From Ricordea florida (taxonomy: Eukaryota > Cnidaria > Anthozoa > Corallimorpharia > Ricordeidae), in the NCBI GenBank assembly GCA_949710005.1, contig OX453273.1, positions 7,660,177 through 7,724,176 of the forward strand: a stretch of 64,000 nt of DNA. Direction: 5' to 3'. Both the position numbers and the translations under genes were made by a program. The notes beneath the pieces were generated by a model. The model had not been told where the DNA came from and searched no databases. It was given only the letters and a program-made list of their open reading frames with translations. Numbering within the stretch: the stretch's first letter is position 1; each line of letters opens with the position of its first letter. Shown here one piece after another: positions 1-64,000 of the stretch.

Positions 1-337
1 GGCTTGATACCCACCGAGGCCACTGCAATGCGCAGATATTTTCTTAGTCTCGCGTGGATCCTTATTCCCAGTGCTATAAATAACACTCAGTTGGGATTTC
101 ATGAAGAAATTAGGGACTGTGCCATAATTATCAGGAGGCCTCGCGGGGCGCTGAAAAATGAGCTTCAAATGGGAAAAGTATTATGTAGTACCCCTTGTTC
201 ACAAAAGCTATGAGGCGCCGTTTGTTAATTTATTATTTGACCTTTTTTGGGAGGATTTTCTTATGATTTACTTTTTTATTTATGATAATTTAGCTCAGCT
301 GTTAAATTATCATCAATAACCATTTTTTCCTCAAATT

Positions 338-493
338 GGTTATTTCATATAACCAATTTTGTTTCAATTGGTTATTTGATAAAACCGATCTTGTTTCCCA
401 CTGGTTATTTGATAAAACCAATATTGTGTTTTTCGTTATTTGATAAAACCATTTTATGCGCCGTTTCATGAAACTGGTTATTTGAAATAACCA
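338..493. repeat. Short minisatellite with a GGTTATTTGATAAAACC unit
   Basis: Four to five imperfect copies of a roughly 35-bp unit follow one another. Each carries GGTTATTT(G/C)AT followed by AAAACC or TAACC, so each unit is itself a small inverted repeat. The reading frame across it on the minus strand is an artefact of the repeat. Apart from this array, the first 780 bases show no gene or recognisable element. Confidence 0.7.
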
Positions 494-782
494 AAGTGTC
501 AGGATGTTTGACACTATTCAGATTTATCGCTATCATTCGTGGGACTTAGTAACAGCGCCCCGATGTAATCTCCGCACGCCCTCTTTCCTAACATGGCATT
601 CGTGAGGTGAACTGAGGGTAAAAGCAACATATGAGATTAAACAAGCAAAAAAGTATTTGATAACCTGATGACTAGGCTCGATTTCCGCCGCTCACTCGGA
701 TCTAGAGCATCCTCCCCAAGAAGAGACTTCGGGGGTGAGCGCGGGCTCATTCTCGAAGCAGCGGCTGGTATTCGACCCTACC

Positions 783-886
783 GGTAGGTACGTGGTGTAA
801 GCATCGTGTATGGCTATGGAGAGCAATGTATGCCATATATTCACTAACGGGGAACCACTATATGATGCTTACACCACGTACCTACC
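783..886. repeat. Perfect 23-bp inverted repeat, MITE-like hairpin
   Basis: Arms at 783-805 and 864-886 are exact reverse complements (left arm begins GGTAGGTACGTGGTG) with a 58-bp spacer. This is typical of a miniature foldback element. A short GTGGTATT-rich run follows at about 948-1000. I see no gene. Confidence 0.7.
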
Positions 887-994
887 ACCCTACCTGATGT
901 CCCGCGGAAACAATAATGACATTGTTTCTCCGTTTTTTTTGTACGCTTGTGGTATTAATATGTGTGGTATTTATATGTGTGGTATTTGTGGTAT

Positions 995-1995
995 TTATAC
1001 GGAGATAATGAAGAAAAGGCAGTCTGGAAGAATGTTATTATCTGCCTTATAAAATAGTTTAAAGATTTCCCCTTTGTAATATACTAATCTGATTGTGATC
1101 CAATTTACAAGGCCATGCATAATAGATGATGAAATTACACTAAAATAGAATTTCAGTAAGACATCTTTAGGCAAAAACCTGGAACGTTTGAGTAGTTCCA
1201 GTTTGTTTGCAAAGCTATACTTTAAATCCAATACATGTGGTACCCAGGTAAGTCTATTATCTACAGTCATTCCTAGCTGACGGGGTTTTGTGACGTAACG
1301 CAAAACTGCGTTTCCTAGGAGCGTAGGGGGTAGAAGTCCTATGATGTGTTCTTGCAAAGTAACATAACTTCACTTTTTCGTGGATGTGGTGACGGTCGAT
1401 TTTCTAGACACCATCGGTAAACCTCTTGCAAAGCCTTGTTTAGCAGGGCGATGGCTAAATCTGCCGACTGACCAGTACAGAATATCGTGGTGTTGTCGGC
1501 ATACATAAATAAAAACCCCGAACTGACAGTAGATGGTAGGTCGTTGGTGAATAAAGTAAACAAAGCCGGACCCAAGACCGATCCTCTCGGTATACCAGCG
1601 GTTACAGATAGTGGCTCTGATTTCACTCCTTTTAACACTGAGAATTGCATTCTTCCTCCTATTTCCTAGCTATTTATCCATTCTAGTAGACCTCGACTGA
1701 TTCCAAAGTTACTTTCAAGTTTACCGAGTGAGATCTCATGTGACACACTGTCAAAAAAGCCACAAAAGCCGCCGCAACAACACTGTCCGAATCTAAAGCC
1801 ATACGCCATATCTCAGTCATATGAACTAATAAAAGACATAAAAGTTCCGTAGTGTGCCCTCGTCTATAAGCCCATTGCTTGTCACTTATCAGGTGGTTGT
1901 CAACAAATACATGTTTCACTAGTCTATCGTTAATTTCCGCTTGCAAGATTTTACTCGGGACGCTCAGGAGGGAGACTGGTATGTCTCGTCGTCCT
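995..1995 (-). pseudogene. Decayed LINE reverse transcriptase (part 1)
   Basis: Read on the minus strand, three overlapping frames give consecutive pieces of a non-LTR retrotransposon reverse transcriptase. First is a palm segment with SLLSVPSKILQ. Next is the GIPRGSVLGPALF block with a decayed active site (MYADNTT where a functional enzyme has an A/YADD box). Last is the C-terminal region with LLGNAVLRYVTKPRQLGMTV and SRFLPKDVLLKFYFSVI. Frameshifts near 1340 and 1650-1690 and the lost second Asp show it is dead. The upstream part of the same ORF lies at 3932-4003, beyond an inserted element. Clade not assigned. Confidence 0.85.
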
Positions 1996-2060
1996 TTTTA
2001 ACTCGTGGATACGCGAAGCGTATTTGCGAGTTTTTGTGGGGACTCCGATATGCAAATTGT

Positions 2061-2117
2061 CACTCACTCACTCACTCACTCACTCACTCGCTCACTCACT
2101 CACTCACTCACTCACTC
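2061..2117. repeat. (CACT)n microsatellite inside the Helentron-like copy 1
   Basis: About 14 CACT units with one CGCT interruption. The second copy of the host element has the same array at about 5588-5628 but shorter, as expected for slippage after duplication. Confidence 0.9.
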
Positions 2118-2288
2118 CAGTGTAGACACACTTCGTAATTAGTCGGATAGAACTCGGAGGCACCGATATGAAGACGACAATTGTCGTGACCGAAGTCACG
2201 GAAGTCTGTTGATGAAAGTTCACGCTGAACGTGTATCGTACCGTTGCCAGAGTTTGTAATGATTTTGTAGCTTAAGAGGACGATTAGC

Positions 2289-2478
2289 GAGGCCCTGTTA
2301 GGGGTAAATTTCGACAAGCGACGTGGCCTTGAAACGGCGACATAAAGGACCTGAAATGGCGACGAACGACGAGCCGCTCACGGGAAATTACGACAGCGAC
2401 CTTCGACCTTCCGAAATTGCGACGTGAAAAGGTTTGAAACTCAGACGCGCGACATAAACAACCTCACTAACAGGGCCT
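2289..2478. mobile_element. 190-bp MITE with GAGGCCCTGTTAG termini, copy 1
   Basis: Terminal inverted repeats GAGGCCCTGTTAG and CTAACAGGGCCTC bound a GC-richer interior. Both sides carry the 6-bp duplication ATTAGC (2283-2288 and 2479-2484). Related copies lie at 5800-5990, inherited with the duplicated host element, and at 50104-50296, an independent insertion. No coding capacity. Confidence 0.85.
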
Positions 2479-3368
2479 CATTAGCGGTCTTACTAAAATC
2501 AAAAGGAGTTTAAATGTTTCCAGTTAGGACAATGACCAACTTGGAGACTGAATTTCATGAGCCTTTTACTCGGCCAGGCGCTAAACGTGAACAGATGATA
2601 ACTATTCGCTTTTCCGACATCGACCGCCATCGACCGCCCCCAAGATTACAAGCAGTATATGAATTTCAGTTGGCTCGAAAGTGATCTGAAGATGAGAAAA
2701 TCTCTTGCTAATATAGTAAGCTTTGATGAGAACTCATAGAGCGAAATTAGCACTTGAATGAGAATTTATTTGAGCGAAATGAGTACTCGTTATTGAACGA
2801 AACCACTACTGAAAACGGAATAAATTGACGAATCCATGATGTGAAACCGAAGAACTTCTGCGGCCAACCTGGATAAGAAACATCGCATGGAGGACTTTTC
2901 TACTGATTTAAGTGTTAGTACTAACAGGAATGGAGTTGGAAAAGTATTGGGACGGTGAAGAAGTATGTCAACGCTTACCATTAAATATAGAGGCGCATGC
3001 CGTGACGGAGAACCAGGGTTCGAAAAGAGTAAGTCATGTAGAAAATGTATTAAGCGTTATATTATATACAATACACCACAAGCCGTTACAATGAAACGTT
3101 TTCTGTCTATTGATTTCCGAATTTACCTTGAAGTGAACTAGATTGTGTTGAAGTAGACATGTTGGAAAAATAGGCTTACCTGTTTTCATATCTGTTTTCA
3201 TCATATTTACATTGTAAAAACAAGAAGTTATAAGGATAAAAACAAAGATGTATTGCTGTATTAATGATGGCAAGTGTGATTTTTTTAAGTGCAACCCTGA
3301 ATATATATACCACTGATAACCTAAAATGAGATGGTACGGTAAATAAACTAATTCAACTTGATAAAGGA

Positions 3369-3638
3369 TTGAGAGTCTTAAGGATTTTAAGATCATCACA
3401 TCAGCTGGGCTATCCTACATGGTTTTGTTCATTATCAGCTGCAGAATCAAGGTGGATATTTCTGTTGCATACATTGAATAGACTTGTAGACAACAAAAAC
3501 TATAATGATGATAAAATTGACAATGTCATGGCAACAAAATTCAGACCTTATTCAGAAGGACCCTGTTACTTTGAACATACAGACAGTGAGCAGCAGGATA
3601 CCAGAACTACATTTGGTTTCGGCGCCATTTATAATTAA
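3369..3638 (+). pseudogene. Relic of Helitron Rep N-terminal region
   Basis: The 89-codon open frame contains GYPTWFCSLSAAESRW, LLHTLNRLVDNKNY and a downstream FEHTDSEQQ-like stretch. This matches the conserved start of Helitron replication-helicase proteins (P-T-W-F-x-S-x-S-A-A-E-x-R-W then L-V-D-N-K). The HUH nickase and helicase motifs are missing, and a second copy sits at 22717-22980 with the same truncation. It is a relic, but it fixes the class of the 1.9-kb element. Confidence 0.65.
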
Positions 3639-3931
3639 TCCTGTACCCTTATGTTAAGTTATCAAATTTTTTAACAACTGTATGCTTGCCACCTGCCTTA
3701 TAACTGATGCCTAGTGTAGTCAAATGATTGGCGTCATGTACTCACTGTATGTTTATTTCAAAAAGCTACTCAGCTTCCTGGTCACTTTTATGTTGTGATT
3801 ATAGATTATTAAAATTATCTTCAAGTTCATTCAATCACAACTCTGAAAAAACACCTCATTAATTTTTAAATTATTTCTTTTTTCTCTGTTTTGTAAACAT
3901 ATCCACGAGTTCACCATAGTCCTACTTTGAT

Positions 3932-4003
3932 TAAAAATAGGAATTAGTCTTGCCATCTTCCACGAAGGGAAGACTACCCTTCTGTTGATACTGTAACTTT
4001 TAT
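3932..4003 (-). pseudogene. Decayed LINE reverse transcriptase (part 2, upstream segment)
   Basis: The minus-strand frame reads FPSWKMARLIPIF, the segment that normally sits just before the RPISLLSV block of LINE reverse transcriptases. That next block occurs at 1995 and below. The two pieces were therefore one ORF before the Helentron-like element inserted. Confidence 0.75.
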
Positions 4004-4039
4004 ATATCTACTAGTGCAGGATCACAAAATTTTTTCTCG

Positions 4040-5190
4040 TGGAATTTTAATTGACCTTTGATACAGTCGATCATTTTATTTTACTTAGAAAGCTGCAACG
4101 TCATGGAATCAGTGGTATTTTTTACAACTGTTTTCCATCTTACTTGGCTGATCGCACTCAGACAACTCAAATTGATAATCGTATTTCTTCCAAAAGGAAC
4201 TCGGTCACTGGAGTCCCACAAGGTTCTGTTTTAGGTCCCTTACTTTTCCTAATTTATATTAATGACATTTGTACTTGCTCCGATAAGTTTAGCTTTTACC
4301 TATTTGCTGACGATACAAATTTATTATACGCTGACAAGAATCTGAAGTCTCTAGAAGCCGTCGTTAACATTGAGCTACAAAATTTATGTGACTGGCTGAA
4401 CGCAAATAGATTAACTGTAAATGCAAAGAAATCTAATTTTGTCAATTTTAGGCCCGTGCAAAAGAAACTCAATTATCATAATTGAAAATCCAAGATAACA
4501 GTAGTAACACTGTAACAGATCTTGAGAACAAGGATTAAGTTAAATTTCTGGATAAGCACTTAACTTGGAAGTAGCACATCGATAAGGTATATTACTTCTA
4601 AGATCAGCAAAATTGTTGGCTTAATAGCCAACAAGCACTCTCCTTCAAATTTACCAATCCCTTTTTTCCCCTATACGTTTTATGGTTTTGCCACTTGGGG
4701 TCAAGCCTCGCAATGTGATTTAAGAGAAATTCTTATTCTTCAAAAGCGAGCTCTCCGCTTCATCTTTTTCTGTAATAATAGATCCCATGCTACTCCATTA
4801 TTTACCTTTTCAAATATTTTACCAATTGATATGCTTTACTTTGAAACAGTATCCTGCCTCATCCGGTTTGATGTCTCCAACAACTCTGTACCGAAAAATA
4901 TTCAGAATCTTTTTAATTGCTCATCTAGCGTGCGTAAATACAGTACTCGATCCTCAGCTATGGGTAACTATTATGTCCGCGAATCAAGATTGAACTTACA
5001 GTTGAAATCTTTTTCTCACTTTGGAACACGATTATGGAACTCTCTTCATTCTGATTGGCATGCGATTGCAAAACGATCTATCAAAATACGTATTCGTAAA
5101 TTCCTGGCCACAGTTCTTGAGGTTGAGAATGTTTATGTTGACGCCCACTCATTACTATTAAAACTGAATGATTATATTACTCTCTAATTT
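4040..5190 (+). pseudogene. Decayed LINE reverse transcriptase, plus strand
   Basis: A plus-strand frame at 4051-4485 shows FDTVDHFILLRKL, GVPQGSVLGPLLFLIYIND and the active-site box LFADDTN. A second frame (4831-5187) gives the usual C-terminal tail with YSTRSSAMGNYYVRESRL and FGTRLWNSL. Between them (about 4490-4830) frames are broken by stops and indels. The 5' half (endonuclease) is absent. An AT-rich tail runs to about 5260. It looks like a 5'-truncated CR1/L2-type LINE; the clade is a guess. Confidence 0.85.
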
Positions 5191-5261
5191 TGCTCTATTT
5201 CTCTCTTATTAATTCTGTTTCCGTATATGTTAATATGTAATAATATGTAATTTTTATTATA

Positions 5262-5526
5262 TTTATTTTATGGCTACAATAGTTCGCGCGCTCCGATTGG
5301 CTGCTGAGCGGGCAAGATTTTCTTGTAATTGACCGGGCATTCTGAAATTTTTTCAAAAAATATTGTTTTAATATAGACAAAAGCTGTCTCATTTTCAAAG
5401 CTAAGAAACTGTTTTTCTGTCACTTCTTGTTTCGATCGCATGGTCAGGTGTGTTTCGGTTCAGTGAATATGACCTCCAATGACCTCTTTCGCGCGCAAGC
5501 GGAGATTAAAAAACCGTTCCGTTTTT
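5262..5526. other. Unassigned spacer between LINE tail and Helentron-like copy 2
   Basis: No gene or element recognised. The stretch around 5285-5340 is CG-rich next to AT-rich flanks. Confidence 0.4.
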
Positions 5527-5799
5527 AACTCGTGGATACGCGAAGCGTATTTGCGAGTTTTTGTGGGGACTCCGATATGCAAATTGTCACTCACTCACTC
5601 ACTCACTCACTCACTCACTCACTCACTCCAGTGTAGACACACTTCGTAATTAGTCGGATAGAACTCGGGGGCACCGATATGAAGACGACAATTGTCGTGA
5701 CCGAAGTCACGGAAGTCTGTTGATGAAAGTTCACGCTGAAAGTGTATCGTACCGTTGCCAGAGTTTGTAATGATTTTGTAGCTTAAGAGGACGATTAGC

Positions 5800-5990
5800 G
5801 AGGCCCTGTTAGGGGTAAATTTCGACAAGCGACGTGGCCTTGAAACGGCGACATAAAGGACCTGAAATGGCGACGAACGACGAGCCGCTCACGGGAAATT
5901 ACGACAGCGACCTTCGACCTTCCGAAATTGCGACGTGAAAAGGTTTGAAACTCAGACGCGCGACATAAACAACCTCACTAACAGGGCCTC
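5800..5990. mobile_element. 190-bp MITE with GAGGCCCTGTTAG termini, copy 2
   Basis: Same MITE at the same position inside the Helentron-like element as copy 1, with the same ATTAGC duplications. It therefore predates the spread of the host element. Confidence 0.8.
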
Positions 5991-6736
5991 ATTAGCGGTC
6001 TTACTAAAATCAAAAGGAGTTTAAATGTTTCCAGTTAGGACAATGACCAACTTGGAGACTGAATTTCATGAGCCTTTTACTCGGCCAGGCGCTAAACGTG
6101 AACAGATGATAACTATTCGCTTTTCCGACATCGACCGCCATCGACCGCCCCCAAGATTACAAGCAGTATATGAATTTCAGTTGGCTCGAAAGTGATCTGA
6201 AGATGAGAAAATCTCTTGCTAATATAGTAAGCTTTGATGAGAACTCATAGAGCGAAATTAGCACTTGAATGAGAATTTATTTGAGCGAAATGAGTACTCG
6301 TTATTGAACGAAACCACTACTGAAAACGGAATAAATTGACGAATCCATGATGTGAAACCGAAGAACTTCTGCGGCCAACCTGGATAAGAAACATCGCATG
6401 GAGGACTTTTCTACTGATTTAAGTGTTAGTACTAACAGGAATGGAGTTGGAAAAGTATTGGGACGGTGAAGAAGTATGTCAACGCTTACCATTAAATATA
6501 GAGGCGCATGCCGTGACGGAGAACCAGGGTTCGAAAAGAGTAAGTCATGTAGAAAATGTATTAAGCGTTATATTATATACAATACACCACAAGCCGTTAC
6601 AATGAAACGTTTTCTGTCTATTGATTTCCGAATTTACCTTGAAGTGAACTAGATTGTGTTGAAGTAGACATGTTGGAAAAATAGGCTTACCTGTTTTCAT
6701 ATCTGTTTTCATCATATTTACATTGTAAAAAAAAGA

Positions 6737-6741
6737 AGTTA
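6737..6741. repeat. Polinton target-site duplication AGTTA (left)
   Basis: AGTTA directly abuts the left terminal inverted repeat and recurs at 22574-22578 after the right one. The uninterrupted sibling locus near 3230 has a single AGTTA. Polintons usually make 6-bp duplications; only 5 bp are shared here. Confidence 0.85.
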
Positions 6742-7337
6742 AGTAGATGTAAAAAGCGGGTTCCAAGACAATTTTAGCTTATAAGCTAATTTTGACAAAG
6801 ATTTTGTCAGTGATTTCGCGCAATCAAAGATTAAACAAAGTACATGTCGGATGATCGGGTGGGCGGGCGGGTACCTCTGTGAAATTGTTAAGTTTCTGAT
6901 AATCAATAATGAGTGTAGGTAGATTATCACCAAGCCGATACAAAGCCGATACCAACCCAATACAAAGCCGATACAAAAACTATATGAAAGCTGGCACTAT
7001 TCATTACATTATCAAAGATTAAACAAAGTACATGTCGGATGATCGGGTGGGCGGGCGGGTACCTCTGTGAAATTGTTAAGTTTCTGATAATCAATGAATA
7101 GTGCGGATAGGCTGCCGCAAAGCCATCGCCAAACCGCCGCAAAGTCGATGCCAAACCGCCACCAAGCCTATATGAAATTGACACGGAGTCAGCCCTAACA
7201 TAGTCTATATGAAATTGATGCCGGGTTCCAAGACAATTTAGGTTTTGCCTAATTTTGACAAAGATTTTATAAAAAATTGAATTCTAAAAACAGATTTAAA
7301 GGATTAAATTGATTTGATAAAGATGGAACAGAAAAAC
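6742..7337. repeat. Left terminal inverted repeat of the Polinton
   Basis: 596 bp, beginning AGTAGATGTAAAAAGCGGG, matching 21978-22573 in reverse complement. It runs five codons into the polymerase gene. Inside are two 85-bp direct repeats (6823-6907, 7011-7095), each with a GGGTGGGCGGGCGGG block. Two copies of a GGGTTCCAAGACAATTT unit (6758, 7223) are followed by different short palindromes and by AATTTTGACAAAG. GCCGATAC and CCGCAAA mini-repeats lie between. Open frames inside it (6739-7184) follow from the repeat and are not proposed genes. Confidence 0.9.
7294..7322 (+). promoter_or_regulatory. Promoter-like box ATTTAAAGG before the polymerase gene
   Basis: ATTTAAAGG starts 29 nt before the ATG at 7323, inside the TIR. 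The same box therefore precedes the outermost gene at the other end (22021-21993). It belongs to the A(T/C)(T/C)TAAAG(G/A) series seen before most genes of this element. Confidence 0.5.
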
Positions 7338-10300
7338 AGTTTGAATTTTATAGAAATGCTAAAACAAGCTATTGATGAAAATGGTAAAGATTTAAAAAGA
7401 TTGATATTAAATCAGCTGGAGAAAATTATGAAAGAAAAAGGTAAGAAAGTACCAAAAGATGTAGTTCTCAAGGAGTTGCGCAAAATCCCCGAAATTTCTG
7501 CGGTTTTAGATAATAAAATACAAAGATTAATTATGGATGAGCCAATACCTGAGCTTAATGTTCCAATTTTAAAACCAAACAAAGTTTTTAATTGGGGAAA
7601 TTATTCATATAAGGTGCTGGATGAAGAGGAGTTTTCTAAAAAGTTTAGGGATTTAATCCGTAAAAATGTTATAAAAATTACTAATAATAAACCACAAAAA
7701 TCTAAAAGAAAGGTAAATATATCTGATAGTGTGAGAGATGAATTGAAGGAAAATGCTAATCGATTTGTTCCAAAAGAACAACAAAGAGCATTGAGGGGAT
7801 ATCTAAAAACCCATAGGATAGATGGGCAAAAAGGGTATGGCCCAAAAACATTTATTAATAAAATCAAACCAAAAGTTATAGATCTAATTAACAAGCAAAA
7901 GAAACCGATAAAGATAAAATTTATATTTACATGTAAGTTTATAAAAAAGAATCCTGCTACAAAACAAACCGACGAAAATTCAGGATACTTTCATTCAACA
8001 GTAGAAATAATTACTTCATCAACCGATTTATCTGAATTATTCGATACTATGACAAATCACCAACTTGAAAAGGTCGAACAGTTTCAAAATGAAGGTTCTG
8101 GTTGGCAATTTTATCAAGTTGAATATTTTGATATCAACATTGATCCTTTTGAACCTTTTGTTGGAAGTTCATATATTAATTTACCACAAAAATTAGCAAT
8201 AAAAAATGCGATTATTAATGTTAGGAATGAGAATGATCATGAGTGTTTTAAGTGGGCCGTAACTTCTGCCGTATATAAAAAAGATATTCACCCAGAGAGA
8301 AAAAACAAAGAAATGATTGAAAATTCGAAGAAATTCAACTGGTCAGGAATAGAATTCCCCACTTCATTAAAACAGATTGATAGGTTTGAAAAGCAAAACC
8401 CTTACTACACGATTAATGTTTATGGATATGATAATGATGATGTATACCCACTAAGAATAAGTAAAAAGCAAAAAGGTTATTTAATCAACCTACTTTTAAT
8501 ATCAGAAGATGAAAATAATCATTATTGCTGGATAAAGAATATGAGTAGATTGTTAGCCGCAAAAGTTAGTAAACATAAATCTAAGATGTACTTTTGCCCC
8601 AGATGTTTAAACGCATTTCAGTCAGAAAAATCATTGGAAAAACATCTAGAATACTGCAGTACAAATAAAGAAGTTAAGATTGATATGCCAAAAGATGAAG
8701 ATGGCAATCCAAAGTATATTAAATTTAATAATTATAATAGAAAAATGCGCGCACCATTTGTTGTATATTCAGACTTTGAGTGTTATCCAGAGAAAATAGA
8801 TACCTGCTCACCAAATGAAAGCGAAAGTTTTACTAATAAATATCAGAAACATAAAGCATCAGGATTTAGCTATCTCATAAAGTCTTTTGATGATAAAATA
8901 TTTCCTCCCGAGCTTGTACAATTTACCGCCGAATCTCCGGATGATGATATCCCACAGATATTTGCAGAAAATTTGGAGCAGGATATTAAGAAAATTTACA
9001 ATAAGATAAAATATCATAAGAAGGCGGTGGATATGACAGAAATGGATAAAAAAGAATATGAAAATGCTACTCACTGCCATATATGTGAAGAAAAATTGGG
9101 GGAAGATAAGGTATTAGATCATTGTCATCTTACAGGAAAGTATAGAGGAGCAGCCCATAATGAATGTAACTTAAATTATAAGATACCAAAATTCATCCCG
9201 GTAATATTTCATAATCTATCTGGATATGATGCGCATATTTTTATCAAGAATCTCGGCGCAACAGAAGGTAAAATAAACTGCATACCAAATAATGAGGAAA
9301 AGTATATTTCTTTCACAAAACAGATTGTGGTTGATGAATTTACAAATAAAGAAGGTAAGCAAATTGAGGTTAAGCGCGATATTAGATTCATAGATTCATT
9401 TAAATTTATGTCAACAAGTTTAGAAAAATTAGTAACTAATCTACCAAAAGAATCTTTCAGAAACTTAAATATTTTCTATGAAGGTGAAGAATTAAAGTTA
9501 TTGTTGAGAAAGGGTGTATTTCCATATGATTGGTTTGATGGATTAGATAAACTAAGTACAAACCAACTTCCGCCAAAAGATGCGTTCTATTCAATACTAA
9601 ACGATGAAAATATATCAGATAATGATTATAAACATGCACAAAATGTTTGGAAAACTTTTAATATGAAAACTATGAGGGAATATCATGACTTATATCTTAT
9701 GTCAGATGTATTACTTTTAGCCGATGTATTCGAGAATTTTAGAGATGTTTGTAGTAAAAACTATGGATTAGATCCTGCGCACTATTATACTGCACCCGGA
9801 CTAGCTTGGGATGCCGCATTAAAAATAACAAAAGTAAATTTAGAGTTGCTAACTGACATAGATATGTTGCTTATGATTGAGAGAGGTATTCGGGGCGGTG
9901 TATCTATGATTTCTACTAGATATGGAAAAGCAAACAATCCATACATGAAAAACTTTGATATTAACAAAATAATAAGTTATATTATATATCTCGATGCAAA
10001 CAATTTATATGGAGGAGCAATGAGTAAGCCACTACCTACTCACGGTTTTAGATGGATGAATGAAAAAGAACTTACATACTGGGAAAATATGCCTTGCATA
10101 CTAGAGGTTGATTTAGAATACCCAATTCATCTTCATGATTTACATAATGATTATCCGCTTGCTCCAGAGAGACTTTTAATTAATAATGTTGAGAAACTGA
10201 TTCCAAATCTAAACAATAGGGTAAAGTATGTTGTTAATCATGAAACACTAAAACTTTACGAAAGTTTGGGATTAAAAATAACAAAGATTCATAGAGGAAT

Positions 10301-11204
10301 TACATTTGAAGAATCGGCTTGGTTAAAACCTTACATCGATTTGAATACCAAACTCAGGGCTGAAGCAAAGAATGATTTTGAGAAAGATTTCTTTAAGTTA
10401 ATGAATAACTCAGTATTTGGTAAAACAATGGAAAACATTAGAAATAGGGTTGATATTAAATTGGTTACTAATGAAAAAGATGCAAAAAAATTAATAACAA
10501 AACCTAACTATCAACATCGCACTATATTTTGTGAAAATCTTGTGGCCATACATATGAAGAAAAAAAAGTTAGTATTCAATAAACCCGTTTATTTGGGCAT
10601 GTGTATTTTAGATTTAAGTAAAACAATAATGTACGATTTTCATTATAATTATATAAAACCAAAATATGGAGAAAAAGCAAAATTGTTGTTTACAGACACA
10701 GACAGTCTTGTTTACAATATAGAAACAGAGGATTTCTATAAAGAGATAAGCCCTGATGTAAAGTATAAGTTTGACACAAGCAACTTTCCTAAAAAACATA
10801 AATCTGGTATAGAAACCAACATAAATAAAAAAGTTATAAATATGTTTAAGGATGAAGCTGGCGGAAATCAGATAACTGAATTTGTGGGTCTACGAGCAAA
10901 GCTTTATTCCTACAGAATGGATGAGGGTGAAGAAGAAAAGAAATGTAAGGGAATGAAGAAAGCAGTTGTAAAAAAGACCATAAACTTTGATGATTATAAG
11001 AGATGTCTATTAAATAAAGAACCCCAGATGAGAAAGATGAATGTAATCAGAAGCCGCCTACATGATGTTTATACTGAAACGGTTAATAAAGTTGCACTAT
11101 CTGCCGATGATGATAAGAGAATCATTTGTAAAGATGGAATAAATACTTTCGCTATAGGCCATTACCGTTTCAAAACAGAATCTGGCGGAAGTTCTGTATC
11201 ATAA
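7323..11204 (+). CDS. polB: Protein-primed family B DNA polymerase (Polinton pPolB)
   Basis: Replicates the Polinton from its ends using a terminal protein as primer. The frame from the first ATG gives 1,293 residues, a usual Polinton length. Visible in order: an N-terminal basic region of unknown fold, a C2H2-like zinc site CPRC-x-HLEYC near residue 425, the exonuclease box YSDFECYP near 480, an H/C-rich CHIC...HCHLTGKYRGAAHNEC insert near 590, motif A-like YLDANNLYGG near 890, motif B NNSVFGKT near 1027, and motif C TDTDSLV near 1124. All catalytic acids are present, so it is likely active. An upstream TTG-initiated extension of three codons is possible but the ATG is preferred. Its first five codons lie in the TIR. 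The 3' end overlaps the convergent integrase gene by 43 bp. Confidence 0.95.
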   Translation: MEQKNSLNFIEMLKQAIDENGKDLKRLILNQLEKIMKEKGKKVPKDVVLKELRKIPEISAVLDNKIQRLIMDEPIPELNVPILKPNKVFNWGNYSYKVLDEEEFSKKFRDLIRKNVIKITNNKPQKSKRKVNISDSVRDELKENANRFVPKEQQRALRGYLKTHRIDGQKGYGPKTFINKIKPKVIDLINKQKKPIKIKFIFTCKFIKKNPATKQTDENSGYFHSTVEIITSSTDLSELFDTMTNHQLEKVEQFQNEGSGWQFYQVEYFDINIDPFEPFVGSSYINLPQKLAIKNAIINVRNENDHECFKWAVTSAVYKKDIHPERKNKEMIENSKKFNWSGIEFPTSLKQIDRFEKQNPYYTINVYGYDNDDVYPLRISKKQKGYLINLLLISEDENNHYCWIKNMSRLLAAKVSKHKSKMYFCPRCLNAFQSEKSLEKHLEYCSTNKEVKIDMPKDEDGNPKYIKFNNYNRKMRAPFVVYSDFECYPEKIDTCSPNESESFTNKYQKHKASGFSYLIKSFDDKIFPPELVQFTAESPDDDIPQIFAENLEQDIKKIYNKIKYHKKAVDMTEMDKKEYENATHCHICEEKLGEDKVLDHCHLTGKYRGAAHNECNLNYKIPKFIPVIFHNLSGYDAHIFIKNLGATEGKINCIPNNEEKYISFTKQIVVDEFTNKEGKQIEVKRDIRFIDSFKFMSTSLEKLVTNLPKESFRNLNIFYEGEELKLLLRKGVFPYDWFDGLDKLSTNQLPPKDAFYSILNDENISDNDYKHAQNVWKTFNMKTMREYHDLYLMSDVLLLADVFENFRDVCSKNYGLDPAHYYTAPGLAWDAALKITKVNLELLTDIDMLLMIERGIRGGVSMISTRYGKANNPYMKNFDINKIISYIIYLDANNLYGGAMSKPLPTHGFRWMNEKELTYWENMPCILEVDLEYPIHLHDLHNDYPLAPERLLINNVEKLIPNLNNRVKYVVNHETLKLYESLGLKITKIHRGITFEESAWLKPYIDLNTKLRAEAKNDFEKDFFKLMNNSVFGKTMENIRNRVDIKLVTNEKDAKKLITKPNYQHRTIFCENLVAIHMKKKKLVFNKPVYLGMCILDLSKTIMYDFHYNYIKPKYGEKAKLLFTDTDSLVYNIETEDFYKEISPDVKYKFDTSNFPKKHKSGIETNINKKVINMFKDEAGGNQITEFVGLRAKLYSYRMDEGEEEKKCKGMKKAVVKKTINFDDYKRCLLNKEPQMRKMNVIRSRLHDVYTETVNKVALSADDDKRIICKDGINTFAIGHYRFKTESGGSSVS

Positions 11205-12139
11205 GGAATAACCTGCAATTCTTCTCTAACAAATCCTCGTCTCGGACCGCCAACTAAATAATATAAAACCGGTTGATTAGTTGAAATCACACTTCTAGAA
11301 ATATCATAAACTTTTATACTCCAAATAGGATCTGTGGCCCGACTTTTTTCACCACCCTCAAGTTCGCCTGGAGATAATAGATATCTAACTTTAACACTAG
11401 GAGGTAATCTAATCTCATCAAGCCCCACAACTCGTTGATAATTTTTAGTTTTAATATTAACCTCTTTCATTTTTATAGCCTCATCAGGCTCTTTACCGGT
11501 TATTCTTGTTTTTGTATTATTCAAAGTTTTTAGAATAGCTGGTAATCTTTTCACCCACACCCTTGATCGCTCATCACTAATCATTTCCTGCGCATATTGA
11601 TGACTAAATAATCGTTCACCTAATATTCTGTTTGCGTTTTCCACAAATGCTTGGGCTCTATGATTACCAGCTTCACTTCTTTGTATACCCACATTATGGT
11701 AATTCATGAGTTTACTAACTTCGCCCATAAATTCTTTTCCTGGATCAACCATTAATGTTTTGGGATATTTTAACCTTCTAGAATATATTTTTGTAAAAGC
11801 TTCTGATATCTCTCGACTTTCTTTTGAGGTTAATGGCTCCGCATCTTTATATCTCGAGGCGATATCAACCACAACTAACGCATATTTATATGTTTTTCTT
11901 CCAACTCTATCATGCGGTAAAAATAATAAATCTGCTTGGTGAATCTGATTTGGTTTATCTACAGTCCAATGGGGCCTAGGTATATACTTTGGGGCTGGGA
12001 GATAGATTTGCCATATTGCCTGTTTTTGAAGCCATTGTTTTGCCTCATTTTCACTTACTCTAGCCTTCTCAGCTAATTTAGGAATCGCGGAATATCCTTT
12101 CCAATACCCTTTGGCCGAATAATATATTTTTGACATCAT
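11162..12139 (-). CDS. int: RVE-family (retroviral-like) integrase of the Polinton
   Basis: 325 residues; inserts the element into the genome and makes the short target duplication. The catalytic triad is visible as D70 (HQADLLF), D132 (LMVDPGKEF) and E167 (AFVENANR), a D-D-34-E spacing close to the classic DD35E. An N-terminal helical segment (KLAEKARVSENEAKQWL) and a C-terminal beta-rich stretch ending in YYLVGGPRRGFVREEL fit the usual Polinton integrase layout with a chromo/SH3-like end. It is antisense to its neighbours and convergent with the polymerase. It diverges from the 63-codon ORF at 12172, with only 32 bp between start codons. The standard upstream box is not clear; ATTTATAAA lies 28 nt upstream. 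Confidence 0.93.
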   Translation of the reverse strand: MMSKIYYSAKGYWKGYSAIPKLAEKARVSENEAKQWLQKQAIWQIYLPAPKYIPRPHWTVDKPNQIHQADLLFLPHDRVGRKTYKYALVVVDIASRYKDAEPLTSKESREISEAFTKIYSRRLKYPKTLMVDPGKEFMGEVSKLMNYHNVGIQRSEAGNHRAQAFVENANRILGERLFSHQYAQEMISDERSRVWVKRLPAILKTLNNTKTRITGKEPDEAIKMKEVNIKTKNYQRVVGLDEIRLPPSVKVRYLLSPGELEGGEKSRATDPIWSIKVYDISRSVISTNQPVLYYLVGGPRRGFVREELQVIPYDTELPPDSVLKR

Positions 12140-12171
12140 TTAAAAATTAACAAAGTATTTTATAAATTAAA
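12138..12171 (+). promoter_or_regulatory. Promoter-like box ATTTAAAAA plus TATAAATTA
   Basis: ATTTAAAAA starts 34 nt before the ATG at 12172 and overlaps the antisense integrase start codon. A downstream ACAAAGTATTTTATAAATTA string recurs almost unchanged before the capsid gene (12364-12385). Confidence 0.4.
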
Positions 12172-12363
12172 ATGGTGGAGGAAACAAAATTTAGCGAATA
12201 TCAAATTAATCTTATGAAAAAAATTATTAGAAAAAAAATTCTATATATGGAAGATGGTGATAAAATTTTTAATATTATGACTTTAATTCCTGAGGCGAGA
12301 GAGGGTTTATTAAAACATATTGAAAAATTAAAGAATAATAGTGTGAAGAGACTTAAAGGTTAG
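12172..12363 (+). CDS. Small Polinton protein, 63 residues, unknown
   Basis: Not recognised. It is a short, charged, probably helical protein (about 20 Lys/Arg, no Cys, no membrane segment). It is accepted as a gene because it starts 32 bp from the divergent integrase start, stops 22 bp before the capsid gene, carries the box at the usual distance, and shares the ACAAAGTAT(T/C)TTATAAATTA leader with the capsid gene. It could be a small regulator or capsid cofactor, but there is no direct evidence. Confidence 0.6.
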   Translation: MVEETKFSEYQINLMKKIIRKKILYMEDGDKIFNIMTLIPEAREGLLKHIEKLKNNSVKRLKG

Positions 12364-12385
12364 ACAAAGTATCTTATAAATTACA
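12351..12385 (+). promoter_or_regulatory. Promoter-like box ACTTAAAGG before the capsid gene
   Basis: ACTTAAAGG starts 35 nt before ATG 12386 and overlaps the end of the 63-codon ORF. It is followed by ACAAAGTATCTTATAAATTA, the near-copy of the leader before 12172. Confidence 0.45.
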
Positions 12386-13633
12386 ATGACGTCTGAAAAA
12401 ATTAACCCAAATAGAATTCCAAGAGAACCCTTTGGTTTGAAGGCGGAATCAACATTAAATAGAATTACTCTAAATCCATCATCAGCCAGCCCCGGCGAAA
12501 CATTATATATAAATATTCCAAAACTTTCTGAGAATTTAGTGATTGTGCCCGGAAGTGTATCTCTTTTGTTTGATTTAGATGTTGAGGGTCATGCAAATAA
12601 TACGGTTGTTAATAATTTAGCGAGCAATCTTGTATCTAGATTAAAAGTTCTTTTTGGAGGAGAAACATTGCAAGATACTCAAAGATATGATTTATTTCAA
12701 ACATATCGCGATTTATTTTTAACTGAGGAAGAGCGAGAAGATAAATTAAAACAAGGTATTTCTTCCGAAAACATTAGAAAACTTAGAACAAATGCGGGCG
12801 ATGCAAAGAAAACTCAAAAAGAAACAAAGGAAGTAATTCTCGCTAATGTTCACGGATCAAAGTATAGAATACCAATAAACCACCCAATATTAAACGATCA
12901 TGGGGTTTTTTATCCAAAAGCATTAGAAAATCATTTAATATTTGAGATTACACTCGCCCCAATTAATAATATTCTTATTTATTCCGATACAACTAAAACA
13001 CCATCATATTCAATAAAAAACTTAGAATTAGAATATTCTTCAATTTCAAGCGAATACTTAGCCCGCGAGGCACAATCAACATATCAAGTTGGTAAAGGAT
13101 TCTTTTATGAAAATATTACCTTACACAAAACTTTTACATTTTCCATTGGTGGTGATGGTGTTATTAATCAGCATATTAATTTACCGAGAAGATCAATGAC
13201 TGGGGTATTATTTTTGTTTTTATTACCTCAAGCTGCAGGAGCAAGGGATTCTGAAAATTTTTATAATCCAGGTATATCTTCAGTAGAAATTGATGTTGAT
13301 GGTGTGCCAAATAGAATATACTCTAGAGGAATGATTTCATCCGATCTTTGGGAATCCGCGAAAAAACGCTTTCATAGAGATGATGGTTTACAAATTTCAT
13401 TGAAAGAAGGGGATTTTTACACGGACAAGTTTGCTCTTTGGGTTGATACGAGAACTCACCCAGATAATAGTATTCACGGTGGAGGACTAGCTCTAAATAA
13501 TACACACGATGGCGTAAAAATAGAAATAAAAAGGAAACAAAGCGGATCAGGAACTATAACATGTTATATGTTTGTTGTTGCTGATGCAATGATGGAAATA
13601 ATGAATTTAAGTTTGAGATCAATTAAGTACTGA
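12386..13633 (+). CDS. Probable double-jelly-roll major capsid protein
   Basis: 415 residues with no membrane segment, rich in alternating hydrophobic stretches typical of jelly-roll strands. It resembles Polinton/adintovirus capsid proteins in two places: the segment YDLFQTYRDLFLTEEERE...LRTNAGD, and the later YRIPINHPIL...FYPKALENHLIFEITL, where known capsids have YRIPLDF...FYPYGL...FEL. It lies directly before the packaging ATPase, the usual neighbour. It is shorter than many Polinton capsid proteins (often well over 500 residues). The family call is by pattern; a structure prediction would settle it. Confidence 0.65.
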   Translation: MTSEKINPNRIPREPFGLKAESTLNRITLNPSSASPGETLYINIPKLSENLVIVPGSVSLLFDLDVEGHANNTVVNNLASNLVSRLKVLFGGETLQDTQRYDLFQTYRDLFLTEEEREDKLKQGISSENIRKLRTNAGDAKKTQKETKEVILANVHGSKYRIPINHPILNDHGVFYPKALENHLIFEITLAPINNILIYSDTTKTPSYSIKNLELEYSSISSEYLAREAQSTYQVGKGFFYENITLHKTFTFSIGGDGVINQHINLPRRSMTGVLFLFLLPQAAGARDSENFYNPGISSVEIDVDGVPNRIYSRGMISSDLWESAKKRFHRDDGLQISLKEGDFYTDKFALWVDTRTHPDNSIHGGGLALNNTHDGVKIEIKRKQSGSGTITCYMFVVADAMMEIMNLSLRSIKY

Positions 13634-13635
13634 GA

Positions 13636-13668
13636 ATCTAAAAACATAATGTTATGATACAAAAAATC
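13636..13668 (+). promoter_or_regulatory. Promoter-like box ATCTAAAAA before the ATPase gene
   Basis: ATCTAAAAA begins right after the capsid stop codon. It is only 18 nt from the first ATG (13654) but 33 nt from the second in-frame ATG (13669). The latter matches the 31-35 nt spacing of the other genes and argues for the shorter start. Confidence 0.5.
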
Positions 13669-14295
13669 ATGGAAGATTTACGAGATAAAATCCCATTTCA
13701 TTGTATTATAACTGGACCAACAAATTGTGGGAAAACAAAGTACCTAATTGAACAGCTTCGAGGCCCTTTCCGAAAAGTTTTTGATTACATTGTTTTAATT
13801 TGCCCAACTTATTCTAAAAATAAAACATATCATAATTTTGCCCGTGGGGACAAGAGATTCTTTGTATTATCACCCGATGCAAGTAATCTCGATGAGATTA
13901 ATGAATTGTTAAATGATTGCCAAATTTTATTCTCTGGAACAAACACATTAATAATTTTAGATGATTGCGCTGTATCCACCGATCTGAAGAAAAGATCAAA
14001 CAAGTTTATAGATTTAGCATTCTCCGGAAGGCATCATGGATTATCAATGTGGGTTCTAACTCAACAATTAACATCAATAGCAAAACCATTCCGAGAAAAT
14101 GTAGCCTGCGTTGTTACTTTTCATAATCCTTCCCAGAAAGGTATGAAAATGTTTTTCGAAGATTATGGAGGTGATTTGGATTATGAATTAGGTAAAAAGT
14201 TTGTTCAACTCCTAAAAACTGAAAAATATTCTAGGTTATGTTTGAGTTTGCGTTACCCATTTAATTGCTATTTAGAGATACCTGAAGTGATTTAA
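13669..14295 (+). CDS. A32/FtsK-HerA type DNA-packaging ATPase
   Basis: Pumps genome into the capsid in virus-like elements. From ATG 13669 it has 208 residues (213 if ATG 13654 is used). Walker A is GPTNCGKTKYL near the N-terminus, Walker B is TLIILDD, and a sensor-like VLTQQLTSI follows, as in poxvirus A32 and Polinton/virophage ATPases. Length is normal for the Polinton family. It lies 35 bp after the capsid gene and 5 bp before the next ORF, consistent with a morphogenesis cluster. The box at 13636 supports the downstream start. Confidence 0.9.
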   Translation: MEDLRDKIPFHCIITGPTNCGKTKYLIEQLRGPFRKVFDYIVLICPTYSKNKTYHNFARGDKRFFVLSPDASNLDEINELLNDCQILFSGTNTLIILDDCAVSTDLKKRSNKFIDLAFSGRHHGLSMWVLTQQLTSIAKPFRENVACVVTFHNPSQKGMKMFFEDYGGDLDYELGKKFVQLLKTEKYSRLCLSLRYPFNCYLEIPEVI

Positions 14296-14300
14296 CAAAG
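14270..14300 (+). promoter_or_regulatory. Promoter-like box ATTTAGAGA
   Basis: ATTTAGAGA starts 31 nt before ATG 14301, inside the ATPase coding end. One base off the series consensus. Confidence 0.35.
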
Positions 14301-14822
14301 ATGGCAAACGTTGAAGATTACATTGAAGAGGTAAAAAATGATACCAATCAAAGTGAGGATCTTGAAATAAAACAAGAATCGCTGGCTATTATCGCAGTTC
14401 TTGGTACTACAAAGGAATATTTGGGGGTTGATATGAGCCTGGGCGATGTAAAAAAATTATCAGAACGTGATGTAGAAAAATATTTTAATCGTTACCAAGC
14501 GGTAATGGGTAAGAAAATTAACGGGGGGTTGGTAGATTCAACCCTACAATTAGTTTCCAAACTTATTTCATATTTAGTTCCGGTTGATGATATAGAATCA
14601 CTTTGTAATGATTTGAAGAACGATGATTTGGTTAATCGTGAATTAACAAACTTTGTTGGGCTCTTGGCATTGAAAGGAGGAAGATTGGTTGCACTTGCTA
14701 GCGGGCTATTTCAGATTGCTAAACACGTTAAAATAGGAAAAATGCAACAAAAACCAGCAAATTCTATCACAACTGATCAGGAAACTAAGCAATCTACTGA
14801 AGGTATTGATACAGTATATTAA
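14301..14822 (+). CDS. Polinton protein of unknown function, 173 residues
   Basis: Not assigned. It is acidic at the N-terminus (YIEEVKNDTNQSEDLE), then mostly helical with hydrophobic stretches LVDSTLQLVSKLISYLVPV and NFVGLLALKGGRLVALASGLFQIA, and a polar Thr/Gln-rich tail. No zinc or catalytic motif is visible. Its position right after the ATPase suggests a virion-assembly or structural role (inference). Confidence 0.8.
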   Translation: MANVEDYIEEVKNDTNQSEDLEIKQESLAIIAVLGTTKEYLGVDMSLGDVKKLSERDVEKYFNRYQAVMGKKINGGLVDSTLQLVSKLISYLVPVDDIESLCNDLKNDDLVNRELTNFVGLLALKGGRLVALASGLFQIAKHVKIGKMQQKPANSITTDQETKQSTEGIDTVY

Positions 14823-14826
14823 ACAG

Positions 14827-14859
14827 ATCTAAAAACTTATTTGCAGCATCTAAATAACA
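14827..14859 (+). promoter_or_regulatory. Promoter-like box ATCTAAAAA
   Basis: Starts 33 nt before ATG 14860 in a real intergenic gap. A partial second copy (ATCTAAATAACA) abuts the start codon. Confidence 0.5.
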
Positions 14860-15288
14860 ATGACTGAACAATCTGATGAGCAAATTACGGCAGATCCCAC
14901 ACCTGAAAATAAAGATTCTAAAAAGAGGGAGAAAGATCCTAAAAAAGTAGCAGCTGGTAAGAAATTAGCTGAATATAATAAAAAAGCAAAAGAAGCATTA
15001 TCTAGGGAGATGAAACGCAAAGAAAAAATGAAACAGGAAGAAGAGCAAAATGAAAATACATATAGTGAAGCGAAATCGTGGCTTCCAGAGTTATCTTTTA
15101 CTACTGTTTTATCCGTTGTTGGATTAGGGTTTACAGCATTTGATCTTTTTATGAGATATCGGGAAAAAGCTAGGGATGGTTACGCCGAATATAAAAATAG
15201 GATACCTGATTTATCACAAGTTCCGCAAATACCACAGCCGACAAAGATACCATTTTCTGTAACTCCAAAATCTTTAGGAATGGAATAA
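14860..15288 (+). CDS. Small single-pass membrane protein with charged N-terminal helix
   Basis: 142 residues. The first 70 are very Lys/Glu-rich and predicted helical. One hydrophobic segment, SFTTVLSVVGLGFTAFDLFM, follows. The tail is Pro-rich (IPDLSQVPQIPQPTKIPF). Function not known. It is the first of four consecutive small membrane-associated genes, likely virion or envelope components. Confidence 0.8.
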   Translation: MTEQSDEQITADPTPENKDSKKREKDPKKVAAGKKLAEYNKKAKEALSREMKRKEKMKQEEEQNENTYSEAKSWLPELSFTTVLSVVGLGFTAFDLFMRYREKARDGYAEYKNRIPDLSQVPQIPQPTKIPFSVTPKSLGME

Positions 15289-15299
15289 TCTCTAAAGTC

Positions 15300-15333
15300 A
15301 TCTAAAGGTTTCTTAATGATGTAGTAAAAAATT
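15300..15333 (+). promoter_or_regulatory. Promoter-like box ATCTAAAGG (strong example)
   Basis: ATCTAAAGG then TTTCTTAATGATGTAGTAAA, ending at ATG 15334; box to ATG 34 nt. The blocks before 15990 and 17012 share the whole arrangement, including the second TGA(T)TAGTAAA part. Confidence 0.6.
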
Positions 15334-15552
15334 ATGTCAAGCGAAAATAAACTTGTGAAAACTGTAACTGATTCAGCGACACTTATCGGATTAGGGGCTG
15401 GAGTTGGGTATGTAACTAAAAAGATGATGAAAGAATCATTTTTGAATGACCCATCCTCAAGTATTACAAATTATGCAAAATGGGTGGCTGTATTATCCGG
15501 AAGTATGTATCTTAAAACATATTTAGAGGATCAAAAGATTTTACCAAAATAA
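15334..15552 (+). CDS. Small hydrophobic Polinton protein, 72 residues
   Basis: Not assigned. It has two hydrophobic stretches (SATLIGLGAGVGYVTKKMM and KWVAVLSGSMYLKTYL) and could be membrane-associated. It ends one base before the next ATG. Confidence 0.75.
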   Translation: MSSENKLVKTVTDSATLIGLGAGVGYVTKKMMKESFLNDPSSSITNYAKWVAVLSGSMYLKTYLEDQKILPK

Positions 15553-15553
15553 A
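15521..15553 (+). promoter_or_regulatory. Promoter-like box ATTTAGAGG
   Basis: Starts 33 nt before ATG 15554, within the end of the preceding ORF. One base off the consensus. Confidence 0.35.
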
Positions 15554-15946
15554 ATGGCATCAATAGCGATGATGATTGGTGGAGCTATATTGAATGCAAC
15601 AGCATTTACTGGTGGAAATATTCTTACAAAATATTTATTTAGTAAAAATGTTGATAAAGAAAAAATACGACACGATAAAGCATTAGAAAAATATCAAAGA
15701 GATTGGGCAGAATATCAGAAAAATAGACAAAAAATGCTTGATTGGAAAATGAAAAGAAAAGATGAAAAATATCAATCATCAAAAAATATTTCGATTACAA
15801 ATCAGGCTTTTGAATTGTATAGTCAAATGCAGGAGCCAAAATTCTCTAATTATTACAAACCAAGCGATGATCAAAAAACAGGAGAAATGGTATATGTCGG
15901 GGCTGGAATGTTAGGTTTAGGTTATGTAACAAGTAAATTTTTATAG
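15554..15946 (+). CDS. Small Polinton protein with Gly/Ala N-terminus and charged helix
   Basis: 130 residues. The N-terminus (MMIGGAILNATAFTGGNIL) is hydrophobic, a Lys/Glu/Gln-rich segment of about 60 residues is probably coiled coil, and the C-terminus is short and hydrophobic (VGAGMLGLGYVTSKFL). Function not known. Confidence 0.75.
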   Translation: MASIAMMIGGAILNATAFTGGNILTKYLFSKNVDKEKIRHDKALEKYQRDWAEYQKNRQKMLDWKMKRKDEKYQSSKNISITNQAFELYSQMQEPKFSNYYKPSDDQKTGEMVYVGAGMLGLGYVTSKFL

Positions 15947-15956
15947 CTTCAAGCAT

Positions 15957-15989
15957 ATCTAAAGATTTCTTACTGATTAGTAAAAAATC
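15957..15989 (+). promoter_or_regulatory. Promoter-like box ATCTAAAGA (strong example)
   Basis: ATCTAAAGA, TTTCTTACTGA, TTAGTAAAAAATC, then ATG 15990; box to ATG 33 nt. Nearly the same block precedes 15334. Confidence 0.6.
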
Positions 15990-16976
15990 ATGGCAGAAGG
16001 TGGTATTGAACTAGATAATTTAGATCCAACTGAACTAAATGAAACAAAAGATGACGATGATGATGATGAAGATAACGAAAATATGGAAATGATGAATATA
16101 AATACAAATACATCAACAAGTTATCAAAATCCTGGTTATGATGAGGAGGTGGAGGAAGAAAGTTCACTTGGGGGTATTAATGAAAATCAACCCCTTTTAA
16201 AAAAGATGAAAGAAAAAGAAGAAGCAGAAGATGGAATAAAAGTGGCATATCCGCGACCAAAATTTCAAGAATTTTTAACATATCTCAAAGATATAGGGCA
16301 AGGAATAAAAGTGCCTGCCATTAAATTACCAGGTAGAAGTAATGCGGCTGAATATGTTCTTAGAGATGGAGAATTTAGAAATTTTAAAACAGGAGCTAAA
16401 CTTCCTGATGGACAATTAAAAAATGCTTTAGGACCTAGAGCAGAAGAAATTGTGGAAAAAAATAATAGCGAGATTAAAAAGATGAAAGAATTACAAAACA
16501 AAAATAGGGAGGAGAGAAAATTCATTAAGGATAAGCCCTTGAAAACACCAGAGGAAACAGCTAGAATAGAGACTTTAGATGAAGAATTTGATGGCCGTAA
16601 TGATAAAATTATCAAACGAGAGGTTGAGAGTGAGAAAATCTTGGAAAGAATGTCATTACGAGAACGAATTAAGGATATCTTCAAAAAACATGGATTTACA
16701 GCATTTGCGGTTGCTGCCGCTGTTGCTTTAGTAATTAGTGTTATAGTTTCTAATCTTTCAAAGGGTTTATCAACATTAGGTAGGGGGTTGGGAAAAGGAT
16801 TGAAAACTATAGGTAAAAAACTAGGTGAAATATTGCCTGGGATGGTTGGTGCTATCGTGAGCTTTCTTTTCAAAACAGCTGGTGAGGTTATTGGGTTTTT
16901 AGGAAAAAATGCATGGCTTTTGATAATGGCTGTCGTTCTATATTTTGTGGAAAGTATAAAAAGGAAGAGAAAGTAG
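15990..16976 (+). CDS. Acidic membrane protein of the Polinton, 328 residues
   Basis: Not assigned. The first 60 residues are very acidic (runs of Asp/Glu/Asn). The middle is basic and helical. The last 100 residues hold a hydrophobic segment (FAVAAAVALVISVIVSNL), a Gly/Lys/Leu repeat of amphipathic type (GLGKGLKTIGKKLG) and two more hydrophobic stretches ending in a KRKRK tail. It may be a virion membrane-active or minor structural protein; this is inference from composition only. Confidence 0.8.
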   Translation: MAEGGIELDNLDPTELNETKDDDDDDEDNENMEMMNINTNTSTSYQNPGYDEEVEEESSLGGINENQPLLKKMKEKEEAEDGIKVAYPRPKFQEFLTYLKDIGQGIKVPAIKLPGRSNAAEYVLRDGEFRNFKTGAKLPDGQLKNALGPRAEEIVEKNNSEIKKMKELQNKNREERKFIKDKPLKTPEETARIETLDEEFDGRNDKIIKREVESEKILERMSLRERIKDIFKKHGFTAFAVAAAVALVISVIVSNLSKGLSTLGRGLGKGLKTIGKKLGEILPGMVGAIVSFLFKTAGEVIGFLGKNAWLLIMAVVLYFVESIKRKRK

Positions 16977-17011
16977 ATCTAAAGATATCATGTTGAGTAG
17001 TAAAATACAAT
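16977..17011 (+). promoter_or_regulatory. Promoter-like box ATCTAAAGA (strong example)
   Basis: ATCTAAAGATATCATGTTGA followed by GTAGTAAAATACAAT and ATG 17012; box to ATG 35 nt. The box begins within the preceding stop-codon region. Confidence 0.6.
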
Positions 17012-17608
17012 ATGGATGAATACAATAGAATTTACCCTGTATTACCTAATAATCCTGATCCTATTAATTTCAGACTGCAAAAATCAAGCGAAGTATTACA
17101 AAATCTTGAGAAAGAAATTAAACATTACGAAGAAGTAAGGAAAAAATATAATAGAGCTAGAGGAATATGCACAAAAATTAGTGTTTCTGGTGGTTTAATT
17201 TCAGTTATCCTATCAGCAAGCGGTTTAGGAACTTCTCTCACGGGTTTTGGTGCTATTATTGGTATTCCTTTAGGGGTTGTTGGCGGATTTTTTGGTGGGT
17301 TGTCGGTTGGATTTGGTTTTGCTTCTAAAAAACTTTCTGGTAAAGTTAGTAAACACGAACAAACCGCCGCAATTGCAAAATCAAAATTAAACACTATAAA
17401 TGACTTGGTTTCAAAGGCTTTGAAAGATAATGTTATATCCGATCAAGAATTTTCTATAATTTTAGCAGAGTTGGAAAAGTTTCAAAAACTAAAACAAGAA
17501 ATACGACAAAAATTTAGAAAAGAAGCAGAAAAAAACTTGGACATGGGTATGATAAGGAGAGAAGTGCGCGAAAATCTATTAAAAGAATTAACAAATCCAG
17601 GTCATTAA
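17012..17608 (+). CDS. Glycine-rich membrane protein of the Polinton, 198 residues
   Basis: An N-terminal helical region is followed by a long Gly/Ile/Leu hydrophobic hairpin at about residues 53-112 (SVILSASGLGTSLTGFGAII, then GVVGGFFGGLSVGFGFA). A conserved-looking helical tail carries AIAKSKLNTINDLVSKALKD and SDQEFSIILAELEKFQKLKQ. I recall similar proteins being common in cnidarian genomes without known function. It probably inserts in membranes. Confidence 0.8.
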   Translation: MDEYNRIYPVLPNNPDPINFRLQKSSEVLQNLEKEIKHYEEVRKKYNRARGICTKISVSGGLISVILSASGLGTSLTGFGAIIGIPLGVVGGFFGGLSVGFGFASKKLSGKVSKHEQTAAIAKSKLNTINDLVSKALKDNVISDQEFSIILAELEKFQKLKQEIRQKFRKEAEKNLDMGMIRREVRENLLKELTNPGH

Positions 17609-17617
17609 AAATTTCAT

Positions 17618-19243
17618 ATGAGAGAACCGATGTTGGTTGCAATTGTTTTGCAGGAATTAGAAGAGAGGTTAATTCAACCTAAAGACTTGCATATTATCAA
17701 CATAAATAATAATATGGACAAAATAAATAACACTATAACTTTATTAGATGATTTCAAAACCCAATATCCATACGCCAAACTTGATAAATTTACATTTGTG
17801 AATGATTCATATGGGGGATATATTAAATGGAAAGTTAATGGAACAACAGTTATGTCTTATGATGATCCTTCTGGAAAAACATGGACTGATGATCTTCCTA
17901 CTAATTTGAAAACATTATTATGGAAGGATTTGGGGCTTGGTTTGTTTCCAAAGAGTTTATCAACTACAAAACAACCTTATCCAATACCTGCTATTAATTT
18001 TGATGACACTACAACAGATGTAACAAAAACTTTAACCGATTTAGATATATATGTTACAGATAAAAATAAATTCGTTGCTTCTATGAGAAACATATTTAAA
18101 TCACAAGTTGTAACATTTAATTCAGCAAAGGAGTGCGGAAAATGGTCGAATAAACCAGATTTTAATCATTGGCCGCAACAACTTAACTTTGCAGTTTGGT
18201 GTGCAACATCTGGTTGTGGTATAAGTCTTTTTGAAAGCCAAAATTACCCCAAAGTAATTAGCGGTTTTATAAAGTTTCATATATATTTCACAATAAGACG
18301 AATATTGTATGAATTGAAACTTCCCTTGCCAGATGAAAAACCTTTTTCAATAAAAAATAACCCATATAATAAAGTTGCATATAATAAATTGTGTAAAGAG
18401 TTTAGGATTAGTAATAATTCTGACTTTAGGTGGAAGGGTGGAAGAAATAATGGTTTGGGTGATATATTTATTTATTACAGCTCGGGCGGAAATGAAAATT
18501 TACATATTGTAAGAAAAAATGATCACGATGCAAATACTTGGCCTGGGCAAAATAAATTTTATGATGAGGGTTATAAAGATGGAGATGGAAATAAAATCTC
18601 GTTTATTAGAAATGATCAATTTAGTGATTTTAAATATGCTTGGTTTATTCCTGCAACCGGGCATGGTCTAACCAACGCGGGTCTTGGCAGATTAAATCGA
18701 TCCATCGAAGCTTTTGTTTACTGTATATTAGGAGCACAAGTTAATACTAGAACCCCAATTTATGGTGGCGGTGGTGGAGCAATAGAAACACAACAAGAAT
18801 TCAATACTTTATTTGAAAGTTCTGTTATAGAAAATGATACTTCAAAATCTATTCAAAATTACCAAAAATCTGTGTATGAAACTAAATTGCGGCTTGATTT
18901 GGTTGTTGCTCCGGGGGTTTGGTTGATGCCAAGCAATATGATTATAAACAGTGAGAGTGTGGTTGGGTATAATAACAAACTCATGAAAGCTACTAAATTT
19001 ATGAATTTTGGAGTAAATAATGCATTAAATGTTGAAACAAAAAATGTTGGAATAACTCATAGTTTAGGGACATCAAAAGTTTTATTAAATACTAATAAAC
19101 AAAAACCAAAACCAATAATACCAACAAAAGCAGTGCAAACGGATGTAATTAAACCAAAAAATAATGATACAACACAACATCAAAATAATCTTATAATGCT
19201 TGTGGTTGTAGGGGGTGTATTATCTTGGTTTTTATTTCGATAA
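17618..19243 (+). CDS. Large tail-anchored Polinton protein, 541 residues
   Basis: Not assigned. It is mostly a soluble, Asn/Lys-rich globular protein with clustered aromatic residues and Cys (LNFAVWCATSGCGISLFES, FIKFHIYFTIRRILYEL, WFIPATGHGLTNAGLGRLNR). The C-terminal 40 residues are polar linker followed by one hydrophobic anchor (LIMLVVVGGVLSWFLF). It begins 9 bp after the previous stop, so it may be co-transcribed; no clear upstream box at the usual distance. Large size, late position and tail anchor suggest a virion surface or entry-stage protein, but that is inference. Confidence 0.85.
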   Translation: MREPMLVAIVLQELEERLIQPKDLHIININNNMDKINNTITLLDDFKTQYPYAKLDKFTFVNDSYGGYIKWKVNGTTVMSYDDPSGKTWTDDLPTNLKTLLWKDLGLGLFPKSLSTTKQPYPIPAINFDDTTTDVTKTLTDLDIYVTDKNKFVASMRNIFKSQVVTFNSAKECGKWSNKPDFNHWPQQLNFAVWCATSGCGISLFESQNYPKVISGFIKFHIYFTIRRILYELKLPLPDEKPFSIKNNPYNKVAYNKLCKEFRISNNSDFRWKGGRNNGLGDIFIYYSSGGNENLHIVRKNDHDANTWPGQNKFYDEGYKDGDGNKISFIRNDQFSDFKYAWFIPATGHGLTNAGLGRLNRSIEAFVYCILGAQVNTRTPIYGGGGGAIETQQEFNTLFESSVIENDTSKSIQNYQKSVYETKLRLDLVVAPGVWLMPSNMIINSESVVGYNNKLMKATKFMNFGVNNALNVETKNVGITHSLGTSKVLLNTNKQKPKPIIPTKAVQTDVIKPKNNDTTQHQNNLIMLVVVGGVLSWFLFR

Positions 19244-19259
19244 TGTTTTGATTATAAAA

Positions 19260-19268
19260 ATCTAAAGA
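19260..19268 (+). promoter_or_regulatory. Orphan copy of the promoter-like box
   Basis: ATCTAAAGA occurs just after the 541-residue gene on the plus strand, but no plus-strand ORF follows (the next gene is antisense). It may be a remnant of a lost gene, or mark a short RNA. Confidence 0.3.
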
Positions 19269-19287
19269 TGTAATCAAAACAAAATAT

Positions 19288-19749
19288 TTAAACTAAAAAA
19301 CCAATACAACTAAGTTCATTTTTATCATATTTAACTGCTTTTATTTCAACATTAATTTTATCGCCTATTCCAATTTTGTTATTCTTATTTTCGTATGTGT
19401 TAAAAATTTCATCAAACTTATAATCTTTCAAATAAATATGTGGGATTAAAATCTTCATTTTTTCAAAAACTTTAATAAAAATACCTTCTTCATAAACCCC
19501 ACATACTACGCCGGCAACTTTTTGTTTAATTTTTGGTTTATATGTTTTTGCTTCAAATTTTAAAACAAAAAAAGTATCTTTATTATCTACAATTTTTATT
19601 ATACGATTTGCTGAAATAATATATCCATATTCTTTATCAAATTGGCTAAAAGTTACTTTATTGAGTGTTTTTAAAAGATGGTTCATAATATTTTTATCTA
19701 AATATTTAGGTTCAAGATATATACGCCTTTGAAGTATATTAGTTTCCAT
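19288..19749 (-). CDS. RPB7-like RNA polymerase stalk subunit homologue
   Basis: 153 residues. The order of features matches eukaryotic/archaeal RPB7 (RpoE). The N-terminal tip domain has RRIYLEPKYLDKNIMNHLL, then YGYIISANRIIKI, then the domain-joining strand FVLKFEAKTYKPK. The S1/OB domain follows with VAGVVCGVYEEGIFIKVF and IGIGDKINVEIKAVKYDKNE-LSCIGF at the end. Cellular RPB7 is about 170 residues, so this is nearly full length. RPB7 binds the polymerase clamp with RPB4 and contacts RNA and initiation factors; some giant viruses carry a copy. It is not in the usual Polinton set. It could bind host or viral polymerase. It sits antisense between two plus-strand genes. Confidence 0.75.
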   Translation of the reverse strand: METNILQRRIYLEPKYLDKNIMNHLLKTLNKVTFSQFDKEYGYIISANRIIKIVDNKDTFFVLKFEAKTYKPKIKQKVAGVVCGVYEEGIFIKVFEKMKILIPHIYLKDYKFDEIFNTYENKNNKIGIGDKINVEIKAVKYDKNELSCIGFLV

Positions 19750-19769
19750 TTTCTTAATTTTTATAAATA

Positions 19770-19801
19770 ATCTAAAACGCTAATATAATTTAATTAAAAA
19801 T
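19770..19801 (+). promoter_or_regulatory. Promoter-like box ATCTAAAAC
   Basis: Starts 32 nt before ATG 19802, in the 52-bp gap between divergent genes. Confidence 0.45.
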
Positions 19802-20431
19802 ATGTTCAGCATTACAATGTATTATTCTGAAACTAGGGTTTATTTAGATCCTCCAATTAAACACGTTAGTGAATTACAACTTTTAGATTGCAATATAAAA
19901 ACAAAAAGACTAATAACTTTAAAGAATCAAGAAAAAATAACTGATGAACAAGATAAGTCTTTAGTAATATTTAATCCAGGAACATATTCCATAAATGATA
20001 TAAAAATATTAATTGATCTCAGCGAAAAGGGTAAAAATATAACAATGATTATCGGAGATAATTTTGCTTACATAATCAACAATAAAACAATTAACATTAA
20101 ATTTACCCAGGGTTTGCAAAATTCTTTGGGGGTGCCGGAGATTTTATTTAAAATACAACAAATAGATATAACTATAAAAGAACCTTTGAGACTTTTATGC
20201 AGTATAGTTGATAATAGAATGTCATACACAAATAAAGGTAAAAATGGAGATCTTACAAAAATACAACCATCTCAATTGCTAGCAAACATTCCATCAAAAG
20301 ATTACCCATCTATTCCAATTAGAAAATACGATAACTTGATTAATCACTTTGATTTAACCATTTTAGACGCTAATTGGAAAAGGTTTTATCTAAATGGGCA
20401 ATCCGTAACTTTTAGTTTAAGATTTAAATAA
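19802..20431 (+). CDS. Possible minor capsid (penton-like) protein, 209 residues
   Basis: Beta-rich sequence without membrane segment or Cys cluster. The C-terminus FDLTILDANWKRFYLNGQSV-TFSLRF resembles the end of proteins found in other Polintons (a D-x-x-x-x-x-x-F-N-G-x-x-V-x-x-x-L-R-F pattern), which are thought to be virion proteins. A single-jelly-roll penton is plausible on size and position but cannot be proved by eye. Confidence 0.45.
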   Translation: MFSITMYYSETRVYLDPPIKHVSELQLLDCNIKTKRLITLKNQEKITDEQDKSLVIFNPGTYSINDIKILIDLSEKGKNITMIIGDNFAYIINNKTINIKFTQGLQNSLGVPEILFKIQQIDITIKEPLRLLCSIVDNRMSYTNKGKNGDLTKIQPSQLLANIPSKDYPSIPIRKYDNLINHFDLTILDANWKRFYLNGQSVTFSLRFK

Positions 20432-20432
20432 A

Positions 20433-20473
20433 TTTTTGTTATGTAACCATTTATTGGGTTATATAACATAATT
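20433..20473 (-). terminator. 3'-end hairpin, copy 1
   Basis: GTTATGTAACC and GGTTATATAAC form an 11-bp stem with one mismatch and an 8-nt loop, with T/A-rich flanks. It lies between the convergent ends of 19802-20431 and 20482-21105. A near-identical block follows the minus-strand gene ending at 21624 (21581-21621). Position after stop codons suggests a transcript-end signal. Confidence 0.45.
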
Positions 20474-20481
20474 ATTTTTAA

Positions 20482-21105
20482 CTAATCTCCGCCCCATCTT
20501 TCTTTCAAATCTCTTAACTCTTCAAAATCAATACACCAATCTAAATACCTAGATGGGTGCCATGCTACTGTCATTAATTCATCATGTAATGGTTTGTAAA
20601 ATAACTCTTTATGCTCAATCTTATATTCACTTAAATCAACACTTACATGTAATTTTTTTATTATAAAATTTTTATCAAATACATCAATTTTACATTCATC
20701 ATCATGATAAGCAAGATAAACATCATTTTCATAAAAATGACCAATTTCCATTCCGTTTGCAATAATCATACCATAATGTGGATCATATTCATATTCATAT
20801 TCATTTTCAATAAAATCATAATTAGCTATTTTTAAAATTTTTTTCGCAAATTTACTAGTGTTAATACCACTAACTCCAAAATTTGTTTCTTCACCAAAAT
20901 AAATATAATGTTCAAAAGCATAATTTTTATTATAATATTCTACATCAAAATTTATTGGATAATAAAAAATAATTTTTTGATTATAATAAATTATATATTC
21001 CCTATTTTTTGTTAAATTTTTTAATAAGTTTTCTTTTATTTCTTCTATAAAATCGCAAATATTAAGCTTCTTATTGTTTAAATATTTAATATTTAATTTT
21101 TTCAT
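20482..21105 (-). CDS. Polinton protein with giant-virus-type C-terminus, 207 residues
   Basis: Function unknown. Very Tyr/Asn/Ile/Lys-rich, with an acidic YEYEYDPHYGM stretch. The last 30 residues (VAWHPSRYLDWCIDFEELRD) follow a W-H-P-x-R...W-C-x-D pattern that I recall from short uncharacterised proteins of mimivirus-like and phycodnavirus-like giant viruses. The start is supported by an ATTTAAAGA box 35 nt upstream, which overlaps the stop of the preceding minus-strand gene. Confidence 0.75.
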   Translation of the reverse strand: MKKLNIKYLNNKKLNICDFIEEIKENLLKNLTKNREYIIYYNQKIIFYYPINFDVEYYNKNYAFEHYIYFGEETNFGVSGINTSKFAKKILKIANYDFIENEYEYEYDPHYGMIIANGMEIGHFYENDVYLAYHDDECKIDVFDKNFIIKKLHVSVDLSEYKIEHKELFYKPLHDELMTVAWHPSRYLDWCIDFEELRDLKERWGGD

Positions 21106-21140
21106 TGTTTTATTTTATATTTTATATTTTTTCTTTAAAT
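21106..21140 (-). promoter_or_regulatory. Promoter-like box ATTTAAAGA (minus strand)
   Basis: Starts 35 nt before the ATG at 21105. The box overlaps the stop codon of the upstream gene, so the two signals share bases. Confidence 0.5.
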
Positions 21141-21526
21141 CAATTTTTATTTTTACATTCTTTACAAGAAGCTTTTTGTTTGCCGTGTTCGCATATTTGT
21201 GATCCGCCGCATTCTTTACATTGTTGTTTTTGATTATTGTGTTTACATATTTGTGTTCCCCCACATTCTTTGCAGCGATATTTATATCTATTATGCTTAC
21301 AATTATACCTATTACAATCATTACAAAATTTTTTTAATTTCCCATGATCGCAAATAATTTTGCTAGTTGTGGTAACTTTTTCAATTAACTTATCAATATC
21401 CACATCTGTAAATTTTTTAATTTCATCAATTAGCTCTTTTTTACTCATTTTTGATCTTCCTTTAATTTCTAGATCTTTTGCCATTAATTTTAATTCATAA
21501 GTATATAAATATCTTAATTGTTCCAT
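21140..21526 (-). CDS. Cysteine-repeat (C-x-H...C-x-x-C) protein with SAP/Rho_N-like start, 128 residues
   Basis: Residues 1-40 (YTYELKLMAKDLEIKGRSKM then SKKELIDEIKKF) look like a SAP or Rho-N helix-extended-helix DNA/RNA-binding motif. Residues 60-125 hold about four zinc-binding repeats of the type I-C-x-H-x-x-x-K-x-x-C-K-E-C-G-G. Such repeats are known to me from giant viruses and some algae and oomycetes, often behind the same N-terminal motif. It is a paralogue of the next gene. A nucleic-acid-binding or regulatory role is inferred. Confidence 0.85.
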   Translation of the reverse strand: MEQLRYLYTYELKLMAKDLEIKGRSKMSKKELIDEIKKFTDVDIDKLIEKVTTTSKIICDHGKLKKFCNDCNRYNCKHNRYKYRCKECGGTQICKHNNQKQQCKECGGSQICEHGKQKASCKECKNKN

Positions 21527-21560
21527 TTTAATTTTTGTTAAATATTGAACGTCTTTAAAT
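21527..21560 (-). promoter_or_regulatory. Promoter-like box ATTTAAAGA (minus strand)
   Basis: Starts 34 nt before the ATG at 21526, in a true intergenic gap. Confidence 0.5.
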
Positions 21561-21580
21561 CAATTTTATTCTACACCTTA

Positions 21581-21621
21581 TTTTTGTTATGTAACCATTT
21601 ATTAGGTTATATAACATAATT
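21581..21621 (-). terminator. 3'-end hairpin, copy 2
   Basis: Same sequence as 20433-20473 except for the loop base and flanks, just after the stop codon of the minus-strand gene at 21624-21992. Confidence 0.45.
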
Positions 21622-21623
21622 TT

Positions 21624-21992
21624 TTATTCATCTTGTTTTTCACAAATTCTACAAAACCATCTTTGTTTCCCATGAATACATATCCCTCTCCCATTACATT
21701 CTTTACATTGATACCTCCTCCGTTTATGCTCACAAATACTGCCGCCATTACATTCAATACAACGCGATTTCTGTTTTTTGTGTTCACATATTTGTGATCC
21801 TTCACATAACATACAGTAATATTTTAATTTATCGTGAATACACTTATACTTATTAGTTTTTGTTTGTTTTATATGGGGAGTTATAAAATTTTCTAAAGCT
21901 TCAATAAGTTGTTCTTTACACAGCCTATAATATCTCGGTATCCTCCTCTCTTTGGCGAGGAGTTTTAATTCTTTCACGTTTTTCTGTTCCAT
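21624..21992 (-). CDS. Cysteine-repeat protein with Rho_N-like start, terminal gene, 122 residues
   Basis: Begins MEQKN like the polymerase because the first five codons lie in the shared TIR. An N-terminal LKLLAKERRIPRYYRLCKEQ-LIEAL segment fits a Rho_N/SAP fold. Four C-x-H-x(6)-C-x-x-C repeats follow (CEHKKQKSRCIEC, CEHKRRRYQCKEC, CIHGKQRWFCRIC). Paralogue of 21140-21526. As the outermost gene on the right it uses the same TIR promoter as the polymerase, so it may be expressed with replication genes. Confidence 0.85.
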   Translation of the reverse strand: MEQKNVKELKLLAKERRIPRYYRLCKEQLIEALENFITPHIKQTKTNKYKCIHDKLKYYCMLCEGSQICEHKKQKSRCIECNGGSICEHKRRRYQCKECNGRGICIHGKQRWFCRICEKQDE

Positions 21993-22573
21993 CTTTATCA
22001 AATCAATTTAATCCTTTAAATCTGTTTTTAGAATTCAATTTTTTATAAAATCTTTGTCAAAATTAGGCAAAACCTAAATTGTCTTGGAACCCGGCATCAA
22101 TTTCATATAGACTATGTTAGGGCTGACTCCGTGTCAATTTCATATAGGCTTGGTGGCGGTTTGGCATCGACTTTGCGGCGGTTTGGCGATGGCTTTGCGG
22201 CAGCCTATCCGCACTATTCATTGATTATCAGAAACTTAACAATTTCACAGAGGTACCCGCCCGCCCACCCGATCATCCGACATGTACTTTGTTTAATCTT
22301 TGATAATGTAATGAATAGTGCCAGCTTTCATATAGTTTTTGTATCGGCTTTGTATTGGGTTGGTATCGGCTTTGTATCGGCTTGGTGATAATCTACCTAC
22401 ACTCATTATTGATTATCAGAAACTTAACAATTTCACAGAGGTACCCGCCCGCCCACCCGATCATCCGACATGTACTTTGTTTAATCTTTGATTGCGCGAA
22501 ATCACTGACAAAATCTTTGTCAAAATTAGCTTATAAGCTAAAATTGTCTTGGAACCCGCTTTTTACATCTACT
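21978..22573. repeat. Right terminal inverted repeat of the Polinton
   Basis: Reverse complement of 6742-7337, same 596-bp length, no difference seen in the parts compared. Open frames at 22131-22612 are repeat artefacts. The box ATTTAAAGG (22021-22013, minus) stands 29 nt before ATG 21992. Confidence 0.9.
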
Positions 22574-22578
22574 AGTTA
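22574..22578. repeat. Polinton target-site duplication AGTTA (right)
   Basis: Matches 6737-6741. The sequence then continues as in the uninterrupted copy near 3233. Confidence 0.85.
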
Positions 22579-23271
22579 TAAGGATAAAAACAAAGATGTA
22601 TTGCTGTATTAATGATGGCAAGTGTGATTTTTTTAAGTGCAACCCTGAATATATATACCACTGATAACCTAAAATGAGATGGTACGGTAAATAAACTAAT
22701 TCAACTTGATAAAGGATTGAGAGTCTTAAGGATTTTAAGATCATCACACCAGCTGGGCTATCCTACATGGTTTTGTTCATTATCAGCTGCAGAATCAAGG
22801 TGGATATTTCTGTTGCATACATTGAATAGACTTGTAGACAACAAAAACTATAATGATGATAAAATTGACAATGTCATGGCAACAAAATTCAGACCTTATT
22901 CAGAAGGACCCTGTTACTTTGAACACACAGACAGTGAGCAGCAGGATACCAGAACTACATTTGGTTTCGGTGCCATTTAATCCTGTACCCTTATGTTAAG
23001 TTATCAAATTTTTTAACAACTGTATGCTTGCCACCTGCCTTATAACTGATGCCTAGTGTAGTCAAATGATTGGCGTCATGTACTCACTGTATGTTTATTT
23101 CAAAAAGCTACTCAGCTTCCTGGTCACTTTTATGTTGTGATTATAGATTATTAAAATTATCTTCAAGTTCATTCAATCACAACTCTGAAAAAGCACCTCA
23201 TTAATTTTTAAATTATTTCTTTTTTCTGTTTTGTAAACATATCCACGAGTTCACCATAGTCCTACTTTGAT
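22579..23271. mobile_element. Helentron/Helitron2-like element, copy 2, right part
   Basis: Continues copy 2 after the Polinton. It contains the Rep N-terminal relic (22717-22980), the offset TATCCACGAGTT end, and the shared 20-bp tail ending CCTACTTTGAT. Compared with copy 1 it lacks a few bases near 22975 and 23226, otherwise near identical. The next base is T, consistent with T|T insertion. Confidence 0.8.
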
Positions 23272-23330
23272 TTACTTTTCCAGTGCTAAAAAGGACATAT
23301 AATATACAATTTATTAACCTCGTCTGTTCG

Positions 23331-23430
23331 GTCATTACAAGGAAACTCAGACCTCGGCCTTTACTGTATCGACCTCGCTATCGCTCGGTCAATACATCAA
23401 GGCCTCGGTCTGAGATTTCCCTGTAATGAC
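23331..23430. repeat. 100-bp palindromic MITE-like hairpin
   Basis: GTCATTACA(A)GG...CTCAGACCTCGGCC on the left matches GGCCTCGGTCTGAG...CCTGTAATGAC on the right. The centre is CG-rich. It resembles other hairpins in this window in build, not in sequence. Confidence 0.65.
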
Positions 23431-25136
23431 ATCACTCTCGGTGAATAAGTAGTATATGTAATTTTGTTCAAATTCTTCCCTATGGGTTTTGTTTTTCGTA
23501 TTTATTTTCATATTTCATTTATGTTATAAAACCACATGCCTCGATCAGCTCTGCTATTTGCGAGTAGTGTATACTGTACTCTTATCTTATATTCTGTAAA
23601 TAAATTTGATTTGATTTTGCCCTTCTACCTAGCTCGTTCACTAAACAGCACAGCGCGCGCTTTGCGGCGAGTTTTTCACGTTATTGGAGCATTCACATAA
23701 ACATGATAACCTCTGAACCAGTCCAGCGTGTTTTAAAACGACTGAATACAGAAAAGTTTTGCGTGATGCGGTTTCACGCACGCACGCAAAACAACGGTAA
23801 TGACGTCTAACGGTTTAGTCAGCAATACTGAATGAAACACCACAGTTAAAGCACTTTCAACGCGACGCAAGCTTTTTTCGGAAACGCAAGGTGATGTCGA
23901 TAACGCAATTAGTTCATTAGCTGACCCATTATAGTTTGACACTACTTTTCTTCAAAAAAAAATAATAATGAAACAAAATAGATAGATAATAATAATAATA
24001 ATAATAATTCCCCTTAGAAATGAGAAACTGTTCAGAGAATTTGAAAAGAAATAAACCAAGGTAAAAGCGTGTTTAGAACAGTAAAATACCTGCTTCTTCA
24101 AGGGAGGAAGTCACTTCAAATCATTTGGCCAACTCATATTTACCTAATTAGATCATCTGTCGCGTAACACCTGCTTGATTTAACGTGTATTTATCTTAAA
24201 ACCATTAGTTCAACCTAAAACGCGTTTTTTTGTCTGTGTGATTCTAAAATACCTCTCGACGTGAGCAATAATACTTTATTTTAATGGATCGAAATTTCTT
24301 GCTCTTGAGCTTAACAAGAGCCGCTTCTTAATTAAACTTTCAAACGGTCTTCAGGTCTAATCTTCCGCATTAAAATGCTGATTTGTGCATGAAAATATGA
24401 CGTCTGCTGCCAAAACGCCCAATCACGAACAATAAAATTGAGAAATAATCACTGGGGGAAATTTGCACTCGATAATAGAAACTTTGAAAGAAGTGATCAC
24501 TATCAGATGCTTTTCTCTGTGAATTAGACATCGTTCATTCGGAGTGAAACACCACAATTCATGGAGGAAACAAATCAGTGATGTTGCTGAAGCAATCAGC
24601 GTTTCACAGCTGAGTGACTATTTTGTTTGCAATGTGTAACGGAGCGTCAAAACAAGAGAGGAAACGAGCTATGTATTGTGTTAAGATTCTCCATTGCAGT
24701 ATCGTTGATGCTACTGAACCACAGCAACTGAGGTTGGCTTGAAGCCAGATTGCACGTTCATCGTGCCAAGTCCAGAAGAATCGAGACAACACTTAGATTC
24801 CAAAGTCGCGTATTTTTAAGAAAGCTCTGGACGGAGACGACAAAACTACACACCTGTTCAACGCCGCGGTGTTTAAAACTTGAACGATTACGGAATTACG
24901 GAGAAAAAAAGGAATTAATACTGATATCCGCTAAAGCATTACGAACTACGTATGACCGTTATCACATTTCACTTGGCTACACGCCCGTCACGTTGATTCT
25001 TACTAGCAAAGTGGCTAAATAATCACGGCAAACTCACGTGTGTTGACTGCAAACACTGAAGTTAACCCCGACGCCGGTGCGGACAGAGAAACAACAACGA
25101 CTACAAAGATTGTGTAGGAACACTGAACCCCGAGAG
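23431..25136. other. Intergenic region upstream of the GPCR
   Basis: No gene seen. A short AATAAATTTGATTTGATTTT string near 23600 looks like a LINE 3' tail, and an (AAT)n run lies at about 23985-24009. The last few hundred bases may contain the GPCR 5' UTR and promoter, which I cannot delimit. Confidence 0.4.
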
Positions 25137-26732
25137 ATGGCGTCGAATGATGACCACACTACAGTGATCCAGTATCACGAGGAATATAACGAAGGATTTA
25201 AAATCGGAATTATCGTCTGTTTAAGCATCGCAGCCGTTGTGGGATTCACTGGTAACGGACTCGTTGTGGCCGTAATATTACGTGCTAAGAAAATGCGTTC
25301 CGTGATGAACCGTTTTATTCTTCATCTGGCCATTAGTGATCTTATCGTGAGTGTGGTGGCAATCCCGATGTTTTTAACAATCAACTTTAGCTCACACATC
25401 GCTTCTGCTGACCCTGTTTCTGCAAGGATAATGTGTAAAGCTGCACGTTTTTTTCAGTACCTCTCGCCAGAAGCCTCTATGACATTGCTCATAACTATAG
25501 GTTGGAATCGACATCAGGCCGTTGTTCACCCGTTGAATATCATGTCTTATCGCAGTGCGAATAAACTCATACTTGGCGCCTGGGTCTACGCTTTGGTAGT
25601 GGTCGCGCCGAGCGTTTATTTGACAAAAATCGCCGAAACTGCTCCACATTCCGTTACGAATCTAACTGAGACTTACTGTGCTACTATTCCAGCTTCAACA
25701 ACTTCTGGCCTTATATATGTCATGTTCTTGGGTACAGTGGGATATATAATCCCGCTTGCCTCGCTTATTATCCTCTACGGAAAGATCTATAGAACGGTGT
25801 GGAAACGAAAGAGCGGCGCCCTTGGCGACACCCGCCCAGTTGAAGCTTTCATCCGAAGCCGTAAGAAGGTGCTAAAAATGTTTTTAACTGTGATCTTTTT
25901 TTTCCTTCTAACATGGCTTCCTCTGCTTCTCTATGTGGGCGCTATTGAGTGGACAGTTAAGAAAACAGCTAGCCACGTCGACTACGTACGATTGGTCACA
26001 TATTCTCTTGGGCTTTGCAATAGTGTCTGCAACCCTTTTATCTACGCTTTGTTTAACGCTAAGTTTAGAGAAGGCTGTAAAGGGCTGTTCAGGGCAAGTT
26101 TTAATATAGTCCGCAAGAAGAAAAGTCCCGGAGGTGAAGGCGCGGTGCGGACAGCGGCGCAAATTGAATCTCCGAAGGCGGTTCTCTCAAGAAGAGGAGG
26201 CTTCCACGGCACAAAAGAAAATCAAAAGAAACCGTCCGAGAAACAGGACATCGAGAAGCCCCAATCTGGAAGGAGAGAAGGGCGAACAAAAAAGTCATGG
26301 TCTGCCCCTATTAAACAACTTGTTTTTAAACGTTTTAAATCCCTCTCGGACCTGGACTCTTTACAAAATAAAGGTACGAATGAAATTGTAGAGTTGGTCA
26401 GCTTTCAGAGTCTAGACACTTCAACCACAGAGTGCCAAGGGATTGCTGAGTCAAGCCATAAGAGCAATAGTAACAGCGAGAGCTGCATCGCGGTGATTGT
26501 AGACGATGTGTTTTTAGATAATTTAGAGGAAACAAGCGGCAAAGAAAACCAGAAAACTGCCGATCCTGAAATGAAAGGTAAAGCCTCGAGATCCAGAGGA
26601 GGTTACAATACGCTCAAAGAAGAACTGCATTTGCCAGCCACTAGATCAAAGAGCGAGGGGTATGGATTTCACGCCGGCAATAAGCGCGACTTTCAAAAGG
26701 CGCGAAATCGTAGTACACCTGTGTCATCGTAA
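25137..26732 (+). CDS. Single-exon class A (rhodopsin-like) GPCR
   Basis: 531 residues from the ATG at 25137 (good Kozak context; upstream frame has only a GTG). Seven hydrophobic segments lie between about 22 and 308. Landmarks: N40 in GFTGNGL (TM1), D68 in LAISDL (TM2), C100 before TM3 and C181 in loop 2 for the disulphide, W260-x-P262 in TM6, and NPFIY at 299-303 in TM7. The usual DRY at the TM3 end is N124-R125-H126, keeping the Arg but changing both neighbours. Loop 2 has an N-glycosylation site (N175-L-T). The cytoplasmic tail of over 200 residues is Ser/Lys/Arg-rich. The general look is of peptide/amine-type cnidarian receptors; the ligand is unknown. Confidence 0.93.
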   Translation: MASNDDHTTVIQYHEEYNEGFKIGIIVCLSIAAVVGFTGNGLVVAVILRAKKMRSVMNRFILHLAISDLIVSVVAIPMFLTINFSSHIASADPVSARIMCKAARFFQYLSPEASMTLLITIGWNRHQAVVHPLNIMSYRSANKLILGAWVYALVVVAPSVYLTKIAETAPHSVTNLTETYCATIPASTTSGLIYVMFLGTVGYIIPLASLIILYGKIYRTVWKRKSGALGDTRPVEAFIRSRKKVLKMFLTVIFFFLLTWLPLLLYVGAIEWTVKKTASHVDYVRLVTYSLGLCNSVCNPFIYALFNAKFREGCKGLFRASFNIVRKKKSPGGEGAVRTAAQIESPKAVLSRRGGFHGTKENQKKPSEKQDIEKPQSGRREGRTKKSWSAPIKQLVFKRFKSLSDLDSLQNKGTNEIVELVSFQSLDTSTTECQGIAESSHKSNSNSESCIAVIVDDVFLDNLEETSGKENQKTADPEMKGKASRSRGGYNTLKEELHLPATRSKSEGYGFHAGNKRDFQKARNRSTPVSS

Positions 26733-28389
26733 ACACACGTAAACCTCTCTGTGAAAGAAGAAACCAGACATTGCCTCAAGAAAAAGTTATATTTTACTCG
26801 TGATTTGTCGTGCAAAATTCCCTTATTGTGCCGAAATCAGAGCTTTTACCAGACATAAGAAATGCCATGTTCTTTACTGCTTAACGAAGGACCTCGGGGA
26901 AACTTAGATTTTACAACCATTTTAATTTAGTGTTGATCTCAAAGAAAAAGAAACAGCTTTAGAATGGTGATATTTCAAAATGCGTGTATGGTTGAATTCG
27001 ATCAGATGGCTTAGAAAAATATTACACCTAGAAAGAACTACGAAAAAATATAAATTTCGAATAATTGTGTCTGCTTTGGATAGTCTTATGTCGGAACATT
27101 GTTATTTTGAATTGTGAATTTAGCCCCATAGACCGTCAATAGTTCCGGGACGCTTTTAACGACACTCCGTTTTTTTTTCTGTTTTAGCCACAGTGAAAAA
27201 TTGTCTTGTAAAAAAGGATTGAAAATGTCCACACCTTTATTCCTTTCGTTGTTTTTAATTTTAGTATTTATCCAGTTGTTTCTCTACGTGAATAATTTGT
27301 CATATCTCACAAACCGGTGTTTACGCTTATCAAAAAAAAAGCCAATACAAGTTAATTATCAGTTTTGGGGGTTTTGTAACTTTATTTCGGTTCTTAACCC
27401 TAGAGAATGCTAGATTATTCAGAAATGCAGTGCTAGTTTACCAAAATGCAGGTCGTTCAAATTAAAACGCGACGACAAATACCAAACGAAAAAACAGCAC
27501 AATTTGGAGCGATGCTAAGCAACAACAAGGCTTCACGGAGTTACTTTAAATAAAACTCTCCGCATGCAGGTGATTTTTATTTGGGAAAAAAAAAACATGC
27601 GTTTCAGTTCTAGGACGCAGGCTTGTATTGTTTGTGCCAGATAACCACGACTGAAGCCGAGTTCGCCGGTGTTAAAAAAGAAGTGTCTTAAAATTCAATG
27701 CTGCTTTGTTTTCTTTTTCTGTTCATACATTATCTGTTGGCGGCATGTTGAAAAGACAAAGCAATTTCTGGGCCGCCAGTTTGCGGCTGAAACGAACATG
27801 TCATCAAATGACTGTTTTCAGTACATCAGTAAATGGTGAATAGGCGACAAAACCCGAGTCAACTGTTTAACCAACTTCTTGAGTCTAATTCTTATCCTAA
27901 TTATAGCTTGTTCACCTTCAGGGGGTAAAAACAACAACGGAGTCGATAGCCTGAATACTTGGACCTTGTTAGTGAAAATGTTATACGGAGAAATAATGAC
28001 TTTATCCCCTAGACTGTTAATATTTTTGAACAAACACAGCATCTTTACACTTGATGCTTAGCGGGATCTTATGTTGCTTGGTAACTATTGGAGAAATGAG
28101 ATAGGTAGACAATACTAGCTTTCAAAAGCGGTTCTAGAACAGGTGTGCATACATGTATTAAAGACAAGCATTAGAAGAACAGTTATGTAAAATATCGTGT
28201 TAAAATAAAAGAGTTCAAACACGAGCTACATTTGTTTGACTTAAAACCTTAGTTAAAAACGTTTGTGTTCGGAGCTCACAACGCTTGTTGACCTTCGTAT
28301 GACAAAATAGTCATGTCACGTTTTGCACGTTCGCGAATTTTGATGTTTTCAAGTCACGTCGCAGCTCAGGCCGCATTGCATGATGCCCA
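26733..28389. other. GPCR 3' flank and intergenic DNA
   Basis: AT-rich, no convincing coding frame. An AATAAA at about 27550 could be a distal polyadenylation signal. I see no other element. Confidence 0.35.
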
Positions 28390-28394
28390 GGTGG

Positions 28395-28560
28395 CAAAGT
28401 GGAGTCTGGAGAGCTCTATATAGTAAAACAGACAGTATAGTACTAATGAATGATCACACTGCACAGATGAAAAAGTTAGAACCATACAGCAGAGCTCTGT
28501 ATAGTAAAACAGACTTGCAGTACCACAGTACAGTACCGTTCAGTAGCTTTCCAAGAGGGT
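28395..28560. repeat. Dispersed copies of a satellite-like unit (see 31168)
   Basis: Strings such as GATCACACTGCACAGATGAAA, TATAGTAAAACAGAC and CAGTACCGTTCAGTAGCTTT are diverged copies of the roughly 107-bp unit found in tandem at 31168-31484. Confidence 0.6.
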
Positions 28561-28708
28561 TGTCCAATACTCCGACAAATTTATGCATAGCATTTTATTG
28601 TGTTATATCGCCATAACAATAGTTTAACAATGTATTCTAGAACGACACAATACAACACAATGCATTTCAATACAACGTTGTGCATAAATTTGTCAGAGTA
28701 TTGGACAA
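28560..28708. repeat. Inverted repeat with 29-bp arms
   Basis: TTGTCCAATACTC(C)GACAAAT at 28560 matches ATTTGTC(A)GAGTATTGGACAA ending at 28708, with about 90 bp between. MITE-like. The following 580 bases hold nothing I recognise. Confidence 0.6.
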
Positions 28709-29307
28709 GTATGGATTGTACCACAGGAGCATTCTTGATCAAGGGCTATAACAAGGGGTTAACAGCTTTAAATAAACAGTATTGCGCTACACCAAATGTA
28801 AACCGTACGTCCATCTCTTGTAGCAATGGAAAAAGGCAGTCCGAGTACCAAGGATTGTGGGGATAGTTTCTAAAGAAACTGGTGCTGCGTCGGTAGGAAA
28901 TTGAAACACAATTTCGCTCCGAAGAAGGGCTAACGCTCGGAACGTCAGCACCTCCCTTTTACCTTACGGTTGTATAACTTACTTAATCGACTCGTTTGAT
29001 TTATCCAGTTTCTCGAGTACCAAGGACCCTTCCTGATACATCTCGCATTGGGCCCTTGCGGCGAGAGAACGGCGGGTTTAAACGAGCCCTGAGAATTACG
29101 TCACCGCCACTTCGCTTAATCCTGGTTCTCGCTCAGTCGCAGTCGGATTTTCTACAGGTGTTCAAAATCAATGTTGCACAAGAACTTAGCCGAGAGAATA
29201 TTTTTTAAAGTATCACTTTAATTGCTGTGGAGCGAGCGCAGCGAGCGAGCAGCAACATAATCAGGATATAAGAGAGATATATAAGGTTGGACGAATTCTC
29301 GAATTCA

Positions 29308-29430
29308 TCACTTTTTTACCAGAATGCATTGCATTTAACCGCACTTTTTACCAGAATGCCTTCCATTTAACCACAGCTTTTACCAGAGCTCTTAGCGGGC
29401 ACTTTTTACCAGAATGCATTGCGCCAGAAA
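29308..29430. repeat. Tandem CTTTTTACCAGAATGC repeat
   Basis: Four imperfect units of about 30 bp sharing TTTTACCAGAATGCATTGC and ATTTAACC. No coding function. Confidence 0.7.
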
Positions 29431-30922
29431 AGCATGAGGATGTCATATCGTCGCACCGGCGTCATTTTTCGCGCGGATTTCAGTGAAAGTTTGTAAATCT
29501 GGTTAATTGTGACATCTCAATTTAAAACTTAGTGTGTCATTTCGTAGCAGTCTCGCCTCCTTGGTCGAATTCTTAAATGAACAGAAATTGTTGGTACTAA
29601 AGCCTGTAGAATAATTAAAACAAACCAGCACCGTACAACACGCTAATTCTTATCTGCTGCGATCATTTATCCAAACATGAATTTAAGCTAAAGCTTCAGC
29701 CTTTTCACACATCGCGACTGACGCTTCCTAGAGACATTTAATGCGTACCAGTTCAGAATTTATAAGTCAGCTTTTTGCTCCTACAATTTCCACATCTTTC
29801 GATTTTTGGGATTTGGTAAAGAAGAGATTGCTGTGTATCGTTTCATATTCAAACATAGTCACACCTCGCCATCGATGCGTCAACATGCATGAAGTTGCCA
29901 TTGATACACACCGGGACAGATTTTAAGTTACATAATCGTTCTTTTTTTTTCCTGCAGACAATGATGTAACCCTCAATGACTTAATTACACCATGGCATAA
30001 TAGTTAACCGTAATAATGAACAGAAAGGAATTTTGTGCGTTGTAGAGGAAGCATTTTGCCCATGATTTCGGAAATTAAGAAAACTAAGACCCTCAAAAAC
30101 TAATACCTATAGACCCGTTAGCGTCTTATTATAAAGTCAATGACAGAAAATAAAACTAATTAGGCCTAGACCTAATGTGGTTTTAATTTTCCTTCATACT
30201 TGTCGAATTCAAATTTTTTTTGGTGGGGAGTGGCAAGGGGATCTTATTCCACTTTTCGTAACGCCAAAATTTGTGACGATTTTGAGAATTAAAGGTGCTT
30301 TAACAAGTCTTGGGACGCGCAGGTAGATGGAACACTGCCTAAACTATGTCAATATCAACAGAATGTGCCCCAGCATCACTATCTCTTAGATACCCTAGTT
30401 TATTCATTTAATGTAGTACGAGTGACAGTTTCAGAGGCCCTAGAGAGATATAAAGGCTTTAAATCCAGTAGGAGGAAATGAAGATTCCCACTAAAAAGAG
30501 CCTCATCAAAAAAACGCGACATTACAAACAATTATCATGAAATTCGTATTAAAAATGGAAACTGAAAAACAAGACGAGGTAAGATGTTCAGTGATCAACA
30601 AAGGAATCACTTCCGTCCGGTCACGTGGCTCAGGAAACGTAACCCGATTAACCTGTTCCGTCGGGTTTCGTAAGTCTATCAGTAGAGCCCAGACATCTCC
30701 ATGGTCCCGTCGGACTCGACACCCTATAAACACTGTACTCTATATTTTGTGGCGTACAGAATTCACCACTTATTCGACTTTTCCATTCTTAATCTACGCT
30801 TTTTCTATTCATACAAATACTTGCTTTGCTTGCTTGCGTTGAGTCCCTGGCCAGCCGGGACCGAGAAGCTTTGTCTTCGGAAGACCTTACAAAACGGAAC
30901 GGTGCCAAAAGTCAAAACCGTG
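29431..30922. other. Intergenic DNA downstream of BTBD7
   Basis: No supported gene. The frame at 30537-30842 has no recognisable domain and overlaps the expected BTBD7 3' UTR. Confidence 0.35.
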
Positions 30923-31072
30923 TCAGCTGCTTCTGTTTGAGCTGTCATCGTCTAAAACTTCTACCGACTGGTCCATGCCGAAATATTCAAAAGGGAGACT
31001 AGACGACACGCTCGGGGTGGGAGAAGACGGTAGAGCTACATCTGGCACGAGGCTCAGTACACCTTCATTGTC
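30923..31072 (-). CDS. BTBD7: BTBD7 terminal coding exon 7 (divergent)
   Basis: Acceptor TTTCATTGCAG|GAC. 49 codons then TGA. Reads VLSLVPDVALPSSPTPSVSS and LPFEYFGMDQSVEVLDDDSS. It shares a LPDVA/VPDVA...(F/V)EY(F/W)xM layout with exon 6, as if one of the two exons arose by duplication. Confidence 0.65.
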   Translation of the reverse strand, partial: DNEGVLSLVPDVALPSSPTPSVSSSLPFEYFGMDQSVEVLDDDSSNRSS

Positions 31073-34000
31073 CTGCAATGAAACAACGAGACGTCTTATC
31101 GCATGACGTGGTAATGAAAGTAACAAAGAGAACAAGATAGAGTACTGTAAAGTGGTTCTCGAAGGTATACGGTCACATTGCATCGCCTGGCCTACAGATG
31201 AAAAAGTTAGAACCTCAATATATAGTAAAAAAAACAGTATCACAGTACAGTACTGTTCAGTAGCTTTCCAAGGAATGGTCACACTGCATGGTTTGATCCA
31301 CAGATGAAAACGTTAGAACCGCACTGTATAGTAAAACAAAGAGTACCACAGTATAGTACTGTTCAGTAGCTTTACAAAGAATGGTCAAACTGCATGGTTT
31401 GATCCACAGATGAAAAAGTTAGAACCACACTGTATAGTAAAACAAACAGTGCCACATTACAGTACTGTTCAGTAGCTTTTTAGAGAACACTAAACTTAAC
31501 GTACTGTAGACTCATCTGACCCAATGACAGTATAATTACAATGCAGTTCTTTGTCCATTTTGTCTGCTTACGGAGCCAGGTAAAAGAATAAATATATATA
31601 AAAAAAGAAGAAATATATAGTGGAGTATCAAACGCCTGTGTACCCTTGACCGAGTTTGTAACTTTACCTCGGCGTTCAAATGATCACGCCGCATGGGACT
31701 CCCTTCCATTTCCCAGTATTCAACCGGGACATGAGTCGGTAATTCCATCGCAACATCCGGGAGACAAAACTCTCGATCAGCCGCAGCCACCACTGGTTCA
31801 CTGTCGCCTGAAAAAGCGCGGGAAAGTCTGCTCAATAAATACATGACCACGGAGACAATGTCACGAAGTGACTTCCCAATTATTGGAAGGCAATATAGAC
31901 CTGTGGTCGCCAAAAGTCAGTTAGACCCACATGCTCTTCCAAGTGACTTAACTTTATTACAACGAAGAGAATACTATAATCGACGAACTATGACGTCGAA
32001 CACGGCAAAGGAAGAGCTTGTACACACTACGTGATAATACCGAAAGTTGACATTGATGTGATCTAAGCACCCACCACGAAGGACTGATGCTACAAAACTG
32101 GTTACAAATTTAACCTGAATGCACAAATGAATACTGCGTGGATAGGAAATATTAACATGACACGACAATATATATATATAGAGAGAGAGAGACGGTTAAA
32201 AATGCTTCCTGAGCCAACAAAGATGCAAACCAAAAGGATCACGAGGATTCACAGTCCCGATTTGGTAAATAATACAAACTGGTTGAAAAGAGACCGAAAA
32301 TGGACAACTTTTGGTTTAAAAAGATAATAATATGTAAAACTTTATAAAACGTTTCGGTCTCTCGACCTTCGTCAGTTACAAAAAGTGCATTAACAACTCA
32401 CAACTTAAATATGATTATCACAACAATGAATGATAAACAGGTTACGTAACAGATAGAAAGAAAACAATGAGTGTACAAAAACGTGAATCAGCTACAGCAA
32501 TGGAACGATCACATAGAAATAATCACACTAAAAGCTGCTAAGCGCCTTTACTTATTACGTCAGTTAAAACGTGCCGCAGTCAGCTCTAATGATCTAGTTC
32601 TATTTTATTGTAGTGTAATAAGATCAGTCCTCGAATATTCATGCCAGTTGTTTCACAGCAGCCTTCCTGGCTATCTGTCAGTGGAATTAGAACGCATCCA
32701 GAGGCGTGCAATGCGTATAATTTTCCCAAATTCAGGATACACAAAGGCATTGGAAGAGGCTGGTATCCCTACCCTTGATGGCAGGCGTGATTTGCTTTCA
32801 AAGAACCTATTTAATGATATTGTAATTACAAAAGACCTCAAACTAGTCAATCTGCTGCCAAAAAGGTCAACTAACAGTCACCAACTACGCAACAGGAGAG
32901 TGTTCCACACACCAGTTTGTAGTACAAACCGTTTTAAAAACTCTTTTATTATAGACAATAGTTTAGATTACATCGCATAGATCGCTTTTAATAGTTTTTA
33001 ATATATTATAATGTTAATAGCTTTTAATACTTTTTAATCTTGTAATAGATACAGTCTAAATACTTTTATTGAATTGTAACAGTACACGTAATTCAGTCCA
33101 AGGACTGCAATGTGTTATATTTTTAATAAACGATACACTACAAGTTAGACTCGAAACAATTAAGTAATGGTCCGCGTAAGAACTAGGCAAAAGAACAATA
33201 GGCTAGTGCAATAGCTCTAACTTTTGATTGGCGCATAGAACAATGCTAATATTTGACCGTGAGGTAGACAGGAGGGACCTGGGGAAAACTAAGGAGAAAA
33301 ATGTTGTTTCTGTCGGGTTTTTCATTGTTTTTTCGGCGATTTTTGGCCGTCCACCAATCAGATTCGTCGATTTAATTGATATTAACAATCAAGAGTTCAC
33401 ACTTTTTAAGTAATGGTCCGCGTAAGAACTAGGCAGGTCAAACGCAAAATCGATTAAAAAGTGTGAACTCTTAATTGTTAAAATCAATTAAATCGACGAA
33501 TCTGATTGGTGGACGGCCAAAAATCGCCGAAAAAACAATGAAAAACCCGACATAAACAACATTTTTCTCCTTAGTTTTCCCCAGGTCCCTCCTGTCTACC
33601 TCACGGTCAAATATTAGCATTGTTCTATGCGCCAATCAAAAGTTAGAGCTATTGCACTAGCCTATTGTTCTTTTGCCTAGTTCTTACGCGGACCATTACT
33701 TAATCGATTTTGCGTTTGACCTGCCTAGTTCTTACGCGGACCATTACTTAAACTAGTAACAAAAGTTATGTAATTGCCACAGCGCACCAGGTTCCCCAAC
33801 AGGGGCCTCTGCATCACCAAACACGCCGTTATCATAACAAAATCCCCTAAGAAGGGCCGCTAAACAATAATTAATAATTTCCCAATCAGGAGCCTTTGAA
33901 TGAACCAGCTAATACAAAAATAACAGAATCTCCAAAGGGGGCCCCTGAGCGCTGAAACGACCACAATTAAAAGACCATAATTATTTTTTTAGTGCGTACA

Positions 34001-37000
34001 CAACGACTAGTTAAAAAATTCAGAGTTAAAAATGCACCTTTTTCCGTCATAAACGATATATGAACTTTTTGGTTTCTATTTTTTTCAAGAAAAAGGCTAA
34101 ATTTGTTCTTGTAATCGATTCATACTTGATCTAAGATGCCGAGAACGGCGAACCAGTTTCGAAGGAAGCCCCATTATCCATGCTTCTTCGTGTTTTAAAT
34201 GTATAAAGCGAGTATAAAGAGTATCGCACTACAGTGGAACGAAGCAAAGAACAATACCCTATGGTCTACTTCACAGCCGTCGTTTGTCGTCACGCGACGC
34301 CCCCTCGGACAGAGCGTTGCGTGACGAGGGGGCGTTGCGTGACCAGCCAGAGGGGGAATTAATCCCATACAACAACAAAACGGAAGACGAAGTTCACACC
34401 TCACCTGTTAACACAGAGCTCGTCCCAGCCGCTCTCGTCATGTACCTTTCAAACTCGCTGTCACTGTCGTCCTGGAGCGAGGTACTGCTTGTTCCTAAAT
34501 CCAGCCTCCCAAACGCAGCACAAGGAAGAGAAACGCTTGGTAATGCTTGATTTTGTGTGGTGCGCTGTTGCGATCCAATCATGTATAGCGTGTCTGGCAT
34601 GTTGTCATTCGCGTGGGACACGCGCGCTCGGCTTATCTCCTTTTCTGTCTGTCTGTGCTCTTGAAGAATGGCCTAAAGAGGAGAGACAAGGAAGGGAACG
34701 CATTAAACGCACTAAATTACGCATCATTACGCATTACTATAAAATAGCAATACTTTGTCAAACTAATGAACAATGACGTTGATCATTTTAGCTAATGCGA
34801 AACTTAATTTTATTTCTTAGTTTTATGCTAATCCAGCATTTCACAACCTTCCTCTCGCTTGATCCATCTTAGCTGTATTCTTATTGTACTTATAGTTTGT
34901 AGATATTCATTGCAAGGATATTTTAATTGTAATATAGCTTTTACTCTTTTTAATCTTATTCATATATATATATATATATTTATAGTTCTTTTTTTTAACG
35001 ATATGTATTTTGCTACTTAATTTTTGTTTTACAATTTAGTTTGAGGGCCACCAGTTATTCCGTTGCAGTACTGTCCCGTGTTACCCTCGTTAAATAAAGT
35101 TGACTATTATTATTATTATAAAGAAATTTAAACATTTTTTTTAATCAATCGTACGAAGCGCACTCCGAAAACGAACAGCCAATAAGAACGTGGCTCACAC
35201 AAAATACAAACTAGAATCAGTATTCACTAGAGCTGCCACCGCTTTTGAATATCGGTTTATGGCGATGTGCACTGAACATAAATACTGTGTAAATGAAAAC
35301 TATATGAAAATTACTTTGTCGAATCAAATTATTTCCAAAGTTTTCAAACAGGCAAGAGCTATAAGATACGATCGAAACTTTCTTGTGATTCAAAAAATGT
35401 CATTTATTTGGCTTTGTGTAAGAAATGTAACTTACAATACATTGGCTCTACAACAACAGATTTTAGAGTTAGATTTCGCAACCACAAGTCTGCCATGCTG
35501 ACCAAGAAAGGTAGCGGTGCATTTCAACAGAACACCGCACAACTTAAACGACTTTTCTTTCCAGTGTATTGATCAAGTGCAGATAAATGCAAACAATACA
35601 AGTAACATCGAAAAGCTTTTAATCACTAAAGAGGCATATTGGAGTGCACAGTTGTTCTCTCTGGCACCTTTTGGCTTGAATAAACGTCAGGAATTCCACT
35701 CGAAAAAAAGAATAAACTACAACTAGCGTAAAAATAACTTGCTAATTTGGCGGTTATCTTAGTTCAGGTGTTCAAAGGCCCTGACCTTGGATCTTGTTAG
35801 CTTTGTTAGTGCTAGGTTTTCTCAGGGGCCCCCATCGGGGAATTTATTACATTATTGTTGTTTAAGGGCCCTGTTCAGGGCGCCTGTTGTGCCTTGCCGC
35901 GGCATAGTTTCAAGGGCTTTGTTTGGGGATTTTATTACAAGTTCTTCCTAGGACGGCCTTTTATGAATATTGAATATTTTACACGCGGGTCCCTTCACAC
36001 TTTCGGCTGACTTGACGAATCACGTTATTTTTTTGACATTAATCTTATTTGTATTATATCCGATTATTTATTCATATTTGGTTTGTGTTTCTTGAGTTTT
36101 GTATCGCATTGTTATAGTTTCTCGCTTAGTAATCACCGATTGTTTATCACTGGTTAATTTTTTCATTTTCATGTGTTACCACGTCCTGTTTTGTAATCAT
36201 CTTTGTAATATTATGTCATTTTTTATACTGTAAACTTATTTAAGGATATTGTAATTTCTTATTCACTTGCACTGCAACTGATGAAGGTCTCTGACCGAAA
36301 CGTCTATTTTTATTAAATTTTTAAACTTTTTTTAGATTTTTTACTGTATATATTTTTTTCGCTCGAAGTTGTCCGTCCTCGTTTTCCACAATTGCCTACA
36401 AATTTCATTACTCGAGGTTTGGACTACGAATCCTTTTGGATCCTCCTGGCGCGTGGCATCCCTGTTGGCTCGAAGCATCTTAACTTTATATATATTTATA
36501 ATACAGTCCCGATACTACGCGCGATATGATTGGTCCAAACAGCGTCCTTTATCAGAGTATAAAGGACGGTGCTCGCGTCATCCCCCGGCTTTGCGCAGTG
36601 AAAAAAGTGGCGGAATTTTTCAAAGAGTTTACTAGCTTTTCGTAAAATATTCTGAACGAGCTCGAACAAAGCATCCCTTACACTTACAAGAATGCGAAGA
36701 TGAGGAGCTCTAGGAAAATGTAGATATAGAGACCGAGTTAAACAACTAAGTCAGCCGTTGTAAAAATGGGGAGTTAAATTAAGAAAAACAGGACTACAAC
36801 ATCAACCAGGAAACCATCAAACAATGGCGTTTTTGAATGAAACAATAAAATTGCCGGGCAAAATACAGTTCGAATGGTTTCAGTGCCAAGCTATGCAAAA
36901 CAACAATGCGAAGCGACCAATTTACAAGTCTTCTTCGCTGAAGACGTGAATGTTGACGGCAAAAATTCGAAATGGACTGCAAACGGAGTAAGTGGAAAAT

Positions 37001-40000
37001 TCTACAGTTTCAAAGAAATATGAAAACGATATGAAACTTCCCTACCGTCAACAGTACAAGAGGAAGACAAATCCACTTTTGTCACTGGTACAGTACTCGG
37101 CGTTGTAGTATTGGTTTTGAGCTCCCTTACGTTGCATTTAGTAAAAACGACAAACAGTACGGATCAAACACACACAAATTTGCTTGTGTGTCGAATTCAT
37201 CTCTCCACAACATTATCATTAAAGTAGAGACTAAAAGCAAAAACGAAAACAGCAGTTCTCGCATTGACATAAACTGAGCGTTGTCCATTCAGAAAACATG
37301 GCACACTGTCTTTAGTTTCAGCAACAAGCTAAGCAGTTCGTCTTGTTTGTTTTCTTCTGCTAAATTCTACAAATGGTTTTTTCCTCTTATTGTCTTCATG
37401 GGCCATAATTTGACTGGATTTCGATTAATTTAAGACTTGAGAATGTTTAAAAATATCTTGACTGAGCTGAAAAAATCTCGCGTTCAAAAACTTTTCAGTG
37501 CTTTTGCGTTCGAACTTTGATGGTTTGACAGCCTTTGTCTTTTGAACCAATGAGAGTGTTGGACGTATTCTTACAAGCTCGCTGATTGGCCCAAATTGCT
37601 ATACTTTATCAGAGTATAAAGGACAGTGCTGACGACATTCAGCGCGCGCGCTGAAAAAAACATTGGGAGTTGATCGAAAATAAAAGCTCGCTTTTGCGGA
37701 AAATCCCTAGTTCTTTATTATAAAACAAATAAATAAGCCTCCTCTGGGCTTTGTTCTGTTATAAAGCACTTAGGAGGTGACGAGAGCACTCAAGAAGTAG
37801 GGAGAAACACTCGCCTGCGGCTCGTGTTTCCCCCTACACTTCTTTCGTGCTCTCGTCACTTCCTGCGTGCTTTATAACAGAACAAAGCCCAGAGGAGGCT
37901 TATTTATTTGTTAAATATCTATAAAAACATTGGCACTGAACAGATGCCTGTGCAGACACAGATATGAAAATTCAATCCTTCTTCTTGCACTTGACTTGAC
38001 CAGTTGGTGAAAAGTATAACTCGGTTTGATTGTAAATACTAAGAGACAAGTGTTGGGCCAGTTTGCCATCAAAACTGACAAAAAGTGACTCCTGCACTAA
38101 GTAAGCCCCTCAGTTAGCTAATAGTTTGTAGCTATTTCGCAATAATGGCGCGTTCTACATCGAGATCCATAACTGAAGCAGGGTTTTCATATGAGGCCGG
38201 AGGCCGGAGGCCTGACGTTTCGTCCAGTCGTTTCCCATTCCATATCCGGTACTTTGAGACCAATATTTGAGGGTTTTTCGGCGCTCGCAAAAACTGTCAC
38301 GTCCGGTGCTTTCAGAAATATGTCCGCTACTTTACAAAACTGTTGAAAACCCTGCTGAAGTATCGCGTTAAATTCACGCCTACGCCATTACCTTTGCTTC
38401 GTCAAAGTAAGGCAAGAACATCCTCGGTCGAACAAAATCTTTTTCGTGTCTTCGCCGCATCCATGGTAGATTGGGATAAAAGTTCCCTTCGCCGATATCT
38501 AGGGGCATCCCTCGGTCTACCAGGCCCCGACGGAACACGCTCTCCAGGAGTTCGCTATGCGGTGGAATCACGTGACCTATTCTCACGTGATCTATCACGC
38601 CTGCCAGGACTTTTTTTAGCTGCCTGTTGTCAACCTCGCGCCGCTTAGCGCCCTTTTTACTGTCTTGGGCTGGATCTACAAACAAAGAAAAGTTGGTTGG
38701 ACTCTCACTTTTTTTAGCTGGAACCAATAAAAAACTGAACACACTTGAACTTAATGAACTTAAATGACTCAAAAAAACACGTAACTATTAAGGAAGTACG
38801 GCACGATAGAGTGTGGTTGACAAAACAGACAATCCATCATTCCGAGATTGTATAAACTTTCATGAACCACCAAATATTGGTTCTAAAACGTTTGACTATG
38901 TAAAGGGATCTGAAAACTTGCACTGTTTAAAGGACGATCAGATATAAAACACAATTTTACTTTTCTTGACTGGTTTTATTGAAAATTTACTCCAGCTGAA
39001 ACACAAAACCGAAAAACCTTCTAATCCTAAATGTTTCGAGTTGCATCCATTTCATTCTTGTTTGGATAAAAACAGTATTAACAATATTTTAAATTATAAA
39101 AGCTTTACACTGATGCTTGTATAAGGATATTTATCTTAAGGCTTTCAAAAAGTTTCCTCTTTAATAAATGGGGGCAAGAGAAAATGAGGAAAGAGAACAT
39201 AATCCCGTCTGATATGAAAAGGGGACAGAATTTATTTTTATCGCGAAATCTATTTATATCTCATTCCATGGCGGCGCATTTTCCCAATACCGCAAGTGTA
39301 AAGTCGAGATCAAACGAAACAAGATCCACATGGCGCATTGAAATTACAACCACGTGATGAGCAGGACATCAGCCATTGGTCAGTTAAAATAGTTTCCGGG
39401 TCTAAAAACAGATTCTGTCCCCTTATCATAGTAAGAGAACCCGGTATGGAAGATGCATTCTCTTACCTTATTTTCTCTTGGTAGGGGCAGCTATTTTAAA
39501 CAAACCACACCAAAATAACACTAAAAAATGGCTGAATGATAAACAGTTCAATGAAACAACTTGGTTTTAATAACACTGCTGCTACCTTGCTCACTCATTT
39601 TCTTTACAACTTGTGCTTCTCCCCATCTAACAACTGATAGTAATATATCGTGCTCACAGGCCTGCAACCAAATGCAGCAAAACATGATATTACAAGAAAA
39701 AAAGCTAGCAAGTACAGTACTTCACAAACTCACAAATAGCATAGGTAACAGTAATTTTTGGAAGGGTGAAGGGTAAAAAGGTCTTTCAATTCTTCTTTCC
39801 AACTTTCATTGTTGAGGAAAAGAACATAATCAGCATTTCATCAACTTAATTCTCCAAATTAACACATGAGCAAGTGTACATGTGTTATACTACTGAGGAG
39901 TGTTACCTCGGATCCTGGGGATGCATAGAGGACGTTACATGGGGGCATGAGGATACAAAATTTCTCTTCAAGTGTTGAGAAGAGAAATGTCATTTTTCCA

Positions 40001-41313
40001 TTGCCACCATGTAATATTCAATAAACTCTGTTAACATCAATGAAATAACAAACCATTTCCCTTTATAAACATTTTGAAATGCAATTTGTAAAGGTAATCA
40101 CATGGTTTCAAGTTCAATTTGGGATTAATTTGCACAAGTGAGCTTTTTGAAAAACTCCCAAGTGCAAATTAATTCCAAATTGAACGAGAAAAACCGTATG
40201 ATTACTTATTATAATATAAACATGAAAAAATTCGCCTGCAGGAACTGGCAGAAGATCTCACTGCAGACAGGAAGTGAGCATTTGACGTGGATTTGACACT
40301 TTATTTACTGACTGGCTGATGAAAATCAGCTGATAACGCTACAAACTCAAAGCAGTTCGTTTAAAAATAAAGAATATCATAATCCAGAATATTGATGTGT
40401 AATTTGCACTGGTGTTACACTTTTTGCACTGGTGTTACACTTTTTATACTGCTCTCAACCAATCAGAATTGAGTAATTTTTTCATGTATATTATTAATCA
40501 TGTTACAGCTGGGTGCAAAATTACTTGAGACACTACACCTATTTGGAGTGTTAACAATTAAACAATGTTCTCATACAATAAAGTTCCCCTTTCCCCCTTA
40601 TCAATGTTGCCACCAATGCAAAACCATGCTAAAAAGTGAAACATACAACATTGAAAGTGGGAGAGGGAGGGGGAAGCTGGAAAATTAACAAACTTTCTGC
40701 TGGTAGTTGTTGAAAGGAAGAAGAGGTGCTTTTTACCAATAGTATCTCAACATTTTTGCTACCCGTTGTACCATAGCAATGTGTTATCTTCACATACATG
40801 TAGATTATCACATTTTCATGCATGTTTAGATGAAATTTCTCAGGAACAGAAATCCCTGTAAGACACTGTAGTTTACATCCAGTAATAAAGAGAGGATATG
40901 AAATAGAAGCAAAATTATGTACCTGTAAAAAGTCAGATTTCAACGCCTCCACTAAGTAGTTTTTCGGCAGCAGGGAGAAACTTTCTGACTGTGCAATATT
41001 GACAAATTCCTCCTGAAGGAATTGAATTGCTTGCCTGTAAACCCAGCTGGAGCCATGCGGTTGACAACTCCATCTCAAGGTTGGAACAAGAGTTGATGGT
41101 GACAGCTCTTCTAGAATGATGTCCTCGCATCCTAAGAAAAACACATTAGGGCTATTTATTCAAAGGAGGTTTGGACCATGTGTAATAAAACCACTGTTTA
41201 AATTGAGTTAGAGCTGCTCTTAACTGTTTAATCATAACTATAACAAAATTCTCAAATCTGATTGGCTATCAACTGCCCTGATTTCAGCCTTAATAGGACA
41301 GTTAAATAGGACA

Positions 41314-41348
<35 letters not shown>

Positions 41349-44090
41349 CCATCACGTGCGCGCTTAAATGGCTTTCTTTTTTCACTTTTGGCATAAAAAA
41401 TCTTGGAATTTCATGTGTTTTGATTAAAAAAAAAAGTTTATGCATCATAAATTTTGTTAAAGTTATGATTAATTGGTAATAAGACTTTGTGTCGTCCAAT
41501 TCAGCCTGCAATCATACTCGTGATTAAACAAATCGGACTCCCGCTACGCGGTCGTCCGATTTTGTTAATCACTCGTATGATTACAGACCGAATTGGACTC
41601 CACTCAGTCCTATTACCATTACTAATTATATAAAATCTAGTGGTATACCCAGTGGTTGAAAGTTGTAAGGATATCAAGCATATAATGGACAAAAATGACA
41701 TTCTCATAAGCCAGGTAGCATTTCTTATCAATTTGCTATCACTTGATACTCAGTATCCCACTAAATTTTGTCAGGAGCCTGTTGATCACTAGGAGCATTC
41801 CTTTCTTATATATTCTTGATCAGGCATTTTGATAGACATAGTTATTCCAAAGATGCCTTGCCCATAAAATGATGCTGCCTTTGCTAAGGTTCACATCTGT
41901 TTTGGTAAAAGCAATACAACAGCCAAGTAAGATGTGTCCAAAAAGGAACTCTCCTTCATATTTCATTTTCCCATAGTCCCTGCACACTGCAGTGTTCTGT
42001 TCCCAATAATGATTAAAAAAAAAACACTGCACAAATTACTTTTTCAAACATTTCTAAAACTAACTAGTATCGTGCTCACACCAAAGCTTAAACATATTTA
42101 ACTGCTATTTAGTTAAACACAGTTTAAAATTGTTTTCTTTATTAAAGCTACTTACAGTGGTTGCCAACTACAAATTTAGTACATAATAGAAAGAAGATGT
42201 TAAAGTTTATCTGAATCCTGTTTAAAAGCCTCTGTTTTCAGTTACTAATTTTCACATTTTAAAACCTGCTTTAACTTAACATGTTTACTTGGTGTGACTG
42301 GGGCATACACGAAGGTCTGTGAAAATGCCAATCCAATGCAATCCAAAAGGTAAAAGGGGAGAAGAATGCTTCTAGTGACAGGCTCCTGATGTTATATCAT
42401 AAATAGGAAATTACATGGTTGCTGGAAGATACGAAATTGTTCCTTTCTATTTTGTTTCTCTGATAACCAATGTATTTTCTCGCGTTAAGGAATGCACGTT
42501 GCTTCAGTGCTTTGCATACGGATGTGTTGGTATTTGTCGCGTGAGTTATTTTGACAGTGTGCGTGATTATTTGTTATCAGGTATATAAGGAGTTCTTTGC
42601 ATATTCAAGGTCACTTGACGGCATCTCTCGCTACCGTTCTGTAAATTTTCTTGTATTTGTTACCTTTTTTGTTATTATATTTAATCTTTCAGAGGGGTTA
42701 TTACCAGATTGCACATTATTGACATTATTGTTAGCTTACGTCTTCGTTAGCTGTAGTTTGTAGTATGTTTATTCAAGTATTTTTGCCCGTGTTCTAGCTA
42801 TCAATAAATGAGATGCCTATTCCTGATTCTTGTCTGCGTTTCATGGTTTCTAGAGTGAAAATGATTTGTTCTCGTTTCACTGCAGAGTGATTAGAGAACA
42901 ATGTTATTTCCTTTCCCATATTATGGACTTTCAATGGTCAACCCAATATGGTGCCACACTGCATGTACAAGTAGAGTGTTTTGAAGTTTTTTATCATTCA
43001 ATTAAGTAATCCTACCTTGCATAAGCGCAGGTAAATCTAAGAAGCTAGCAACTTCAAATAGTTCCATGGCAATTTCTGCAGGTGTCATTAGTTTTTGAGT
43101 TCCTGATTGACAATCTCTTTTGTCTTCCAAATTCCACTTTACAACAGATGACAAATCAACACAGTCTGTGTACATACACTGCAAAACAACACGAGCGTAA
43201 CGCCTTGAAATTACTGACTCATCCAAAACGAGTCTTAAGCAGTTTGATTTCCCTGGTTCTGCAACAAAACAATTCAAGTCTTTACGGGTTAGTAATGATC
43301 TGAAGTACCGTGACCTGGCACAGAGAATGGCCTTATGGCAAAAGATCTCATATGTGAAATCAGGTAAAACAAAACCACTGAAAGATGCACATGCATCTGA
43401 AGAACACTGCCCAGGAAAAACTAAAACAACATCTGCATAATCTCCACTTTGAAGTAAAGCTTTTAAGTCTTGCTCCAAAATGTTAGGTGTCCCAAATTCC
43501 TCACCAAGATGAATAAGAATATCAAGATACTCCAGACCAGATTGTTGCAATTCAAAATCTCCTGTGTAAAGGTAGCTCAGTAATGTAGAAAAAATGTCTT
43601 TACTCATTCCTTTAGCTTTTGATTCCATGTTGATCACTGGGTTTGCTTCAGGATGCTGTAACAAAAGTTGCTTAAAATATGAACATCTCGAAGAAAGAAT
43701 CGCTTTGTGTACATGAACATAAAAATTGTGAAACACAAGAGTTGTGTCTGCACAAATTGCCTCCTTAAACAACTTCAAAAGATCACACTTTAGTCCTGCT
43801 GCAGAGCTTCGTACAAGATTTGTCTGTGTCTTCAGTTCTTTGATGTTTAACAAAGTCTCGTATTCTTTGACCAAAGCATCAACCTCCTCAGTTGTCCATG
43901 TCTGTGTCAAGTCACGCAACATTTTGCCATGATCGTGGTTTCTAAAGCCACCCTTGCCTCTTGAGAGCTTCTTTTTCAGAGTATTAAATCGGGAATTCTT
44001 CTTCCGCTTTTCTTCTACTGTGTAACGAGGAACTGGTGTCATGGTTGGGACACTTGAGCTCTGCTCAAGCGTAGATGATGTGAGACCCAT
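30923..44090 (-). CDS. BTBD7: BTB/POZ domain-containing protein 7 (BTBD7) gene, seven coding exons
   Basis: Spliced model: 44090-43016, 41131-40923, 39661-39586, 38675-38392, 34672-34405, 31807-31668, 31072-30923. All junctions are GT/AG and all phases agree, giving 2,202 nt (733 residues plus stop). The protein has an MG start (possible N-myristoylation, as in vertebrate BTBD7), a basic segment, BTB domain 1 (about 113-200), BTB domain 2 (about 217-352), then a BACK-like helical region (359-480) with GCEDIILEEL and RWGEAQVVKK. Family-specific blocks KRREVDNRQLKKVL, RPRMFLPYFDEAK and MPDTLYMI follow. Vertebrate BTBD7 is longer (about 1,100 residues) and acts in epithelial branching and cell adhesion. 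The last two exons do not look like the vertebrate tail. Confidence 0.9.
31168..31484. repeat. Tandem satellite, about three units of 107 bp, in BTBD7 intron 6
   Basis: Units share GGTCACACTGCATGGTTTGA, GATGAAAA(A)GTTAGAACC, TATAGTAAAACA and TACTGTTCAGTAGCTTT. Diverged copies lie at 28395-28560. Confidence 0.75.
31668..31807 (-). CDS. BTBD7: BTBD7 coding exon 6 (divergent)
   Basis: Acceptor GCTTTTTCAG|GC, donor GCCGAG|GTAAAG, phase-matched on both sides. Reads GDSEPVVAAADREFCLPDVA and VPVEYWEMEGSPM. No vertebrate counterpart recognised. Confidence 0.65.
32168..32194. repeat. (TA)n(GA)n microsatellite
   Basis: TATATATATATA followed by GAGAGAGAGAGA. Confidence 0.8.
32330..32400 (-). mobile_element. 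Penelope-like 3' tail fragment
   Basis: Minus-strand string GACGAAGGTCGAGAGACCGAAACG followed by TTTTATAAAG resembles the GATGAAGGTCTCTGACCGAAACG tail of the Penelope-like relic near 36280. Confidence 0.4.
32474..33115 (+). pseudogene. 3' fragment of a LINE (reverse-transcriptase C-terminus and tail)
   Basis: The open frame to 32980 reads HIEIITLKAAKRLYLLRQLK, RSVLEYSCQLFHSSLP and LERIQRRAMRIIFP, the usual C-terminal part of LINE reverse transcriptases. A short 3' UTR follows. No RT catalytic core is present, so this is a 5'-truncated copy inside BTBD7 intron 5. Confidence 0.85.
33160..33751. mobile_element. TTAA-flanked foldback element with nested ends
   Basis: The end GTAATGGTCCGCGTAAGAACTA follows TTAA at 33160 and again at 33406, and its reverse complement precedes TTAA at 33700 and 33748. 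The arms 33164-33405 and about 33455-33699 are nearly perfect reverse complements. An additional 48-bp end (AGGTCAAACGCAAAATCGA) is shared by the centre and the right edge. This fits two palindromic TTAA elements, one inserted in or recombined with the other. The TTAA target suggests piggyBac or Kolobok mobilisation (inference). Confidence 0.75.
33752..34404. other. BTBD7 intron 5, remainder
   Basis: CCCC/GGGG-rich stretches at 33780-33970 look roughly like the reverse complement of 35760-35970 and may be the other end of the Penelope-like unit. No gene. Confidence 0.3.
34405..34672 (-). CDS. BTBD7: BTBD7 coding exon 5
   Basis: Acceptor CCTCTTTAG|GCC, donor AACAG|GTGAGG. Encodes AILQEHRQTEKEISRARVSH, then NMPDTLYMI, which aligns with the vertebrate block of the same length, then a Ser/Asp-rich stretch. 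Confidence 0.82.
34800..35122 (+). mobile_element. LINE 3' tail fragment
   Basis: AT-rich UTR-like sequence ending in AATAAAGTTGACTATTATTATTATT, a typical LINE 3' end with short tandem tail. No coding part remains. Confidence 0.5.
35370..36330 (+). pseudogene. Penelope-like retroelement relic with GIY-YIG part
   Basis: In the plus-strand frames around 35400-35725, CKKCNLQYIGSTTTDFRVRF and RNHKSAML match the GIY-YIG nuclease of Penelope-like elements. A frameshift follows, then VAVHFNRTPHNLNDFSFQCI and KLLITKEAYWSAQLFSLAPF. The tail has GATGAAGGTCTCTGACCGAA near 36280. The reverse-transcriptase part is missing. Lies in BTBD7 intron 4. Confidence 0.7.
36520..36640. repeat. Dispersed repeat with TTTATCAGAGTATAAAGGAC, copy 1
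   Basis: ATTGGTCCAAA...TTTATCAGAGTATAAAGGAC(G)GTGCT followed by CGCAGTGAAAAAA recurs at about 37573-37690. No terminal repeats identified. The 900 bases between show no gene. Confidence 0.5.
37573..37690. repeat. Dispersed repeat with TTTATCAGAGTATAAAGGAC, copy 2
   Basis: Second copy of the unit at 36520. CTTTATCAGAGTATAAAG is also a short palindrome. Confidence 0.5.
37724..37912. repeat. 190-bp palindromic MITE-like hairpin
   Basis: Left arm AACAAATAAATAAGCCTCCT and right arm AGGAGGCTTATTTATTTGTT are exact at the ends. Pairing continues through TGGGCTTTGTTCTGTTATAA to a GCCTGCGGC centre. Confidence 0.75.
38392..38675 (-). CDS. BTBD7: BTBD7 coding exon 4
   Basis: Acceptor TTTGTTTGTAG|AT, donor GCAAAG|GTAATG. 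Encodes KKGAKRREVDNRQLKKVLAG, VRIGHVIPPHSELLESVF and RPRMFLPYFDEAK. Confidence 0.88.
39586..39661 (-). CDS. BTBD7: BTBD7 coding exon 3 (76 bp, short)
   Basis: Found by searching for the expected W-G-E box. The exon reads ACEHDILLSVVRWGEAQVVK and KMSEQ between TTGCAG| and |GTAGCA. Enters in phase 0 and leaves in phase 1, exactly as its neighbours need. Confidence 0.85.
40094..40205. repeat. 112-bp palindromic MITE-like hairpin
   Basis: GTAATCA(C)ATGG...TTCAATTTGG(G)ATTAATTTGCAC pairs with GTGCAAATTAATTCCAAATTGAA...CCGTATGATTAC. Confidence 0.65.
40923..41131 (-). CDS. BTBD7: BTBD7 coding exon 2 (start of BACK region)
   Basis: Acceptor TTTTTTCTTAG|GA, donor TTACAG|GTACAT. Adds GCEDIILEEL...ALKSDFLQ, the segment after the second BTB domain. 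Confidence 0.88.
41470..41628. repeat. 160-bp palindromic MITE-like hairpin in BTBD7 intron 1
   Basis: AATTGGTAATAAGACT... and GCAATCATACTCGTGATTAA on the left match TTAATCACTCGTATGATTAC and ...AGTCCTATTACCATTACTAATT on the right, around a GCTACGCGGTCG centre. The rest of intron 1 (41132-43015) shows nothing else recognisable. Confidence 0.65.
43016..44090 (-). CDS. BTBD7: BTBD7 coding exon 1 (both BTB domains)
   Basis: Starts at ATG 44090 in context AAAAATGGG; the frame upstream has only GTG. Encodes residues 1-358 with both BTB domains uninterrupted. Ends CTTATGCAAG|GTAGG in phase 1 at ...LPALMQ-G. Confidence 0.9.
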
Positions 44091-45542
44091 TTTTCTAACT
44101 CTAGAATGCAGGTATCCTTTATCTTGCACACTTACATAAGATGTTTTATCCAGTTTTTACTCAGTTGCAAGGCATTAAAACATCTTTAGTGATTTTATAA
44201 GTAAACTTGAACTGATCATATTTGGGTAACTTTCAACTTTCTTGGCAACGTCTCCAGTTTTTTTCCCATTAACAACAATAGGGAATTCTTGACCTGAAAA
44301 TGAACAAGGAGGGCATTTTGTTATCTAATTCAATTATTTCTTGAGATGAACATTACTTTATATTATTGTGTCAAATTACATGAACATATTGAATTTCACT
44401 TAAATAGAACAGACTCTTAGAACTAAAATAAAAGAGAAAGTCTTCATTAAAAGAGAACCTATCTTCCAGCAAAATATGACTATACCCTTCAACATAACAA
44501 TTTATTATACAGAGAACTCAAAAAGTCCTTTAAAAGAACAGAGCTTTATATTTCTCACCTCTTGAGGATATGCTAAGTTGTACAATGGGCAAGAAACGGT
44601 GTTGTAGTGTAATTAATTGATTTAAAGAATAAAATGACTAGATGCAAAAAAGTGAAAACCAAATCATTTTTAGCAATACTCAAGTTATCAAAAATATTTC
44701 GAACTGCTTATGAACATTGAATACACGTACAGGAACTGTTGATCGAGATGTAAAACGATTAAATCAAAACATATAAACAGGTATCGTCTTTCATCGCAGG
44801 ATACACTCAATAGATATGACAGGAGCGTAAAATCGCAGTTGTAAGCATAAAAATAATATCACCTTTTGGCATATAGTTCGTGTTTCGTCTCAGTTGGAAA
44901 CTGAAGAGCATAATCCTGGAAAGACAGAATCAACCGAATATTTTTTTCTACTCATGTTCGTATCGATGTATATGGTTGCGTGGGTTATTTGATTCACGTC
45001 GGCGACAAAAATGAAAAATTTTCTTTAAAGCAACCGAAAAAAGAAATCAAAAGCTTAAACGAAGCAGTCTTAAATAAGCTGACATTTTGCCTTGAAAGGT
45101 TTTTTCGCTACTACAAACAATAAAGTCACCGTCTTCCGTAATGAAAGGACTTCGCTTAAATTCAAACGCTTTAGAAACAGTTCTTACTTTCTAACGCGAT
45201 GGTAACATTACCTCTAAAATTGCTTCAGCGTTGACGCTAACACAGCCAGCCTAAAACGGAGTAAACGCGATTTAGAATAGAAAATAATCAAAACAACCTT
45301 TCAACACAGAAAGTTGATTTTTGTATGACATTAGTAACCGCGCCAAGTCTCCCATTCAGTCGATTGCTCATCGGATCTTTGCAGTAGTTCGAGAATTTAC
45401 GTCGATTATGCAGAAACAATGTGTATGAAACCGAGGGCGGTGGGACCTTCTGTAACACCCCAGGTTGGGGGAGGGGTAGTGCCATATCTAAGCTATATAT
45501 GTGCCGCTGTGAAGAGTGTGGTTTTCAAGCAGTTTACTCTAT

Positions 45543-45578
<36 letters not shown>

Positions 45579-46407
45579 ACTGACCAGTTGGTTGAAGCTT
45601 TTAAAAAAATAACTGAACAAGTATAAATAAATCTCTTTTTGAGAGAGAAACGATTGTGGTGTAAGGTTTTGTTTTGGATATAGTGACCTCAGTTTCTGGA
45701 AAACAGCTACTCTAGGATAGGAGTGATTTGGGGGGTTTACTCTAGTATAGGGTAGCAAAATTCAGCTGAACCAGCACTGGTATAAGGTAATAATATAATA
45801 ATATAATATATAATAATAATAGGGTAATGGCATAAGGGTTCCAGTGTTTCAGCGGCACATCCCTACCCAGAAATTCCTAAAGTACCCCCCGGGTCTGTAA
45901 CTCACGGCTATTTCGAGCTCGAACCCTGTACCCCAACCATTTTTAAGTTCTTTTTTCTTGAAACGTTTTCTTGAACTCCCTGTTATCCCTGGAGAGATGC
46001 TTTTTGTACAGCGAGGTTCGACTGTGCTGATCTGGAGATCATCACAGAGCCAGTGTATAATCCAATTACTTATTAATTTTCGCAGTTAATGAGTCAATAC
46101 GGTTAATTATTTCTGAGTAAACACCGAACGGTGTCAGACTGCTTGACGTTAATAACGCAATAGAGCATTCCCAAGTATCCAGTATCAACATGTACAAGTA
46201 CTCTGACCAGGTTCTGTGATTCCATGTACCTATAAACTTCATTAAGCTTGACAATGCTATGAATATGGTTTAGTTGCTTCAATCTGGCTCAAAGTCAGGA
46301 GTCTATCTGGCCATCAAGTACGAATTTCTCGCCTTTCATCTGCCATACACATTTTCCAAACGAACAATCAAGTGGTTGATGAAAATTGTGCATCAATTGT
46401 GGGAAAC
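44091..46407. other. Divergent intergenic region between BTBD7 and the Ig/lectin gene
   Basis: Both genes start away from each other here. Non-coding first exons and promoters are likely but not delimited. A (TAATA)n microsatellite lies at about 45787-45830. No coding frame is convincing. Confidence 0.4.
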
Positions 46408-46465
46408 ATGAATGCGACGTGGATTTTTACAGTTCTAATGGTTATTTCCAGCTGTCCTTTCAAAG
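46408..46465 (+). CDS. Lectin gene exon 1: signal peptide
   Basis: ATG at 46408 (AACATGAAT). 19 residues MNATWIFTVLMVISSCPFK, a typical signal peptide core, then phase-1 donor CAAAG|GTGAG. Confidence 0.75.
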
Positions 46466-49400
46466 GTGAGATTGATAAACGGCAGTCATTTAATCGTGAT
46501 TGTTTTATGTTCAGTTGTTCGCACGATATGAATAACCTTCGACAATCAAGACATTTTCGTTAAATGGAATATTAGTTTTACGGCCTTCATCATCCTGAGG
46601 AAATCACGGTATTTTATCAAGCTCTAATATTTCAAAAAACTTTTTTAGGTTTATTGTGTTGAATACAACAAAATCAACTAGATATTTTGAGTGTCTGTAA
46701 AAAATCACTTCATTTCGGTAACTGATTTTCATTCATATATACTTCGAACTTAATCACCTCACAACTCACTCTAAGCGCACTGATAATATTGTGTATTTCC
46801 ATAATTAAATAAATTTCTGCTTTACTAAATTGAGCTTCATGAAAATTGTGTCGATAATAGACAGAATAAAAAGAAGTCTTAAAGTAAAGAAGAAACGGAG
46901 TCATCGATTTTAAGATTTTGCTCACACTACCACGATAATAAAAATGTTTTAGGTGCCTAGAGTGAAGACGGGGACACTTCCTCCATAAACGAACGTAGTA
47001 GAACCAATGATTTGATTTGATTTAACTCAATATGATTTGATTTCATTTCATTTGTGCTTTACAGTGTCCCCAATTAGTACAGCAGTGCTAAATACAGTTG
47101 ACACTCAAATAAAGTTCATTATTATTATTATTTTATTCACTCCGGTTCCCGCTCGTGGGTTTGCATTCGTTTTCAGAATACAACCGCAATAGTCACGACA
47201 GAGCGAGTCAAACTGGACCGGCTTCACCCCGGCCTCTATATCACAGCGAAAACCTCGTTCTGATTCGAAATTTCGTACCAGTATCATGCACACGAAGAAC
47301 GACCACTCGATTTAATATGAAATCGGTATTTTAGTGTATCCGAGGACCGGTTTCGCATGTCTGATATATACGACAATTCGATTTTGTGTGTATTTATTGT
47401 AATATAGTCGTCATGCAGACACAAAACGAAATAAACTAGTCATTCCGGTATGAAACTGGCGCAGGAGCAAGCTTCATCTAGCCCGCGTGAAACCGTCTCC
47501 TGTTTTCTTTGTAGAAGGTCCTCTCTGTAGAACGTGGCATGCAACAAAGACATAGAATACTGCTACACGCATGCTAAGCTTCCTCAAGTTAACAAACCCT
47601 CGACAACTGCAAAATTTCTCTCGCAGCTGAAAAAGTAATCAACATCAACAAGATTCCTGTTCAGAAGAAACGAGGTGAATGCGTCGATCTGCGGGAAGAG
47701 CACTATTATCCTCTTCTATCTGATGGCGAGTCGACGTTCGTGTGGAAAAAGTTTCATACAACGGTTGTGGTTGAGACGGACCGCATCAAAGTAGCGCCTG
47801 ACGGGAGAAAAATCTCAATAAGCCAGCTGAGACCGGACGATTCAGCGGTCTATTCAGCGAAAGTAAAGACCAAAGGAGGTTTAGAGTCGACCAACTATTG
47901 GCTGGAAGTTCGAGGTAATGTAACGCAGGCTCCTATTAGCTGCTTCTCTAGATTGGCATTGAATGATCGGTCAAGCGTCCGGCTCACTTATTTTAATTTA
48001 CCAGTTTTTGGGTTAATGAGGAAGGGGACGGGTTTACTCGTGGAGAGGCTTTTGTCAACAACAACAACAAAAAAAACTAGGACTTGGAGTTTGTTTCTGA
48101 AGTATTGATGCCAAATATATTCTACAAACTAAAGATTGTATGCTTGTGGGGCATTATGCAAACAACAGAGACAATTAGTTAGCAAGGATTCGCCTATATG
48201 TTCTCACTATCTATAGCAGGTAGACAGGGCGCATATTTGAGAAGTGAGCCTAGCCATATGTGGGAATGGCGTACCTTGTTAGAAATTCATGTTGAATGGA
48301 GGCGTGTAATTTAACGACCGCGCTTATGCTCGATCTTCAACAAGTTCCGATTAAGCCTCTTTAGTAGCGGAGCTCCACAGCGGCTCGAAGAGCCGCAGAG
48401 CGGAGCCCCATAACTACCGTGCGAGGATAGAAATTGAGAAAACCATGCGTTTGAGTTTTCATGGTCATCGTGGCTAGCGGCATGGCTCGCGGGCGCGTGC
48501 GCCTAGCGACGACGACGACGACGACGACGACGACGTTGCCCCAACATGGCGGCCATAGTCATCCGGGATATTTAGAAGGTCTTAAACCGAAATGAGGCTT
48601 TGTTTTTCGCGTGCTTTTCGCGGCTTGCCGCGGCTACACAACCTACAGCCAGCAGTCTACAGCAGTCTACAATATTTTGCTGAAGAAACGGATTATTCAT
48701 AGCGGTTTTGTAGGAAACATTTTCTTCCTACAAGTTTTCAAGCGTTTTTGGAGGGACATAAGCATAAAGCTGAGTTCTTCCTACAAGTTTTCAAGCATTT
48801 TTGGAGGGTCATAAGCATAAAGCTGAGTGTCTATTTTTCATTTGTTAAAGAGCTGCCCAGCTGCTTTTGGTGTTGCTTTAAAACTATTATAATTTTGCTG
48901 ACCAGGTAATGGTTCTTCCGTTGAGTAGCGAGCTAGATGTTTTTTTTTTGACGATTTATTTCAGCTATCGAATCTTCTTTAAGTAGTTGCGTACACCAGG
49001 CGTATTTAATAACTTAAGTGACAGCATTTTCAATGTGTGAGGGTCTGTGTGAGGAGCTCCGCTTTTAGGCTTGCCTAAGTCTATTTAATATAAATACTCA
49101 GGTGATTATACAAAATCGCGCGCTCTGGGCCGGGTTGTTCGAAGCAAGGTTAAGGTAACCCTGGGTTAGTGCGAAATTTAATTGCTGATATGAGAGCTTA
49201 AAAAGCACATTCAGTATAATTCTTTTTCAATACAATTAAAAGATTGTATGCTCTGAATAAAATTGAGAAAGTTATCGGAGAAAACGCTTTTTAACAGGAG
49301 GAAAAGAAACCCGGGTTAAAATTTAACCTTGGGTTAGCGCTAATCGGCTTTCGAACAACCGGCCCCTGATTGGTTCGCTATCTCGGATTAGCCGATAATT

Positions 49401-52400
49401 ACCTCGACGAACAAAATGGCTGCCAGGCGCGCTTGTGATGAAATAAATTTTTTCGTGTTGTACAATGCTTTTTCTTTTCTTTTTTGAAATAATCACCTGT
49501 GTATTTATACTAAAACAATTATTCGCCTCAGGCTCAGTGATCATCGGTGAATATTCACCGATAATCACTTCGCCTTCGGCGAATAATTGTTAATCAATTT
49601 TTCGTGATCACTACGTCAGTTTTACCTGTACGTGTTCCTTGCATCCTCCCCTTCTCTTATCCCCGTACTCATTTGCCCTATATATATATAAATATATACT
49701 TGTAGAAATATAAGTTAATATATCGACTATTTTTTCCAGGATGCAACATAAACGAAAAAAATATAGAATTTAATGGTTGTGAGACGGCTTGTAAAGGTAA
49801 GGTACACATAACATCCCAAGCCCCCACCCCCCACAAAAATAAATAAATGATAAGTAAATAATAAATAAACCAGGGCCATGAAAGTGCTGCTGAAATTTGG
49901 ATATAGTTTGCAAATTGGAACAAGGGTTGTATAGGCCTTGTGCAGAAATGGTTGTCATTCATTTATTTTGTTCGGTCAAGTTTCTGAAAATGCCAAAAGT
50001 ATTCTACAATTGGAAGTTCCAGTTTTTTTCGTTTAAATTGTACAGGTTTTTGATTTATTCAAATTGAAGAGATTTGTATGAAAAAAAGTTTCCCTGGAAT
50101 ACTGAGGCCCTGTTAGGGGTAAATTCCGACAAGCGACATGGCCTTGAAACGGCGACACGAAAGAGTTGAAATGGCGATGAACGACGAACCGCTAACGCGA
50201 AATTACGACAGCGACCTGCGAACCTTCCGAAATTGCGACTTGACAAGGTTTGAAACTCAGACGGGCGACATAAAGAACCCCCCCTAACAAGGCCTCAATA
50301 CTCTGTGAGTATATGAAGGAGCCCGTAACATTAAAGCTCTCAAAATGCCGGTTCAGTTTACCTCACTGACTAATACACGAAATCATGTCCAGGTTGTCGA
50401 AAAGGAGACCAAAGAAGTCTGCAGATTTCCAACACTTCACGTCTTATTTTCTAGTTATTCAGTTTTGCTCTTACTTCTCGCTCGCTCGCTCTCGGTCTGT
50501 CCTCATCTCCTTATTGTTGTCCGTCATCATTGTCTTGCGCGGCAATCAATCATCTATCACGTGTACTAATTTAAACCGGAACTGAAATGTGACTCAATTA
50601 TTGGTGCACGATTTCCGACACATCGCCTGTTTGTCTTAAACAAGACAAACACTAGTATCGTGCAAACGCTAAATGAATTCAAGATAACTTCGCAACTAAT
50701 AACTAAACCTTACTACTAAGAAATAGCTCAGAGTTCTGAAACGAAATAAACTGTTCAGTTCAACTTGTCTCTGCGCTCTGCACTTCTTGAATGCGATATC
50801 GTGCCGCAACAGCCGCATCTCGTCTGAATGTGGGGAATTCGGATTCAGCTGTGCTTGCGTTGCGACCGTTTGTCTGTCACACGATAACTCTAACGGATAA
50901 AATTGTTGCACTACCCTTTCCTGCTCTCAACTTAGCAGCTCGCACGATCCCGTCCCTGCCTGTGATCAAGTCTTCCACAATTCCAAGTTCCCACTTATTC
51001 CGATTTCGATTTCTGGGCTGGACAATCTGTCCCGCCTTTTGCTTCAGACGATGTCGCTCCCTCAGCACTCGCAGGTACTCGGTTGTCTATCGTCTCCACA
51101 TTACTTTTTTTGCATTTTCGTCGGCAGAGTTCCGCATTTTTAACGTGAAATGATTCAAGCTCTGGCAATTGGTTTGGTCTGAGGAAAAGTAACGAATCGG
51201 GCGTCAGCGTCGGAAGTTAGATGTCATCCTCGACATAGCTTAATGGACGATTGTTCAGTGCGATTTCCACGTCAAGAACAACTTCACACAGCTCTGTCCA
51301 AGCATGCCGTTACCGATTGTCTTGTAGAGCGAAGACTTGACTAGTGCGATGAGACGCTCGAACTGACCTTCCCACCAAGGGGCGCGACTCAGATTGAATT
51401 GCCACCTTATATCTTGATGAGCCAAGTAGTCTTGTACTTTCTCGTCGCCAGTAACTTGTTTGAGCCATTTCGCTGCACCCACAAACGTTTTCCCATTGTC
51501 GGAATAAATCTTTGCCGGGCGGCCACGGTGCGCGATAAGGCGTTGTAAACTTCTTAGGAATTCGCCGGTCTCCAGGTTTTCTATCAGTTCGATGTAGAGT
51601 CCTCTTGTCAGGCTACACGAGAACAATGCAAGGTAGGCTTTGCCTGCTATCTAAGACTTGCGGCGATACTTGAGGGGGCCGGCAAAATCAACTCCGATCA
51701 CTTCAAATGGAGTACTGCCTTCAGTGCGGTCGGTGGGTAAGGGTCCGGGGGTGGAGTATCCAGGGGCAATGGCTTTAAACCTTTTACACCCCGCACACAA
51801 CTTTATCACTTGTTTAACGAGCTTCCTGAGACGTGGTACCCAATGCTGTTCACGAATCTTAGTCATCGTCAGGCCCACGCCTCCATGCAGGGTGTCGACG
51901 TGTGATCGTTGAACGAGCTTACGAGTGTAGGGTGTATGGGATAATGGCCTTGAATTTTCCCCTTGCATACTAACACGTCATCTTGTTCGTTTTGAATATT
52001 GAGCTGCAAGCGATCTTCTTCAAACTTTTCACTGGATTTTCCTTGTTCTTGAGCCCGCTTGGTCCAAAAGGTCTTTTGTCGCTGTATCTCCTCAGTCGTT
52101 AGAGGGCCGATGACTCGATGCTGTCGTTTGGCTCGGGTGTTTTGAAGGAACCTCGTGATCCACGCGCCCACGCGCAACACGCGCCACAATTCGTATTCTT
52201 GCAGCAGTTCATCGAAGGCATCTTGTTTGTTTTGATGGTACCACTGAGTTGTTTCACCACCGCGTAAACTGCTGCAGATACTCCCTTTGCGCTTGCGTCT
52301 CCAAATCCATGGAGGTCAATAGACAAGATTTTTTTATGATACTGAGCTAAGCTTCTTGGTACGTTCACTTGCACTGGTAAGTTCTTCTCCCATTTTGACC

Positions 52401-55400
52401 ACTTATCTCTCAGATTGCGAAGCAGAGGTGCTTCCCAAGCGATACAAGCGTCGCAATCGTCTCTGTAGAGAACCTTTCCGGACAACGTCACCGGGGAGGC
52501 AAGCCCAAGAGTATGCCTCTCTTTGTTCTTTATGCCTCTCTTTGTTGCTTGAGCTGTTGGTGCGGCGAAATTCACCTGGATGGGGTCTGTTTTCTTTTCC
52601 CACGGTTTCCCCAAGAGCTTGGACTCTCCTTCTTTTACTCTAAGTTGTTGTTTGCTCTTCTCCTGGCAGCGGCGTTTCGGCCTCTAAAGCTGATATGCTT
52701 GAGTGCCACTTGTGCAATTCCAAGGTCGCTTCCTTAAAAATGGATTTTGCGGTTTTCTTCAGTTCCAGGGCTTCGTTAACTGTTTCTCCGCCATCGATTA
52801 AGTCATCGACAGACAGACTTCGTTTTATCTGTTCCACAACCTTTGGATTTACTGCTCGGCACTTTTGCGAATGTTCCTTTATTACCGCTACTAGTAGGAA
52901 CGGGCATGGGGCCAAACCAAACAGCACTCTAGTGAATCGGAAAACGTCCACTTGTTCGGTTGTAAGATCCTTTAACCAGTGAAAACGCACTGTATCTTGG
53001 TCTTCCTCACGGATGCGTATTTGCAAGAACGCTTGTTTTAGGTCACCCGCAATAGCCACCGGATAAAACCGGTTGCGAACAAGAACACTCCAAAGTTGAT
53101 TTTGAAGCGGTGGTCCGGTTTCTAGGCACTCATTTAGGGAGGGGGCGCAGTTATTTGCTCTGGCTGATGCATCGCAGACAATGCGCATCTTTGTTGATTC
53201 GACATTTTCACGAATGACTGCCTTATGAGGGATATTGAATTCTCTGCCTTCTACTTTGTCGTGCGCATACTCCACGACCCCTTGGGAGACTTGATCTCGG
53301 ATGATGCTGTCGTACTTTCCAGCTGCCCTTGGTTCTCTAGTTTTCGTACGAGGCTGTTGAGACGCTTTAGGCTTTCTTTGCGATTGTTAGACAATGGTGG
53401 GTGATTTCCCTTTCAAGGCAAACTGGTCTCATACCAGCCCTCGGGACTGTGTGTTTTTCTTATTATTATTATTATTATTATTCTTTATGCAATTCAATTA
53501 CTTACGCGCTACTTACACTACTTACACTGCATGTTAGTTGCTCTTTGAAATCTTCGTACACAGTTTCTTGATTACCAATTAGTGAGTCTTCAAGCCCGAG
53601 AAGATCCAACTTGCACAACTCTTCATAGTCCACTGTGGCTGTCTGGGTTTAAAACGTTTCCGTTAGGTCCACTTCTTTTCCTGGTGATAGGACCGTCCAC
53701 CCGAAACGCGTCAGCTCGGCAATTGATCGCCCCTCTCGGCCTATCCTCGGTTTTGTTCCGGTTTTAATCCTCGCGACCTCATTCGTTCCATGGATGAGGT
53801 GCACAGGGAGCAAAGGTTTCTTGTCAGCATCGTTTAACGTCACGCCCTTCACGTGGGAGAATTGGGTTACCATCTTTGCATAATTTGGATTCACAACTGT
53901 TAGCACCTCACTTCTGTCTACTTGTGTAACTTCGGCATCTAAACAAAAGTTGCCCTGTAGGTCGTGTATCGAAAGGCCATAGTTGTTCACCGCCTTGTTG
54001 CCTGATCCAAACATCATTTCGATCCGCTTGAACTCTCTTCTGATTGGGTGAAGTTTCACCTTATGACACATGATGATGACACATAAGAGCTTCCTGCCCC
54101 TGTGTCCAATAATGCACGGCACAGCACGCCATTAATTTCCACTGTAATGATTGGATATGTGACAGCTTATTTTCCCACGCCCACTGCGGTCGTCAAATGG
54201 TCACTGGACCTGTCACTGCTTTGTCTGTCATCGCGTGATCTGTCACAGATGGATGTGTGGTGTTTACGTTGGCAGACTTGACGTTTAGAGCGGCTTCGGC
54301 ACTCTGGGGCGCGATGTTTGCTTCCTGTACAATTAAAATATAACTGCTTGGCTGCCAATTGATGACGGCGATCTGTCACTGTCACGATCTTATGACAGTT
54401 CGCTGATTTGTGATCATGTCCAGGTCACCAAGGTGTGATAAATCCAATGCACAAATTTTTAGCAAGAAGCACATGGCAGCTGCTGCACAAGTGTCAAAAA
54501 AACAAACAAACAACCGAAGCAAATAAAAAAATTCATCGATTTTTGTGCGAATACACGCAAGCCCTGACAAAAAGTGCTCAAAATGCTTGCTAAATTGCAT
54601 TCTGCAGTGCATTCTGGTCCGCTGAAAGCGAGGCTCTTCCACAGCGTAGAGCATGGTGGTCCACTGAAAACGAGGCTCTTCATAAGGACAATCCATTGTG
54701 GTCCGCTAAAACCACAGCAAAATCTCGATTTTGCCTACCTTTCCTTAAATTATGATTATGAATTGCTGCTCCATTTGCTGCGCTCGCTCCGCAGCAATAA
54801 CCTATTCAAGTACTTTAGTCATTGCTTCCTGAGATCTTCTTGCTTTCGCTCGTGGTCATATGAAAATAAAAATGTTTTGCGACAAGAAATTCGATTGTGT
54901 GACAACATATACCGTTTTCGTGGCTGCGAGCAAGAAGGCTGGTAGCCACTGTCATCGGTATGTTAAGTAACATTGAAAACTTGACGCGCGAGGGATGCTG
55001 GGATTTCAAATGCTCGGACCAGTTTATTATGCACCCACGCCAGACCCAATGAGCTCAGAGACCAAATTTCAATCTTAACTACAATAAGTTTTCAAAGCAA
55101 TGTTAGAAATTGAACAACGTGGTGCATTATGCCTTGACAAATCTTACTAGAAAATAAGGTGCACAGCGTATAGAAATTACTTAATTGCAGTAGTCACACG
55201 TGATCCTAGACTACTGACCTATTTTTTTTTCTTTTTTGCCTATGGCAGCCATGTGTGATGAAGGATGGCACTATTTCAACGGCAAATGCTATAGATACTT
55301 TTCTACTCCAAAGACTTGGCTGGACGCTTACTATTACTGTCAAGCGAGCCAAGGAGCAAAGTTAGCTACAATAGACAACAAAGAGGAAAACAGGTACGGC

Positions 55401-58400
55401 TACTGATACAAGTCAAACTATTCTCTGGCTCCACCATACTAAACTACTTGTGTCACTTAGATGTTAAAACGTACGTAACATATTGTTGGTTGACTGATAA
55501 ATACTTTAGTTGTTTCTCAGCAGGTTTGATGAATTTTTAGACAGATAGGTTCTGTTCCGCTAGGCAAGATTTAAGTTGCGAGTGTAGGTAAAGGCTGACT
55601 GGCGAACAATCTTTTTACCTGTTTTTTTTTTGTGTGGTTCGAGCGCCAAGCAACCAAGTCGCAAAGCGCAAGGAGCGAGAAACAAGAGCGGGTCTTTTTT
55701 TTTTCTCTGATGCGTTTGCATAATTATTGCTACGATGGCCCATAGTACGGTGGTCCATAGGGACAAAACACTTCCCAGAATATTAAAACACTTCCCAGAA
55801 TCCAAAACACTTCTACATTGCAAAACAACTACCAGACGAATACGTGAAGCCTGGTTACCTTACAAGTTGTCGACCATGCTCGTTGAACACCAGTACAAGA
55901 GAGAGGGAACATCACAATGAAGTTTAACGCAACATCACTGACAATGAGAGTTACTCCGCCCGGATCACGGAATGAGTAAGACTCTGAACATTCAATATGT
56001 GTTGAGGTAGGATAAAGCAAACTACTTCCACTCGAATTTGAATTCTGTTAGAAGCACTTGTACGTCGAACTCTAAATATGTTTCTCAACAGGTAACTAGA
56101 ATGCACACAGAACAAAACAAGGTAGCTTTCTTGGATTGTTCACGCATAGCAATGTCAGTTGCTCTTGATGTATTTCTTGAGCAACTTGAATGCACACAGA
56201 TCAAGACAAGATAGCTTCCTTGGATTGCTCGCACATAACAACTTCAATTACTCTTGAAACAGCACCAACACGGAGACTTCTGCAACATGTTTCAATGTGT
56301 GATGAGGACCTTGAATATTCAACATATGTTGAGTTAAATCAGTCAAAAATGAACATCCATTTGCACTGAGATAAAGTTAGAAGCGCGTGCACATCGAACT
56401 CTGTTTATATTTACCAACAAGACGTTACATCTCTGAAGCGGTATAAAATTCCTCACTCGTTGTAGAGCGCTCTATTCTCATTTACAGTTTTTTTCATGTT
56501 CGCATTGCCGAGATACTTTCCAGGAAGAAGATAATGAGAATTGAGAAGTTCAATCAAATGATTCTAACTTAAAACGAACTTTCTGGCAGTCATCAAGGAG
56601 GATTAATGCTCATAAGATGTTGAGTTTGAAAAGGCTGTTAAGGTTTTATTGTCCGTATCAAACCACCCACATTTACCTTATATTTCGGGCATTTTGTCAT
56701 TCTGTCTCAGATTCCCCTGCGCAGACATAACAGCAATATACGGTGGCTTATGGGGACAAAACACTGCCTAGAACCTCAAAACACTTCCCAGAATCCAAAA
56801 CACTTTCCAGAATCCAGAACACTTGCCAGAATCCAAGGGACACTTTTACACTACAAAACAACTACTAGGTGACCACCAGACGAATAGGTGAGGCCTGGTT
56901 ACCTGACAAGCTGTCGACCAATCTCGTTGAACACTAATATAAGAGAGAGAGCACATTACAATGTAGTTCTCTGCTGCGGTGACTTCCTTGGATTGCTCGC
57001 GCATATAGGATTACCAGACTTTTCTTGTTCTCACCTATTGGTCGGTTAGCCGTCTGGTAGTTCTTTTGTAGTGTAGAAGTGTTTTGGATTCTGGGAAGTG
57101 TTTTGAGATTCTGGGTAGTGTTTTGTCCGTATGGGCCACCGTATATTGCTGTTGTGTCTGTGCAGTGGAATCTGAGGCAGAAGACAAAATGCCCGAAATA
57201 TAAGGTAAATGTAGGTGGCTTGATACGGACAATAAAACCTTGACAGCCTCATCAAACTAAACATCTTAGGACATTAATCCTCCTTGATGACTGCCAGAAA
57301 GTTCTTTTTAAGTTAGAATCATTTGATTGATGAACTTCTCAGTTCTCATTATCCGCCTCCTGGAAAGTATCTCAGCAACGCGAACATGAAAAAAACTCTA
57401 AATGAAAATAGAGCGCTCTACAACGAGTGAGGAATTTACCGCTTCAAAGACATAACGAACTTTTGGTAAATATAATCAGAGTTCGACGCGCACGCGCTTC
57501 TAACTTAAATGCAAAAGGGTGTTCTTTTTTGATTGAATTAACTCAACATATGTTGAATGTTTAAGGTCCTCCTCATTCAATGACGCACTTTGCGGAAGTC
57601 TCCATGTTCAGGGTGCTGTTTCAAGAGTAATTGACTTTGCTTTGCGCGAGCAATCCAAAGAAGGTATCTTGTTTTGTTCTGTGTGCATTCAAGTTGCTCA
57701 AGAAATACATCAAGAGCAACTGACGTTACTATGCGTGAACAATCCATGCAAGCTACCTTGTTTTACTCTGTGTGCATTCAAGTTACCCGTCGAGAAACAT
57801 ATTTAGAGTTCGACGTACAAGTGCTTCTAACAGAATTCAAATTCAAGTGGAAGTGGTTTGTTTTATCTTACCTCAACACATAATGAATGTTCAGAGTCTT
57901 ACTCGTTCAGTGATCCAGGCGGTGTAACTCTAATTTTCAGTGCTGTTGCGTTGAAAAACATCTTCTGCGTTCAATGTACATGCGCATCTAACTGAATTAA
58001 AATCCAAGCGGATGTTATTTTGTGTTTTCTTAGCTCAACTCCTGCTGAATGTTCAAGGTCCTCCTCATTCAATGATCCTCCTCGTGGTGCTCTTTCGTTG
58101 AGAAACATACTCGGACTTCCACATAAACTCGCTTGTAGCTGATTCCAAATGCAAATAGATCAGTGTCTCTTTTCTTGCCGATCTTCACTAACACGCGGAC
58201 CTTATCCTGTAACATGCTACAGTCACACCACGTACCTTGAAACTTGATGTTTCCTTCCCAAAAGACCATAAAGCACAGGATACGTTCTTAAGTCCATATG
58301 CATTATCTTATGTATTCCGCGGGATCTTAAAAGGTTTAACATGCCACATCCCGTCCGGATATCAAATCTCTTCCCGTATCCCGCCAAATCTTGTAGAGAC

Positions 58401-61400
58401 CCGCTGCATCTGATCGTTCGTGTTTGGATTGAGTTCTCAAGCACTAATAAAGTCTCTTTGGCTTTTGTCTGTGACCTGAAAAATTGTCCTCAGGTAGGAA
58501 AATAATACTAGAAACAAAGCAATCAAAAATAAGATGTAAAATAAAAAATGAAAAACTGAAGCAGTCTATTGATGCACAAATAAAGGGAAAGCCATGCGCT
58601 CCTCTACCGCGTCCCGCATTTCCAGCTGAGCATTTACATGAGCAAGATGCAAGCGATGACCGTTTGCTTGGATTTGCGCAACAGCCGGTCTCCTTCGACG
58701 GCGGAGAAATGAGAAACAACCGCATCCAGTGCGCGGCTCAATTTCTTCAGGGACCTGTACTTCAAACATTGGGTCCGCTTCTGGTGCTTCTTCAAGTTCA
58801 ATACGAGGTCGTTCATCTGGTGGTGGCTGGGGAACAGGAGGCTGATGCACTTGGTTTCGGCCTGGATCGCGTAGCCAGTAGGCAACCCGTCGAGCAAGGT
58901 GGACCGCACCATACCTCACCATACCAATGGCGAAGTGAAATGGTCTTCTGGGATCAAATTGTCCTCTTCGCATCTGTGGGGCGGGATGATGTACCACTAC
59001 GTTGTGCGGCGGAATAGAAAATTGATGAAGAGGATTGCGTCTCTCGAGAACAGGCCCTCCAAACCGATTTACTTGAACCTCATCTTCGGGTAAAACGCGT
59101 CTGTTCCGGCCTAGGATGTCCCGTCTTATCTGTCTCATGAGAATAGCGTTATAAGCTGGTGGTAGGGCCTCATAGGCTTGAGCTCTGGCCGCTGCCTGGT
59201 ACAGATCATGGTACCCCGGTCTAGGCCCCATTGCGTCTGCAGCAACTTCCTCCTCCTCATCATCATCATCATCATCAGCGTCGCCGTCTGAGTCATCTTC
59301 CTGCAGTCCAGGAGACCCATTGTGTGCCAGGCGCTGAACATGTGCATAGTCATCCTGTGGATTCTGTTGGCCTTGTTGCGCTAGATCGTTTTCTCTTTCT
59401 ACGGGGACCACTTCGTCATTCTCCAAAACGGGCCCCTCTCTGGCAACCGACGCACTATTGACTTCGTCCATGTCGCGCTGTGCGCAATCTTGGTGAGCCT
59501 GACCACTGAGCATGGGCTGTCTAACCTCACCTGACGGTTCTCCAACTTCAATGTGGTTTGCAGCGGCAGCACGTGCTTCCACCTTCTCCTTGCATTTTTC
59601 AGGTAGTTCTTGCACTTCTTGTGCTCTTCCCTCTTCCTCTTGATGGCCAGGCACTTCATCACTGTTGTCTCCAGCATTTGACGGTCCTGGTAAATTCAAA
59701 TCATTTTCTGTCGCGTGGCCAATTGCCTGCGAGCTTGACTGGGGACGAGCGCCGCCTCTTTGGTTTGCCGCTGTCCCATCATCGTTACGCTCCTCTGTCT
59801 CTTTTACTGAGGATGAAGCGTCTGTGGTCATTTTTATCATACCAAAGCAGTGAACGTTTCTGTTTTATACTTGGTTTGGTCGCCCATTTGCCAAATATCT
59901 ATTCTCTTTTCGTTTTTGTAGATCACCTTTAGGTGGAAGATAATTCTCTCTTTGTAGTAAACGGCAATTAAGCTTGATTAAACTCCTTTTAACTGCAATC
60001 TTCTTTATCTGGTTGATTCTGTTGGAAAATGAAGAAGATTTAGGCGCGAAGACTACGTAACAATTGTGAAAAAGGCGCGCGCAAACTTAAACATCGTCTA
60101 ACCAATAGCAGAACAGCAACGTAAGTACCGCGCGCGTTTGTATTCTTGCTGCCACGTTATCTTTGCTAACGGTGTCTATAAATTTAGAATGCTGGACTCG
60201 ACTGCCTGGCGTACTGACAGATTGGAAATATTAAGTGGCATAAGGGACTTTTTCGAGCAATAGAAGATTTTAAGTTCGCCTGAAGAACAAAAGTTTCCAC
60301 TTTTCAGTGTAGCGTGCACCCAAGAGTCGTTCTGATTGGTTATCTCACTGGCATCAAGGGCGGGCGTTTTTCTGCATCTTTTTCTTTGCCGGATGCGGCA
60401 CCAGTTAACCCAGTTAAGTCAGGAGCCCATCACCCTGGTTAAGTGTATAAGAAGAAGGTAGTTGAGAAAAGCAAATTTAAAACGGTCTTAACTTCTTCTG
60501 TGCTGAAATGGCCGAGATGAAGCAAATCACCAAATAAGCCACCGAGAAAAACGAATGTAAACGCTCTGTGAAGGCAATAAAATTCTAAATAAAGATTAAT
60601 GAAAGCAGTACTAGTACACAGTGCTGAATATTATCAGTCGTAGGAATTGTGCTAAGTAATTACCTAAGGCTCTAATTGAGGCGATAACTTTGTATCTTAA
60701 GTATAATCTTAACAGACTCTTGAAAATTGCGTAACAGTGAATTCCAGAGCTAGTCGCTAAAAATTGTTTCACGTGTCTCCCGGTGTATAAACGGCTTAAC
60801 CCGTTTGGACGCGTGTGTTTTGTTTCAGGCCGAGTGAGTTCTATTGCTTGCGCAACTCTCGTCTAACTGCTCATAGTGAAATTTGAACCAATTAATTCGG
60901 TGGTTCTCCAATAGACGACAGTAGCTTTTTCTTATCGTTTGCAGTATCCTGTCAGCTTACGCAATGTCCCAAGTTAGCATTTGCTTTTGACTCAGTTTCC
61001 TCTTTCTGCGCTGTATTTTTCTTCGAACACTTTTCGTATTCACTTCGCCAATTCAACACCGAAGGGCATAATAAGGTAGTAACAACTTACCTGGCATTAA
61101 GTCTGCGTAAAGCGCTACAATTTCGTTGATTTGTATTCAAAAAATGTCACAAAATTGTAATATGATTTGTAAACAGCCAAACGGATGCATCTTAATGCCG
61201 ATCAGACTTCAGACGTCACAATGGTTATTATATGGTTATTAACAATTTTTAACACTGGAGCTCATTACCCATGATGCTATCGGACCCAGTTACGCCCAGA
61301 TCTCCTTTCCAAAGATAGCTCCTCTCGACACGAGAGAACACGCTTTATCAGCAACTTGCGCCTTGAAAGCAGATAGGGAAAAAATATTGTATTATGCTTT

Positions 61401-63802
61401 GCGAACAATTAATAGAAACAATATCGGTGTCGAGAAGTCCAGATAAATGATCGATTGAGCGCGGCGACGCTTATTGCATTTCTGAACTTAAGTACATCAG
61501 TAGCACTTCTATGTCAATATGCTCATCGTCCCTTCAGTACTATCAATGATTTGGTGTGGATCATTGGCAGCCTCCAGAATGAAATTCGAGGGATGAAGAG
61601 GAATAATCAGGTGTTCATTCATGATTCCATTATTCCTGCTCAGAAATTTTCCAGAGAGAAAAGTTAAAATGGAAGAAAGGGTAACTGTCATTCATTATTC
61701 CAAATTAACAAAGTTATACTGATTTCAGAGGAAATCCTTACTTAGTTAGTGCGCCCGGTTAATTAGTATTATTCCATTATTCCAACAGAAAATTCCTGGT
61801 ATTCTTAGTATTCCTCTTCACCCCCCGATCGAGATCGGCGCTAGTTAAATATCATAGAGAAAATTGCGGCGCTTACTTCAGTAGCGGCGCTTAATATAAT
61901 CGATCATTTACGATGTTATCTCGTTTAGTCCATCACTTTTCGCCTTACGCGCTATAGTAAAATACTGGTAAAGCATCGTCAATAAAGTGTTTGTCGTAAC
62001 GTGTTTTTGTCCTTCATATTGCAGATTTGTTGGTAATCTTTTGAGGTCAGGTGAAGGCGGATGGATCGGGTTAAACGACAGGAGCAAAGAATCGCGTTTC
62101 TTGTGGAATTACAACAAATTCGGCGAGCCAACATATTTAGCCTGGGACAAGAGGGATCCCGAGAACCCGGAGCCGAATAATTTTAACGGACACTGTAATG
62201 TTGAGACTTGCGTTGAGCTGAAGTATTCCACCAAGAAGTGGAACGACGTCGTTTGCAAAGCACATATCGAATACATTTGTGAAAAGAACTCGGACGAAGG
62301 TTAGGGCAGACCTTGCATCATGAAATGATGGCTAGGCACGTATTTGTCACGGAGGTTTTCTTCTGTTTAATTAATAATAGTAATAGGTCTGAGGAGAGAC
62401 CCGTTCGGTCAGTATGATAACAGACAGAATTGAATGGCACACGTCTCATTTCTAATTAATAATATTGATAACAAATACAAGATGTCAGTTCAAAGTTTGA
62501 TTGCGATGTCGGCATGGTGTTTGCTTTTCCCCTACCCTACCCTGGATGGTTTCCCAAGATATCTTAATTATTTCTAGCTTTCCATTACTTGTGTGAGACA
62601 CCGGGTAGTGTTGTGGTTAGCGAGTCAGACCTCCGAGTAGGAGGTCCAGAGTTCGATCCTTGGTGATGGCACTGTGTTGTTTCCTTAGACAAGAAACTTA
62701 ACTCCACGCCGTCTGTCTCCACCCAGTTGTGTAAATGAGTACCGGCGATATACATGTGATCCTGGGGTTGTAACAATAGTCTCACATGATTCACTGAAAC
62801 TGGGATAAGCTCTTGCCTTGTGAGCCTGAAGACTCCTGTTCGCCTTTACCTTAACTTTAGTTTTCCACCTCTTAATGATAGTTAGAGCTTTTATTTGCTT
62901 AATTCCCATTGGCTCTTTAACTGCCCTAGTTGACGTGTTCGAGTAAGATCTGTTTGTAATCTGGCGGTTTCGATTGGACAGTTTGAGTCTTGAGTGAAAT
63001 GTTTAAGTTCGAACAGCGGCTGCGCATGAAATGATGGTCCCTTTGTGAGGGTCTAAAAGTCCTTTTTCGTGCCCACTCTAGATATTCCCGGATGGAGGTG
63101 CCGAGATGACAAGTGCTACTATTACGTGCGGGAGAAAGTTGTGTGGGACTGGGCGCAACGTGGATGCCGTAGCCTGAACAGCACGCTGTTGACCATTCAC
63201 AGCTCAGCGGAGAATAAATGGATTGGGACCTGGATCAAAGGAAATGTTTGGCTAGGTCTGAACGATCGCGTGGAGGCTGGTGAGTAGCTACAATGGTGTA
63301 ACTTCCTTTTTAATGCAAGTGAACATATATGAAAGACCATATATTTGAACTGCGGAGTAACATGTAATGACATTGATTGATCATTTTTATTACTTTTTAT
63401 TATTTTTCATTACTTTTATTACTTACTTTTTCATTACTTTTTAATATTAACTACGGTAGCTCGTGAGAGTATCGATTCGAGGAACACTCGAAGAAAAGTC
63501 TCATATCTCCCGCGCGCCCATTTATTACCGATTCATTATCAAATCGTTTTATAAACCGATGTTTTGTAACCTACTTGCAGGTTTGTACGTTTGGAACGAC
63601 ATAGCCCAGGGTGAGTTTAGCAAAAGACCCACATACCTGAACTGGGACGTCGGTGAACCAAACGATAAGCACTACGACAGAAAATCACCTGGTGGGTGCA
63701 AGGGCGAGGACTGTGTAAAGATAAGAAGCTGGGCAGGTGTGACTAGTTGGTACGATCTCAACTGCGATTTGACGCTGCCTTTTGTCTGCGAAAAGAGTCG
63801 AG
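46408..63802 (+). CDS. Ig-like plus C-type lectin domain receptor gene (7 exons seen, 3' end off window)
   Basis: Exons 46408-46465, 47627-47914, 49740-49796, 55249-55393, 62025-62299, 63082-63279, 63581-63802 all have GT/AG borders. They join in phase 1 except the intron inside lectin domain 1 (phase 2). The order is signal peptide, Ig-like domain, short Cys-containing linker, C-type lectin domain 1, C-type lectin domain 2. The last donor (CGAG|GTAAAA) shows that the gene continues. Domains bounded by phase-1 introns fit exon shuffling. It is likely a secreted or membrane pattern-recognition lectin; a membrane anchor, if any, is outside the window. The size of introns 3 and 4 comes from transposon load. 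Orthology unknown. Confidence 0.8.
46980..47135 (+). mobile_element. LINE 3' tail fragment
   Basis: TTGATTTGATTT motifs, GTGCTTTACAGTGTCCCCA and a final ACTCAAATAAAGTTCATTATT tail look like the 3' end of a LINE. No coding part remains. Confidence 0.5.
47627..47914 (+). CDS. Lectin gene exon 2: Ig-like domain missing the second Cys
   Basis: 96 residues. The B-strand Cys (GECVDL), core Trp (FVWKK) and F-strand motif LRPDDSAVYSAKV are visible. The position after Tyr where Ig domains carry the second Cys is Ala (Y-S-A), so the standard disulphide is absent. Donor CGAG|GTAATG. Confidence 0.75.
48507..48535. repeat. (GAC)n microsatellite
   Basis: About nine GAC/ACG units in a CG-rich patch in intron 2. 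Confidence 0.85.
48722..48827. repeat. 53-bp tandem duplication
   Basis: TTCTTCCTACAAGTTTTCAA...AAAGCTGAG occurs twice head-to-tail (48722-48774, 48775-48827) with two base differences, so it is recent. Confidence 0.85.
49127..49366. mobile_element. 240-bp MITE with GGGCCGGGTTGTTCGAA ends
   Basis: Left end GGGCCGGGTTGTTCGAA, right end TTCGAACAACCGGCCCC. Subterminal TAACCCTGGGTTAG and TTAACCTTGGGTTAG also match. This end type is familiar from cnidarian MITEs. Target duplication not clear. Confidence 0.75.
49514..49591. repeat. 78-bp palindrome
   Basis: AACAATTATTCGCC and GGCGAATAATTGTT flank an inner palindrome centred on GGTGAATATTCACC. Confidence 0.7.
49740..49796 (+). CDS. Lectin gene exon 3: short Cys-containing linker
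   Basis: 57 bp, phase 1 on both sides, between TTTTTTCCAG| and GTAAAG|GTAAGG. Reads GCNINEKNIEFNGCETACK. Accepted because of strong splice sites and matching phase, but a 19-residue exon is weak evidence on its own. Confidence 0.5.
50104..50296. mobile_element. MITE with GAGGCCCTGTTAG termini, copy 3
   Basis: Same family as 2289-2478, more diverged. It has its own 6-bp duplication AATACT at 50098-50103 and 50297-50302, so it is an independent insertion. Confidence 0.85.
50345..50622 (-). repeat. Possible 3' LTR of the BEL/Pao element
   Basis: On the minus strand a TGTCGGAAAT...start (near 50622) lies shortly after the end of the Pol frame and a ...CCGGCA end lies near 50348. A partner LTR was not found upstream, so the call is tentative. 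Confidence 0.35.
50700..54385 (-). pseudogene. Decayed BEL/Pao LTR retrotransposon (gag end and pol)
   Basis: Read on the minus strand in broken frames: zinc-knuckle gag end (NCTGSKHRAPECRSRSKRQV, 54385-54167), DUF1758-type aspartic protease region (54122-53649), and Pao-type reverse transcriptase (53275-52640; MRIVCDASARANNCAPSLNE, AIAGDLKQAFLQI, and active site SVDDLIDGG). Next come a connection region (52614-52099), integrase H2C2 zinc domain (51968-51651; HGGVGLTMTKIREQHWVPRL), integrase core (51626-51255; APWWEGQFERLIALVK) and DUF5641-like end (51068-50696; RNKWELGIVEDLI, FYPLELS). Stops and frameshifts separate the parts and the 5' end is missing. Sits in the lectin gene intron 3, antisense. 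Confidence 0.88.
54605..54715. repeat. Short tandem GGTCCGCTGAAAACGAGGCT repeat
   Basis: Three imperfect units of about 50 bp sharing TGGTCC(G/A)CT(G)AAAA and CGAGGCTCTTC. Confidence 0.65.
55249..55393 (+). CDS. Lectin gene exon 4: first half of C-type lectin domain 1
   Basis: Acceptor CCTATGGCAG|CC, donor AACAG|GTACGG. Reads CDEGWHYFNGKCYRYF, then TWLDAYYYCQASQGAKLATI, the conserved start of long-form C-type lectin domains with three Cys. Confidence 0.88.
55735..58100. repeat. Large imperfect inverted repeat, arms about 1 kb
   Basis: The stretch about 55925-56995 reads in reverse complement at about 57005-57965, e.g. TAGAGCGCTCTATT(C)TCATTTA against AAAATAGAGCGCTCTACAAC, and ATGTTGAATG/CATTCAACAT blocks. 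Arms are built from 150-250-bp subunits with GAATGCACACAGA and CTGAACATTCA motifs. A unit with AAAACACTTCCCAGAATCC is also repeated directly at 55735-55925 and 56737-56970. No transposase is seen. Confidence 0.7.
58566..59840 (-). CDS. Acidic, proline-rich protein of unknown function, single exon, antisense in lectin intron 4
   Basis: 424 residues from ATG 59840, or 421 from ATG 59831, which has the better context (AAAAATGACC). Not recognised. The N-terminal 230 residues are Glu/Gln/Asn/Ala-rich and end in an acidic block (DDSDGDADDDDDDEEEE). A PPAY-type WW-binding motif follows (ALPPAYNAI). The central basic/aromatic part (QIRRDILGRNRRVLPEDEV, FHFAIGMVRYGAVHLARRVA) is probably structured. 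A Pro-rich linker and a GCGCFSFLRRRRRP segment, which could be palmitoylated, follow. A frame this long is hard to explain by chance and lacks transposon motifs. It could be a taxon-restricted gene or a retrocopy. Confidence 0.6.
   Translation of the reverse strand: MIKMTTDASSSVKETEERNDDGTAANQRGGARPQSSSQAIGHATENDLNLPGPSNAGDNSDEVPGHQEEEGRAQEVQELPEKCKEKVEARAAAANHIEVGEPSGEVRQPMLSGQAHQDCAQRDMDEVNSASVAREGPVLENDEVVPVERENDLAQQGQQNPQDDYAHVQRLAHNGSPGLQEDDSDGDADDDDDDEEEEVAADAMGPRPGYHDLYQAAARAQAYEALPPAYNAILMRQIRRDILGRNRRVLPEDEVQVNRFGGPVLERRNPLHQFSIPPHNVVVHHPAPQMRRGQFDPRRPFHFAIGMVRYGAVHLARRVAYWLRDPGRNQVHQPPVPQPPPDERPRIELEEAPEADPMFEVQVPEEIEPRTGCGCFSFLRRRRRPAVAQIQANGHRLHLAHVNAQLEMRDAVEERMAFPLFVHQ
59841..62024. 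other. Intron 4 of the lectin gene, right part
   Basis: Probably includes the promoter of the antisense 58566-59840 gene. No other gene or element recognised. An ORF at 61455 is short and featureless. Confidence 0.35.
62025..62299 (+). CDS. Lectin gene exon 5: second half of C-type lectin domain 1
   Basis: Acceptor CATATTGCAG|A (phase 2). Reads GGWIGLNDRSKESRFLW, an EPN sugar-specificity motif (ENPEPNNF), the WND calcium motif (KWNDVVC) and final YICEK. Key Ca2+-binding positions are present, with the EPN motif typical of mannose-type binding. Confidence 0.9.
62605..62850 (+). mobile_element. tRNA-derived SINE
   Basis: GGGTAGTGTTGTGGTTAGCG resembles a polymerase III A box, and GAGTTCGATCC about 40 bp later a B box. 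A body with CACCCAGTTGTGTAAATGAG and TACCGGCGAT follows, familiar from widespread invertebrate SINEs. It does not fold as a functional tRNA. Confidence 0.65.
63082..63279 (+). CDS. Lectin gene exon 6: first half of C-type lectin domain 2
   Basis: Acceptor CCACTCTAG|AT, donor GAGGCTG|GTGAG. Reads GWRCRDDKCYYYV, WDWAQRGCRSLNSTLLTIHS and VWLGLNDR. Confidence 0.88.
63581..63802 (+). CDS. Lectin gene exon 7: second half of C-type lectin domain 2
   Basis: Acceptor CTACTTGCAG|GT, donor GTCGAG|GTAAAA. It has an EPN motif (VGEPNDKHY), but the calcium motif is WYD (SWYDLNC) instead of WND, then LPFVCEK. Sugar binding may be altered. The phase-1 donor means more exons lie to the right. Confidence 0.88.
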
Positions 63803-64000
63803 GTAAAAAAAATCATTGTAGTTACAGGACTGCCAAATGAGGCACTGGTAGAAAATTAAATCTCTGCTTCGTAAGGAGCTCATGTTTTGGAAGCCTCATT
63901 CCGTGTTAGTATTCGAGAGTCCCCCACCTTTTTTCTGTATCCTTCAATTTTAAAATTCATCAATTGAGCTGGCAGAAAAGAAAAGAATTATTTGTTGACG

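Follow-up and report, generated by a model that had tools for sequence, protein, structure and literature searches.

An RPB7-type RNA polymerase stalk subunit encoded by a Polinton of the corallimorpharian Ricordea florida

The RNA polymerase II subunit RPB7 (chain B of the human structure 2c35), archaeal Rpo7 and RPC25/RPC8 of RNA polymerase III all consist of a tip domain followed by an S1 domain. Such stalk subunits attach to a polymerase core at RPB1/RPB6, usually together with RPB4 as partner. The protein described here shows the same architecture, order and fold, but it is shorter (153 aa, versus 171–172 aa for human RPB7, to which it is about 23–24% identical) and its gene lies in a mobile element that yielded no further recognisable polymerase subunit. 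In nucleocytoplasmic large DNA viruses (NCLDV), the RPB7 homologues form part of full viral polymerases. Those of African swine fever virus (D339L), of poxviruses (Rpo18) and of Mimiviridae, in which RPB7 is recorded (PMC3620924), are likewise virus-encoded stalk subunits of the same fold, whereas no other polymerase subunit was recognised here and the viral matches at E ≤ 1e-4 are 9–21% identical.

Polintons/Mavericks (Polintoviricetes, adintovirus-like) share with the element their terminal inverted repeats (TIRs), rve integrase, PolB-like polymerase, A32 ATPase and capsid family. Their target-site duplication is usually 6 bp long, whereas it is 5 bp here; in addition, this element carries RPB7 between two genes named g541 and g209, and no cysteine protease was recognised in it. 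Mavirus-type virophages and endogenous mavirus-like elements (EMALEs) have the same Polinton-like gene set and a common upstream promoter motif; no RPB7 is noted for them in the passages of PMC8547959, and their host is a protist with a known giant virus.

No report of a polymerase subunit in Polintons was found in the open-licence literature, as judged by titles and the starts of abstracts, and the words Polinton and RPB7 co-occur in the searchable text of one paper, on Drosophila ras85D. In the available text of five papers, RNA polymerase appears once, in a reference title (PMC11071308), once, for RNA viruses (PMC11071296), never (PMC10120064), in the reference list only (PMC12220804), or solely in connection with large DNA viruses and linear plasmids (PMC10328495), and RPB never appears in the first two. 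A Polinton-borne RPB7 is likely, though not proven, to be new within these open-licence papers. A single recognised polymerase subunit in a 16-kb element offers a direct handle on the transcription of Polintons, as it lends itself to recombinant expression, pull-down and assays on the box promoter. It is also relevant to the question of whether large DNA viruses acquired their transcription genes one at a time.

The element and its genes

The window, i.e., the whole stretch of 64,000 nucleotides that was analysed, contains a complete Polinton with the following features.

6737..6741, target-site duplication AGTTA, left copy
6742..22573, Polinton, complete between its ends, 15,832 bp
6742..7337, plus strand, left TIR, 596 bp, identical to the right arm
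7323..11204, plus strand, DNA polymerase B-like protein (PolB), 1293 aa
11162..12139, minus strand, rve integrase (INT), 325 aa, rve E 1.4e-8, without upstream ATYTAAA box
12172..12363, plus strand, small ORF g63, 63 aa, ATTTAAA at -34
12386..13633, plus strand, major capsid protein (MCP), 415 aa, weak Capsid_N match, E 0.0011, below cut-off
13654..14295, plus strand, A32-type packaging ATPase (ATP), 213 aa, Pox_A32 E 2e-11
14301..14822, plus strand, g173, no assigned function
14860..15288, plus strand, g142, no assigned function
15334..15552, plus strand, small gene g72, 72 aa, box at -34
15554..15946, plus strand, g130, no assigned function
15990..16976, plus strand, g328, no assigned function
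17012..17608, plus strand, g198, no assigned function
17618..19243, plus strand, g541, no assigned function, hydrophobic stretch at the C-terminus
19288..19749, minus strand, RPB7-like stalk subunit gene, 153 aa, intact
19802..20431, plus strand, g209, no assigned function, suspected minor capsid protein, divergent to RPB7
20482..21105, minus strand, g207, no assigned function
21140..21526, minus strand, g128, Rho_N (SAP-like) domain and Cys/His repeats
21624..21992, minus strand, g125, related to g128
21978..22573, minus strand, right TIR, 596 bp
22574..22578, target-site duplication AGTTA, right copy

Identical 596 bp TIRs bordered on both sides by AGTTA enclose an rve integrase, an A32-type ATPase and a capsid protein (the latter recognised by the weak Capsid_N match), so that the Polinton context proposed by an earlier sequence-only reading is borne out by integrase, capsid and packaging genes lying in the same element. 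Its flanks carry rhodopsin-type receptor, BTB and Pao retroelement genes, as would be expected of an animal host. The PolB-like protein displays DANNLYG, KLMNNSVFG and DTDS, read by eye, which we take to be family B polymerase motifs; it gave no Pfam polymerase match at E ≤ 1 and no PDB polymerase match. The capsid protein family, which in Polintons is of the double-jelly-roll type, has 987 database relatives, and its profile had no PDB sequence match. No Ulp1/adenain-type cysteine protease was matched among the scanned ORFs (15 of at least 80 aa and two at the right TIR), a scan that small or diverged proteases could escape.

Of the other genes, g207 remained without a significant hit in Pfam, PHROGs, NCBIfam and PDB, and its conservation across many copies is poor (28–64%); a PDB sequence search gave no identification of g209. 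The small g72 falls below an 80-aa ORF cut-off and is 93% identical in another locus of the genome (L028). Both g128 and g125 combine a Rho_N/SAP-like N terminus with Cys/His repeats, and the repeat matches multiply in three other loci (L012, L021 and L025). Each TIR contains an internal pair of 167-nt direct repeats that are 80% alike (6823–7177 and 22138–22492).

The RPB7-like protein, its copies and its relatives

The RPB7-like protein has a tip (SHS2-type) domain at about residues 1–66 followed by an S1/OB domain at about residues 71–147, and the match to stalk subunits is collinear over its full length. Its profile matches RPB7 of RNA polymerase II best (1.2e-11), then archaeal Rpo7 (3.8e-4) and RPC8 of RNA polymerase III (0.44); RPB7 of RNA polymerase II is also its closest solved relative by sequence. 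In structure alignments, it is 20–24% identical to human and fruit fly RPB7; a capture would therefore not be recent. In Pfam, S1 gives the stronger match (E 3.4e-8) and the tip-domain match of this protein alone (P0001) is below the cut-off, while 74 of the 81 family members match the tip domain at E ≤ 0.01. In PHROGs, the S1 part was matched by a nuclease model, alongside two weak hits to unknowns. The claim of an RPB7-type stalk subunit thus holds in both sequence and fold with a full-length tip and S1 match; the profile search proposed as a check for an S1-only match found a match extending beyond S1, and a generic S1 protein is ruled out by this search and by the structure alignment. Pfam detected neither an RPB4 partner nor any other RNA polymerase subunit among the 15 element ORFs of at least 80 aa and the two right-TIR ORFs.

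The genome (537.8 Mb, 48 contigs) holds many copies of the gene. Out of 211 candidate matches, 150 were scored, with 61–100% identity, and 148 of these have no internal stop, the other two having one TAG each. This amounts to a large genome load of open-frame Polinton RPB7 genes that fall into several diverged families. For the analysis of selection, 26 copies (28 loci less two repeats of the same places) were picked non-randomly, across the identity range, from the 150. Using NG86, which leaves the strong AT bias of the genes uncorrected, dN/dS has a median of 0.385 and a maximum of 0.87 and reaches 1 in none of the 324 pairs used (of 325, one being outside the dS limits). Mean conservation over the 26 copies is 0.83 for the tip domain and 0.78 for S1, and the tip domain being as conserved as S1 argues that the polymerase-docking half is used. 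The surroundings of the gene are also fixed: in copies picked across the identity range, RPB7 is flanked on one side by g198 and g541 in 20/20 cases and g209 is its divergent neighbour on the other side in 18/20, g207 taking the place of g209 after RPB7 in the remaining loci L016 and L019. Sequence, predicted fold, copy number and selection together show that the gene encodes a genuine RPB7-type stalk subunit that is maintained as a working gene by a Polinton lineage.

A single protein query retrieved three database proteins and a profile retrieved 80, including these three. Two relatives (P0002 and P0003) fall among or beside the genome's own copies in the tree and may stem from this species or a very close one. 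Two others are more distant and lie on element-sized contigs: P0125 (55% identical, contig of 13.9 kb) and P0142 (59%, partial, contig of 14.7 kb). With the window's protein, these four form a group (100/99) inside a larger one of 26 rows (100/98), which is made up of members of a metagenomic RPB7 family without organism names and is separated from four cellular RPB7 by a branch of 2.27; the RPB7 trees have long branches, and bootstrap is unsettled in the tree that includes the genome's own copies. Three members of the metagenomic family are on contigs of 106–164 kb, and some are named Rpb7 by JGI. The check proposed for a one-off recent capture thus turned up 150 scored genome matches and database relatives down to 55–59% identity on element-sized contigs. 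A recent host capture is ruled out by the low identity to human RPB7 and by the range spanned by the copies.

Viral fold matches of the window's protein at E ≤ 1e-4 number 29 and are 9–21% identical, and the matches of the family member P0153 in BFVD at E ≤ 1e-3 are 24% identical at most. A giant-virus origin was considered but is not claimed as proven, as P0001 and P0153 match BFVD viral proteins at low identity only. Searches of IMG/VR viral contigs with RPB7, capsid, g207 and PolB queries confirmed no relative, and neither a scan of genome contigs nor the phage records yielded one. A capsid relative (P0008) and an RPB7 relative (P0139) both list a longest contig of 7881 bases, which may reflect a common contig or chance.

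Promoter-like boxes, 3' hairpins and elements lacking RPB7

The boxes and hairpins of the element are the following.

7293..7301, plus strand, box GATTTAAAG, -30 of PolB; the right TIR has an identical copy ahead of g125
14826..14834, plus strand, box GATCTAAAA, -34 of g142
15300..15307, plus strand, box ATCTAAAG, -34 of g72
15956..15964, plus strand, box TATCTAAAG, -34 of g328
16976..16984, plus strand, box GATCTAAAG, -36 of g198
19244..19281, hairpin, 11-bp stem TGTTTTGATTA/TAATCAAAACA, common 3' end of g541 and RPB7
19259..19267, plus strand, orphan box AATCTAAAG, right behind g541, no gene start after it
19769..19777, plus strand, box AATCTAAAA, -33 of g209, in the RPB7/g209 gap
20437..20468, hairpin TGTTATGTAACC..GGTTATATAACA, common 3' end of g209 and g207
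21133..21141, minus strand, box GATTTAAAG, -36 of g207
21553..21561, minus strand, box GATTTAAAG, -35 of g128
21585..21616, minus strand, near-identical hairpin behind g125
22014..22022, minus strand, box GATTTAAAG, -30 of g125, TIR copy

In the window, ATYTAAA stands 29–35 nt before the ATG. It occurs at -27 to -38 of 9 of the 16 starts (PolB, g63, g142, g72, g328, g198, g209, g207 and g128), against a mean of 0.36 and a maximum of 4 in 20,000 shuffles, a count in which the zone was set after the sites were seen and g72 was looked for on account of a solitary box ahead of it. The strict box is absent before the other seven (INT, MCP, ATP, g173, g130, g541 and RPB7). A 12-mer motif search in 14 independent upstream regions scored 131.0–135.7 with five seeds, while 200 shuffled sets with equal restarts (120) averaged 110.0 and peaked at 119.1; an earlier run scored 132.2, the best of its 60 shuffled sets reaching 122.5, with 120 versus 40 restarts, which favoured the real set. 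The motif consensus ends in GATTTAAAG. These runs put the g209 site elsewhere, and the g209 box rests on the ATYTAAA position count and on other copies.

The other copies were examined for AT[CT]TA[AG]A at -26 to -40. With its slightly looser pattern and zone, this is the less biased test, but these copies share descent, and none included a PolB start. The box was found before g198 (19/20), g209 (23/25), g72 (3/3), g173 (2/2), g142 (2/3), g130 (2/3), g207 (4/7), g128 (6/20), g125 (4/14), MCP (1/3) and ATP (1/3), and in no case before g328 (0/1), g541 (0/11), INT (0/3) and RPB7 (0/25). These per-gene counts speak for a real box that is most regular before g198 and g209 and patchy for some genes, RPB7 being consistently outside; the promoter box that the sequence-only reading had described is supported, as a promoter-like box before many genes of the element.

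The genes g541 and RPB7 end against each other on a hairpin whose stem is equalled in 0/100 shuffles for either gene and is kept in 23/26 copies (10–13 bp) with a varying loop, 1/520 shuffles being as good. For the other hairpins, as good a stem was obtained in 1/100 (g209), 7/100 (g207) and 2/100 (g125) shuffles, and no stem of at least 9 bp was found behind the other 11 of the 16 genes.

Some elements lack RPB7. One of them is a Polinton right arm (L015:119-3702) with open g541, g209, g207-like and g128-like genes, which adjoins an RPB7-bearing element in opposite orientation and in which g541 (561 aa) and g209 (211 aa) are 50 nt apart. The orphan-box stretch of the window, box included, corresponds to the region directly before g209 in this left element of L015, which argues that RPB7 entered, or left, between an old promoter and g209. 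In RPB7-bearing copies, a second box lies next to g209, and the orphan box has decayed in several. In the second element of L012, which also lacks RPB7, g209 is preceded by a box, a foreign stretch is present and g541 is split into two pieces. The RPB7-lacking junction may be ancestral, or it may result from a deletion between the two box copies.

Possible role in transcription

The element has a constrained stalk subunit, no other recognised polymerase subunit, a box on many genes and an RPB7 gene devoid of this box. From these observations we infer, with evenly balanced confidence and along the lines suggested by the sequence-only reading, that the stalk subunit biases a borrowed polymerase to the box promoters of the element. 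The process could run as follows. Early after activation, RPB7 and the integrase, both box-free, would be made by the host polymerase. The RPB7-like protein would next occupy the stalk site of a DNA-dependent RNA polymerase whose core is encoded outside the element, and the enzyme so equipped would be biased to the ATYTAAA promoters before the polymerase gene and several late-looking genes. Host RNA polymerase II would be the default and least risky core, its RPB7 being, in sequence, the nearest relative of solved structure; a co-infecting large DNA virus could supply the core instead. Absence of the box alone does not mean early expression, since g541 is box-free too. Furthermore, the RPB7-lacking elements of L015 (left) and L012 (second) are boxed before g209, so that the box cannot need RPB7 in cis in every element; with so many copies, RPB7 from one of them may act on others in trans, or the ordinary polymerase may simply read the box.

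The element could instead be a virophage-like satellite read by the polymerase of a co-infecting large DNA virus, an explanation that we consider rather unlikely. The RPB7-like subunit would fit that viral polymerase, the box being the promoter of the virus and the hairpins its termination/polyadenylation signal. Virophages, as obligate satellites of a giant virus, rely on it for transcription. Transcripts of Mimivirus/Mimiviridae end at hairpins that serve as polyadenylation signal (PMC4402537) and mavirus genes carry the late promoter TCTA of CroV (PMC8547959). Here, stems lie behind g541/RPB7, g209/g207 and g125, the first being kept in most copies, and the box core reads TCTA in five of the nine boxed genes; however, TCTA is short, the other four read TTTA, 11 of the 16 genes have no such stem and a few shuffles do as well as the second and third stems. 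This resemblance is circumstantial, a likeness and not a proof of common machinery. The nesting of RPB7 in a metagenomic family far from cellular RPB7 also speaks for a satellite, but this family is not tied to named giant viruses and the BFVD matches of P0153 are of low identity. GC3 is lowest in RPB7 (0.123) and g207 (0.125), the other 13 measured genes being at 0.163–0.260, as a foreign origin, for instance from an AT-rich source, would give. No helper virus is known for this host.

More broadly, and tentatively, these elements might represent a lineage of animal Polintons with a transcription system of their own (box, 3' hairpins and a stalk subunit that lies outside the box regulon and starts the programme), which would either retool nuclear RNA polymerase II or be virophages, the first in animals, whose large DNA virus is still to be discovered.

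In cells, Rpb4/7 also acts apart from the polymerase. In keeping with this, and with S1 giving the stronger Pfam match, the protein might never dock on a polymerase and act through S1 on the mRNAs of the element (stability, export or translation); we regard this as improbable. Mean conservation over the 26 copies is 0.83 for the tip domain and 0.78 for S1, and the tip domain being as conserved as S1 argues that the polymerase-docking half is used.

Still less probable is a decoy that competes with host RPB7 and dampens host transcription or reactions to the element, without any promoter choice. A stand-alone subunit whose partner subunits were not recognised would suit this role, but no link to host gene control was seen and the element's own genes carry a common box. 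Finally, a functionless chance capture of a host gene, to which the existence of RPB7-lacking elements lends its one argument, is hardly credible, as internal stops are absent from 148 of the 150 scored matches and dN/dS is below 1 in 324/324 pairs.
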